Part shown: positions 1-64,000 of the stretch, piece by piece
Numbering within the stretch: position 1 is the stretch's first letter
Layout of the letters: every line of letters begins with the position of its first letter
DNA from: Aphrocallistes beatrix
Taxonomy: Eukaryota > Porifera > Hexactinellida > Sceptrulophora > Aphrocallistidae
Assembly: GCA_963281255.1 (NCBI GenBank)
Contig: OY725494.1
Coordinates: 1,749,934-1,813,933 of the forward strand
Reading direction: 5' to 3'
DNA length: 64,000 nt
Notes under the pieces: generated by a model
Databases searched by the model: none
What the model was told of the DNA's origin: nothing
What the model saw: only the letters and a program-made list of their open reading frames with translations
Position numbers and translations under genes: made by a program

Positions 1-501
1 AATTATCGCATAATATCTGATATCAATCTGACCATTTCCCGAGCGTCATACAAATGAACTCCCTTATAGAGCTTTTTTGGTTGGATTTTATTCGCCTTTA
101 TTCTATATCTTTGTGTAGTATATAATCTCCAATGGGGCCAAAACAATTTTGAGATCCATATCATTATTAAAATCTCAAACAAGTAAGAAACTAATTGAAG
201 AATGCGTCGAAAAACCTCCAATTATTTTCAATTTTTAGCGATGCTAAAGTTTAGGGGTTAACTCAAAAAAATCAAAATAAATACCCTCCAATTCGTACAA
301 TTAGATGTTAGATCACTCTGTAATACAATATAATTAAAAATTTTTCACTTTTTTTACTTCAGGCAAAATTTTTCGAGAGCGGTATCCTTAAACACTATTG
401 AAGAGAGAATTCCCATTAAATTCTAATATATAGGTTCCACAAATATAAAAAAGCCCCGTAGGTCCAGTCCTTTGGGTGGCCGTTATATACAGGTTCCACT
501 G
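1..501. mobile_element. pogo/Tigger-like non-autonomous element, right part
   Basis: The right end reads as a pogo-type terminal repeat: its reverse complement begins CAGTGGAACCTGTATATAAC and it is followed by TA. The body (GGGGTTAACT, GAGAGCGGTATCCTTA) recurs at about 29,620-30,150, 35,990-36,150, 43,160-43,490 with its array copies, and 57,600-58,130 in the opposite orientation. The left end lies outside the window. No coding capacity is seen. Confidence 0.5.
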
Positions 502-503
502 TA

Positions 504-900
504 TGTATATATATATGTAACGAATTGATTGAAGAAACTGCCTGGCCCAGAAAGCTGATTTTTGGCATGTGGGAGTCTTTTGGCTATGGCTCCACTAAGT
601 TCTGAGCTCAGACGAAAATGTCGACTCATCATGGAATTATGACGTCATTGTCACTTTTTATAATTAGAAATTTCAGTTTTTCGACCATACCTCAGCCATT
701 TTAAGTAATAGAAGGCTGAAATTTTAGTAGAATGTGTATATCAATATACCACATATGTTAAAACTATCATCCAAAATGATGACTCATCACTCTGTTATGA
801 TGTCACCATTACACACCAATAATTTAAAAAATTACAAATTTAATGATTTTTCAAGTGATTTCGATTTTAACATTAAGTCAGAAGGCAAACCATTGGAAAT
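504..900 (+). mobile_element. CRE-MITE copy, GC-rich end missing
   Basis: Begins with a (TA)n tract and AACGAATTGATTGAAGAAAC, the diagnostic start of the commonest repeat in this window. It contains TGACGTCA near 640, GATGACTCATCAC near 780 and the motif CAGCCATTTTA. The GC-rich end found in fuller copies is missing. The 76-codon ORF inside is an accident of the repeat. Confidence 0.7.
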
Positions 901-1555
901 AGCTTCATTTTTCATGTTGCCATGTATAGTTAAAATTGCTATATTATGTTTCCATGATAACTAAATAGCAAATAATTGTAATTACTTGACCAAATTTCTA
1001 TTGACTGTTCAGATATTTCTATTTGAATACCAGTAATCTAATATGGTTTCCTAGCAGTTGGACGAGTTTTTGGTATTATATCCAATTCCCGAGTAAAATT
1101 GAACAATGTAGAAGCAGCATATATACTGCACTTATGAACTTATTTGAATCTATTTTTTGTGCATATTGATTTGAAATAGTTGGAATAACTCGACTACCTA
1201 CAGTTTCACATACTCATACAATTTCATCAATTCTACTTCCGGTATGTTTTAGTATATTTATTTGTCCTATTTACTCTTCGGACTTCTTTGGCGTATTTAG
1301 GCGTGAAATGCGATTTACTCTTTATTATTCTAGAGAAAAGTCTCTATAAAATGTATATGGTTGCTAAGTGACTAAGCATGACTAAAAAATTATGTATTCT
1401 AATTAAAGTACCCGCCGCCGAAAATATTTGTGATTTTAGAAAAAAATTGACTGTTTGAGATACATGTAGTTGACTAAAAAATGAGTCGTTCAATCCTTAT
1501 TTTCTTAAATCAAAATTTAGTATTGATTTACTTCAAAGTACTCGTGCGTTCAAGC

Positions 1556-1927
1556 ATGAATAATCTTCAAGCCTATAACATTCTCCAAGAATGCAAAAGC
1601 AATAACTGCACCGCATCTGAGCGCATTATCAGAGAATACCAAATTCCTGAAACAGAATTAGTTACCATTCGTACGAAATTACAGGACCTTAAGGACATCA
1701 GAAGAAATTACGTTAGAAATTATGACTTACAGACTTGGCAAGAAATTCACTTTTGCGATGTGTCCATAGCTGAGATTGAAGGCGTTACAAGTAAGACAAT
1801 TGCTTCTTTGTGTCTTCAGTTGATTGCTAACGAGAGCAAATATTCTGGTACCATCGAAGTGTGCAAGGAAATTGTAGAGAGTGGAACTTGCCGAAAACAC
1901 AACACACAATTGTTGGAAAGAATGTAA
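1556..1927 (+). CDS. hypothetical protein, 123 aa
   Basis: Open from the first plausible ATG at 1556 to TAA at 1925-1927. The predicted product is hydrophilic, mixed in charge, and has no signal peptide or membrane segment. I do not recognise a domain. It stands alone, without a neighbour on the same strand, and could be a fragment of a decayed transposon gene or an exon of a longer gene. Amino-acid composition looks protein-like (K/E/I/N rich, few runs), which is the only support beyond ORF length. Confidence 0.25.
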   Translation: MNNLQAYNILQECKSNNCTASERIIREYQIPETELVTIRTKLQDLKDIRRNYVRNYDLQTWQEIHFCDVSIAEIEGVTSKTIASLCLQLIANESKYSGTIEVCKEIVESGTCRKHNTQLLERM

Positions 1928-2520
1928 TATTTCTTACTAGACTTTCTCTCTATTGGAAAATTAAAGTACCGGAAACTGCGACGTTTTTAAAAGAAGAACA
2001 AGTATTCATTTCATCTTACAATAAAGTTAAGATTCTTGTTTGGTTAATGAATTGCGGTATTTTGACATAGGTCTTGGATCACCAGTTGGCATATACCATT
2101 CATATCAATCTATTGCATCGCAAACAATTTCTCAAATAATCGATACTTTGAGACTGCAAGACGCTAATTATCCTTTAACAGCCTAAAAATCAACAACTCT
2201 TTGATAGCATGATTATAGTATAAAATGTTTGTATTATTATACCACAAACGTTGTATTATTGCATAGATTCATCTTTAGATGATGAATAGAACATAGTGTC
2301 ATAATGTAACTCCATTATTTATGAATAAATAATGTTACAATGTTGCAGTCTAGCCATACAAGCATCTTTTTTCACAAAAATACCAGTATTGAGAAATATG
2401 CTGTGTCATCATAAGGCATAAAATAGAAGCCATATGCATTTTTCACTTGGCTCAATCGATTTATCATACCTGATAACCCATATGTACATAATACATTTCA
2501 TAGCTCTAACATGAACACGA
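1928..2520. other. intergenic, nothing recognised
   Basis: AT-rich sequence with no ORF of note, no recognised repeat ends and no RNA gene that I can support. Confidence 0.4.
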
Positions 2521-2928
2521 ATGCCTATTCATGATGAGTCTACATTTTCGTCTGAACACAGAACTTATTGGAGGCATAGCCAAAAAACTCACGCATGCCA
2601 AAAATCAGCTTTCTGCGCATGGCAGTTTCTTCAATCAATTCGTTGCAGATATAGATATATATAAGCGCGTATCACTTGATTGCGCTGCGCGGCTGGCGGA
2701 CACTTTGTGTCCACCGGAGGCTCCCTTCGGTCGCCTGGGGTCACATTGATTAATTATAAGTGAGATAACATCTCTAAATTATCTGTCTTAATGTTAAATT
2801 CGATATCACACGAAAAATCACTAAATTTGTCAATTTTTAAAATTTTGATACGTGATGATGACGTCATAACCGAGTGATTAGTCATCATTGTTTGATGATA
2901 GTTATCAAATGTGCGATATATTAATTAA

Positions 2929-3045
2929 CCCTTGAAAGCATTTGGGATTTTCTATTTATAGTAGTAACCCCAAACTTATATGGCTTCCCCATTGAAAATG
3001 GCTTAAACCGGAAATGACACAACACATTCCTGTGGCAAGCGTGGG
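2929..3045. mobile_element. piggyBac-like MITE, 117 bp
   Basis: Flanked on both sides by TTAA. The ends read CCCTTGAAAGC and GCGTGGG, so the element starts CCC and ends GGG as piggyBac elements do. A second copy is at 34,630-34,747, also between TTAA sites. Joining the flanks rebuilds an uninterrupted CRE-MITE, which shows this insertion is the younger of the two. Confidence 0.65.
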
Positions 3046-3329
3046 TTAATATACACATTCTATTAAAATCTCAGCCTTCTATCACTTTAAAAAAGAGTTA
3101 TGGTTGAAAAACTGAAATTTCTAATTCTAAAAAAGATGACAATGACGTCATAATTCTATGATGAGTCGACATTTTCGTCTGAGCTCAGAAGATAGTAGAG
3201 CGATAGCCAAAAGACTCCCACATGCCAAAAATCAGCTGTCTGTGCTGGGCAGTTTCTTCAATCAATTCGTTACAGAGAGATATAAATATACACACATATA
3301 TAAACATTAATCGAGTTTTAATAGTAAGG

Positions 3330-3332
<3 letters not shown>

Positions 3333-3375
<43 letters not shown>
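3333..3375 (+). repeat. (GA)n microsatellite
   Basis: About 21 GA units directly after the AGTTTTAATAGTAAGGAT motif. It replaces the TA tract found at this junction in other copies. Confidence 0.95.
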
Positions 3376-3377
<2 letters not shown>

Positions 3378-3640
3378 GCATGCAAGTTCGCTTCGTTTGC
3401 CTACGCTGTGCGGCTGGCGGACACTTTGTGGGCGCCTGGGGTCACATTAATTGATTATAAGGGAGATAACATCTCTAAATACCTCTGTCCTACTGTAATA
3501 ATCGATTTCGCACGAAAAATCACCAAATTTGTCAATTTTTAAAATTTTGATACGTAATGATGACGTCATAAAGTGCTGAGTAATCATTTTTTAAAGATAG
3601 TTGAATAATATGTAAGGTATATTAATCTCAAGGTTGAAAT

Positions 3641-4310
3641 CGATTAGATCGAATATCAGTATTCATGAATTGTTCCTGAACCGAATACGAATACTGATAA
3701 TATTCGGGTACTTTATAAATCCTAGTGCTACACAGCTGAAAAAAATAATATTTAATTAAGGACTGTGAATTGTTATAGTACTGTATGTTGACCTATCACA
3801 GTGTGCCAAATTAGTGAATTTTTGAATCTCTTGTCCCAGATGTGAAATCTATCTAATTTGTTTCTCTTATATGTGTATATTCATATGCTTAATTCCAAAA
3901 AATATATTATCCTGCAAAATCTTGATTTTCACACCCCATTGTCTGTATGACATAAATAAATTCAAAAAATTTTTTTGCTTTTTAACTTTTGCGTATGTTG
4001 TATTATACTTGTAAATTTATGACAAGGAATAGCGAAATCTACCTTATGCTGTCGTATTTATTCTTAAATGATTCATTAATCAATATTAATGGATAATATG
4101 GCACCATCCGACCCAAATTTGGCGATTTCTCTCTTGGATCAGCTATATTGGGGAAGTATATGTAAATATACTTAGTTTATGTAATTTCTGGGGGTCCCAA
4201 GCCCTCTCTTAACTACAACCTTGCTAATATAAAGTATCATTCACTGTTTATTACTACCATTATCTATTATAAAGTAAATAATACATACATATGATACAAG
4301 TATCAGAGAT
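3641..4310. other. intergenic, nothing recognised
   Basis: AT-rich. No ORF, terminal repeat or RNA gene is visible. Confidence 0.4.
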
Positions 4311-4314
4311 AATA

Positions 4315-6694
4315 TTAATACAATTTCAAACGCATAGAGTTATATTCACAACAAGCTTTCATTAAATCACTTTCTTGCCCTTTAAATCTAGTGTATGTAT
4401 CACGGAAGGCAGAATGAGAACTTTCACACGCAGTTTCAGACCATACCCCTAAACCCTCTCCTTCCTCCAGCATTTCAATCTTGTCCAATAAATGTGAAGT
4501 TATATAGTGTGATTTTAATGTTACTGGCCATCCTGTCAGAATCCAAGCAGTTTTAAATTCACAGACTGCATTGTGTGCAGCAATTTTATCTGGTTCATTA
4601 GAAGAAAAACATATTGCTACGATGGAATCTAACTTTACCAGCACGTCGATGGAAGAAGCGGGTGTTTGTTCAGGCCATGTAATGTCATTGGTAATTCTCA
4701 GAAGTTTTCTACAATCATTTCCTTCCAAGCTGATTCCATGGTATGATTGCCATTTTATACCATAGTCAGTGTGGAGTGACTTCTGGAATGTCTCAAAAAT
4801 TGAAATACCTATATCAGATGATATTTTCTCAAGAATATTGTTTACCATCAAAAGAATGTGTAGGACTGGAAAACAGAAGAAGTGGAAAAAGTCTACTTCA
4901 AATAAGGGAAAATCTTCATAGCCTAAATGATGCATAGTACGTATTTGTTAAAGCAAAATTGGTAGTTACACTCACTAGTGAAAAACATTTTCCTACCTTT
5001 GGAATTTGAATCGTTATTAGTGACAATCTCTACGGCCTGGTCATAATTCCGATATTCTGTAACTTCGTCTTCAAAACCTTTAGTTCTCGTCCAAGTACAC
5101 ATAGGACATGGTTGTGCAGCACTTGCTTGTTTTATACCTAAGAATTTAATAAATATACCGAGTGCAAGGGAACACATGTAGATAAAATGTATACTACCTG
5201 CTGCCATGGCTTGGACCTTGAGATCACATGATAAGAAAAATGTTGTGGAAGGAATGTCATTAAAGCATTTGTTCGGAAAAACTTTCTGGAGAACCTTGAA
5301 TAAATTGTTGTGTGTTTCTATGCATGGACTGGCAGCTAAAATCAAGGTTGTTTTTATTGAGTTATATGCGATTTCCATATACTGAGCAGTGAGTTTAAGA
5401 AACCCTTGTCCTTTATCCAACCCTAATTTGCATCTAAGAGGATGGGAGCTGTCATAATCATTTACTTGCCTTACTAGTGAATCAATTTCAACAATAGATT
5501 TACAGTATGCAAGAGAATGTTCAACTTCAGATCGATTCTTTTTGGTACCTTCTTCGAATACTGCAAGCTCCCATGCAAATAACGGATCTATTATTTCCCT
5601 CCTACGAGTTTCTAAGCACCTTACATTAGGAACTGAAATATTACAATTCTTCAATTGTGAATATATCTCACGGAGGGATCTAATAGACTGCCCAGCTTTT
5701 CCACCGGTATTAGCCTAAACAATAACAAAATACAATTAAGCTGTATTAAAGTGTGGAGGTAACAGTCAACTAATTGCTTACTTTTATCGATGCGAGGACA
5801 TTTTCGTCTATAATTATAGCAGATGTTACTGGAACCTCGTTTGTACGCATTCTTACTTCTTCGGCCAGAATATCAAACGCATCTGCCTCTTCAGCAATTT
5901 TGATCAGCATTCCTACCAGCTCTCTCTTCTGGGTACGGCTGATAAAATTATCAGTCGAAGATAGTGCAATTTTTGCAGATTGCTGTGCCAATCGACATCG
6001 ATGAGGGAGCCCTTTTCCGATCTTTTGCAAGCACAAACCGCAGCGGTTAAATATTAGCCTTTTTGGTTTTGATTTATCTGGAGTGTCGGGATTGTATCTT
6101 ATTTCCTAGATACGTAAGTAATTATTGAGAATAAATTATTGAACAGAGTAGAAATATTTAATTATATTAATAACTTACTTGACCGATATGCCTTGCTGCC
6201 TCATAACATACTGGACAATTATCAGGAGTACAGATCTTTCCATTTCTAGGCCATTTTGTAAATCGGAATTGCTTGGAAAATGATTTTGGATTGGGTTGAT
6301 TTGGATTATCAAATCGCTTGAGTTGTGTTCTGCACTTATCACATATAGCACGAGGATATCGCATTTGTTNNNNNNNNNNNNNNNNNNNNNNNNNNNNNNN
6401 NNNNNNNNNNNNNNNNNNNNNNNNNNNNNNNNNNNNNNNNNNNNNNNNNNNNNNNNNNNNNNNNNNNNNNNNNNNNNNNNNNNNNNNNNNNNNNNNNNNN
6501 NNNNNNNNNNNNNNNNNNNNNNNNNNNNNNNNNNNNNNNNNNNNNNNNNNNNNNNNNNNNNNNNNNNNNATCCCATTATAAATCTGCACCAGGAGGAGCC
6601 TACTTTGCGCGACCACTAGATCATCTCCTAATTGCTTGAAAAATTTTATAGTGCATACTTGGTGATCAATGTCAACTATTTGAAGAGTGTGCAT
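4315..6694 (-). CDS. four-exon gene, probable transposon-derived protein
   Basis: Exons on the minus strand: 6694-6180 (interrupted by Ns), 6105-5782, 5714-4997 and 4922-4315, with GT-AG introns of 67 to 75 bp that keep one reading frame. The product is rich in paired cysteines: CDKCRTQ and CPVCYEAARHIG in exon 1, CGLCLQKIGKGLPHRC in exon 2, and CPMCTWTRTKG in exon 3. The last exon has WSETACESSHSAF. From memory this pattern matches a multi-copy uncharacterised family common in invertebrate genomes and thought to be transposon-borne; I cannot name the superfamily or its catalytic residues. Apart from the gap nothing is broken, so this copy may be functional. The start at 6694 is the first ATG, but the frame across the gap is unproven. 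Confidence 0.65.
6370..6569. other. assembly gap, 200 N
   Basis: Exactly 200 undefined bases inside exon 1 of the minus-strand gene. The round length suggests a scaffolding gap of unknown true size. Confidence 0.98.
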
Positions 6695-6729
6695 CTACAT
6701 ATTTCAACTTTCGAATTTTTGGAGCACCC

Positions 6730-7035
6730 TAATATATACGTATATATATTAATCGAGTTTTAATAGTAAGGATATACACATTAATCTAGTTTTCCAAAAG
6801 TTGTTCAGAAGCCTCGAAAGTATGCGTGTGCCCATTTAACTATTTCTTTCTTAAGCCACCTGACTAATGGGGCATTTCGTTTCAAAAATGTCTCCTTTTT
6901 AGAGCGAATCCAGTAGTGGCTCTATGTGGCAAAATCTGCGCATTGGAGTTTTAAAAATCGAAATTAATGTTTAGAATCCCTAGAATCCCTAAATTTCCAA
7001 AAAGTGTATGCTTTGGTGAACGCACTTGATAAACT
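6730..7035. repeat. CRE-MITE terminal motif and foldback-arm fragment
   Basis: 6748-6772 holds the ATTAATCGAGTTTTAATAG motif that bounds CRE-MITE copies. About 6855-7035 is a diverged arm of the large foldback family seen at 32,340-32,860 (shared GGGGCATTTCG, TTTTTAGAGCGA and AATTAATGTTTAGAA). Confidence 0.5.
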
Positions 7036-7505
7036 TTACTATTTTCTCCTAAAAGTCCTATACGGTCTCAAAGTGGTATAACTTGTGACGGGGGATTTCT
7101 GAAATTTTTCGACCATCTAACATTTGTCTCAGTCTAACGAGCTTTCATGCAATCGTGATTCTTTTGACACATCAATCGACTGTTCCTGATTTGCCTCTAG
7201 AATCGAGATACGAGACCGTTTTGCGAGTTATGGTGTTTGTATCGGTGTTTGAACTTTACGGTTTTACTCGCAAAAACGGCCCCTTATGCATCGATTGCTG
7301 TCCCTAGAATAACGATAACTTGAAAACTCGTAGAGTAGCCTCGCACAAGGTTTGGTGGTCTAAAATTCTGCAAAATGTTTCCCTAGTTGTTGTTCCATGC
7401 GACGATTTCTGTTCCTTCGGATAGTTTTTAAGTAATCTGATCAAAAAAGGCTTTTTAAAATTTCCAAAATCAACCCCAATTGACAGAACACTAACCTAAT
7501 ACTGT
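7036..7505. other. intergenic, no supported feature
   Basis: Slightly richer in G+C than its surroundings, with phrases such as CAAAACGGCCCC, but no ORF or terminal repeat that I can support. Confidence 0.35.
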
Positions 7506-7510
7506 TAGCA

Positions 7511-7612
7511 AATACAGTTGGGTTTGCATGTTAACAACTTGATTAGCAATAATTCCCTGTTAGCCACCAATTTCATGTCCCTGGTGTAAATTTTGTATTA
7601 ATTCTCTCCCGG
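7511..7612. mobile_element. degenerate pogo-type MITE
   Basis: Resembles the first half of the element at 15,332-15,504 (ACAGT, then repeated TTAGCAA blocks, then CCCTGGTG and TTTTGTATTAATTCT). The right end is lost. Confidence 0.4.
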
Positions 7613-7757
7613 CAAGATATACCCTACCTGAATCAAAGTCAACACCAAAATACTATAAGTCCGGTTTATTATTCTGATTCTAATGACAAAAAGTATTATT
7701 GATCAAGATTTTAATATGTTATAACCAAATATTTTGATAGGCCCCGCATTGTTTGTA

Positions 7758-8411
7758 ATGTCAAGCAAATTTACCGATTCAGTACCAGTAGATAATTCAA
7801 CTTTTCCTGAATCTAACCTATCATCTTCATTTACCGATGTTCCTCCAACTGATAATTTTGAAACTAATCCTGATCATGTTGAAGACAAAGAACTTGAAGA
7901 AATTAAAGAAAAAATGAAACAAATGGAGGAAGAAGCGTTACAATTGAAAGAAATGCAGAGCGAAGTTGAAAAACAAATGGAAATTGCAACTAAATCGACT
8001 ACTAATCCCAGTTTTCCTACTTTAGAAGAAAAGATGGAAATTGATACACGTTCTGTTTATGTGGGGAATGTTGATTATTCTACAACAGGCGAAGAACTAG
8101 GGTGTCATTTTCAAGATTGTGGTTTAGTTGTCCGAGTAACGATAAATTACGATAGACATTCTGGCACTCCGAAAGGATTCGCTTATATCGAATTTTCAGA
8201 TAAAAATGGGGCAACTAATGCTCTCGCTTTGGATGAGTCTTTATTTAAAGGTCGGCAATTAAAAGTTCTCTCCAAAAGAACTAACTTACCTGGTATTTCT
8301 CAGACACGTACCCGAGGACGTAGGCCTAGACGTGGCAGGGCATTCCCTGGATTTCGAGGATCTAGAGGACGGATACGTCCAAAGCGTTCTTCTTGGTTTT
8401 CTCCATATTAA
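7758..8411 (+). CDS. PABPN1: nuclear poly(A)-binding protein 2-like (PABPN1)
   Basis: 217 aa. PABPN1 binds growing poly(A) tails in the nucleus and stimulates poly(A) polymerase. Residues 1-42 are Ser/Asp-rich. Residues 43-77 form a Glu/Lys/Met-rich coiled coil, as expected for the segment that contacts poly(A) polymerase. One RRM spans about 99-173, with RNP2 VYVGNV and RNP1 KGFAYIEF. An Arg/Gly-rich tail (about 184-210) ends SSWFSPY, close to the family's conserved C-terminus. The start is the first ATG; the frame is open a little further upstream, and TTTTGATAG at 7732-7740 could be a 3' splice site for a 5' exon. The coding part has no intron, so this is either a naturally compact gene or a retrocopy. 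It is shorter than the vertebrate protein, lacking the alanine tract. No frame damage. Confidence 0.9.
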   Translation: MSSKFTDSVPVDNSTFPESNLSSSFTDVPPTDNFETNPDHVEDKELEEIKEKMKQMEEEALQLKEMQSEVEKQMEIATKSTTNPSFPTLEEKMEIDTRSVYVGNVDYSTTGEELGCHFQDCGLVVRVTINYDRHSGTPKGFAYIEFSDKNGATNALALDESLFKGRQLKVLSKRTNLPGISQTRTRGRRPRRGRAFPGFRGSRGRIRPKRSSWFSPY

Positions 8412-8740
8412 TATGTTCAGTTTAATTAATTCAATCATTGATTTTTAGTTGTTTAATTATGTTTATGTTTACGAAAAATTTCAGGTAATTTACAAATATT
8501 CCGTTTTCCAAAATGTGAAGTACAGGGTTTACATTTTTGGAAGGATAGCTCCGAGAACCCCATTATTTTCATGTATAAACTTAGTTAAACAGGTGTCAAG
8601 AGGCACTGTAAACTTTTAGCTTGCACAATTGTATTCGCTAAGATCACGTTATATTTCTTCCTGCGAACCTATTTATTTCCAACTCAAACGAGAGCTAATT
8701 AAACCCTATTTTGACGAATCTTCAAATGACAGATACATAT
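8412..8740. other. PABPN1 3' flank
   Basis: AT-rich probable 3' UTR and spacer. No clear, well-placed polyadenylation signal was identified. Confidence 0.3.
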
Positions 8741-8741
8741 A

Positions 8742-9218
8742 CACTGCCTGAACAAAAGTATTCGTACACCCCATAATTCCCCATAGAAATAGTTATAATA
8801 TTTTTTTATTTAGCGTTTCAAGAACATTTAATTTGTGAGAGATACGCTTAATTTAACTACAAATTCGAATTCTCCGCATACAATTACCCACTTTATAAGT
8901 TTTCAACTTAATCACTCTTCTTCAAGATTAAGTATTTTCAGCATTTGCTTTCCTATGCCACATGTCGCGAGTGATCACCATTGTCTATGATGCCATTGGT
9001 GGTATGAGGTGGCACAGTCTGAAAGTTTTTAACCTTGTGGGAGTGTAAACACGTTGAAAGATTAAAAAGTGAGTCATTCGAATATGGAGAATTTGAATTC
9101 GAAGTTAAATTAAGCGTATCTTTTACCAATTAAATACCTTGACTCGCCAAATAAATCAGTATAATAACTATTTGAATGTGGAATTATGGGGTGTACGAAT
9201 ACTTTTGTTCAGGCAGTG
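8742..9218. mobile_element. Tc1-like MITE with long inverted repeats
   Basis: Begins CACTGCCTGAACAAAAGTAT and ends with its exact complement, between TA dinucleotides at 8740-8741 and 9219-9220. The inverted similarity runs inward at least 150 bp (GAGATACGCTTAATTTAACT against its complement near 9100). No coding capacity. Left-end fragments of this or a related family lie at 29,242-29,325 and 14,757-14,990. Confidence 0.8.
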
Positions 9219-9220
9219 TA

Positions 9221-10230
9221 TATACTTATTATTAACTAATCATTTCAATCTTATTGTATGAAAATTAAATGGTTTTAAATTTCCAAAATTATGTAACCTT
9301 AAAATTTATCATTCATTATGTTTGGATCAAAGATTCTTTTGTTGTAAAAGATCCCACAGTTTTTTTGCCGGACAAATTTTGTTTCATTAGCTAGAATATC
9401 ATTAAATAGAACAAATATCTAGGCATTATCATAGGTGCTAATTAGCATGTTTCTTCAATATTTACCAATTGCCTCCAATTCGGTTTAAGTTATTTTAGTT
9501 TAGGCATTGAGTTAATGCGTCCATTGCTCACCTGATGATGATCGTAATACTTTTTCAATAATTGATTGAGGTTCTTTTATCATTCTTCATCATTATCTTC
9601 CTCGTTAAATACAGAAATTGGAGAGATTGCTGCTGGTAAGGCCATGTCTTAATCACTTGTTTACAAACTCTGTTAATTCAATGTGCAGTAGGGTGAATGA
9701 GCTGCAACTCTTGGTTAACAAAACAACAATGGTCTTAAAAAATTCAGGAACGGAAAGGCCGGCCAAGTACTACTATATATTTTCCTTTAGAATTATTTTA
9801 TGCTGCTCATAGCTGCGAAGGGGACATATCTCTCCTCTATTAATTTTTAATAGGCAAAGTTCAAAATTTCGACTGGGTTCAGATTGATATGCTCTTGTGC
9901 TTACTGCTTATCATATTTTCTTATGTAATTATGAATGTAATCAGGGCTTTATGCAGACTTAGAAATCTGTGCTCCCTAGTGTTCAAAACTGTATTCACAC
10001 CAAAAAATTGCGTTTAAATTGAAATTTGCATTAAAAATTGCATTAATACTCTCACTATCCCAATTGTTTTTTAAAATTCTATCACCCCTGTGTACGCAAT
10101 GCACACCCCCGATAAATGCCTGCATGGAACTATTATTCATTGGAAAACCTCAATATTTATATTCGGGAAACATTCGCTTTCATAATGTATTGGTATTTCA
10201 TTTGGGGTCCAAAATTGACTCCTCTTGGGG
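9221..10230. other. intergenic, nothing recognised
   Basis: Only short ORFs (64-76 codons) without recognisable products. No terminal repeats seen. Confidence 0.35.
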
Positions 10231-10990
10231 CGTCTTTTGACCTTTTGCATAGCCTACTCAAGATAATGCCCGCCAACCTACTTTTACCATGGATGAAAAA
10301 GGCGAAATACTTATATGACTCTTAATTAGAACAATTATGCTTCCACTTTAAATTTTAATTTAAACTATAACCTTTATTATTGAGAGTAATATAAGTACAG
10401 GAAGCCCTCGCAATTCGCGAGTTTGCCATTCGCGGTTTCGACTATTCGCGGAAATTTTTTTGAGTCTTGTTTTGCTATTCGCTGTTTTCGTTACTCTCTT
10501 CAGTAGTTTCATGGGATACCATCAGTCCATAACCTTATACGTATCTCCATATTATCCTGGCAATATCATTTACTGTTTCTATTGTTCTATACTAATACTA
10601 GACTCTATTGTTTCTACTTATACTTATAATTTTCTATCCAATGATTACATCATGCTTAAAAGGAAGTTAGTTGGTGATTGTAAGGCTAGACTTTACTATT
10701 TAGGTATGGTACTTAGGTTTGCTACTAGAACGTATTTAGCAAACTGTATCTAGCATCGTTTTTATAATTTAGGAACGTAACACCACTATTCTCATTGAAC
10801 TTACTTCTTACCCTTCGCGATTTTGCCATTCACGGCAATTCTCAGGAACGTAACCCCCGCGAACGGCGAGAGATACCTGTATTTCGCCTTCTTTTTAATC
10901 CATAGTAAGATTCTGTTGGCGGCCATTATCTTTAGTAGGTTATGCCTTTTGTCATTTCTAATCGAAATTATCTAATCAAAATTAAAGTGG
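10231..10990. repeat. imperfect palindrome around a pogo-type MITE
   Basis: The left arm (about 10,231-10,345; GATAATGCCCGCCAAC, AAAAAGGCGAAATAC) is the inverted match of about 10,882-10,975 (GTATTTCGCCTTCTTTTTAA, GTTGGCGGCCATTATC). The MITE at 10,398-10,879 lies in the loop. Confidence 0.6.
10398..10879. mobile_element. pogo/Tigger-type MITE
   Basis: The ends are CAGGAAGCCCTCGCAATTCG and, reading inward from the right, CAGGTATCTCTCGCCGTTCG, flanked by TA at 10,396-10,397 and 10,880-10,881. The internal GCCATTCGCGG and GCCATTCACGG repeats are also inverted. The 97-codon ORF inside does not resemble a transposase. Confidence 0.7.
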
Positions 10991-11284
10991 AATTTTGGCG
11001 AAAACGTATATATTTTACATTTTTTTCAAAAGGGGTGGACTTTCATTTTCATCATAGAACAGAATACCTGAACATAAATTGGCATAGGATTTGAGCATAC
11101 ACATCATAAATGAAAATCCAAACTTATTAGTAGAGAATATAATTTTCACAGTTCCATCTCGTTACCACAGGTGTAATGTTGACACGAAAATTTTGGAAAA
11201 ATTACCAACCTAAACCACTTAAGTATATAACTAGGTTTCAAGATGTCATAGCAAAAGCATCTCTGGTCATCTTTTCACAGGTGG

Positions 11285-11425
11285 CATAGTATATCCTTAC
11301 TATTAAAACTCGATTAATGTGTATATATATACAAGCGCGCTTCGCTTGCTTGCGCTCCGCGGCTGGCGGACACTTCGTGTCCGCCGGAGGCTCCCTTCGA
11401 TCGCCTGGAGGTGACATTGGTTAAA
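11285..11425. mobile_element. CRE-MITE fragment, GC-rich end
   Basis: CCTTACTATTAAAACTCGAT, then a (TA)n tract, CAAGCGCGCTTCGCTTGC and the GGCTGGCGGACACTTCGTG block. It is truncated after about 140 bp. Confidence 0.75.
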
Positions 11426-11500
11426 ATTATTTATTAATTTAAATTAACTATTTATAATTATATAATCTAAATATGGAAATCTAATTTTAATATTATATGA

Positions 11501-13148
11501 TCAATGGGAAACTTGTTTCTGTTTTTTCGCCACTAATTCTGTCAAATGTGGTTCCGTTTTCAGAAGAGCAATTTTGCTAATCTTCGGGAATAATGGTAAC
11601 ATCCTTACCCAGAAGTTTTGGAGACTAAGTAAATTATATTCCATTTTCACTGATGAGTTGTTTGTGGGTTCCAAAAACTCTTCTTGAGTATCTTCCGGAA
11701 GTTCATCCACATTACAGTTGTAGGGATCTCTTGTTAGGACCATTTCAATTGCTTCAGTGTTGATCTGTGGGAAATATCGCTCAAACTCGCCTTGTAAGCC
11801 ATTGAGATGGTTTCTGATATCCTCTTTTAACTCTGCACCTATCGACTCCTCCCCTAAAATTTCACTCAATTTGTGGAAGGCCGAGACATTCCCTGAGTCT
11901 AATTATCTTTTCCAAAGAAGAACTTTTTCAATAAATACCCTGATGTGATCACTGTGTGTTATTATATCAGACTCCTTGCCCTGCAGCTTTTTGTTCAAAC
12001 TATTCAATAGTTCAAATACGTCAACTAAGTACGCAAGTTGAGTACCGAAACACTGGGTTTTCATGATTAATAAGAGATCATTCTTTTCCTGTCCATCAAG
12101 AAATGTCTCAAGCTCATATCGAAGTTCAAGCACCCTCTCTAGCATATTACCTTTTGATAACTACCGTACTTGGGTATAAAACAGTAGATCGTGATGTGTT
12201 GAATCGAAATGCGAACATAATTGTCGAAACAAACTTGTATTTAGCGCACTACCCTTCACATAATTTACTACTTTGATTACTTCGGTTAAGGTTGCTCTTA
12301 GTCTGGCAAGTAGCGTCTTTGAAGCAAGAGCCTCTCGATGGATCATGCAATGTGTTCCAACAACCTCAGGATTCTTCTGCTTAACTTGAGTAATAAATCC
12401 TGATCGAGAACCAAGCATGGCTGGTGCTCCGTCAGTACATACACCAACAAGCTTGTTCCAAGGAAATTTTGCTTCTAAGAAACTGGACACATAGGACATA
12501 ACGTCGTCTGCCTTTGTCGTTGCCTCCAACGGACGACAAAAAAGAAAACTTCCTCAACAGAGCCCCTATAAACATATCTTGCAAATACCATTAGTTGTGA
12601 ACACTGAGCGACATCAGTTGATTCATCGATTTGAATTGAGAAAAAGGTAGAAGAATGAATTTTTTTATCACCTGTTCCTTGAGATCGATAGCTATTTCCT
12701 GTATTCGACGTTGTACGGTGTTATTTGATAGCGAGATTTCTTTGATTTTGTTGTAGCTCCCTTCATTCAAAATGAGACGGGCAGTTTCTAGAAGGCAAGG
12801 TTTGATGAGTTCTTCTCCAATAGTATGGGTGTTTTGTTCTTTGCTATTTGCAATGAGATGTAGTAAGATGCCTCTACAAACTTATTCGACTCCTGTCGGA
12901 AATTCCCACTTGAATCATGTTTCGCTCTTTTGAGCCCCTCGGCCTTTAACTTAAGGTACTCAACCCCCTTGTCCACGAGCTCAGGGTGCATTTTAACTAA
13001 ATGTTCCCTCAGTTTCGATGGCTTCATAGACTCGTTAGTCAGTGTTTTATAACAGATAACGCACTGTGGAATTTGAGTATCATTTTTCATCATAAACAAA
13101 AAACCAAAATTAAGGAAACTTTCATTATACGACCTCTTTCTAGACATT
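11501..13148 (-). pseudogene. hAT transposase, ZBED5-like, frameshifted
   Basis: Reading right to left: ATG at 13,148 (MSRKRSYNESFL), a BED-type zinc finger with CVICYKTL and the H/C spacing of LREHLVKMHPEL, then a segment readable at 12,790-12,530 (FSIQIDESTD), then KLVGVCTDGAPAML and THCMIHREALASK (12,529-12,161), then ETFLDGQEKND (12,145-11,903) and a C-terminal part ending at 11,501. These blocks occur in this order in ZBED5-like domesticated or active hAT transposases; FSIQIDESTD and CTDGAPAM hold candidate catalytic aspartates. The blocks sit in different frames, so at least two shifts or stops break the gene. No introns are needed. A hAT-like terminal sequence near 14,094-14,111 may be its 5' end. 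Confidence 0.8.
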
Positions 13149-13215
13149 TTAAGGATGAAATCTTGGTAAACAATGTTGCAAGTTGTAATGTAAGATTTTT
13201 TCAATATTAAATATA

Positions 13216-13805
13216 CAGTAAAACCTCTCAGATCCGGGCAGTCCCGTCCGAACAGTGTCCGGATCTTAGAATTGTCCGGATCTCAGAATTTTGTCCAGTA
13301 TAGCATGCGAAACCGGTAAGTGTACAGTAATGGAAACTTATATGGCAGCGAGTTCTATTTCCTTATAAAGCGGCGATTTGTACACTCTTTTGGGAGGATA
13401 AGAGTGCTTTTTTCTCTTTGACATTCGGAGAAATCAGCAGATAATTGAAAGTTTACTGATTCAATTCCTCCATATAAGTAATTAAGTGCAGTAGATATTT
13501 ATGCAAGCTGCATATACTTCTCAGTTTAACATGGACTGGGTTTAATTTCATTATCCAGGTATCAAGCTTGTTGTGCACACAAGAAGCATATTAGTTGAAT
13601 GCTATTCTGAGAACCGGACAGCTCTAAATTTCAACGCTCTGCGTTCCGGACATTATCCATTTATTTTTAACCCATAATTTTTGTGAATTTTTGTGTCGAA
13701 TATTTTCATTGGTAGTAGAAAAAAATTATTAAATTTCTAGGAAAAATATGCCCGGTCTAGGGAGGTGTCCGGATCTAAGAAATCCGGATCTCGAAGGTTC
13801 GACTG
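13216..13805. mobile_element. pogo/Tigger-type MITE, 590 bp
   Basis: The ends are CAGTAAAACCTCTCAGATCC and, inward from the right, CAGTCGAACCTTCGAGATCC, flanked by TA. Subterminal GTCCGGATCT motifs are repeated inward at both ends. It lies between the hAT gene and the putative hAT terminus, so it probably inserted into that element. Confidence 0.75.
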
Positions 13806-14039
13806 TACTTATAGTAATCGACAAAGATTGTAGCTGGAACGACATTTCTGTAGGTAATATATAATAACAACCAATATAAATTTATCACAGGAATATCTTC
13901 AAACACGTTTAGTCAATATTAATTTATAATTCACAGTATGAAGCCAATTAGAAACCATTAATATCCTGCGAAACTAATAACAGAAAATGTATGCCGAAGT
14001 GATAATAAAAAATTCTGACCTGAATTCTAAAGATAAAGA

Positions 14040-14111
14040 AGCACTCCATTACCCCTCGAAAATCTTCATACCCCACTTGGGGTAATTACCCCGGGGTTGG
14101 GAACTGCTGTT
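14040..14111 (-). mobile_element. hAT terminal region
   Basis: On the minus strand the sequence begins CAGCAGTTCCCAACCCCGGG followed by GTAATTACCCC, the typical opening of hAT (Charlie-like) ends. It points toward the ZBED5-like gene. The opposite end was not found. Confidence 0.5.
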
Positions 14112-14429
14112 CTACACTTTCGAACTCATGTTTGAAGCTTTCTATTGCGTTATTCATTCTTAAGCTAAAAATCTTTTCAATCTATTAAACTTTGTGCCAC
14201 TTTTCACTCCCATTACCATTAGAAATGATGCGAGGAATGACACAGTTTGATAAATCTTAACCTTGGAAATTATTAAATCAAGAAGGTCTCTAACCTGAGT
14301 AATTCTAATGTGCAGGATATGGATTTGAAATCATAATATCTGCAACAGTTTGATTACATTTCACTCATGAATAGATCCACTTTATAACTAAATTTGAGGG
14401 AAAATAGTAAGGATTTTAAATACTTCTGC

Positions 14430-14745
14430 CCGATTAGAGTATATATATATACAAGCACACTCCGCTAGCTTGCGCGGCGCCGCTGCCGGACATTTTGTGT
14501 CCGCCAGAGGCGCTCTTTGGGTACCTCTGCTTACATTCTTTAATTATAAGGAAGATAACATCTCTAAAGATGTCTGTCTTACTGGTAAAATCGCTATCAC
14601 TCGAAAAATCATCAAATTTGCTAATTTTTAAATTTTTGAATGCTTAATGACTTCATAACAGAGTGATGAGTCTTTTTTTTTTGAGTAAAGTTATATTAAA
14701 AGTTATATCCTTACTATTAAAACTCGATTAATGTATATATGTGTG
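14430..14745. mobile_element. CRE-MITE, degraded copy
   Basis: Carries the (TA)n tract, a mutated GC-rich block (TTGTGTCCGCCAGAGGCGC), AAGATAACATCTCTAAAGAT and, at 14,705-14,732, CCTTACTATTAAAACTCGAT. The CRE site is mutated to TGACTTCA. Confidence 0.65.
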
Positions 14746-14756
14746 TATATATATAT

Positions 14757-14990
14757 ATACTACCCGGACAAAATTATTCGACCACCACGAAAACTTCCAT
14801 ACAAATAGTATTAAATTAGATCTATTAAAAAAGGATTAAACAGTAGAAAATACTCTATTTTTTAGTTCAAATTCGTAATCTGCACATTCTAATTATGTAC
14901 TCATAATTGAGAGTTTCAACTCAATCACTTATTTTTATGTAGAAAATTATCAACCTCCATCATATATAATGGCTGTGACGTGTCCTTAAA
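14757..14990. mobile_element. half of a Tc1-like MITE
   Basis: Starts CTACCCGGACAAAATTATTCG and parallels the left half of the 8,742-9,218 element in layout (CCATACAAATAGT, then GTTTCAACTCAATCACTT). No right half is present. Confidence 0.4.
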
Positions 14991-15059
14991 CCGTCTCTGA
15001 AAATCACTAAATTTGTCACAGATATCACCTATTGCGCAATCATATGATAACTAATCTAA

Positions 15060-15240
15060 ATTTTAACATTTGGATATTTGTACTGTGACACCATATTTAT
15101 ATATGCTGGTAATACATTCCTAAGCTCTATAGTGCTTGCTTAATGATTTAAAGTAGCTCATACATTTATTCTACCATTTTCTACCGCATCCCTAGTCCAA
15201 AATCCGCAAGTTACTGTGAGGCCTTATTTATAGGAGTGTA
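15060..15240. repeat. dispersed repeat shared with 58,700-58,843
   Basis: ATGCTGGTAATACATTCCTAAG through CTACCGCATCCCTAGTCC is found in reverse complement just before the mariner at 58.8 kb. Copy boundaries are undefined. Confidence 0.55.
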
Positions 15241-15331
15241 TGAGTAAATCTATCTAACTTGATAATCGCATTACTAACGGTAATTTGGTTCCGATTTTAA
15301 GGCTATTGATCATTATACAGTTGTGATTATA

Positions 15332-15504
15332 CAGTGGAATTCGCTTATTAGCAACTCCCTTATTAGCAATATTGCTCTATTACCAACCAATCTTCAGGTC
15401 CCAGGTGAAGATTTTGTGTTAATTCTGTTCCCTTATTAGCAACTTCGCGTATTAGCAACCATTTTATGAGCAAAACTCGAGTTGCTAATAAGCGAATTCC
15501 ACTG
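15332..15504. mobile_element. pogo-type MITE, 173 bp
   Basis: Begins CAGTGGAATTCGCTTATTAG and ends with its complement, flanked by TA on each side. The ends are perfect over about 25 bp, which suggests recent movement. Confidence 0.85.
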
Positions 15505-15925
15505 TACTTAAAATTCCATCTCCCAATAGCGAATATAGTATATTTAGGAGTGAATCTAGTATAATTTAATGAATAATTATTGCAGAGATATATTAACACA
15601 AATAGGGAATTCAATACAATAAAGAAACACTAAATACTCTCTCTCTTGAAGGCAAAAGCGAGCAGGTACGCGCGGGTTGTACGCCCATCAGCTTTCTGTC
15701 CACCATCAATAACAAACAAAATATGAATTTGCGAATTTTAAACTCCGTGGCAGAAGGGGACCCGAGGAGAATTAGCCTTCCAATTGTTGGAGTTTATTGT
15801 CAAACTTGAAAGCAACTTTTGCGAATACAGTAGTTGGTGGGTCTCGAGGTTTTCAATAGAGCCTAAAATTCTATTTTTGACATGAGTCACTACGAATATT
15901 AACTTCATCCATTTGAAGTATTATA
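15505..15925. other. spacer, nothing certain
   Basis: Contains an 83-codon minus-strand ORF that overlaps the MITE and is not credible. A segment around 15,650-15,790 is less AT-rich but has no recognisable product. Confidence 0.3.
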
Positions 15926-15929
15926 TTAT

Positions 15930-17214
15930 GATCTCTGTTTGTAAAATTAGCAGTTATTTCATTAGGTATTTTAAATTATTCCCCCGCCAGAGTATTTTGT
16001 ATGGAAAGTAAATTTCGTTCGTTGGCAATTAAAACAGTACTGTACTCCTTATGGAATCATGAAAACTACTTATATCATCTAAGTCATGCTCAAGTGTATT
16101 ATCTTCTCTTATTAAGGGGATTGCTTTTGCCAGCGCCCTGATAGCATTTTGAATATGGATATTTATAGAATATTGAGTGTGCGTTTCATTTACTTGTGAG
16201 AATAGCTACCAACTTCTTTAAGAAGATTGTCAATTGACAAGTTTCATTGATAGTAAGTATTGAAATAGAGAGGGGAATTTGTTATAGAAAGCTTTGACAA
16301 GTAAATAGGGATTAATTACGGCTGATATTTCAATGGTGGGCTCAGAATCATCTATAATAATTTTATATAAAAAGCCAACAATGGATTGTTCTCAGATAAA
16401 AAGAGAGTCCAACCATTACGAAGGTCTATCAAATGTAATTTAGTAATAAGCTCATTATAAGATGTAACTGGGGACTTAATAACTGTTTCCTCGTAATCTG
16501 TCTAAAAAGAAAAAGCTTCCTCCATCCTCAGCTGCTCTCTTTCTTCTTTGATAGCCTTTTCGTAATGATATTGTGGTCAGTGAGATGAAAAGAACAATTG
16601 GGGAATTCACGAGGTACTGCGGTTTTCCTCAGAGTCGTTCTGTCTCTCGGAACTGTCACAGTGCGTTGTCCATCAAAATATTCAAAAGTTCTCACAATAT
16701 CTTATTCTTTATCAATGATTCATACCTAGGGAGATAGGTGAATAAATACGAATGCCAGTCAACTCATACCTTGGGTACCACATACCAACTGGAGCCATAA
16801 ATCAAATCGAACCACAAATCAACTCGTACAAAGTAAACTAGTACTAAGTTCGCCACTAAATCAACAGAAAATCCTGCTTTTCGCTGTGTTTTTACAGATC
16901 TCTAATAAAAAATGCTATTAAAATTGTGCATTTCATTTGGTACATAGTTGAGACGATTTGACTTAGTGCTTTTAGACGAATTGGTAGTTGATATGAGTTG
17001 ACTAGTTCTCTATAAATACTAAAATAAGAGGAAAGATTTGAATGAGACAATAACAAACTTACCCCCAATCGCTAGTTATTATAGTAGTCTGCAGTGGGTG
17101 TTGGGATTGCTCTGTACCATTTTTGGCGCAATTCTTGATCTGTGGGGAAGTTGAATGAAGTATTGAATTCAGCTTGACTTTTATAGTTAGTTTTACAACC
17201 GGGAACATGCAGGC
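15930..17214 (-). pseudogene. degraded THAP-domain gene, P-element-like
   Basis: The minus strand around 17,214-17,065 reads GCKTNYKSQAEF, then FPTDQELRQKWYRAIPT: the start of a THAP zinc finger (paired Cys, Pro and Trp). A GT donor follows at 17,063. After about 320 bp, sequence from about 16,735 gives a damaged C-x2-H region, then DIVRTFEYFDGQRTV and TTLRKTAVPREFPN, matching the AVPxxF motif that closes THAP domains. Further coding-like stretches follow: LHLIDLRNGWTLFLSENN (about 16,420) and IRALAKAIPLIREDN (about 16,120). Stops and shifts separate the pieces, and one extra base breaks the first Cys pair. THAP domains bind DNA in P-element transposases and in host proteins derived from them. 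The first block is similar at DNA level to the THAP fragment inside the element at 61,083-62,735. Confidence 0.6.
16757..17006. repeat. small foldback inside the THAP intron
   Basis: Short inverted ends around AGTCAACTCATA (16,758 and its complement near 17,000), about 250 bp in all. It appears to have inserted into the intron of the THAP pseudogene. Confidence 0.35.
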
Positions 17215-17404
17215 ATTATTACTTTGAAGTAATAAATTCGTGCGAGTATAAGTGATGAGTGTAGAAATAGAAGTTTGAAATATAACTTAATAGAGTAGGC
17301 TTAATGCATTATATAGTAGAGTAATAGTTTAGTCCGATTTTTGGCTCCTGAAATTCAGCCAATCAAAATCGAATATTCACTAGGGTACTAGCCCATTCAT
17401 AGTA

Positions 17405-17450
17405 TCAAATTTTAGCCAGTGCCAGTGTCTTAATGTATTAGAATGCTATG
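17405..17450. repeat. degenerate terminal repeat of the P-like family
   Basis: The reverse complement reads CATAGCATTCTAATACATTA, close to the terminal repeat of the 61,083-62,735 element (CATAGCATTCTATACACTAA). It sits about 230 bp upstream of the THAP start, the same order as in that element. Confidence 0.45.
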
Positions 17451-17640
17451 GCTAAACCTATAAAGTTTAAATTCTAATTGATAAATATTTAATCTTTTAA
17501 TCATATTTTTGCGATGCGCTTTTCCTGAGTCAGCTCGAAGGTACTTATTTCTATTGTGAGTCTACATTTTATGAAATATCAATTGTCACAGTTGGAATCA
17601 CACTCATCCGAGTTTGCATATTCATTTTCACCCTTTATGC

Positions 17641-17705
17641 CAGTAGTTCTCAACCTCGGGGTCGCAATTAACATTTCTTGGGCTCGCCCGAAAAGTTTAA
17701 TGATA
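17641..17705 (+). mobile_element. hAT-type terminal fragment
   Basis: CAGTAGTTCTCAACCTCGGG then GTCGCAATT: a characteristic hAT end. The remainder of the element was not identified. The long ORF starting at 17,556 runs through it, so its first 50 or so codons are not part of the downstream gene. Confidence 0.5.
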
Positions 17706-17714
17706 TACCAACAT

Positions 17715-19530
17715 ATCCTGTGCTGCGGACTCCACATTGAGAAGGCCAGCATACATATGATTGGTGATTGGTTAGAAGATAGCGATTGGGTTGAAGCTTT
17801 ATTGGAGGCCAAAGTGGCTTCCTCTTGGCCAGCAGACTCTTTTTTAAAAGCAACACATATCACACGCACAAGACATGCACGTCAGGTAACTGCCTGTAGC
17901 CTTTATATCTTGCTGAAAGAAGCATACTCTCAGTACACAAAGGATCCAGATACTAGTGATCTAGTTGAGACGATAGAATAATGGATTTACAAGAGACAAC
18001 AAGAAAGTCCCCAGTTTCTGTTCTGGAATATTGCCTTGGGTCTGCAACTTCTTGTCTTGTCCTATGTACGGTCACTGCGAAAGGGTAATTTCCAACTTAC
18101 ATAGGGTATTTTACAAATCCTGCACCATGGTTCTTCATCATGGATCATACTCACTATGCACGGTGGCTGCCAATTAAGGTGCGAGACTTGGCAAGTCTAT
18201 GTCAAACACAACCAGCATAGCTGATGAATTCAGTAAGGACATGTTCACAGTCCAGAAACCTAGAAAACTAGATAGAGAGTGTTCTTAGTAATTGCAATCG
18301 ATCAAGCCCATGAACAGAAAAATGCATCTGTAAAGGAAGAAGGTGGGACTGTAGATTTGACACAAAGTCCGAACTTCCTGCGGCGGTGGGCAGTTGCTGG
18401 ACCAGAACTGGTTCGTATGATATTTAAATTTGATGTCGCTTTGGATGCATCTGATAATGCAGACCAAGAGATACTATTCCACGATGAACAGTCTGATAGT
18501 ATACAGACCACATTTACTCAACAAGTCAAAGTACTAGTTGAAGTGATGAAATCCATTTGCAGATGAGAGTAAGGATCTGTTTAAACTAGACACCAAAGAA
18601 AGTACTGATCCTGCTGTAGTCGAAGCAATTCAGAAGGCAGAGAAAACATGGACAAAAGCAGTATAATGAATATGTAACTGAGCGTATGCTTGGTGATATA
18701 CCCATTTCTGCACCAATCAAGAAAAATAAGCAAACACTGTTCAGTTGATCACCTGCAAAGGAACTATCCAAGACACAACTACAAGTCAAGTCATTGAAAG
18801 ATTATTGTGAATTGTTTCCACGGCTCTACATTGGATGTCAGACACGGGGTGGTAAAGTCTATGATTTCTTCATTATGAAAACCATGTCTATCCACCAGCA
18901 ATTTCTTGTCATGGAAGCCTACGTTTTGGGAACAAGGCAGACCTCCTAAGCTGTATTGAAAAGTATTGCACAACTCAAACTGTTGTACCAGAAGCTGGAG
19001 TCATCATCCTTAACGGAGTTGCTATTGTCAATATGGTCAGACCCGCTGCAGCCAAGACAATTGATGAGTATGCTTTAAAGGTGTTTGTTCTATATATTCG
19101 GAGCCAACTTCACAGAGCTTGTTGAGTGGATATTGTATGGGACCAGTATTTCGAGAACAACTTGAAATCACTGACCAGACAGAAACGAGGAAAAGGTGTT
19201 AGAATAAAGGTGCAATAGTCAACTTGTCTACCAGCAAACTGGCGGAATTTTTTCTTGTCGATGAAAATAAGTCTGATCTTTTTGCATTTCTCGCAAAGCA
19301 TATTGCACAGATTGTAACTAACAAACAAGTAGTTACAACATATGAGCCGGAAACCTATATGGACAAAACTTCCTCAGGCCAACCAGCCCTCACGAGAACT
19401 ATTGTGTTGTGGCTGCAAGAAGGGTTGTAGAGGTAGATGCAAATGCAGAAAAGCAGCTCTGAGTGTACAACTCTATGCAGTTGTGATGAAGATTGTGATG
19501 ACTAATGAGAATTTATATAAAAATTAAGAA
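17715..19530 (+). pseudogene. decayed multi-copy gene, function unknown
   Basis: Fragments in order on the plus strand: DSLLKATHI-type block (SFLKATHITRTRHARQVTA, about 17,840-17,890), then LSYVRSLRKGNFQL (18,058-18,100), then AHEQKNASVKEEGG and NFLRRWAVAGPELVRM (18,310-18,420), then SLKDYCELFPRLYIG (18,790), then GVIILNGVAIVNMVRPAAAK (19,000-19,060), VWDQYFENNLKSL and KRGKGVRIKV (19,140-19,210), KLAEFFLVDENKSDLFAFL (19,240-19,300), and a cysteine cluster CGCKKGCRGRCKCRKAAL (19,405-19,460). I remember this order from large uncharacterised proteins repeated in cnidarian, mollusc and fish genomes. At least five frame changes and stops separate the blocks. Residues such as the NMVRP block suggest an enzyme or transposase-like core, but I cannot assign a reaction. 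Confidence 0.6.
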
Positions 19531-19779
19531 TTCTGGCAACATTTGGCCCATGGCAACGACAAACAAATTTGGAATGTGACAACATTCCATTCTCAAAGTA
19601 GATCAAATCCGTTTATGTGACCCATCAAATTAATGGATTTGATGCTGATTGCAAATATCGCTATTAAAAATTGATCTAATAAGTTTTGAAAAAGTTAGAC
19701 AATTTGTGAACTTGTACCAGTTGTTCGGACGGACGGACACATGTGGTGTACTATTTTTTTCTTCGCAACTTTTCGCGAT

Positions 19780-20135
19780 GGCTCCGCATCTGATAATCTT
19801 TAGAAAGGTTCAATCTAGTTTTATGGCTAGTTTAATGCTTTTATGATATAATTGAACAAATCATATAGCCCTCACCAAACGAGATAATATCTCTAATATG
19901 TATGCCTTTATGTTATATTCGATATCACGCGAAAAATCACAGCATTTGTCAATTTTTAATTTATTGATACGAAATAATGACGTCATAACAGAGTAATGAG
20001 TCAGCATTTTTTGATAATAGTTTATCATATGTGTACGATATTAATATACAAATTCTCTTAAGATTTCAGGCTTCTATCACCAAAAATGGCTGAGTTATAG
20101 TCGATAAACACGAATTTCTAATTATAAAGGTTGTT
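19780..20135. mobile_element. CRE-MITE, degraded copy
   Basis: AACGAGATAATATCTCTAAT, CACGCGAAAAATCAC, TGACGTCA at 19,979, CATCAC and AAAAATGGCTGAGTTATAG identify the family. The GC-rich end is nearly lost. Confidence 0.65.
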
Positions 20136-20364
20136 GTTCAGTAATTAAATCCTATTTTCAACCCCAAGATTACGAGCTGTTCAAGAAAAAACAGTCCCAA
20201 GTATCACACTAATATGCTCATATCGATTAAGTATTGTACTACATACATTTTCTTGCATAGTATATCGTACTGTAGTTATTATACTATTGATTGTGTGTTG
20301 GTGAAATAAAATTTTTTCGTACTAGTTCATTTGGGATGCGTAGAAATACAAGGGGAAAATCATG

Positions 20365-20420
20365 ATTGGGTACCACGAAGGGGTAAATCGTGCAAATAAG
20401 GTTAAGAATCACTGATCTAA
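20365..20420. mobile_element. hAT-type terminal fragment
   Basis: GAAGGGGTAAATCGTGC and GGTTAAGAATCACTG resemble a hAT end. No partner end or gene was found nearby. Confidence 0.35.
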
Positions 20421-20970
20421 TATATCAAATATCTACTGTATATAGTTTTACTCTCGCAATATAAAACATTATACTGCACCGCAAAGACTGTCATTGTTAT
20501 TAATAGTTCAAAGGAATAACTTATAAGTATCTTGATTTTATTATTGTGTATAACAATAAAAAGGATATAGTAGAACCTATATATGCGGGGTCTCTATATT
20601 TGAGGAACTTCTTTATGTGAGGTAAATTTAGGCCATCTTCATTCTTTTCTATCCAAATGTGGAAAATGGGGAATGGGGAGATAAAAATTTGGGATATTAT
20701 TTTCCTATACAAATTAACCTCTGTAATTTAGAAGAAATGTTAGAGCGATTTTCTGGACACAATTCGCATTTAGTTAAAGGGTTTCATCTTAACTTGAACT
20801 AGAAAGCAAATTTCAGATCTTCTGGGTTACAATATTTTATTCCAAAAGTCAGAAAATGAACGAAAAAGATCATGAATTGACCTAATAATGAACAAAAATA
20901 GCTTGAATTTATTAGAATTGGATTATTCGAATCATTTTGGCAAAATATATTGGGATTATCCTTTAATGTT
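20421..20970. other. spacer with a possible pogo-type remnant
   Basis: 20,570-20,640 contains AGTAGAACCTATATATGCGG followed by TCTATATTTGAGG, which resembles a pogo-type end. Otherwise nothing recognised. Confidence 0.3.
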
Positions 20971-20974
20971 TATA

Positions 20975-21480
20975 GATGTATATATATATCTATAACGAAT
21001 TGATTGAAGAAACTTCCAGTCACAGAATGCAGATTTTTGGCATGTGTGAGTCTATAGGCAATGGCTCCACAAAGTTCTGACCTCAGACGAAAATGTCGGC
21101 TCATCATGAATTATGACGTCATTGTCACCTTTTCCATAATTAGAAATTTCAGTTTTTCGACCATAACTAAGCCATTTAGGTATAGAAGGCTGAAATCTTA
21201 ATAGAATGTGTATATTAACATATCTGACATATGATACAACTATTATAAAAGAATGATCACTCATCACTCTGTTATGACGTCATCATTACGCATCAAAAAT
21301 TTTTAAATTGACAAATTTGGTGATTTTTCGTGTGATATCGATTATAACTGTAGGACAGCCGTATTTACAGATGTTATCTCCATAATAATTAATCAATGTG
21401 ACCCCAGACTTCAGGCGGATACAAAGTGTCTGCCAGCCGCGCAGCGCAAGTAGGCCAAGTGCGCTTGTCATTTTTAAATT
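20975..21480 (+). mobile_element. CRE-MITE, near full-length
   Basis: Starts with a (TA)n tract and AACGAATTGATTGAAGAAAC, passes TGACGTCA at 21,115 and 21,275, and ends in a decayed GC-rich block (GCCAGCCGCGCAGCGCAAG) at about 21,430-21,460. ORFs inside are not coding. Confidence 0.75.
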
Positions 21481-21724
21481 GGTAAAGTCGTACAAAATTT
21501 GAATTAATCAAAAGACTTTAGTTACTAGCATAAAATTACTAAACATGATCGAAAATCCATATTTGGGGCTCATATTGTTGGGTGAGAGTCTTGTTGTGCT
21601 TGTAGAAACTTCGAATGCTATTACTTTTTAGTTTTGGTTTGAATGTCAGTTATCTGAAGTTATATGTTTTCAATGATTCCATAGGTACCAATTACGCCAG
21701 TGTAACTATGATATCTGATATTGG

Positions 21725-21915
21725 TACAGTCAGGGTCGCTTATTATGAATCCGCTTAATATGAACATTCGTTTATTATGAACTAACTTCCCGGTCCCAAT
21801 TTCATTTTTAGATAGGATTTGTATTGAATCAAGTTCGCTTAATGTGAAGTATCTCTATTATGAACATAATTTTTGGTCCCCTGGTGGTTCACAATAAGCG
21901 ACCCTGACTGTACTT
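21725..21915. mobile_element. pogo-type MITE, about 190 bp
   Basis: Starts TACAGTCAGGGTCGCTTATT and ends with the complement AATAAGCGACCCTGACTGTA. A related copy is at 60,880-61,063. Confidence 0.85.
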
Positions 21916-22940
21916 TAATGTTTATTGTTTAAAATATAATCATGAAGATTGCCATGTTCTGTCATTAAAACATAAATTAAAATATAAAAATAAAAGAAAA
22001 CTCAAAATTAATGCTTAATTTATCAGAATTCTTTACATTCGGATACAATATTCTTTTCCACAAATAACTTCTAAAAGATCTCAATATATTACTATTTTTG
22101 TCCTCAATTTTTGAAATCTATGATCTACGGTCATCCAAAATTCTAACATTTAAAAAATCCATCAAAATTACCCAAATCGACAAAAGCCCGCCACACAATT
22201 GGGGAGGATAATTAAGTGATATCATATACTGTGGCGTAGTCAGGGAGGGTGGGAAAGGAGCTATGGCCCCTGAAACATTTGATCACAACTTACATCTATC
22301 TATCTAACTCAGTGCAATATCCAGGGGACTATGGGTTTAAAACTTCCTAAATACTGATAAAATTTAATTTCATATTTTTAAATATTGTTGTATTTACAAT
22401 TGCTACAAGTAACTACTACACATTGTAAACATTCTTGTTTATTTATGTCATTTCGTTGATGATTTCTTCTGGTAGAACGATTCCTGGGGGCCTTTTTTTT
22501 AAATTTAGACGCTCAAATAGCAATCTACAGTAACTCTCGCCATCTATGTAGAAGCAAATTCTCATCCAAACACCCAAAATATAATATGATTCGCCTCTAT
22601 GCTTTGAATAAACGTTTAAAACTTAAATAAGATTGAGAAACCTTGTTAAAAAGCAATCATAGCGAAATAATATCCTTAATATTCTAACAATACAAATTTA
22701 ATATAATTAATGGCCTATTGAATTAGTGTTATTTCACTAATCGGAAAAAATTCACTAATCCAAACGATTTTTTCGATCATTTGAACAGAACTGTTTCAGA
22801 TTAGCTAGAGTGTACTACTGTATTAGCAAATAATTCGTTCACTGAATTTATTGACGATGACAAAGATAAGTTCGGGATACTCTGGTTTCTCTAACGCTGA
22901 AAAATCAATAACAACCCTTGACCTTGAAATGACTAATCGT
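21916..22940. other. spacer, nothing supported except a weak pogo-type piece
   Basis: 22,720-22,822 has CACTAATCGGAAAAAATTCAC and GATTAGCTAGAGTGTACTAC, which resemble a short pogo-type MITE. No genes. Confidence 0.3.
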
Positions 22941-22982
22941 ATAGAGCAGTAATCCGGGGGATCCCTTAGGGTCCCGCAAAAA

Positions 22983-23390
22983 CTAAAACAAAATATCTCG
23001 ACTCAAGACTTTTCTCTGAGAAAGGTTCTGATGGTAAACATAGAACTCTATGTTTGCATTTTGTAAGTAAGGTGGATCTCTCATGGACATGTCCTTGGAC
23101 GACTTTTTGAATTGTGTGATAAAGTCAAAGAATTCTTGAGAAATAAGGAAAGTGAGTTCTAGCAGAGCTGAAAAAGAATTGATAGATATACCAAATGAAA
23201 TTGTTGCAAGCGACTTCGCGATAGAGAAGGGTTTATAAACTTCTGGCTTGGATAAGGAACATACATTGGCTCCAATTCTTATCACCATCGCAATCAATGA
23301 TTGTATATTACCATTTGCAACAACATACTTAGCGGAAACTGCTTCAGTGTATTCACTGTTATCAAAGCCAGTACAATCGTCTTGCTATTC
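22983..23390 (-). CDS. ORF of unknown nature next to a hAT-like end
   Basis: The minus-strand frame stays open from about 23,390 to 22,983 and includes CSLSKPEVYKPFSIAKSLA; an internal methionine at 23,297 would give 104 aa. I recognise no domain. Just beyond its stop, CAGTAATCCGGGGGATCCC (about 22,948) looks like a hAT terminus, so this may be the 3' remnant of a hAT-type transposase, though the usual C-terminal dimerisation motifs are not visible. Confidence 0.25.
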
Positions 23391-23462
23391 ATAATGATCT
23401 CAGAATGGCACTGACTAACATTTTCACAGGCATTTATTCGCATTTATACTGATGATTTGAGC

Positions 23463-23622
23463 TATTTAAAAGTAAGTAGCGCATGCGCTGCATTTGAGTA
23501 GCGCATGCGCTGTATTTAGTTAAGAACGCTTTACATTTGCTTTTGTAATTATTAAAACATGCTTATCAAATCGAGGAATCATTGTAGATTTCATGCGCTA
23601 CCTACTTTTAAATAGCTCAATC
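23463..23622. repeat. KDZ left end with inverted duplicate
   Basis: The left terminal sequence GAGCTATTTAAAAGTAAGTA recurs inverted at 23,592-23,620, giving a hairpin of about 165 bp. It could be a subterminal repeat or a solo MITE of the same family. Confidence 0.6.
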
Positions 23623-23765
23623 ATAGCGGTTATTGGAATGTATAAATTAGTGAAGCCTGGTAACCACAATTTAGTAAATAGTCATCTAAATACCTATAAC
23701 TAGTATACGTATCTAAACTTGTTTTTATATAGAGTAATTATAGTTTACTTTTGATTCATTTGAAA

Positions 23766-26700
23766 ATGGCAGAAAAACTAACTTCATCAAAAGGGGCGGT
23801 AAATGTATTCCCCCAAAAGCGAAAGATGTCTGAGAAAGAAGATATTAGTTTCTTGACGTTTGACATCGACAAAGCACTTTGTCTATCAGAGGATGAATCA
23901 CTCCCATTATTAGAATCAGATATGTCAACATGGGCAGGATCAGGTAATAATTTATTCCTTTTTTAGTGCAGCTCTGGAAGGAGATGCATTATGACAAGGG
24001 CGTTGGGAACGTCCGTATTTGAAAAGGACATTTCTTATAGATGGGCTCCTGAATTGAAAACCTTCTTTTAGAGCTGCACTATCGGTCTGTTGATGAGATT
24101 TTCTTAATTACTTATGTTTTTATAGAGCAATGTAATCAAGATGATTACCCCTCAGAATTTGAAATGAGGCAAGTAGAAATGCCAACGATTGATCAATATG
24201 TCAAATTATTGATAGAGAAGTCTCGCGTATACCAGTTAGAGGAAAGTGAATATATTATTATGGCTGATTTTGATCACTTCCGAGGTAAATTAAGTCGAAT
24301 TTAATGTAGATTTTTCTCTCTACATACCACAGGAAAAAGGTTTCAATAAACGATGTGTATTTGTAGGAATTGTTGTGCTGAACAAAAGGAGAATCTTAAT
24401 TGAAAGAACTAATCATATATGTACCTATTGTAAAAGTAATACTTGTATTCATTTTCAAGCATTTGATTTATGTTCACAAAACGATTGCGTGCAAGTTTGT
24501 GAAGCAAACAATTTAGACGACATGATTTACTATCACCCTAATCCTAAAGATATCTTTCTGTTGAAAGAAGATACTTTTCATTGTTTTCAATTAAATAATG
24601 GCAATTGGTTTTGTAATTCTTGTTCTTTAAAGTGCAAGGAATATCTTAAGCTCAAAATTGTTCTCGATAAAGTTACACCTGATACGTCAATAAAAAAAGT
24701 TGAATACAATATTATATCAACCAGATCAATACCATTCAGTCTTGATGAGAACCAGATTAAAATTTACAACCATCAACTCCGCCATGGTATCAATTTGCCT
24801 GTAAATATCTATCCTGAAAAGGATCGTTGTGATAATGGTTTTAATTTCAATAAAGAAGAGCAGCTAAAACTGGAAAAAGTTGGAGTAGTTATCTATATGG
24901 AGAACGATGTGAATGAATTCAAAGAACACAAGGGTAAGTATACGTATAGTACAGATATGATATATATTCGTATAATTTCAGTTACCCTCAATATCTAAGA
25001 AAGTCTCGTTTCTAATATTAATTAACAACGAGTTTTATATCTCATAATGATTCAATATCGTGGTTATTTTAGTTTACAGTTCAAGATGCTGTGGTCCTTG
25101 CAATTGCCTGGCAATTTTTGAAGGACAGAACAGTTTATTATTAAACGTCAACAACAGGCACTTTGTTCATTACAGCTTGTTATACGACTATAGTGAGTTG
25201 ATGACCATGTCACGAAATACTCTATATGGCTATTTGAAGTAGGTTATTTGGATTAAAAATGTTCTTGAATTGAAAATATTATCTTATAAAGTTTTACTCT
25301 TTAGTGCCAAAAACAGAAAACTCATTAGAATGGGCAGAACGAGCACATTCCGTTACCACATTGTTTATCAGGCATGGAATACATATCTAAGAACAATTGA
25401 CATAGATTATACCTCGCACTACTCTTGTCCCAAGTGTAAAGATCAGCCAGATTTGATCATTCTAGACGGTATTGCAATGGGAACAATGAAAGCTGTTCCA
25501 GACGTGGCTACAACATATGATCAGGATCAGCAATACCCTATGATCCCATATTCAGATCGTGTATTTCTCCCTGACACAACTATGAGAAAACAACTCCTTA
25601 AATACTGTTCAGAAGGTTTGCCAGAAAACATTTTCAATGAGCTATTGAAGTCTCTTGGCCAAGAAATGGGTAACTATATTTCATATAGTTCCAATCCGTT
25701 AGAAAATTGGGTTACTATCAGTGGGATCTATAGAAATATTGAAAAAGTGATAAAACTCCTCTGTCATACCGATCCTATATCTGGAATATTCCAATTCTCC
25801 ATATTGGAACCGAATGAACGAAAAGCAATAGCTCTTCTTGCTCATGGAAACTCAGTTAGTGAAAGTTCATTAGTTCCAATTTATCAAAAAATGGATACAT
25901 TGGAAATATTTCTCAATTCTATCCGACCTACAAAAGATAAAACAGGGCTTACCACTTTACACCATACAGTTTCCCCATTATTACAAAGCATCCTGGCACA
26001 AATTGATAGTCTATTTAGCAGGACATCAAGAAACTTAGTAGAATATTCTCCCGAAAGCAACAACTATTTCAATTATTTCCCAACATTTACAGTAAACTAT
26101 AAGTAAGTACAAACACTACTTTTAAACATTATTTAAGCAGACTTCTGTTGGATTTATTTCGTTATAATGGGGGTTATAACGAACACACACGACAAGTATC
26201 TTGTTACAATGTTCAATATAACATAGATGAGTATGAATATCCAGTTTCTATAAAATTGAAGGTCCTCCAAATTAGCTTGAGTTTGCATTAATAATCAATA
26301 CTTTTCAACTTTACCTTTCAACACCCCTCTACAGGATACCAGTATACGAAAGTCAGGAAGATGTGTCAGCTGAAAAGTGTCTCAAAAAGTTCCCTAAGCA
26401 CCAAAAGTTTTCTCCAGGACTAATAGTCATCGCTTGTAAACACAGGATTTGTTACGGTTTCCAAATTCTCAGACAACATGAATCTACAGTTGTAATTTAT
26501 AATTTGCTATTGACCATTTTCAAAGCTCAGCCAAAAGTGATTATCTACGATAATGCTTGTAATTTACATAAAACTTGTATGAAAAGGTAAGTTCATGTGC
26601 ATATCTATCTAGGTCATTTACTTATAATATGATGGATACGTTAGATAGTTATTATTTAATATTTTAGGGATCCCAAATTGTTTCGTAAGACAACTTTTCT

Positions 26701-26934
26701 CATCGATCGGTTCCATTCTACAAATCACAAGTGCAATCCCTCCATTCTTTGAGATCCATTCATACCGACGAGATGAAGAAAATAAACTCACAAGTTTGCG
26801 AGCAACTATTTTCTTCACTAAGAAGGATAGGGACACAGATCGCATATATGCGTATTGACAACGTCTTCTTTACTGCAAGATACTTTTTAGCTTGTTTAAA
26901 CCAAGACATTATATCCCAAACTAACAAAAATTAG
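23766..26934 (+). CDS. KDZ transposase, seven exons, one frameshift
   Basis: Exons: 23766-23943, 24126-24294, 24367-24933, 25073-25238, 25305-26102, 26335-26586, 26668-26934. All junctions are GT-AG and keep frame. The product resembles HMGXB3-like KDZ proteins, a DDE cut-and-paste family. It has Cys clusters CTYCKSNTCIHF and CNSCSLKC (exon 3) and CCGPCNC (exon 4), a CPKC pair followed by LIILDGIAMG (first Asp, exon 5), CKHRICYGFQILRQHES then VIIYDNACNLH (second Asp, exon 6), IDRFHSTNH, and NSQVCEQLFSSLRRI (probable Glu, exon 7). The only damage is in exon 7 near 26,741-26,750, where one missing base after CNPSI throws the frame to a stop; the next frame resumes at once with SLRSIHTDEM. That may be a real mutation or a T-run error. 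It ends about 110 bp from the convergent protease gene. Confidence 0.8.
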
Positions 26935-27047
26935 AATATTGTAACTCAATTTTTTAATTCAAGAGTATCTACTATGTATGCGTGTACATTTGCTGCATTA
27001 TGCATCAATCTTAATGTACTACTAGTAATAACTTGTATGGAAACACA

Positions 27048-28621
27048 TTATACGACACTACATATATTACAAAAAAAGTTAGGGACTTTTTCATCAGTGT
27101 CTTCAAGCCCTACACATGGTTTGTGAAACCATTTAAGGCACTTGGGGCATTCGACCATATGCTGAAAGGCTTGGGCTGGAAGATGGCATAAACACCATAA
27201 CTTGATCTTTAAATCTTTTCTAAGATTGGTTGTCATCCGAGAACGCAACACTATGCTCTCTATCTTTGGAAATGGTGTTAAGATTTCGCTGTTAAAGCAA
27301 TCTATGAGATGAGATCTCATTTTTACTTGTCTCCAGCAATCTTGGGTTGGGTCACCTCCAATTGCTATGGACAAACAGACTGCGGCTGCAAATAAGCCAC
27401 AATCCACCCCACCTCTTTGCTGCTGAATAGGAGCAAGATTTACTATCATCTCAGTATCATTCCCATACAGAAAGGCTAACTGGATAGCCAGATTATCAGG
27501 AATTCTCCCCGTAGTCATTGAATCATAGAGGGTTACATTCCCTTCTAGATCAATCCTGGAGCAGACCCAGTGCAGTGTACCATCATGATGGATCTGAATG
27601 CTAGGGAGTACTAGGTACTGGGCGATATTGCAGTAAATATGTTAATATAACCATATACTATAACAGATATAATTTCTAGGTCTACCAAACTCACACAAAA
27701 TGCGTTCAAGGTTGTGTCTGTCAGAAAAGGGTTGCGATTGGACAGTTCAGAGATAGATAGACTCCTTACTTTTGATGTAATGGCAGGAGTGAATGTAAGT
27801 ATAGGATTCAATGGTTTGGCTCTGAGTAATGTAACAAGACCGGATGGTGCGGTAGGTGGTTGAGGATTTGAAATGAGTTCATTAGAAGCGATTTCGGGTT
27901 GTCGAAAACTTGGAAAGAATGTATCATTACTCGTATCAACATCTGACTCTGGGTGTATTACTATTTTAGTGCTTTTAGAAGTATCAAGAGGAGATCGGTC
28001 TCGGCAGTTACGATAACCAGATTCTTCAGAAGAGCTTGGAGTTATGTGAGATCTAGATCGGTAGTTGATAGAAGCTCGCTCTTTCAGTGTAGATCCCTTA
28101 CAAGAATGCAATATTTTGCGAAGATTTATCTTAGTCGACCGTTTTATGTTTTCAAAAGGGACACATTCCGGCCAAAAGGACGGCTTGAGAGCAGCATCAT
28201 TCCAAAAAGACATATCCTTGCCTAAAATAACGCTTGTCAATTGAATAAAAAATTAATCATTTAAATAGTAAAAGGTCCTTGACTTACCAATTGCTTCCTT
28301 TGTAATTTCTGAAACAAGTTTTCTCAGAGTTGGAACATTGAGATTATCGATATCTCCGTCTAAGAGCTTGTAAATTCCATGGTCATGAGCTGGCTTTGCA
28401 TTTGCGGACTCAATTATCTTACTTGTTACAAGAGTTCTTGAAATTTCATCATTTTTCTCCGCTATGAACTTCTGGAAATTTGCAGGACCCAAAGAACCGA
28501 GCTTACCATGCCATGAAAAAACAGCTCCAGCACATTCTCCTGTAACCGAACGAAACTGTTTCAGGGTATTCGTCAATACTATTACAGCATTAGCCTTGGT
28601 CATCCTGGGTATCTTAGGCAT
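27048..28621 (-). CDS. Ulp1-like (C48) protease with PHD finger
   Basis: Three exons: 28621-28288, 28221-27695, 27617-27048. Both introns are GT-AG and the spliced frame is intact, giving 476 aa. The protease module is C-terminal to a 287-residue region with no recognised domain. The C48 triad is visible: His303 in GTLHWVC, Asp319 in LYDSM, and Cys360 in GGVDCGLF, with a Gln-rich stretch just before the Cys that can supply the oxyanion glutamine. Residues about 429-473 form a PHD-type zinc finger (CLC, CPKC, WFHKPC, CNIC). C48 proteases cleave SUMO or related modifiers; PHD fingers often read histone tails. KDZ and other large DNA transposons are known to carry Ulp1-like genes, so a role in modifying host or transposase SUMO state is inferred. 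Start is the first ATG of the open frame. No damage seen. Confidence 0.85.
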
Positions 28622-28839
28622 TTTTACTAATGAAGGTGAAAGAAATGAATGTGAAGACGGAACAATCCTAGATATAAAGTTGAATTAAAGAGACTTATAT
28701 TTCCTAGCTGATTTTGGCAAGACGGGTGAAAAGGCTGGTTAAATAATAGTTTGCAAATTAAAAGCCTATTCTGTTATTGAATTGCATTCATTCATCACAT
28801 TTATGCCAAACAACAATTTTACATACCTTCCCACTAGCA

Positions 28840-28919
28840 ATGCGCTGCATGCGCTACTCAAAAGCAGCGCATGCGCTACTCAAATGCAGCGCATGCGCTA
28901 CTTACTTTTTAAATATATG
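28840..28919. repeat. KDZ right terminal repeat
   Basis: Three GCATGCGCTACT-type units in tandem, complement of the left end. The left end shows only two, so the ends differ in unit number. Confidence 0.8.
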
Positions 28920-28979
28920 GATGATTTAGGTATATTCGAACCAAATATTAACGTGAAATAGCAAAAGTACACTGAAATC

Positions 28980-29230
28980 CACAAATTTCCTTGAGGCCCC
29001 TAACCCCGAATATTTTGAGGTAATTGTGAATAATAATTCATATTCCTAGCACTACGAAGTATAATCCATCAGTTTAGAATGAATAAAGAGCTTCCAAAAA
29101 GTATATTAGGAAGTTAGAGCAAAAGTCTACGACTTTTAGCTTCCAAGTTAGGATTTTCGAAAAAGGCAACGTCATAATATGACAAAATCTAAAACTTAAC
29201 ATTCCATAGGATCTAGTGCAATAATTATCA
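28980..29230. repeat. dispersed repeat, inverted copy at 56,660-56,900
   Basis: CATCAGTTTAGAATGAATAAAG, AAGTATATTAGGAAGTTAG and TTAACATTCCATAGGATC are found in reverse complement at 56.7-56.9 kb. Ends not defined. Confidence 0.6.
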
Positions 29231-29241
29231 ATGAATCATAC

Positions 29242-29530
29242 ACACTGCCTGAACAAAAGTATTCGTACACCCCATAATTCCCCATACAAATAGTTATAAT
29301 ACTGATTTATTTAGCGTCCAAGGTCAGAACTTAAAATAATTATCAATAGTTCTCCAATTTTTCTGTACACATTATTAACGACAATTGTATTCATTATTTA
29401 GCATACTAGCCACATTTGGATAGATTTTCATGTTTAGATTCGGCATTTTCTAATATATTCAAAGTTCTCCATATAATTTGTATTACAATCAAGTCAATAA
29501 TAAGTCGAGAAATCTTTATTTTTTGACAAA
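29242..29530. repeat. truncated Tc1-like MITE plus shared flank
   Basis: 29,242-29,325 repeats the left end of the 8,742-9,218 MITE (CACTGCCTGAACAAAAGTAT). The following 200 bp resembles, in reverse, 58,480-58,695 (CCAAGGTCAGAACTT; ATTGTATTACAATC-like blocks). Confidence 0.5.
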
Positions 29531-29619
29531 GGAATGTTTGAGGAACCTATATACTTGTATTTTCGCATATATCCATTCATTTAAGATTATAATAAATTAT
29601 ATATCTTCAATAGTTTTTA

Positions 29620-30150
29620 AGATATGACATCGGCCTCTTTCGGGACCATAGAGAGATATTATGCCCGAACTTTACGTATAATATGCGACATCTCACGAAT
29701 AAATGGTCGGATCCGAACAAATTATTTTTTGAAACGATCAGGAAATTATTTCTGATCCAATGATTCTAAACATATGATATCAAATGGGCGATTTCTCGAG
29801 CATTATATAAATGAACTCCCCTATAGAACTATTTTGATTGGATTTTATTTGGCCTTTCTTCTAAATGTTCGTGTTGTATAATATCCAAAGGGGCCAAAAC
29901 AATGTTAAAGTCCATATCATTTAAAAAATATCAAATAAGTTAAAAACTAATTGATGAATACTTCAAATATCTCCAATAATTTTTAAATTTTTAGTAACGC
30001 TAAAATTTAGGGGTTAACTGATAAAATCAAAATAAATACCGTCCAACGAGTACTATCAGATGGTAGACCGCTCAGTAATACAATCGAATTAACAATAAAA
30101 AAGTTTTTTTTTACATTCAGGCAAAGTTTTTCGAGGGCAGTATCCTTAAT
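29620..30150. mobile_element. pogo-like non-autonomous element, partial
   Basis: Same body as 1-420 (AACTCCCCTATAGAACT, GGGGCCAAAACAATG, GGGGTTAACT, TTCGAGGGCAGTATCCTTA). The terminal repeat is cut off and abuts a CRE-MITE fragment. Confidence 0.5.
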
Positions 30151-30152
30151 AA

Positions 30153-30395
30153 GAATGTGCACATTAATATCTCAAAAAAATAACGACTAATCATTCTGTA
30201 ATGACGTCATCATTATGCATCAAAAAATTGACAAATTTTGTGATCTTTCGAGTGATATCGATTATAACAGTAAACATAAGTATTTATAGATGTTATCTAC
30301 CCTAATCAATGTGGTCCCAGGCCCCCGAAGTGCGCCACCGGCAGACACAAAGTGTCTGCCAACCGCGCCGCGCCGCGCTGCGAAGCGCGTTTGTA
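30153..30395 (+). mobile_element. CRE-MITE fragment
   Basis: AATGACGTCATCATTATGC, GATATCGATTATAACAGTA, then the GC-rich end with GCAGACACAAAGTGTCTGCC and CGCGCCGCGCTGCGAAGCGC. The first half is missing. Confidence 0.75.
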
Positions 30396-30471
30396 CGAAA
30401 ATAAATTTCCAGCAATTTTCTGACTTGACTTAATAATTTTTATAAATAGATCTCAAGTTTGAACATTTTCT

Positions 30472-30561
30472 AACTCGGTTTATTCTAACTATCGGTTTTT
30501 TCTAACTCGGTTTATTCTTACTATCCGTTTTATCTAACTCGGTTTATTCTAACTGTTAGAT
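30472..30561 (+). repeat. short tandem repeat
   Basis: About three imperfect units built from TCTAACTCGGTTTATTCTAA and CTATCGGTTT. Confidence 0.8.
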
Positions 30562-31440
30562 TGAGTGAGTTCATACTTCTGTTTCATACTACTCACGGTT
30601 TTAAAGTCAATGTAGCACTTCACCAGTCTCTCTTACACTATATATTATCTAGTCTATTAGTCTTTGTAGTGTACGCTTAACTTAATTTAGTTATTCTCTT
30701 CTCTTCTATAATCACTTGACCATTGTCACAACTAAGGGTACAAGTTGACGACCCAAAAAAGTTTATGGATTTCAAAAATTACATTCGAGCAATGCGCATT
30801 CACACATCATGATATGTGCCCACAGAGTTATGGCCGCAAGGGGGAAAGGTTGGCGCCTATGGGCGATATCTAGACTACTGACCGCATCAAATTAGTCTCC
30901 ATAACCTGCATATGTACTCAATGTACTCAATATACAAACCATGGTTGACAACCGCTAATCAATTCAAAACTCAAAAAGCAGCCATTTAAATCGAAGGAAT
31001 GATGAAATTCTGCATTCTATACCAAAAAGACTACCGGATGCCCTTCTAAAACCTTTCCTCTCATAAAATCCCACCTGGTCTCACAATTGTGAAATGCAAT
31101 TTTTCAAATTTCCATCCTAAAATCATTGTTGTCAACCTTAACTGGAAAATTATTAATTGTATTAATAAGTCTTTTTTCCAAATCGATGGAAAATGGTGAC
31201 GACTTTAAGAATTCAACAAAAGCCACTTGCTACACTGTTGTGAATCGTGACCAATTAAAGCAAAAAAAAAAAGGCTGGAGGAACCCACTAAATGTACTTT
31301 TTTTTTGAAAAATTAATTTTTTTATAGTGATTTAGTTTTATGGTTGGGTGTTTCCTTCCAGAACTAACTCAAAAAGTTTTCATTATTTTCTCCTGAAATT
31401 TTTTGTGGAAACTGTTCTCGATGAGTTATCTGGAAAAATA
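30562..31440. other. intergenic, nothing recognised
   Basis: No credible ORF, terminal repeat or RNA gene. 30,840-30,900 is less AT-rich without clear meaning. Confidence 0.35.
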
Positions 31441-31639
31441 CACTTTTGGGACCTCAAAAAGCAAGAGAAAATATTTTTTTCCCAAATCACCTAATTTATA
31501 GAGGACATTCAAGGAAACTTCAATGGCTTATGCCTCTTTTATTCAATTATTCTTGCACGAAATGGTTGAATAAAGAAAATAATAAGAATATAATTTTCTA
31601 TTTTAACCCAATTAATTTTTTCTTTCCAATTTCGTTCCT

Positions 31640-33260
31640 ACAATATTTGGAAGCAGATTTTCGTAAGGAAAAATATTTTAACGTTTTTCTAAAGTACAAT
31701 ATCGAAATTCTGTCTCTATTATTTTGTTCTACGTTACGAGATCTTTCCAAAACCGTCGAGTTTTTACTCTACGACCTTTGTAACTCAAGATTCCTCCTTT
31801 GTAAAATTGATTTTTTTAAGTGCTAAAAACGGGCTACAAAGCAATTTTCTTCGGAAAGGCTTGATTCCATTAGTTTTTACTGTGTCCTAGTATTAAATAA
31901 CATCTAAACATCCTAAATCAACAACTTATAGTAGTACTTAACTTCATAATACGGCATATCAAATATTTTCACATCATGACACCTTCAAAAGTGTGAAAAG
32001 GTTTTCAGTTATGACTGGGCACCCAAAATGACCATGTCCGATAGTATCCGCCGAAATCCCATATCTATAACTTTATTTGACTATACCACGGAGTTATTTC
32101 AATACTGAATTCGTGCTCCGCACTAAATATCCATCAATTTTATATATATATTGACCATATTTGGAGAATATTTTGTCGCTTTTCCTAGCAACGGCCAGGA
32201 ATGTGAAAAAAATCCTGGCCGTTGCTAGGCACGGTCAAACAAAAATGTTTTCAAATATGGTCAATATATATATATAATTGATGGAAATATTGTGCTGAGC
32301 ATGAATTCACCATTAAAAAGATGATCTGGCACTGTTAAAAGAAGTTATAGCTGTGGGACATTTCGCATTTAAAATGTGTCGTTTTTAGAGCGACACCAGG
32401 TGATACAAGTGGCTCAAAGTGGCGAAATATTGGGGCTAGAGTTATAAAAATCGGAGTTATTATTTAGAACCTAAGGATCTAAAAAAGGATCTAAAAATGA
32501 TCAAAAAGCAATTTGGGTACATTTTTAGTAATAAACAAGTGTCCCATGGGAAACACCAACCTTAATATTCATCTAAGTATGTATGAGGATCAAGATTTTC
32601 CGATTTTTCAACCCAGAACACCTCCAAAAGTACATAATGACTAATTAATGATTTTACGGTTGGCCTTTCCTATGGGCATTTTGTTTTTTATCAAAAATTT
32701 GCCAAAAGTGCTTTTTAATCATTTTTAGATCCCTAAAGTGGTTCTAAACATTAATTTCGATTTTAGAATTTCAACGCTATTATTTTGTCACTTAGAGCCA
32801 CTTGCACCACCTGGTGTCGGCCAAAAAAAGGACACATTTTTGAAGCGAAACGTCTCATATCCATAACTTCTTTGAACCATGTCAGATCATCATTTTAATG
32901 ATAAATTCGTGCACTTGATTTCCAGCAATTTGATATATATCGGACACATTTGGAGAATATTTTGGCTGCGGGTTCCTAGCAACGGCAAGGAATGTGAAAA
33001 AAATCCTGGCCGTTGCTAGGCACGAACAACCAAAAAATTCTCCAAAGATGGTCAATATATATATCAAATTGCTGAAAATTCAATGCATGACACGAATTCA
33101 GAATTCAAATGATGATATGACATGGTTCAAAGAAGTCATTGACCTGTGATTCCGGTGGATACTATCGAATGTGGTTATTTTTGAGAGGCCAGTCATCAAT
33201 GCCCCGGTTTTCACACTTTTGATGGTGAAAATATTTGATATACCATATTTTGAAGCTAAA
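31640..33260. repeat. large compound foldback element
   Basis: Nested inverted repeats. Two hairpins with arms of about 65 bp are centred near 32,207 and 33,000, each built on CCTAGCAACGGCCAGGAATG and its complement and flanked by ATATTGACCATATTTGG-type arms. Between them, 32,340-32,580 and 32,650-32,880 are a further inverted pair centred near 32,610. The outer part (31,640-32,140; GAAAGGCTTGATTCCATTAG, TATCCGCCGAAATCCC) recurs inverted within each 5.3-kb array unit (about 44,500-44,955). No transposase is encoded. Confidence 0.7.
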
Positions 33261-34625
33261 AATAACTAACATTTGACTGTAAAAGTTCATAACTGTGTAA
33301 CAATTCACTTTTAAGAAATTATCTATAACTCATTTTGTAATGGAGACTATTTTTCTTCATGAAGATTAAAAGGATTATACAATGAACAACTTTTTGGTGA
33401 AAGTGAATAATCATTTGGTCGGAATTTTTTTCTAAATTTTTTTCTAAATTACGCAACCATGTGGATTTTAGGGTGAGTGACAAGTGCATCAGGGAGACAA
33501 TTTGTGTAAAATATTGAATTTCAACATTCTTTCATATTCAAATTGCTGATTTTTTCTCAGATGCATATTTTTGAATCGCCCGGCTATGTTTTACCAGGCG
33601 TGTGAATTTTAAATTTCAGAATAGCCTTGTTTGGGACCAAGACATGTTTAAAAGATCCATATTTCTCACCAAAATGTTACGAAAGCACCCAAAGGGGACT
33701 TTTACGGTACCAGAATCTTTCCTTGGGGTAACATTTTGTAACGGAAGCTTTGGCAAAATTTTCATCCCCCGAAACTTTGGGTATGTCAAATTTGTGAGTT
33801 TTCCTGGTATCGTAATAAATTTTACTTGAATCGACGCAGAATGGTTCCCGATATCATCTCATATGTTTAGAATAGTGAAACTCAGTTTTAAGCGTAAAGG
33901 TGTTTAAAGTTAAATGGTCTCCTCAATTTGGTGGTTTTTGACTTTTAAAGCACCGTAACTCGGAAAAATGGTGTCATATCTCTATAGCCTGGACCATTTT
34001 GCTTCGATTCATTTAAAGAGATTCACTATGGCATGAAAACTTGTTAAATTAGACTCATTTTGCAAAAAGTATCTTTACTAAAGTTACTCGGTTGAGACTA
34101 TTCAGGTTCCGTAAAAGTCCTCAAAGGACATTTCGCTGTTTAATTAAGGAGAGAATATGAAAGTTTAGCAGAAACTTTGTCCAAAGCAAGGCTTTTTTGA
34201 AAATTTCAATCTCGACTATTTTGACCGAACTGGAGCCATATTTATTCACATATTCCATAATTTTAAATAATGATCTAATTTTGAATCCCAATGAATGCAA
34301 GAATTACCAATGACGTCATTGTTAAGGCCAGTACTCGTCTCTCAGAATTTTTTAATATTATATATTATCTTGAACTATACGTTGTATTAACAATTCAACC
34401 GTTTAAAATGATCTATCATCAATATTCTTTAATAAAATGCTATAGCTCCAATTTGGCTAATGTTAAATTCCTATACTGAGTTTTAAAATTTGTGCGCCCT
34501 GATTACTTGAAAGGTTTGCTTCTAACTACTGTTCTTAGGTTTCTAAATGAATATACTTGTATGCATACTAGTGATGAATTTTCACCAACAATACTCTTCC
34601 TTCAAACAAATGTGCAAACACTCTT
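33261..34625. other. repeat-like, no gene supported
   Basis: ORFs of 62 and 75 codons (33,602 and 34,291) have no recognisable product. No clear ends found. Confidence 0.3.
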
Positions 34626-34629
34626 TTAA

Positions 34630-34747
34630 TCCATGAAAGCACTTGGGATTTTTCTATTTATTGTAGTAACCCCAAACTTGTATGGGTTCCCCATTGAAAA
34701 TGGCTTAAACCGGAAATGACGCAACGCATTCCTGTGGCAAGCGTGGG
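34630..34747. mobile_element. piggyBac-like MITE, 118 bp
   Basis: Second copy of the 2,929-3,045 element, again between TTAA sites (34,626-34,629 and 34,748-34,751). Confidence 0.65.
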
Positions 34748-35151
34748 TTAATATAGAGTTCCAAATAGTGCCTATTTTTAGACCATTCCATTTTATGGGG
34801 TTATAAAATTGCTTGACAAACGAATTCAATTGATTCGCTTTTAGGTGATAAATTAAATGCAGTATACATACAATAGATTTAAAGATTAAATCAGTAATTG
34901 ACTGGAATAATTTACTACCAGGGCGCACGATATATCACTATTACTGAAAATTAAAAAGATTTATTGAAATCCAAGGCATACGTGAAGTCTACAAAAGCTG
35001 GTATAACGAAAAAATTACTCGGAAATTTCAAAAACTGTTTTGCACAGATATTATACGTACATAAACCAACTTATTATATAATAAAATACGGATTTAAATT
35101 TTGAACAAATCAGCCTCTCCGCCGAACACTGGCCGAAAGTTTTCTAACTTA

Positions 35152-35914
35152 GGGCGTTCAATTTGTTCCAGGCCCAACTTTATATGTTAAAAGGCAACAA
35201 AGACAAAGTATTTTCAATTCGTTTAATGAATTCGTTGCAGGATTATGCTTCGACTGGTATGTTGGTTGCTGTGATAATTATTAGTATAATTACTGTGGTT
35301 AGCACACGATTATAGACCCGGTTTACTGTCCTTATTAAAAATTTCGCCATTGAATTTTGCCATTGAAAAGACTGGAAAAACAATTTGTATGGATAAAATT
35401 CCTCAAAATTGTTAAATAATATCGTTGAAATGTAAAATAATCAAGAAGGTATGGAAAAGATACAAACGGGAGGTGTTCAGTTGAATATTTTTGTTATAAA
35501 AAGATGTTATACTAATAATGGTGGATTTATCCCAATTTTTGCCACTTAAAAGTGGGACAAAAGTGTCAGTGAATTGAAAAAAAACATTATTCCCCCAGCT
35601 TAAAATTAGAAGAGTTCAAAGAAGTCAATCTCTATGTTATTCGATTTGCAGAATTCAATGGAGAGATTAGTTTTAATCTAAGTTTGCTCAGAACTGAAAT
35701 ACATCAAATATTACGCTAAAACTCTCCATAAGTACAAGGACCGTAAACCGGGTGTATAAATTGTGTGTGCTAACCAAAATAATTATATTATCACAGCAAA
35801 TCAAATTGCCAGTAGAAAGATAATCCTCTAACGAATACAATAAAAGAATTTAAAATACATTGTTTCAGTTGCCTTTCGAATTATAAAGTTGGACCTGGAA
35901 CATATTGAACGCCC
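35152..35914. mobile_element. mariner-type MITE with long inverted arms
   Basis: Starts GGGCGTTCAATTTGTTCCAG and ends with a close complement, flanked by TA at 35,150-35,151 and 35,915-35,916. The arms run about 180 bp, as far as ACCCGGTTTACTGTCC (35,318) and its partner CCGTAAACCGGGT (35,741). No ORF. Confidence 0.7.
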
Positions 35915-35944
35915 TATGTAATTAAAGTGAATTGGTATGTCATT

Positions 35945-36330
35945 TCAGCCTCAGTCAACTCCGCTTATTGAGAATACCGCCCTCGAAAAACTCAACGTAA
36001 AAAAAACCGGGAACATTTTTTATTGTTAATTCCATTGTATAACTGGCGGTCTACCATCTGATTGTAGTAGTTGGAAGGGAATTTTTTGATTTTTATGTGT
36101 TAACACCCTAAAGTTTAGCGTTACTAAAAATTTAAAAATTATTACGAGTGTTATCTTAGCGACGGATTCAAAATCCTCACTAAAACGCAAATAACTCAAA
36201 AAGTATGCGTTCTATGTTAAAAATAATTATACCAGTGGAAAGAGGAGCATTTGGGTATTTCATAAAACGCCTCAAATGTGTCAAATTTCTTAAGGTGACT
36301 TAGCATTTTGATAGTGAATCCTTGTCTCAG
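35945..36330. repeat. pogo-like end and adjacent dispersed repeat
   Basis: 35,949-36,150 is an inverted piece of the element at 1-501, beginning CAGTCAACTCCGCTTATTGA with CCGCCCTCGAAAAACT. 36,132-36,330 (CTTAGCGACGGATTCAAAAT, CAAATGTGTCAAATTTC) recurs inverted at 42,990-43,170 and its two array copies. Confidence 0.6.
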
Positions 36331-36649
36331 TTTTTTGTGAATATCTCTGAAAGTAATTAGAAGAAATAGTTTTCCTTTGGATGACACATATTTCTCAAAA
36401 TGGGTATTACGCATTTTAATTTTCAAGCAAAAATATTAACTTTTTAGAAAATTATTAACGTCTGAATTTTTGCAATATAAATCACATAGAAAAAATTTGC
36501 CCCAGTTTTGCCATCAAACTCTTGAAATATTGATGCTAGAAATATTTCCTTTGGAACACATTTATTTACGTTTCGATCTATTTTATATTTCAAATATCGT
36601 CTCAAAATATTGATTTTTAAAAGAATTATGAACATTTGAAATGTTAGTG

Positions 36650-36845
36650 AATATGCTCAATTGGAGGAAATCGGTCAATCAGGACAACCGATTATTGGGA
36701 CAAGTCTCCTGGAACGGAATGGTCCCCATACTTATAAGCCAAAACTAAATTTCAAAGGTTAATTGGAATCCCTGCTTAATCGGGACAAAATTTCCAGGAC
36801 CAAGTTGTCCAGATTAATTGAGTAACGTATTTAAATTGACACAGT
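36650..36845. mobile_element. degenerate pogo-type MITE
   Basis: Repeated GGTTAATTGGAATCCCTGCT and GGACAA motifs, resembling 60,670-60,830. Ends are eroded. Confidence 0.45.
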
Positions 36846-37235
36846 ATGTATAATCTCAATTTTTATTATGCATAAAAACAATATTAGAACATGTAAACAA
36901 GCATGAGCAAACTGTTCAAACAAATCAATAAATGAATAATCAGAAGTAAATGTTAACGTCGCATCGGTCAGCTTGAAATACAAGTTGGATTGCATTAATA
37001 CAGATACGAATTCTCAGAACAAGAAGGTAGTAATCATCTTCATTGTGAAATGCGTCAATCATTTCTGGAATGTATAAACAGGAAATAAGTCGAGGAGTCA
37101 TCTTGTCATCATATCCAAATCTAAAACCATCAAAAGAATAGTGATAATTGAATGATTGTGTGATAAGACGGTTTTAATGTTTGGAAATAAAAACAATATT
37201 TAACAACGAAATGGTAAAATTAATAATGCGTTGAT

Positions 37236-38004
37236 CTATTTACATAGGGCATTCCAAAAGACCTCGTCCCAAATCTGTATCTCAAATGAGAGTGAAAATA
37301 GGATATTTTCAATTTGTCCATTGTATTCCTTAAGGGATCAGCTTCCAATTTATATATTGCTTTATTTTAAAAGGACAATTATTGTGGTTCCTATATTAGA
37401 TTTTTGTGCATCGGTTTAGGGTAGTGTCGAAAAGTTGGAATCTTCCCATTGAAAATGGCTTAAAACTAAATTTGGAGAATAAAAGTTGTGAAAATCGTAG
37501 AATAAGGTCATTAAAAGGTTAAATAATTAAGAACCAATGTGAAAAAGTAAACGGGAGGTATTCAACAGTATTGCTCGAGTTGAAAAAATATCATGCCACT
37601 TTTAGTGGATTTTTTGTCAATTTTCGCCACTCAAAAAGTGGGACAAAAATGGTAGTACACCACTTCAAAACACAATTATTCCCTCAGCCTCAAACTATAA
37701 TACTTCAGAGAATTCAATCTATATGTTAGTTGATGCGTAGAATTGGATGGCGTGATCAGTTTTAATCTAAATCTGCTCAGAACTGAAATATATCAAAGGG
37801 AACCCCAAAAATCACGTTCAAAGGCAGTGCCCTAAACCGATGCACAAAAATCTAATATAGGAACCACAATAATTGTCCTTTTAAAATAAACCAATATATA
37901 AATTGGAAGCTGATCCTCTAAGGAATACAATGGACAAATTGAAAATATCCTATTTTCACTCTCATTTGAAATACAGATTTGGGACGAGAACTTTTGGAAT
38001 TTTT
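37236..38004. mobile_element. foldback/MITE with arms of about 170 bp
   Basis: GGGCATTCCAAAAGACCTCG and AATCTGTATCTCAAATGAGA on the left are mirrored at 37,960-38,004. The match extends to TTGTGCATCGGTTTAGGG at about 37,422 and its complement at 37,850. Layout and interior phrases (GGGACAAAA, TCTGCTCAGAACTGAAAT) resemble the 35,152-35,914 element, so both belong to one diverged family. Confidence 0.75.
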
Positions 38005-38270
38005 GTAAACATACCCGAATGGTGTAAGAATTCTTGATAAGAGAGTATGGGCGATATATATCAGAAATGATCCAAAATGAATTTAATGGAGTTTAGCTAG
38101 GAAACTAAGCTAATGAGGTTATAAAAGATAAGAATTAAAAAAAGGTACATAAATATATATATACGTACATATAACATGCTAATAACATACATGCATTTGT
38201 AGAAAAATAAACTAAAGAAAAACTGAAGCAATATCATAACTGGACATAAATAAAGTCCTTAAGAGTGTGA

Positions 38271-41200
38271 CTATATTAATGATAAACTGGACTTGACAGA
38301 GAGAATTGGTTCGTAATGATTCACTAAATTTTGAATATAAATTCCATTCGGGGTTGGTTCTTTCATTAGTTCACCAAAATTCGATCCCTTCCCTGAAAAT
38401 CCAACCCAACGTGTCCCAGAAGGTCCCAAGAATACCCACATATCTATGTTAAACAGTAATGAAGTTGCGAAAACCTCCAAATCTGTAGCCCAACTCCCTA
38501 ACCTATTCATTCCCGTCTTATTCACCCAATCTCTAACATTCCTATAATTACCTTGTGTATAGACATATTTCGTTCGTAAAAAAGTGTTACAGTTAGTATT
38601 CAATTTTCCAAGCATATTTTCAACTAGCAATGACCTTATCTGCTTATGGTAACATTTGCTCCCAGTTAATATGAATGAAATTGTCGAAAAATAACAATTG
38701 CCATCCCCAGCTATGTTTTCCGTCAAGTAGGGCTTATAATCAAACAAGGATTCTTTTTCTTCCATGCAATTATAAGAATAAGCGACAGAATTATGAAATT
38801 GCAAATTCCACTTTTTACACATAAAAATTTGCCACTCAGTGTGGGGCGGACGAAAACTAGGTAAAATATTTCGCACCATTCCTATTTCAACTATTTCGTC
38901 ATCAGTTATTACGGAAGCTATTTTTGTGTCAGTTACTTCAATATCCTTACGTAGCTTTGACAACTTTTCACGCTTCTTTGGGATAAATTTAGATATTTTC
39001 TTTTTATCTATATTATTTTTATATTTATTTTCTCTTTTAGTTTTATTTTTTAGAGAGAATTTAAATTGTTTTGAATTTAAATAACCACAAAGACGTTTAT
39101 TTTTCCTTGACCACTCTTCACTACAGTGTTCTTCTGAAACGTCTCTTGGGCGTTTAAGATTTTTAAATACTTTAGTTGCTCTAGGATGGAAAGCAAAGTT
39201 AAAGGCTGAAATCCTACTTTCAATACTTGGATACAATATTTTAATCAGATTTGTTTTTGATCTTAAAATGTCTAACTTAAGAATACGCATCCAGTTTGCG
39301 TTACTATAATGTGAGTAATTATTACCAACTGAAATACTTTTGGGGCCTAATATAATTCCACTCCATAATGGTAAAATTGGCAAATAGAAAGTTAATAAAT
39401 ATTCTATGATATCAGGATGATAACAAATATTTGAATCAAATTTTTCGGTAGTATTGGAAATGTTATTTTTGATGTCATCTTGACAATTTCTGGCTATTTT
39501 ACGAAATATCTACCAAATGGAGACTTCTCTTTATAAGTTTTAACATCCTTATCTATTATTGAATTGGTATCTGTTATATCAGTTTCTAAATCATTACTTA
39601 TATCAGGTGAAATTTGGGAATCCTCACTAATGTAAGATTCTAACTTATCAATATTAGACAAAACTGATTCATCAAGATATTTACTCATAAATACTCGACA
39701 TAAGGAATTAAAATATATCATTTATTTTAGATAATTCAGTACAGCGTACCATAAATCCTATCACATGTAGAAATAGTCTCCTTACATCTTCATTTATTTT
39801 AAATTTCTTATTTATGTGAAATACGATGCCGTGCATTAGATGAGCGGAACATAAATGTACAATAACGTTTAAATCTTTAACAGAAGAGTTTAAACCTGAG
39901 CAATTCCAACAAGTATCAAGATAGCTTTCTATGTTACAATTGAGAAAAACATTACAAGTACTGTGAATTAAAGCCCAGCTAAAATCTACTTCTATTTGTC
40001 CTATAAAATTTTCTTGGCATCAAGGAACCATTTATGCAAGAAATAGCTTATTTCAGCACTAGTATGAGCTGAACTGATCATCTCAGCTAGGGGTACTGGG
40101 CTAGTGGTATAAGTAGGGTGTTGTACAGTTAAAGCGTAGTAAAATACCTTTTTCTGAGAGGGTTCAATCCTTCTAACAATTGACCCGGTAGCATCTAAAT
40201 GGAGAATTATACTTGTTTTTTTAAAACTTTTCAAAATGTTTATTTGTTCTTCTGTGTACAGATGAATAATGAAAGGATTATGTCCCAAAGACTGGATGTA
40301 ACCCCTTACATGGCAACCAACTAAAGTTTCCTGATAGTGTTGCTGCAAATTAATCAAATCACTCCAATTATCATTTGAATATCTTTGTAAGCTAGACAAA
40401 TCAAATTTAGCTTTTCTAAGAACAGATGCACTTTTTATTTTATTAAAATTCCCGCTATTAAGGGCAAATTGAGTATTCTTACTTAATTCGAATTGATTGT
40501 AAAAGTATTTACTTATGGATTTTTCTGTCAATTGTGTTGCAACTTCTAACCTAAGTGTATTTGATAAATTTCGAGAATGGACAATTTTGTCATCCGAATG
40601 CTCCTCAGATAAGGAACCAGAAACTAGATATTCTACAACTATATAGTTATTAGGTTTAAGCTCAAATGTATCCTTTTTAATTGTGAAAGTATACTTGAGG
40701 CAGTTTTTGAATTTACATTCAGCTTTCGCTCTGAAAAAACAGTTATTATTTTTCCTACTATTCAGCTTATTTATTCTTTTGTATTTAAAACTAAGTACGC
40801 ATATAACAATTCCTTCTAATTTGGAACTAAACAAGTTAGTCCAGTCTTTTGAAAATATGACTGAATCGCCCTTAATCTGGCAAACTTTATTCCATTCATC
40901 TAAGTTAATTAAAAATTCACCTCGATTTTCATTGCAAATTAATTCGTCTTCAACAATAATTTCATTGACGACAGCATCATCTCCTAGTGTTACAAACAAT
41001 TCAGGACCTGCAGATATATTGGATATAACATTAGAATCTGGTGTTATATCCAATATATCTGCAGCTGGACTCAAATCAGTAGGCAGCGAGGTTGGTTGGA
41101 AAACAGAAGAACTACACTTAATCAGTTCAGTAAGTGATAAATGAAAAGATGTTAATAAGCACAAATTATCTCGTGCTGACATGATAAAATTAACTAACAA

Positions 41201-42040
41201 TTCTAGTTTTTCAACAGGAATTAATATATAAGGATTGTCAAAAAGTTCCAACACTTGACAACGTATTTTTTCAACCAATACCCAGGCAGTTAGTAGACTA
41301 TTATTTCCCTTAACTAAACTAACATGTTCAAAATTTTCGAACAAAAGATCGCTAAACTTATGGGAACTTTCGTAGAGTTCATCATTCACTAGAATAAACT
41401 CGCCATTAATATAGGGGCAGTCTAAGCCAAAAAAATTGACTGCACTCAACCATAACAGATTATCGCAGTTAGCGTAGGTCCAATGGTGAGTATCAGTGGT
41501 CCCTGAATGAGGAGGGGATGAAGCCATTGCAATCCTCATACTATGGAGGCCAGGATCTCTACAACCAGATGCCAACAATGCTAAAAATTGGTCATCAAAC
41601 ACTACTCTCTCTAAACTACTAATACTAAAATCTAATTTACTAAACCTATTACTACTAAAAACTAATTCACGAAACCTATTACTACTGAGATCTAAACTAT
41701 CATTATAATAAGGAGCTGATTCTAATTTAGGAGAGATGTGTTCGATGGCCAAACAGGGAATATCGGAATAGCTAGTAATGGGCTTACTACTGTTGCTGGG
41801 AGTAACTTTTTCAAGTCCTGATTTAACGAGTTGCTGAAAGTTAGCTCGGTTCAGTCTCCATTTGATCGAGAGGGAATTGCGCTTTGAGTCTTTGTTTTTC
41901 CCAAATATTAGAGTTGATAATTTCTCCCATATAGATTTCGGACTACTCCTACATCCTTTGTCCAGAGCAGGTTTCACGGTCCCGAAATCCCTGTATCCCA
42001 ACTGAAGAAGGGCACGGGCGAATTCATCAGGAGAAGCCAT
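38271..42040 (-). CDS. DDE-type transposase joined to an OTU-like protease domain
   Basis: An intronless frame of about 1,250 codons with three one-base shifts, all at short T runs of the coding strand (near 40,005, 39,711 and 39,504). The start is ATG at 42,040 (MASPDEFARALLQLGY). In order: about 430 residues without known domain, with a leucine-rich repeat-like stretch (SSNRFRELVFSSNRF); a zinc-binding-like segment CFFRAKAECKFKNC; a transposase core with LHLDATGSIV (first Asp, about residue 616) and PLAEMISSAHTSAEI; after the first shift VDFSWALIHS (second Asp) and CSAHLM; after the others LPILPLWSGI and SNANWMRILKLD, typical of the end of this transposase type. The last 145 residues form an OTU-like cysteine protease: Asp and Cys in GDGNCYFSTIS, His in NLVNHYEPIL. 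OTU enzymes usually remove ubiquitin. I recall similar transposase cores from cnidarian and fish multi-copy proteins; superfamily uncertain. Confidence 0.75.
41008..41064. repeat. perfect 23-bp inverted repeat inside the transposase gene
   Basis: CTGCAGATATATTGGATATA (with ACA following) at 41,008-41,030 and its exact complement at 41,042-41,064, loop 11 bp. Repeated in the other two units. Confidence 0.9.
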
Positions 42041-42990
42041 GGATAGAATCTTGTATATTACTAAATAAGATGTATTATATATAAATAGTATTCCGTCAAC
42101 AAACACTCAATTACTTTTCATTAAGATATCATATTGACTAAAATCTCGATGAACAATCGGCTGGTCTCGTAAAATTGTCAGGTTAAATACACTCCGGTTG
42201 GAATCATATGGAAACATTGTATTTGTAACACATATTTGTAAGCTTACTGCATACAAAACGTATGTGAGTAGATTTGTTTGATTTAGAACAGCCAATGAGA
42301 TAAATATGTCATGTGTTATATGGTGTTAAATAATTAATAATTTGCAGGTTTTAAATAATCACCGGGGTTCGTAAAAATACACGGTAGTGGATTATTGGGG
42401 GGAGTACATTAATTAATAATTTTCAATTCTAATTAACGGTTTACCTTTGGTTAAAACTTTTGAAAATAATTGCTCTTCAAAGAAAATGTCGAGAACAAGA
42501 GAAAAGTGAAACTCGAAAATAATTGCTCTTCAAAGAAAAAGTCGAAAAATATTGTGGAAGCTAAAAATGATCAGAATTGAAATATTCCAAGAATTTGCGA
42601 GATAGTCTATATATACTATAGTTGTAGTAAGCTTATACTCAATATCTTACGTAAACATGAAGCTACTGAATAATAACTGACATAGTAGTGCTTTGATGCG
42701 ATGACCAATATTATCAATTATTGCTAAGAACAATACGATCCAATTTATCGCAATTAGAACTCTATTTATTTGTTGTAGTCACCATTAGCTGTAGTATGGT
42801 TTTAAGTCATTTATTTGATTTACACTGCATAAGAATGTCTTCATCACTCAATATCTTAGGTAAACATGGAAGGTACTGAATAATAACTGACATAGTAGTG
42901 CTTTGATGTAATGACCAATATTATTATTACAAATTAATGAAAAATACAAGTAATTGATTCGAATTGATACCTTACTTTACAACTTGAGAC
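42041..42990. other. upstream region of the transposase gene
   Basis: Holds a 62-codon minus-strand ORF (42,107-42,295, weak) and two diverged direct repeats (CTCAATATCTTACGTAAACATG at about 42,639 and CTCAATATCTTAGGTAAACA at about 42,846, each followed by ACTGAATAATAACTGACATA). It is also present in units 2 and 3. Presumably the promoter lies here, but I cannot point to a motif. Confidence 0.4.
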
Positions 42991-43490
42991 AAGAATTCAC
43001 TATCAAAATGCTAAGTCACCTTAAGAAATTTGACACATTTGAGGCGTTTTATGAAATACCCAAATGCTCCTCTTTCCACTGGTATAATTATTTTTAACAT
43101 AGAACGCATACTTTTTGAGTTATTTGCGTTTTAGTGAGGATTTTGAATCCGTCGCTAAGATAACACTCGTAAAATTATTGGAGGTTTTTGACGCATTCAT
43201 CAATTAGTTTCTTACTTATTTGATATCTTTGATATGGACCTCGAAAGTGTTTTGGCCCCATTGAAGATTATATAACACAAAGATTTAGAAAGACAGGAAG
43301 AGCCAAATACAATCAAAATATATTTAGCGATCATTGGATCAGAAATAAAATTCTGATCGTTTCAAAAAAAAATTTCGGATGTTCAGAACGGACCATTTGT
43401 TCGTGAGATATCGATTATAGGTAAAGTTCGAGCATAATATCTCTCTATGGTCCAGAAAGATGTCGATGTAATATAATAAAAACTATTGAA
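42990..43490. repeat. dispersed repeats inside array unit 1
   Basis: 42,990-43,170 matches 36,132-36,330 inverted; 43,160-43,490 is a pogo-like body as at 1-420, inverted. The same in units 2 (48,311-48,811) and 3 (53,632-54,132). Confidence 0.6.
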
Positions 43491-43491
43491 G

Positions 43492-44045
43492 ATAAATCTT
43501 TACTATTAAAACTCGATGAATATATATGTATATATCTCTATCTCTGTAACGAATTGATTGAAGAAACTGCCCGGCGCAGAAGCTGATTTTTGGCATGTTG
43601 GAGTCTTTTGGCTATGACTCCAGTAAGTTCTGAGTTCAGACCGAAATGTCGACTCATCATGGAATTATGATGTCATTGTCACATTTTTAAAAGTTAAGCA
43701 ATACAGTTATTCGAGCATAACTCAGCCATTATAGGAGATAGAAGGTTGAAATTTTAATTGAATCTGTATACTAACATATAACAGATATGATGCAGCTATC
43801 ATCAAAAAATGATGACTCATCACTTTGTTATGACGTCATCATTACTCATCAAATTTTTTAAAAAATTGATAAATTTGGTGATTTTTCGTGCGATATCGAT
43901 TATAACAGTAGGACAGACGTATTTAGAGATGTTATTTCCCTTATAATTGATCAATGTGACCACAGGCGCCCAAAGGGCACCTCCGGCAGACACACAGTGT
44001 CCGCCAGCCGCGCAGCGCAAGCAAGCGAAGCGCGCCGCTTGTAAT
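43492..44045 (+). mobile_element. CRE-MITE, full-length, array unit 1
   Basis: Most complete copy in the window: CTTTACTATTAAAACTCGAT, then a TA/TC tract, AACGAATTGATTGAAGAAAC, GATGACTCATCACT, TGACGTCA at 43,831 and the GC-rich end GCCAGCCGCGCAGCGCAAG. The ORF of 96 codons over its end is not a gene. Copies in units 2 (48,813-49,366) and 3 (54,134-54,687). Confidence 0.85.
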
Positions 44046-44059
44046 ATATTATAATCTTT

Positions 44060-44955
44060 AAGGTTGGTCTTTCCCATGGGACACTTGTTTTTTGCTAAAA
44101 ATGTGCCCAAATTTCCTTTTTATCATTTTTAGATTCTAATAGGGGTTCTAAGCAATAATTCTGATTTTTGTAACTCCAGCCCCAATATATCTCCACTTCG
44201 AGCTACTTGTATCACCTGTTGTCGCTCTAAAAACGACACATTTTAAATGCGAAATGTCCCACAGCTATAACTTCTTTTAACATTGCCAGATCATCTTTTT
44301 AATGCTGAACTCATGCTCCTCAGCACTAGATTTCGAGTAATTTGATATATATATTGACCATATTTGAAACATTTTTGTTTGACCTTGCCTAGCAACGGCC
44401 AGGAATTATTTCACATTCCTGACCGTTGCTAGGAAAAGGCAACCAAAATATTCTCCAAATATAGTCAATATATATATATCAAATTGCTAGAAATTTAGTG
44501 CTGAGCACGATTTCAGTATTGAAATAACTGGCATAGTCAAATAAAGTTATAGATATAGGATTTCGGCGGATACTATCGGACATGGTCATTTTTGGGTCCA
44601 CAGTCATAACTGACAACTTTTTCACACTTTTTAAAGGTGTCATGATGTAAATATATTTGATATGCCATATTTTGAAGTTAAGTACTACTATAAGTTGTTG
44701 ATTTAGGATGTTTGGATGTTATTTAATACTAGGATACAGTAAAAACTAATGGAAATCAAGCCTTTCCGAAGAAAATTGCTTTATAGCATGTTTTTAGCAC
44801 TCAAAAATTTAATTTTACAAAGGAGGAATCTTTAGTCACAAAGGTCGTAGAGTAAAAGACTCGACGGTTTTGGAAAGATCTCGTCACGTAGAACAAAATG
44901 ATAGAGAGGATTTTCGATATTGTACTTTAGAAAAACGTTAAAATATTTTACTTAC
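44060..44955. repeat. foldback family copy, array unit 1
   Basis: Inverted relative to 31,640-32,580. The hairpin at about 44,340-44,505 is built on CCTAGCAACGGCCAGGAAT and TTCCTGACCGTTGCTAGG with ATATTGACCATATTTG arms. Repeated in units 2 and 3 at +5,321 and +10,642. Confidence 0.75.
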
Positions 44956-45094
44956 GATAATCTGTTTCTAAATATTGTCGCATCGAAATTGGAATGAAAA
45001 ATAGGTTGGATGGAATAAAAATAGATTAAAAATTCAAAACCAACCTTAATGATAGGATATATGCGAAAATATATAGATTCCTCAAATATTTCTT

Positions 45095-45386
45095 TGTCTA
45101 ATAATGAATACAAGCGCGCTTCGCTTGTTTGCGCTGTGCTGCTGGCGGACACTTTGTGTCTGCCGGGGGCGCCCTTTGGGCGCCTGGGGTCACTTTGAAT
45201 AAATATAAGGGAGATAACATCTCTAAATACGTTTGTCCTACTATTATAATCGATATCGCAAGAAAAATCACCAAATTTATCAATTTTTATAATTTTGATG
45301 AGTAACGATGACGTCATAACAAAGTGATGAGTCATCATTTTTTGATGAAAGTCGCATCATATGTGAGGTATGTTAGTATACATATT
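45095..45386 (-). mobile_element. CRE-MITE half, cut by the duplication junction
   Basis: GC-rich end first (CAAGCGCGCTTCGCTTG), then TGACGTCA at 45,310 and a stop at GTTAGTATACATATT, where unit 2 begins. The same truncation occurs at 50,707; the unit 3 copy is whole (55,751-56,270). Confidence 0.85.
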
Positions 45387-47361
45387 GAGCTGAACTGATC
45401 ATCTCAGCTAGGGGTACTGGGCTAGTGGTATAAGTAGGGTGTTGTACAGTTAAAGCGTAGTAAAATACCTTTTTCTGAGAGGGTTCAATCCTTCTAACAA
45501 TTGACCCGGTAGCATCTAAATGGAGAATTATACTTGTTTTTTTAAAACTTTTCAAAATGTTTATTTGTTCTTCTGTGTACAGATGAATAATGAAAGGATT
45601 ATGTCCCAAAGACTGGATGTAACCCCTTACATGGCAACCAACTAAAGTTTCCTGATAGTGTTGCTGCAAATTAATCAAATCACTCCAATTATCATTTGAA
45701 TATCTTTGTAAGCTAGACAAATCAAATTTAGCTTTTCTAAGAACAGATGCACTTTTTATTTTATTAAAATTCCCGCTATTAAGGGCAAATTGAGTATTCT
45801 TACTTAATTCGAATTGATTGTAAAAGTATTTACTTATGGATTTTTCTGTCAATTGTGTTGCAACTTCTAACCTAAGTGTATTTGATAAATTTCGAGAATG
45901 GACAATTTTGTCATCCGAATGCTCCTCAGATAAGGAACCAGAAACTAGATATTCTACAACTATATAGTTATTAGGTTTAAGCTCAAATGTATCCTTTTTA
46001 ATTGTGAAAGTATACTTGAGGCAGTTTTTGAATTTACATTCAGCTTTCGCTCTGAAAAAACAGTTATTATTTTTCCTACTATTCAGCTTATTTATTCTTT
46101 TGTATTTAAAACTAAGTACGCATATAACAATTCCTTCTAATTTGGAACTAAACAAGTTAGTCCAGTCTTTTGAAAATATGACTGAATCGCCCTTAATCTG
46201 GCAAACTTTATTCCATTCATCTAAGTTAATTAAAAATTCACCTCGATTTTCATTGCAAATTAATTCGTCTTCAACAATAATTTCATTGACGACAGCATCA
46301 TCTCCTAGTGTTACAAACAATTCAGGACCTGCAGATATATTGGATATAACATTAGAATCTGGTGTTATATCCAATATATCTGCAGCTGGACTCAAATCAG
46401 TAGGCAGCGAGGTTGGTTGGAAAACAGAAGAACTACACTTAATCAGTTCAGTAAGTGATAAATGAAAAGATGTTAATAAGCACAAATTATCTCGTGCTGA
46501 CATGATAAAATTAACTAACAATTCTAGTTTTTCAACAGGAATTAATATATAAGGATTGTCAAAAAGTTCCAACACTTGACAACGTATTTTTTCAACCAAT
46601 ACCCAGGCAGTTAGTAGACTATTATTTCCCTTAACTAAACTAACATGTTCAAAATTTTCGAACAAAAGATCGCTAAACTTATGGGAACTTTCGTAGAGTT
46701 CATCATTCACTAGAATAAACTCGCCATTAATATAGGGGCAGTCTAAGCCAAAAAAATTGACTGCACTCAACCATAACAGATTATCGCAGTTAGCGTAGGT
46801 CCAATGGTGAGTATCAGTGGTCCCTGAATGAGGAGGGGATGAAGCCATTGCAATCCTCATACTATGGAGGCCAGGATCTCTACAACCAGATGCCAACAAT
46901 GCTAAAAATTGGTCATCAAACACTACTCTCTCTAAACTACTAATACTAAAATCTAATTTACTAAACCTATTACTACTAAAAACTAATTCACGAAACCTAT
47001 TACTACTGAGATCTAAACTATCATTATAATAAGGAGCTGATTCTAATTTAGGAGAGATGTGTTCGATGGCCAAACAGGGAATATCGGAATAGCTAGTAAT
47101 GGGCTTACTACTGTTGCTGGGAGTAACTTTTTCAAGTCCTGATTTAACGAGTTGCTGAAAGTTAGCTCGGTTCAGTCTCCATTTGATCGAGAGGGAATTG
47201 CGCTTTGAGTCTTTGTTTTTCCCAAATATTAGAGTTGATAATTTCTCCCATATAGATTTCGGACTACTCCTACATCCTTTGTCCAGAGCAGGTTTCACGG
47301 TCCCGAAATCCCTGTATCCCAACTGAAGAAGGGCACGGGCGAATTCATCAGGAGAAGCCAT
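45373..47361 (-). pseudogene. truncated transposase, array unit 2
   Basis: Same protein as the gene starting at 42,040 for 658 residues, through PLAEMISSA; the frame then enters the CRE-MITE and stops after a few codons. It has the first catalytic Asp motif but lacks the second Asp region, the C-terminal core and the OTU domain. Upstream DNA is identical to unit 1 as far as seen, so it may still be transcribed; a product could act as a repressor, but that is speculation. Confidence 0.85.
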
Positions 47362-50300
47362 GGATAGAATCTTGTATATTACTAAATAAGATGTATTATA
47401 TATAAATAGTATTCCGTCAACAAACACTCAATTACTTTTCATTAAGATATCATATTGACTAAAATCTCGATGAACAATCGGCGGGTCTCGTAAAATTGTC
47501 AGGTTAAATACACTCCGGTTGGAATCATATGGAAACATTGTATTTGTAACACATATTTGTAAGCTTACTGCATACAAAACGTATGTGAGTAGATTTGTTT
47601 GATTTAGAACAGCCAATGAGATAAATATGTCATGTGTTATATGGTGTTAAATAATTAATAATTTGCAGGTTTTAAATAATCACCGGGGTTCGTAAAAATA
47701 CACGGTAGTGGATTATTGGGGGGAGTACATTAATTAATAATTTTCAATTCTAATTAACGGTTTACCTTTGGTTAAAACTTTTGAAAATAATTGCTCTTCA
47801 AAGAAAATGTCGAGAACAAGAGAAAAGTGAAACTCGAAAATAATTGCTCTTCAAAGAAAAAGTCGAAAAATATTGTGGAAGCTAAAAATGATCAGAATTG
47901 AAATATTCCAAGAATTTGCGAGATAGTCTATATATACTATAGTTGTAGTAAGCTTATACTCAATATCTTACGTAAACATGAAGCTACTGAATAATAACTG
48001 ACATAGTAGTGCTTTGATGCGATGACCAATATTATCAATTATTGCTAAGAACAATACGATCCAATTTATCGCAATTAGAACTCTATTTATTTGTTGTAGT
48101 CACCATTAGCTGTAGTATGGTTTTAAGTCATTTATTTGATTTACACTGCATAAGAATGTCTTCATCACTCAATATCTTAGGTAAACATGGAAGGTACTGA
48201 ATAATAACTGACATAGTAGTGCTTTGATGTAATGACCAATATTATTATTACAAATTAATGAAAAATACAAGTAATTGATTCGAATTGATACCTTACTTTA
48301 CAACTTGAGACAAGAATTCACTATCAAAATGCTAAGTCACCTTAAGAAATTTGACACATTTGAGGCGTTTTATGAAATACCCAAATGCTCCTCTTTCCAC
48401 TGGTATAATTATTTTTAACATAGAACGCATACTTTTTGAGTTATTTGCGTTTTAGTGAGGATTTTGAATCCGTCGCTAAGATAACACTCGTAAAATTATT
48501 GGAGGTTTTTGACGCATTCATCAATTAGTTTCTTACTTATTTGATATCTTTGATATGGACCTCGAAAGTGTTTTGGCCCCATTGAAGATTATATAACACA
48601 AAGATTTAGAAAGACAGGAAGAGCCAAATACAATCAAAATATATTTAGCGATCATTGGATCAGAAATAAAATTCTGATCGTTTCAAAAAAAAATTTCGGA
48701 TGTTCAGAACGGACCATTTGTTCGTGAGATATCGATTATAGGTAAAGTTCGAGCATAATATCTCTCTATGGTCCAGAAAGATGTCGATGTAATATAATAA
48801 AAACTATTGAAGATAAATCTTTACTATTAAAACTCGATGAATATATATGTATATATCTCTATCTCTGTAACGAATTGATTGAAGAAACTGCCCGGCGCAG
48901 AAGCTGATTTTTGGCATGTTGGAGTCTTTTGGCTATGACTCCAGTAAGTTCTGAGTTCAGACCGAAATGTCGACTCATCATGGAATTATGATGTCATTGT
49001 CACATTTTTAAAAGTTAAGCAATACAGTTATTCGAGCATAACTCAGCCATTATAGGAGATAGAAGGTTGAAATTTTAATTGAATCTGTATACTAACATAT
49101 AACAGATATGATGCAGCTATCATCAAAAAATGATGACTCATCACTTTGTTATGACGTCATCATTACTCATCAAATTTTTTAAAAAATTGATAAATTTGGT
49201 GATTTTTCGTGCGATATCGATTATAACAGTAGGACAGACGTATTTAGAGATGTTATTTCCCTTATAATTGATCAATGTGACCACAGGCGCCCAAAGGGCA
49301 CCTCCGGCAGACACACAGTGTCCGCCAGCCGCGCAGCGCAAGCAAGCGAAGCGCGCCGCTTGTAATATATTATAATCTTTAAGGTTGGTCTTTCCCATGG
49401 GACACTTGTTTTTTGCTAAAAATGTGCCCAAATTTCCTTTTTATCATTTTTAGATTCTAATAGGGGTTCTAAGCAATAATTCTGATTTTTGTAACTCCAG
49501 CCCCAATATATCTCCACTTCGAGCTACTTGTATCACCTGTTGTCGCTCTAAAAACGACACATTTTAAATGCGAAATGTCCCACAGCTATAACTTCTTTTA
49601 ACATTGCCAGATCATCTTTTTAATGCTGAACTCATGCTCCTCAGCACTAGATTTCGAGTAATTTGATATATATATTGACCATATTTGAAACATTTTTGTT
49701 TGACCTTGCCTAGCAACGGCCAGGAATTATTTCACATTCCTGACCGTTGCTAGGAAAAGGCAACCAAAATATTCTCCAAATATAGTCAATATATATATAT
49801 CAAATTGCTAGAAATTTAGTGCTGAGCACGATTTCAGTATTGAAATAACTGGCATAGTCAAATAAAGTTATAGATATAGGATTTCGGCGGATACTATCGG
49901 ACATGGTCATTTTTGGGTCCACAGTCATAACTGACAACTTTTTCACACTTTTTAAAGGTGTCATGATGTAAATATATTTGATATGCCATATTTTGAAGTT
50001 AAGTACTACTATAAGTTGTTGATTTAGGATGTTTGGATGTTATTTAATACTAGGATACAGTAAAAACTAATGGAAATCAAGCCTTTCCGAAGAAAATTGC
50101 TTTATAGCATGTTTTTAGCACTCAAAAATTTAATTTTACAAAGGAGGAATCTTTAGTCACAAAGGTCGTAGAGTAAAAGACTCGACGGTTTTGGAAAGAT
50201 CTCGTCACGTAGAACAAAATGATAGAGAGGATTTTCGATATTGTACTTTAGAAAAACGTTAAAATATTTTACTTACGATAATCTGTTTCTAAATATTGTC

Positions 50301-50693
50301 GCATCGAAATTGGAATGAAAAATAGGTTGGATGGAATAAAAATAGATTAAAAATTCAAAACCAACCTTAATGATAGGATATATGCGAAAATATATAGATT
50401 CCTCAAATATTTCTTTGTCTAATAATGAATACAAGCGCGCTTCGCTTGTTTGCGCTGTGCTGCTGGCGGACACTTTGTGTCTGCCGGGGGCGCCCTTTGG
50501 GCGCCTGGGGTCACTTTGAATAAATATAAGGGAGATAACATCTCTAAATACGTTTGTCCTACTATTATAATCGATATCGCAAGAAAAATCACCAAATTTA
50601 TCAATTTTTATAATTTTGATGAGTAACGATGACGTCATAACAAAGTGATGAGTCATCATTTTTTGATGAAAGTCGCATCATATGTGAGGTATG

Positions 50694-52682
50694 TTAGTAT
50701 ACATATTGAGCTGAACTGATCATCTCAGCTAGGGGTACTGGGCTAGTGGTATAAGTAGGGTGTTGTACAGTTAAAGCGTAGTAAAATACCTTTTTCTGAG
50801 AGGGTTCAATCCTTCTAACAATTGACCCGGTAGCATCTAAATGGAGAATTATACTTGTTTTTTTAAAACTTTTCAAAATGTTTATTTGTTCTTCTGTGTA
50901 CAGATGAATAATGAAAGGATTATGTCCCAAAGACTGGATGTAACCCCTTACATGGCAACCAACTAAAGTTTCCTGATAGTGTTGCTGCAAATTAATCAAA
51001 TCACTCCAATTATCATTTGAATATCTTTGTAAGCTAGACAAATCAAATTTAGCTTTTCTAAGAACAGATGCACTTTTTATTTTATTAAAATTCCCGCTAT
51101 TAAGGGCAAATTGAGTATTCTTACTTAATTCGAATTGATTGTAAAAGTATTTACTTATGGATTTTTCTGTCAATTGTGTTGCAACTTCTAACCTAAGTGT
51201 ATTTGATAAATTTCGAGAATGGACAATTTTGTCATCCGAATGCTCCTCAGATAAGGAACCAGAAACTAGATATTCTACAACTATATAGTTATTAGGTTTA
51301 AGCTCAAATGTATCCTTTTTAATTGTGAAAGTATACTTGAGGCAGTTTTTGAATTTACATTCAGCTTTCGCTCTGAAAAAACAGTTATTATTTTTCCTAC
51401 TATTCAGCTTATTTATTCTTTTGTATTTAAAACTAAGTACGCATATAACAATTCCTTCTAATTTGGAACTAAACAAGTTAGTCCAGTCTTTTGAAAATAT
51501 GACTGAATCGCCCTTAATCTGGCAAACTTTATTCCATTCATCTAAGTTAATTAAAAATTCACCTCGATTTTCATTGCAAATTAATTCGTCTTCAACAATA
51601 ATTTCATTGACGACAGCATCATCTCCTAGTGTTACAAACAATTCAGGACCTGCAGATATATTGGATATAACATTAGAATCTGGTGTTATATCCAATATAT
51701 CTGCAGCTGGACTCAAATCAGTAGGCAGCGAGGTTGGTTGGAAAACAGAAGAACTACACTTAATCAGTTCAGTAAGTGATAAATGAAAAGATGTTAATAA
51801 GCACAAATTATCTCGTGCTGACATGATAAAATTAACTAACAATTCTAGTTTTTCAACAGGAATTAATATATAAGGATTGTCAAAAAGTTCCAACACTTGA
51901 CAACGTATTTTTTCAACCAATACCCAGGCAGTTAGTAGACTATTATTTCCCTTAACTAAACTAACATGTTCAAAATTTTCGAACAAAAGATCGCTAAACT
52001 TATGGGAACTTTCGTAGAGTTCATCATTCACTAGAATAAACTCGCCATTAATATAGGGGCAGTCTAAGCCAAAAAAATTGACTGCACTCAACCATAACAG
52101 ATTATCGCAGTTAGCGTAGGTCCAATGGTGAGTATCAGTGGTCCCTGAATGAGGAGGGGATGAAGCCATTGCAATCCTCATACTATGGAGGCCAGGATCT
52201 CTACAACCAGATGCCAACAATGCTAAAAATTGGTCATCAAACACTACTCTCTCTAAACTACTAATACTAAAATCTAATTTACTAAACCTATTACTACTAA
52301 AAACTAATTCACGAAACCTATTACTACTGAGATCTAAACTATCATTATAATAAGGAGCTGATTCTAATTTAGGAGAGATGTGTTCGATGGCCAAACAGGG
52401 AATATCGGAATAGCTAGTAATGGGCTTACTACTGTTGCTGGGAGTAACTTTTTCAAGTCCTGATTTAACGAGTTGCTGAAAGTTAGCTCGGTTCAGTCTC
52501 CATTTGATCGAGAGGGAATTGCGCTTTGAGTCTTTGTTTTTCCCAAATATTAGAGTTGATAATTTCTCCCATATAGATTTCGGACTACTCCTACATCCTT
52601 TGTCCAGAGCAGGTTTCACGGTCCCGAAATCCCTGTATCCCAACTGAAGAAGGGCACGGGCGAATTCATCAGGAGAAGCCAT
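50694..52682 (-). pseudogene. truncated transposase, array unit 3
   Basis: Identical in translation to the unit 2 copy, with the same junction and stop. No independent decay has accumulated, which argues that the duplication is very young or artificial. Confidence 0.85.
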
Positions 52683-55600
52683 GGATAGAATCTTGTATAT
52701 TACTAAATAAGATGTATTATATATAAATAGTATTCCGTCAACAAACACTCAATTACTTTTCATTAAGATATCATATTGACTAAAATCTCGATGAACAATC
52801 GGCGGGTCTCGTAAAATTGTCAGGTTAAATACACTCCGGTTGGAATCATATGGAAACATTGTATTTGTAACACATATTTGTAAGCTTACTGCATACAAAA
52901 CGTATGTGAGTAGATTTGTTTGATTTAGAACAGCCAATGAGATAAATATGTCATGTGTTATATGGTGTTAAATAATTAATAATTTGCAGGTTTTAAATAA
53001 TCACCGGGGTTCGTAAAAATACACGGTAGTGGATTATTGGGGGGAGTACATTAATTAATAATTTTCAATTCTAATTAACGGTTTACCTTTGGTTAAAACT
53101 TTTGAAAATAATTGCTCTTCAAAGAAAATGTCGAGAACAAGAGAAAAGTGAAACTCGAAAATAATTGCTCTTCAAAGAAAAAGTCGAAAAATATTGTGGA
53201 AGCTAAAAATGATCAGAATTGAAATATTCCAAGAATTTGCGAGATAGTCTATATATACTATAGTTGTAGTAAGCTTATACTCAATATCTTACGTAAACAT
53301 GAAGCTACTGAATAATAACTGACATAGTAGTGCTTTGATGCGATGACCAATATTATCAATTATTGCTAAGAACAATACGATCCAATTTATCGCAATTAGA
53401 ACTCTATTTATTTGTTGTAGTCACCATTAGCTGTAGTATGGTTTTAAGTCATTTATTTGATTTACACTGCATAAGAATGTCTTCATCACTCAATATCTTA
53501 GGTAAACATGGAAGGTACTGAATAATAACTGACATAGTAGTGCTTTGATGTAATGACCAATATTATTATTACAAATTAATGAAAAATACAAGTAATTGAT
53601 TCGAATTGATACCTTACTTTACAACTTGAGACAAGAATTCACTATCAAAATGCTAAGTCACCTTAAGAAATTTGACACATTTGAGGCGTTTTATGAAATA
53701 CCCAAATGCTCCTCTTTCCACTGGTATAATTATTTTTAACATAGAACGCATACTTTTTGAGTTATTTGCGTTTTAGTGAGGATTTTGAATCCGTCGCTAA
53801 GATAACACTCGTAAAATTATTGGAGGTTTTTGACGCATTCATCAATTAGTTTCTTACTTATTTGATATCTTTGATATGGACCTCGAAAGTGTTTTGGCCC
53901 CATTGAAGATTATATAACACAAAGATTTAGAAAGACAGGAAGAGCCAAATACAATCAAAATATATTTAGCGATCATTGGATCAGAAATAAAATTCTGATC
54001 GTTTCAAAAAAAAATTTCGGATGTTCAGAACGGACCATTTGTTCGTGAGATATCGATTATAGGTAAAGTTCGAGCATAATATCTCTCTATGGTCCAGAAA
54101 GATGTCGATGTAATATAATAAAAACTATTGAAGATAAATCTTTACTATTAAAACTCGATGAATATATATGTATATATCTCTATCTCTGTAACGAATTGAT
54201 TGAAGAAACTGCCCGGCGCAGAAGCTGATTTTTGGCATGTTGGAGTCTTTTGGCTATGACTCCAGTAAGTTCTGAGTTCAGACCGAAATGTCGACTCATC
54301 ATGGAATTATGATGTCATTGTCACATTTTTAAAAGTTAAGCAATACAGTTATTCGAGCATAACTCAGCCATTATAGGAGATAGAAGGTTGAAATTTTAAT
54401 TGAATCTGTATACTAACATATAACAGATATGATGCAGCTATCATCAAAAAATGATGACTCATCACTTTGTTATGACGTCATCATTACTCATCAAATTTTT
54501 TAAAAAATTGATAAATTTGGTGATTTTTCGTGCGATATCGATTATAACAGTAGGACAGACGTATTTAGAGATGTTATTTCCCTTATAATTGATCAATGTG
54601 ACCACAGGCGCCCAAAGGGCACCTCCGGCAGACACACAGTGTCCGCCAGCCGCGCAGCGCAAGCAAGCGAAGCGCGCCGCTTGTAATATATTATAATCTT
54701 TAAGGTTGGTCTTTCCCATGGGACACTTGTTTTTTGCTAAAAATGTGCCCAAATTTCCTTTTTATCATTTTTAGATTCTAATAGGGGTTCTAAGCAATAA
54801 TTCTGATTTTTGTAACTCCAGCCCCAATATATCTCCACTTCGAGCTACTTGTATCACCTGTTGTCGCTCTAAAAACGACACATTTTAAATGCGAAATGTC
54901 CCACAGCTATAACTTCTTTTAACATTGCCAGATCATCTTTTTAATGCTGAACTCATGCTCCTCAGCACTAGATTTCGAGTAATTTGATATATATATTGAC
55001 CATATTTGAAACATTTTTGTTTGACCTTGCCTAGCAACGGCCAGGAATTATTTCACATTCCTGACCGTTGCTAGGAAAAGGCAACCAAAATATTCTCCAA
55101 ATATAGTCAATATATATATATCAAATTGCTAGAAATTTAGTGCTGAGCACGATTTCAGTATTGAAATAACTGGCATAGTCAAATAAAGTTATAGATATAG
55201 GATTTCGGCGGATACTATCGGACATGGTCATTTTTGGGTCCACAGTCATAACTGACAACTTTTTCACACTTTTTAAAGGTGTCATGATGTAAATATATTT
55301 GATATGCCATATTTTGAAGTTAAGTACTACTATAAGTTGTTGATTTAGGATGTTTGGATGTTATTTAATACTAGGATACAGTAAAAACTAATGGAAATCA
55401 AGCCTTTCCGAAGAAAATTGCTTTATAGCATGTTTTTAGCACTCAAAAATTTAATTTTACAAAGGAGGAATCTTTAGTCACAAAGGTCGTAGAGTAAAAG
55501 ACTCGACGGTTTTGGAAAGATCTCGTCACGTAGAACAAAATGATAGAGAGGATTTTCGATATTGTACTTTAGAAAAACGTTAAAATATTTTACTTACGAT

Positions 55601-55750
55601 AATCTGTTTCTAAATATTGTCGCATCGAAATTGGAATGAAAAATAGGTTGGATGGAATAAAAATAGATTAAAAATTCAAAACCAACCTTAATGATAGGAT
55701 ATATGCGAAAATATATAGATTCCTCAAATATTTCTTTGTCTAATAATGAA

Positions 55751-56331
55751 TACAAGCGCGCTTCGCTTGTTTGCGCTGTGCTGCTGGCGGACACTTTGTG
55801 TCTGCCGGGGGCGCCCTTTGGGCGCCTGGGGTCACTTTGAATAAATATAAGGGAGATAACATCTCTAAATACGTTTGTCCTACTATTATAATCGATATCG
55901 CAAGAAAAATCACCAAATTTATCAATTTTTATAATTTTGATGAGTAACGATGACGTCATAACAAAGTGATGAGTCATCATTTTTTGATGAAAGTCGCATC
56001 ATATGTGAGGTATGTTAGTATACATATTCTATTAAAATTTCAGCCTTCTATCTCCAATAATGGCTGAGTTATGCCCGAATAACTGTGTTGCTTAACTTTT
56101 AAAAATGTGACAATGACGTCATAATTCCATGATGAGTCGACATTTTGCTCTGAACTCAGGACTTACTGGAGCCATAGCCAAAATACTCCCACATGCCAAA
56201 AATTAGCTTTCTATGACCGGCAGTTTCTTCAATCAATTCGTTACAGATATATATATATATATATATATATCCTTACTATTAAAACTCGGTGATTGTATAT
56301 ATATATATATCCTTACTATTAAAACTCGATG

Positions 56332-56390
<59 letters not shown>

Positions 56391-56600
56391 GTAACGAATT
56401 GATTGAAGAAACTGCCGGGCGCAGAAGGCTGATTTTTGGCATGTGGGAGTCTTTTGGCTATGGCTCCAGTAAGTTCTGAGTTCAGAGCAAAATGTCGACT
56501 CATCATGGAATTATGACGTCATTGTCACATTTTTGAAAGTTAAGCAACACAGTTATTCGGGCATAACTCAGCCATTATTGGAGATAGAAGGCTGAAAAGA
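55751..56600. repeat. CRE-MITE pair forming a near-perfect palindrome
   Basis: A whole minus-oriented copy (55,751-56,250) meets an inverted partial copy (56,390-56,600). Between them are TA microsatellites and two units of CCTTACTATTAAAACTCG. The arms 56,035-56,245 and 56,392-56,597 match almost base for base. ORFs of IYIYIY repeats here are microsatellite artefacts. Confidence 0.8.
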
Positions 56601-56905
56601 GATATCTCTCTATCTCTGTAAATATAACCCCAAATTCTTAGTTCTCACTTCCTAATATACTTTTTATGAGGGTACATATATGATTCTTTAATAATAATTG
56701 TACTACATCCTATGGAATGTTAAGTTTTAGCTTTTTGTCATATGATGCATTTTTCGAAAATCCTAAGTTGGAAACTAACAGTAGTAGACTTTCGCTCTAA
56801 CTTCCTGATATACTTTTTGGAAGCTCTTTATTCTTTCTAAACTGATGGATTATACTTCGTAGTGCTAGGAATGTGAATTATTATTCGCAATTATCTCAAA
56901 ATATT
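56601..56905. repeat. dispersed repeat, inverted copy of 28,980-29,230
   Basis: CATCCTATGGAATGTTAAG, ATATACTTTTTGGAAGC and ACTTCGTAGTGCTAGGAAT are the complement of the segment just right of the KDZ element. Confidence 0.6.
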
Positions 56906-58130
56906 CAGTGTTAGGGGCCTCAAGGAAATTTGTGGATTTTAATTCTACTTTTGCTAATTAACGTAAATATTTTGTTTGAATATACATAAATCATTAGTAT
57001 AAATGCCTGTGAATGCTTTTGTTCATTTTTAATAACTCATTTACATTTTTCTTAATACCTAAACTTCAAATCTCTATATCTCGGGACTTTTCAAATTTCA
57101 AAATAGACCGTCTTTACAAATTTTTAAGTCAAAATTGGTTTGAGATAGAGGTTTTAATATTTAAAGAGTTGTTCCATATCATTTGGCGATGTACCTAGGA
57201 CCACTCGATTTTCGATATCTTATAACTTGGTGATTTTATTCCTGATTTCCCAAAAAAAACAACAGAGATTTTTGGCCCTTTTTTTCAATCACCCATAAAA
57301 TTTACAATTTTAATCATTTTAAGTTTCTTTTGCTCCTATGAAGTGGCAAATATGATAGACTATCTATGATTCGATTTGGAAGCATTTGTTTCCTTCGTAG
57401 GTCCTAAACAATTTTTTAAGTTGCACGATTTCTACCATTAAGATGTGCTAGCGATAAACGAAAAAAAAACAGACTTTGAGACACTGTATCTCAAAAACTA
57501 GAAATGAGAATCAAAAACGGTTTGGAATGTGCAAGTATTTCTAGACGGAGATACCTGCCCACGCTTAACATTTCTATTTGCTCAACTTTCATCGTATGCT
57601 GTCAGCCAAATCATATGGTTCTTCGAGGGCGGTATCCTTATTTAAAAACCTTTCCTAGCGTAAAGAAACGGCAATTTTTTACTGTTGGTTTCATTGTATT
57701 ACTGAGTAGTCTTTCAACTAATCGTACTAATTAGATGGTACCTATTTTTATATTTATGGTTTAACCCCTAAAATTTAGAGCAACTAAGCCTGAAAACAAT
57801 TGGAGGGTTTTTGATGCATTTATCAGTTGCTTTTTACTTATTTGGCAATTTTTTATTATATGGACCAGAAACAATGTTTTGGTTCTTCAGGAGATTAAAT
57901 AATGCAAGAAGTTAGGAGAAAGACCATTAAAATCCTTTCAAAAAGAGATGTAAAAGAGAATACCTTTAATTTTACTCGGGGAATGGCAAGTCTAATTCAG
58001 AAATAATATTCGGAACATTTGAAGAAAATGTGTTCAGATCCAACCATTGGTTCGTGAGTTATGACTATTTATGGGTAAAGTTCTGTCAAAAAACTCTAGG
58101 CCCAGAAATATGCCGTTGTCAATATCTTAT
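56906..58130. repeat. repeat-rich spacer with a pogo-like body
   Basis: 57,440-57,650 shares phrases with 60,500-60,690 (CTCAAAAACTAGA, AAAACGGTTT, CCCACGC). From GGGCGGTATCCTTA (57,637) to about 58,130 it follows the pogo-like body of 1-420 in inverse order. No gene supported. Confidence 0.5.
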
Positions 58131-58480
58131 ATATATATATTTATATATGTAGACGTAGTGAATTGATTGAACAACCTGCCAGGCACAGAAAGCTGATTTT
58201 TGGAATCTGGTCTTTTGGCTATGACTCCACTAAGTTCTGACTTCAGACGAAAATGTCGACTCATCACGGAATTATGACATCATTGTCACCTTTTTATAGT
58301 TAGAAATATCTGTTTTCCGATTACAACTCCGCCATTTAGGTGGTATATACTAGAAGGCTGAGATTTTAATAGAATGTGTATATTAATATATCTCAAATAT
58401 GATGCAACTCTCATCAAAAAATGATCACTCACCATTCTGTTATTATGGCATCATTATACATCAAAATCCCTTCGTCAAAA
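58131..58480 (+). mobile_element. CRE-MITE, 3' truncated
   Basis: (TA)n, then GTGAATTGATTGAACAACC, GTCGACTCATCACGG and CATCATTATACATC. Both CRE sites are mutated (TGACATCA and TGGCATCA), an older copy than those in the array. Confidence 0.7.
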
Positions 58481-58844
58481 ATCAAATATTTATCAACTTA
58501 TCATTGACTTTTTTGTAGTACAAATTCAACCAAGAACTTTAAATATATTGGAAAATGGCAAATCTAATCAAATAAAGAAATATGTGTCCAAGTGATTATA
58601 TTTAGCTAAACAATATTTACATTGTTGTTACGAATATGCATGGAAAAATTTGAACACTTTGACGATTATTTGTGAAGTTCTGACCTTGGACCTTCCAGAT
58701 CCGGTTAAACCCCCCCCCCCCCATATTGGATCCTATATTATATAAGGACTAGGGATGCGGTAGAAGATGGTTGAAGTAATACATGAGCTGCCTTAAATCA
58801 TTAACAAAGCACAATAGAGCTTAGGAATGTATAACCAGCATATA
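58481..58844. repeat. fragments shared with 29.3-29.5 and 15.1-15.2 kb
   Basis: 58,480-58,695 resembles 29,317-29,530 inverted; 58,700-58,843 is the complement of 15,060-15,240. A run of 13 C lies at 58,710-58,722. Confidence 0.5.
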
Positions 58845-60184
58845 TACAGGGTGTTCAATAAGTTCTTGGAAAATAGTATTTAGAATACTAATTGAGGGTA
58901 TCTTTAGCTTAGGATACTTTAATCATATATTTTTGTATGTATTTAGATTTTTTAGTATTTCTAGCATCGTTATTCTGATCAATTTCAGATCTTCCTTTGT
59001 TACTTTGTGTTGCTTTGTGTAGTTTGAGAAAAAATGAATTTTGAGAATTTATAAGCATCGGGCAGTCATTAAATTCCTCTGTAAAAAAGGATTAAGCGCT
59101 ACAGAAACGTTTAAAGAGATGAAAGAGGTCTTCAATGACAATACCAATGCCAAGTCAATCTAGGGTTGCAAAATGGCATGCTGAATTCAAACGTGGAAGA
59201 CAAAGCATAACAGATGATCCTCGATCAGGAAGACCCCTATTTTCACACCATCCAGACACGATCCACTATATTACTGATATGATAGAGAAGGATCACTGCA
59301 TATCGATAAGAAATATTGCGAATAGAGTAGATTTATATATTAGGACTATTCACTCAATTATTCATGACCAAATTGGGCTCAAGATATTCAAAGCAAAGTG
59401 GATACCAAACATGTTATCTGAAGATCAAATGCGGGTCAGAGTGGAGACCAGCGAATGCTTGAAAGAGAATGCTTGACCTGTATATGTCCAATCCAGAAGT
59501 TTTTCATGCAAGACTGGTTGCAGGAGATGAAAGCTGGATATACTACCATGATTCTTTAACTATTAACGAGGTCGCAGAATGGAGACATGAAGATTCTCCC
59601 AAGCCCAAAGTCCCCCGACTTGGTAATCTTTGTCCAAAGTCGAAATCAAAGGTGATGCTATCAATATTTTTGGGATTCTAAGGGACCATTGTTGCTAGAT
59701 TACCTCCCGAAGAATACAACTGTTACTGGAGCATATTATGCTAATCTAATAACGAGATTACGTGATTCAATAAAGCCGAATAGGCTTGGGATGCTTAAGA
59801 AAATTCCACTCCTTTTACACGATAATGCCCCATCCCATAAAAGCCATATTGCACAAGATGCAATAAGAAATTGTGGCTTTAAACAGGCTGAACACCCACC
59901 CTACAGTCCTGATTTAGCTCCCAGTGACTTTTAACTATTTCCTATTGCTAAGCAAGCACTACGTGGGAAGAGTTTTGACGAAGATGATTCCTTGGAATCG
60001 TGTTTTGAAGACTGGCTCGACACAAGACAAAAAATTATTTTATCATGTTATAGAGAAAATTAAAGATAGATAGCTTAAATCTATTGAACTAAAAGGGAAT
60101 TATGTTGAAAATTAAAAATTAACAATTACTATAACTAGTTACATACTATATGCTAATTTCCACGAACTTATTGAACACCCTGTA
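58845..60184 (+). mobile_element. mariner element, 1.34 kb
   Basis: Between TA dinucleotides, the ends are CAGGGTGTTCAATAAGTTCT and, inward from the right, CAGGGTGTTCAATAAGTTCG, a match of about 26 bp with one difference. Length and ends are typical of mariner. The encoded transposase is broken. Confidence 0.9.
59050..60062 (+). pseudogene. mariner transposase, frameshifted
   Basis: Starts in one frame with HRAVIKFLCKKGLSATETF (helix-turn-helix region, 59,056), shifts near 59,145 to SQSRVAKWHAEFKRGRQS and DDPRSGRP, shifts again near 59,470 to VAGDESWIYYHD (first Asp), again near 59,680 to LLHDNAPSHKS (second Asp), and meets a stop within HPPYSPDLAPSDF (third Asp, 59,934), after which LFPIAKQALRGKSF continues in frame. 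D,D34D spacing and the SPDLAPSDF motif are those of mariner transposases. At least three shifts and one stop, so inactive, though its ends could still be moved by a related enzyme. Confidence 0.9.
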
Positions 60185-60499
60185 AATATGGTGTCTAAGT
60201 ATCCATATCCGTTGTTAAAATTTAGAATAGTCACCATATAATTGCGCAATAGGTTATATTTGTGACAAATTTAGTGGTTAGTGGTAGAGTTCGTTTAGGG
60301 GCACTTCTAAGTGTTTTTATGATAACATTTTTCGTATACAACTGAGATTTCAATGGGTTAATTCGAAAAATTTGGTAATGCCAAAGTTTTTTCATGGAAT
60401 TTTGCGACATTCCAGTGTTACTATGGAAACGTGTTTTGGTCAATTGGAGTAATATCTTGATTTTTAAACAGAGTGGAAGGGTCTACCTTTATGATGCAC

Positions 60500-61065
60500 T
60501 CGCGAAAAAAGAAAATAAACGACTTTGGGATGCTGTAACTCAAAAACTAGACATGCAAATCTAAAACGGTTTTGCAAGCGTTAATTTCTTTTGAACCGAT
60601 GCGCTCCCACGCCTAACATCTTATATATATCTCTTTTTAACATATGCTACAAACCAAATCGAAGGATTTTTCGCGGGTGGTCCTCAATTAATTAGGACTT
60701 GTCTTCACGAATAGAATTGTCCCCTTAATTAAATAGAAACTAATATTAATTTTCATCGGTTAATTGGGAACTCCGCTTAATCTGAACAAATGTCTGGGTC
60801 CAAGTGTCTCGATTTAGCGCAGTTACAGTGTGTTTCATAATTATTGAGACCTTTTTCAATTAATAATAACTTATACATTAATGGTCGCTTATTGTGAACC
60901 ACCAGGGGACCAAAATATCTGTTTATAATAGAGATACTTCATATTAAGCGAACTTGGTTCAATACAAATCCTATATAAAAATGAAATTGGGACCAGGAGG
61001 TTAGTTCATAATAAACTAATGTTCATATTAAGAGGGTTCATAATAAGCGACCCTGACTGTACTTT
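60500..61065. repeat. repeat block ending in a pogo-type MITE
   Basis: 60,500-60,690 resembles 57,440-57,650. 60,670-60,830 resembles the degenerate MITE at 36,650. 60,880-61,063 is a copy of the 21,725-21,915 MITE (GGTCGCTTATTGTGAACC to AATAAGCGACCCTGACTGTA). Confidence 0.6.
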
Positions 61066-61082
61066 TTAATTATAACTTATAC

Positions 61083-62735
61083 CATAGCATTCTATACACT
61101 AAGGCAATGGTGCTGATTAGTGGACTTGGACTAGGGATTGGTTAGATCAGTCAAATTTGATTTCCTAAAAATTGTTCGATTATGCTGTATATAGCTTCGT
61201 ACATTATATACTAATCGTTTTCATGAATTCTATATCGATTTACATCAAAATGGTTTGAGGATAGCACTGTAGAGAATTTGTGGTTGAACTAATTTAAACC
61301 AACCACATTACTTATATACATTAACATACTACTTATTTGTATTGTTTTAAAGTCAACCACTTTAATTATATATTTATTTACTACCTTGTTGTAAATTTCT
61401 CCAAATCACTGTCTTTTCATATACACAAATCAAACTCAATCTGAAACACTCCTGACTGCTCATAAGTATCAAATTATTATTACTCTTTCGAACGACAATG
61501 TCATGTCCAGGCTGCAAATCTAATTATAGAAGTCAAGCAGAATCTACCTCTGAAAATCTGAAACTGAAGAATGGTTTACAGCATTTCCACGCCCACGGAA
61601 AGACTGCAAACACACAAATGAGAGTAAATTTCTATAATTATGTTTCATTTATTGATCGTCAGATTTACACTTCTACTCACAGTTTAGGTATGTGTACATC
61701 ATTTCAAACCAGAGGGCATCGAGATTTGAGAGAACCATTACCTACAATGACGGGCTTCGCACTGTTACAGTTTCCAGAGATATAATAGCTCTCAATATAC
61801 TACAGTATCCAGTACATTCCCCAACCTTCCTATCTATTTGAATCTAATTTCAAGCTAAGAGACTATCTTTGGATCACAAAGAACGTTTGCTGATGGAATC
61901 TGCCTAATCTAAGAGCATTACTGACAACGAAGAATAGGTAGATAAGTTCTTGGTTAGTTAATTTCCATTCTTCTTTCTAGATTAAATATAATCGGCCTAC
62001 GAAACGGCTGGATAGCTCATGTGTAGCAACTCTTATTTTCAATTCTAGTACTTTCCTAATTCGATTTGGCATACTACTCACTAAATTCTCTAAGAATTAT
62101 TTCGATATTACTATTTTAGCGGCCCGATTGATAATTTTTTGATTTCTTAGTTTGTTTTCGTGGCTCTATTAGAAGCGGTACCAAGACATTCGAAATCCCT
62201 GTATGTACTGATAATTATCTATACCCGTTACAAATATTATTTCGAACCAAAGTTGGTACCTAATTATTGTATTATATTCTTATAGATAAATCCTCCGACA
62301 TGATCTATCACTCCTATATCTACAACCGTCTGAATGAATTCTCTAATTTATCATTATCGAGGAACTCCACTAACAGCTACAATGACACTTATTCAAGACG
62401 CATCGGAATTACGTTATCATTATATCTCGCTTCTACTCAACTTTCTAAACTCTATGCTCATTTTACCTGTGAATCACATGTTACCAATTATACTTATTTC
62501 TGCTTGATTATTTATTAATTTACTTATTACATGTCCACTATGTATAAAATTATCTCCAGACCATTCATAATTTCATAAAAGGGAAGTAGGTTATTAATTA
62601 TTTACTTAATATGGGTAGTTACAGTAATTTACAATTGTATTAGAATTTTTAAATCAAAGTAAAGTAACTGATCTAACCAATCCCTAGTCCAAGTCCACTA
62701 ATCAGCACCATTGCCTTAGTGTGTAGAATGCTATG
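61083..62735. mobile_element. P-like element with 68-bp inverted ends
   Basis: The ends match over about 68 bp with one or two differences, starting CATAGCATTCTA and running to GGGATTGGTTAGATCAG. They are flanked by the direct repeat CTTATAC (61,076-61,082 and 62,736-62,742). It starts with CA as P elements do; those normally duplicate 8 bp, and I can align only 7. A THAP-like fragment lies inside. Not autonomous. Confidence 0.65.
61498..61785 (+). pseudogene. THAP-domain fragment inside the P-like element
   Basis: Begins MSCPGCKSNYRSQAES, the opening of a THAP zinc finger, and matches at DNA level the THAP start at 17,214 on the minus strand. The following residues depart from the THAP pattern (no FPxD or W-K block), so the domain is cut or frameshifted after about 18 residues. 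The ORF runs 95 codons but most of it is probably not protein. A second ORF at 62,267-62,518 has no recognisable product. Confidence 0.5.
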
Positions 62736-62768
62736 CTTATACTTATACGTATATAAAAGGATATTTCT

Positions 62769-63266
62769 TGAATTAGGATCAAGTTCAAATTAAGTATATA
62801 TGATAACCTACCCCTATCAAGATGTTTTGTGGATTTTTATTTAAGTGGTGTAGGCCTCAATTGATTCGTAGCACGATTTATATTCGATATATCCAAGACA
62901 TTTTAATATTAGCTTCTATGGCAATACAACCACAACAATTAGAAATTTGCGATATTTTTTATATTTTGCTTTTTTATGTAAGGTTTTATATGATTAAATA
63001 GAAACAGACCTCCCCGATGGTAAGTTTGAGTCATTATTTGCGTAATATTCCCAAGAAATCAGCTTGATTTCTAATATTTGTGAAGTAGAATGAAATTCAA
63101 ATTATCCATAGGAAATGGCTTGAAATGTGGCGTTATGTCGAAAGACCTAAAATATTTTGTGGCGTATAATTCATGAAACAATGACTTTTGTCTCAAAATC
63201 CGCAAAAAACATCTTGATAGGGTAGTTTATCATATATACTTAATTTGACTTTGATTCTATTTCAGT
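62769..63266. repeat. foldback element, about 500 bp
   Basis: CAAATTAAGTATATATGATA and CCTATCAAGATGTTTTG near the left edge are mirrored at 63,205-63,258. Arms of about 75 bp with a few mismatches. No coding content. Confidence 0.7.
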
Positions 63267-63284
63267 AAATATTCTTTTATTCTA

Positions 63285-63304
63285 ACTTATTGAACACTCG
63301 GTAT
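63285..63304 (-). repeat. possible terminal repeat of the Tc1-like element
   Basis: The minus strand begins TACCGAGTGTTCAATAAGTT, similar in style to the mariner ends in this window, about 200 bp beyond the stop of the Tc1-like ORF. Confidence 0.35.
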
Positions 63305-63497
63305 AAATTCGACTTTATCTCATGTATCTTTCATACAAATATTGATGCAGATATTTGTTATCTCTAATGTAGCACTATTTAGTATTTAATTTTCTCTCAT
63401 CCGCTTTCTATGCACATCCGTACTCGCGTACTCATCGAGAACACGTCATTATCAAGAAAATCTGCGGTGAAGGTTTCCCATTCTTTAATACTACGAA

Positions 63498-64000
63498 TTA
63501 GGTGTTGTTCTTTCTTAAATATACAGTGCTTAAGGGTTGCCCAAAGTTTTCAATTGGATTTAAGTTCGGTGAATTACTTGGCCAGCCCAAAATAGTAATA
63601 TTCTGGTCAAATTTCCAGGTTTTACTCAGGTTCGTTTTGTGGTCCAGAGAATTGTCCTCTTGAAATATCCAGCCATCAGGATTGAATAAATTTGCTGATT
63701 CGATTAAGCAGTCATCCAAGATGTTAAGAAACACATTTGTACAAAAGTTTTCAGTGAAAATCTTGACACTGAAATAGCCCCCAAGATGTGGACCTTAGGT
63801 CAGTGCTTTGGAATTGAAGGTTATTCTTGATGTGCCCTTGATCCAAAACCTTACATTACCACGATTCAACCACACAGAGCACTCATCTGAGAACCAAACA
63901 GTCTCTCAATCCTGCTTTAAGTGCTGTTTTGCCCATACAACTCTCCCAGAGATTAAGGGACCGTTTATCGCCTTCGTCGATTTGAATCCAGCACACCTGG
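63498..64000 (-). pseudogene. Tc1-like transposase, partial at window edge
   Basis: From the right edge: FSDECSVWLNRGNVRFW (first Asp, about 63,890), then FLNILDDCL, then GWIFQEDNSLDHK (second Asp, about 63,660) and GWPSNSPNLNPIEN (Glu, about 63,580). These are the DD34E motifs of Tc1 transposases. The frame changes between 63,740 and 63,800, and the N-terminus lies beyond the window. Cut-and-paste mobility of this copy is unlikely. Confidence 0.8.

Follow-up and report, generated by a model that had tools for sequence, protein, structure and literature searches.

Whether a DNA transposase can carry an OTU-type deubiquitinase domain at its C-terminus, and if so what kind of transposon encodes it, is the question raised by positions 38271-42040 of the 64,000-nucleotide stretch of Aphrocallistes beatrix contig OY725494.1 analysed here (the window). 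The coding region at this locus lies within a larger unit, and we consider it very probable that positions 36144-43170 form a single cut-and-paste transposon of the Mutator type (MULE), with one gene whose product would join a DDE transposase, by way of a basic linker, to a C-terminal OTU-like domain.

The gene and its OTU-like domain

Read on the minus strand from 42040 to 38271, the DNA gives one protein-like reading of about 1257 residues, interrupted solely by three frame changes. Four minus-strand open frames overlap in succession, and the protein-like reading passes from one frame to another at each of the three joints, which bears out the original prediction in its coordinates and in its account of a continuous minus-strand coding region with three shifts. 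The pieces of the gene, and the domain at its end, are as follows.

42040-40001, minus strand: gene piece 1, with the first ATG used at 42040 (open frame 42106-40001, 701 codons); N-terminal region, and LHLDATGSIV near the end of the frame
40019-39708, minus strand: gene piece 2, 103 codons; VDFSWALIHS and VHLCSAHLMHG (CxxH)
39721-39494, minus strand: gene piece 3, 75 codons; lies between the CxxH and PLWSGI regions
39509-38271, minus strand: gene piece 4, 412 codons; PLWSGI region, basic linker and OTU-like domain (GDGNCYFSTIS, NHYEPI), with the Pfam OTU match
38300..38708, minus strand: OTU-like cysteine protease domain (Pfam PF02338; C-terminal limit estimated), with the Cys codon of GDGNCYF at 38696-38694 and the His codon of NHYEPI at 38318-38316

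In the 1257-residue read-through, LHLDATG begins at residue 613, VDFSWAL at 686, CSAHLMHG at 732, PLWSGI at 892, GDGNCYF at 1113 and NHYEPI at 1242. Among 60 first-order Markov sequences as long as the window, the longest run free of stops had 189 codons, and the frames of 701 and 412 codons are therefore not due to chance. A change of one base at each joint is the simplest reading of the three frame changes; introns at these places are unlikely, because the open frames overlap there. As read here, the present copy would be unable to yield the full-length protein on account of the three frame changes, and their occurrence in a gene with no other break suggests either that decay set in very recently or that bases were miscalled.

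The C-terminal part was compared with Pfam PF02338 (OTU) in three forms. The match had an E value of 8.3e-4 with the 412-aa frame, 2.7e-4 with the 193-aa C-terminal part (21.9 bits, residues 49-150 against profile positions 2-96 of 128) and 3.3e-3 with the 1257-aa read-through, all three scores being below the Pfam gathering cutoff of 23.3 bits. The domain is called 'OTU-like' here because the PF02338 score falls under this curated cutoff. Within the 193-aa part, the Cys of GDGNCYF is residue 53 and the His of NHYEPI residue 179, a domain-like spacing of 126 residues, and we take the two motifs to be the Cys box and His box patterns of OTU proteases. The His box counts as separate support, since it lies outside the PF02338 match (profile 2-96). 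When the 193 residues were shuffled, OTU was matched in none of nine sequences at E values up to 1, and another family was matched in one of the nine (E = 0.062). Further weak Pfam matches of the gene pieces, TaqI_C (0.082) and NTF2_YvbJ (0.11), were taken as chance.

A search of the sequences of solved structures at E values up to 10 returned three matches, all of them around the Cys box of the OTU-like domain: 6dx2 (E 0.0008), deposited as an RNA-dependent RNA polymerase; 11nq (E 0.42), deposited as RNA-directed RNA polymerase L; and 4bop (E 1.2), deposited as OTU domain-containing protein 1. The first two are presumably viral OTU domains. An AlphaFold model of the OTU part made from the single sequence was unusable (mean pLDDT 39, pTM 0.33), and a Foldseek search with it, in which no match reached E <= 0.001 and the best 50 of 201 matches included no OTU, is meaningless given the model. 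Overall, we identify the C-terminal part as a putative OTU-like domain with good, if not complete, confidence. The original prediction had made the same call, and the lack of any OTU profile match, which it had named as fatal to the call, is not what was found: PF02338 was matched at E = 2.7e-4, though below the curated cutoff, and the match is joined by the Cys and His boxes. Of the two HMM searches it had proposed, the one directed at the OTU part gave a match below cutoff, and the one directed at the core matched no Pfam transposase family.

It is a separate matter whether the domain works as a deubiquitinase. It may be fused to the transposase and yet have degenerated, serve in ubiquitin binding or as a structural part, or act in self-processing only. 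This is somewhat unlikely in our judgement, and is the most serious of the alternatives: it draws on the sub-cutoff PF02338 score and on the three frame changes that already disrupt the transposase of the present copy, against which stand the presence of both the Cys and the His box and the want of an OTU match in all nine shuffled sequences.

The fusion joint and the tandem units

Each of the three frame changes is located upstream of the fusion joint. Starting at PLWSGI, the reading stays within the single 412-codon frame until the OTU part ends, with no stop and no change of frame, and passes through a strongly basic linker. The claim that a transposase is fused to an OTU domain is hence supported by a joint that sits inside one unbroken frame. 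The C-terminal part could instead be a separate OTU gene (a second frame, or a captured fragment of a host gene) that adjoins the transposase unfused. In-frame methionines are indeed present between PLWSGI and the OTU part, and extra frames are reported for some MULEs in the consulted portion of PMC6446971; however, the 412 codons cross the joint as one frame, and the MULE precedent MuDR-6_HM is listed in the same source with one ORF (PMC6446971), so that we hold a separate gene to be improbable.

Other copies of the gene in the window are two in number, and both belong to a tandem array. At positions 40065-56027 a 5,321-bp unit is present three times in head-to-tail order, and the copies differ at a single position, where the first has T (at 42162) and the second and third have G. 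Each unit comprises the 5' half of the transposon together with its right flank.

40065-45385, no strand assigned: first unit of the triplication
45386..50706, no strand assigned: second unit; limited to the right element end and the 5' half of the gene, without the OTU part
50707..56027, no strand assigned: third unit, likewise without the OTU part

Both tandem copies of the gene end short of the OTU part and are uninformative on the fusion joint, because they include no more of the gene than its 5' half. The triplication is either a very recent tandem event or an assembly artefact. If the latter, the fusion or the frame changes might be artefacts of assembly as well, and the near-perfect agreement of the units, differing at a single position, and a gap of 200 N at 6370-6569 of the same window would fit such an origin. 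The fusion joint (38271-39509), however, lies outside the triplicated stretch, which starts at 40065, and both element ends agree with each other and with the target site duplication; we regard an artefact as quite improbable.

Element ends and transposon type

The whole transposon, at 36144-43170 (7,027 bp), reaches beyond the coding region named in the original prediction. Its ends were located by the following features.

36135..36143, no strand assigned: left target site duplication (TSD), AAAATTATT; the identical 9 bp stand at 43171-43179, and the joined flanks align to a repeat at 30153-29830
36144..36329, plus strand: left terminal inverted repeat (TIR), 186 bp; agrees with the reverse complement of 42985-43170 at 185 of 186 positions
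42985..43170, minus strand: right TIR, 186 bp; its 22-bp terminus is exact at 43149-43170
43171..43179, no strand assigned: right TSD, AAAATTATT, the same 9 bp as on the left side

The TIRs start with ACGAGTGTTATC, and the element end reads ACGAG. Related repeats at 101-391 and 29830-30153 are both without the transposon and supply an empty site: when the flanks are joined at one AAAATTATT, they align across the joint to the repeat at 30153-29830 (268/334 identical, with 23 gap positions elsewhere), and also to the repeat at 391-101 (237/303), where a one-base gap lies close to the joint. The joined flanks match at 48492 and 53813 as well, but there by the right flank alone, within the tandem copies. 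From the TIRs, the duplicated AAAATTATT and the empty site it therefore follows that the transposon at 36144-43170 was inserted into a copy of this repeat with a 9-bp duplication. Its near-identical TIRs (185/186) suggest that the element moved recently. The 22-bp TIR terminus was not found in viral contigs. With up to 3 mismatches allowed, it occurs at four places in the window: at either end of the element, and where the right end is repeated in the two tandem copies.

Other repeats lie in and around the element. Its 3' non-coding part holds a nested palindromic repeat at 37251-38000, with inverted arms of 176 bp (95%), and the stretch 37438-37947, also inside the element, is 69% similar to 35352-35857. 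Adjoining the right end of the transposon, 43761-44035 and 45114-45386 form the inverted arms (88-91%) of another repeat.

Within the read-through, the candidate core residues are D616, D687 and the C732/H735 pair of a CxxH motif (732-735). The D of LHLDATGSIV is likely to be the first catalytic D, and that of VDFSWALIHS the second. An order of D, D and CxxH, with the CxxH between the second D and the E, is MULE-like. The third catalytic residue (E) of the DDE triad was not located in the read-through; SNANWMRILK, which follows PLWSGI, has no acidic residue where related transposases presumably have one, and loss of the catalytic E in the present copy was considered. Among MULEs as described in the part of PMC6446971 at hand, TSDs measure 8-11 bp and TIRs commonly run to hundreds of bp (14-500 bp in the elements of that study); the present ends, with a 9-bp TSD inside the range of 8-11 bp and TIRs of 186 bp, conform on both counts (PMC6446971).

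Pfam transposase families gave no match to the four gene pieces at E values up to 1, nor to the read-through and two sub-parts of it at E values up to 10, a limit that is narrowed in practice by the HMMER filters, which drop most matches above E ~0.1. NCBIfam and PHROGs, searched with the 701-aa frame and the OTU part, returned nothing useful (one PHROG at E 0.31), and the read-through had no FLYWCH, SWIM or integrase-type Pfam match. The Pfam transposase models may be too distant from the present lineage. Because no Pfam transposase family was matched, the assignment to the MULEs rests on ends and anatomy rather than on sequence membership.

Ginger1, the kind of transposon with a published C-terminal OTU, was the other candidate for the identity of the element. 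Seven of the 16 families listed in Table 1 of PMC2836005 have this domain (four of 12 from Hydra and three of four from other species), and the lengths of up to ~7 kb and TIRs of ~40-270 bp given for Ginger1 in that source overlap those of the present element; however, Ginger1 has 4-bp TSDs (CCGG in 75% or CCGT/ACGG in 24%) against 9 bp here, and 5' ends of TGTNR against ACGAG (PMC2836005), and the integrase-type Pfam match is absent from our read-through. As TSD length and end sequence both differ, a Ginger1 identity is largely refuted and retains only a very slight chance.

Relatives of the Mutator-type element were sought in several collections. In viral contigs (IMG/VR), pattern matches were obtained for each of four queries (1 for the 412-aa frame, 14 for the 701-aa frame, 1 for the 193-aa OTU part and 18 for the 103-aa middle piece), and tblastn confirmed no relative among them. 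In prokaryotic genome contigs (GTDB), none of 11 pattern matches of the OTU part and 64 of the 701-aa frame was confirmed, and phage records held no match to the 412-aa frame. Their absence from viral, prokaryotic and phage collections is as expected for an animal transposon, and is uninformative on how widespread the fusion is. Within the window, with the element and its tandem copies masked, tblastn of the read-through returned nothing at E values up to 1.

Taken in 4-kb blocks, the window has a G+C content of 31-37%, and it contains neither a tRNA nor, at gathering thresholds, an Rfam match. Seventeen of its open frames have at least 150 codons; nine of these, outside the element, were scanned with Pfam at E values up to 0.01, yielding one RRM, one PHD with a weak Ulp1, one weak zinc finger and six frames without a match. 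The RRM protein is a single open frame of 228 codons at 7725-8411 on the plus strand (RRM_1, E 7.1e-15), and we take it to resemble PABPN1/PABP2. At 12788-13282 (minus strand), weak matches to Spin-doc (E 0.0024) and a BED zinc finger (E 0.0049), both below cutoff, perhaps mark a hAT-type remnant. The frame at 27048-27641 (minus strand) matches a PHD finger above cutoff (E 1.1e-5) and, weakly and below cutoff, Ulp1 (Peptidase_C48, E 0.0014); it may belong to a further transposon that bears a protease for ubiquitin-like proteins. In the part of PMC2836005 at hand, Ginger1 and Mutator transposases are depicted with PHD and Ulp1 paired.

Possible role and comparison with known systems

In the mechanism that we propose, the transposase would bind the 186-bp terminal repeats, excise the element and insert it with a 9-bp stagger, while ubiquitin, or a protein like it, would be cleaved by the OTU domain from the transposase complex, or from host chromatin or repair proteins at the site of transposition. 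Of these targets we tentatively place the transposase complex itself first. The domain would then possibly shield the transposase from ubiquitin-driven degradation and prolong its life, which is the putative role envisaged in the original prediction. Host repair or chromatin proteins come second, as a possible target; the authors of the Ginger study suggest a DNA-repair role for Ulp1 and OTU domains, with host repair proteins at the site (PMC2836005, in the part consulted). The remaining probability goes to other roles, for example self-processing or no catalysis at all, of which self-processing is included as a third option because viral OTU homologs are said to process polyproteins too (PMC11071308, in the portion available). 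More speculatively, and with well under even confidence, an animal Mutator lineage may be keeping, under selection, an OTU deubiquitinase fused to its transposase, with ubiquitin on the transposition complex, or ubiquitin deposited during break repair, as its substrate; this would parallel the Ulp1 of other Mutator elements and the OTU of Ginger1 but be independent of them.

No precedent for an OTU on such a transposase could be named in the original prediction, and the suggestion that there is none is not supported, in view of MuDR-6_HM and Ginger1. In Table 1 of Dupeyron et al. 2019 (PMC6446971), group 14 is MuDR-6_HM, from Cnidaria, with one ORF and, as its other motif, 'Ovarian Tumour Gene'; the table writes 'Ovarian Tumour' instead of OTU, and an OTU is absent from its other rows. 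In PMC2836005, HM is the abbreviation for Hydra magnipapillata. MuDR-6_HM is thus like the present element in being a Mutator-superfamily element with one ORF and this motif, and the two differ, as far as the table row allows a comparison, in that the entry gives neither TIR nor TSD whereas 186-bp TIRs and a 9-bp TSD are found here (PMC6446971). A Mutator element with an OTU is not described in the consulted portions of PMC2836005, PMC6875170 and PMC6431247, and OTU in PMC6875170 denotes an operational taxonomic unit. Transposases paired with a ubiquitin protease are thinly documented, and what the present locus adds is an apparently young Mutator-type element with defined ends, a target duplication and an empty site, the ends being defined where the MuDR-6_HM entry gives none.

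Helitrons and Helentrons are not known to have TIRs and TSDs of the present kind. They likewise carry an OTU on a eukaryotic transposon protein (PMC6431247; PMC2836005), and, unlike the present element, they are rolling-circle Rep/helicase elements according to the part of PMC6431247 consulted. Ginger1 shares with our element an OTU cysteine protease at the C-terminus of a DDE transposase, but its transposase is of the Gypsy-integrase type with 4-bp TSDs, in contrast to the 9-bp TSD and candidate D-D-CxxH core of the present element (PMC2836005). Mutator elements with Ulp1 also place a ubiquitin-like-protein protease on Mutator, but a Ulp1 (C48) instead of an OTU (PMC2836005). As regards the ends, Phantom elements, with TSDs of 8-10 bp and TIRs of 18-613 bp or none, are comparable to the present element, although no OTU is listed for them (PMC6446971 Table 1), and 9-bp TSDs, as here, are common in Tm1 (PMC3169594, in the part at hand).

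Since an OTU has been published on Ginger1, on Helitrons/Helentrons and on MuDR-6_HM, the pairing of Mutator with OTU being already in print once, the present element looks like a further example and not a new kind. If transposon types as unrelated as Ginger1, Mutator and Helitron each took up an OTU or a Ulp1, this would suggest that control by ubiquitin or SUMO is a recurrent hurdle for transposons.
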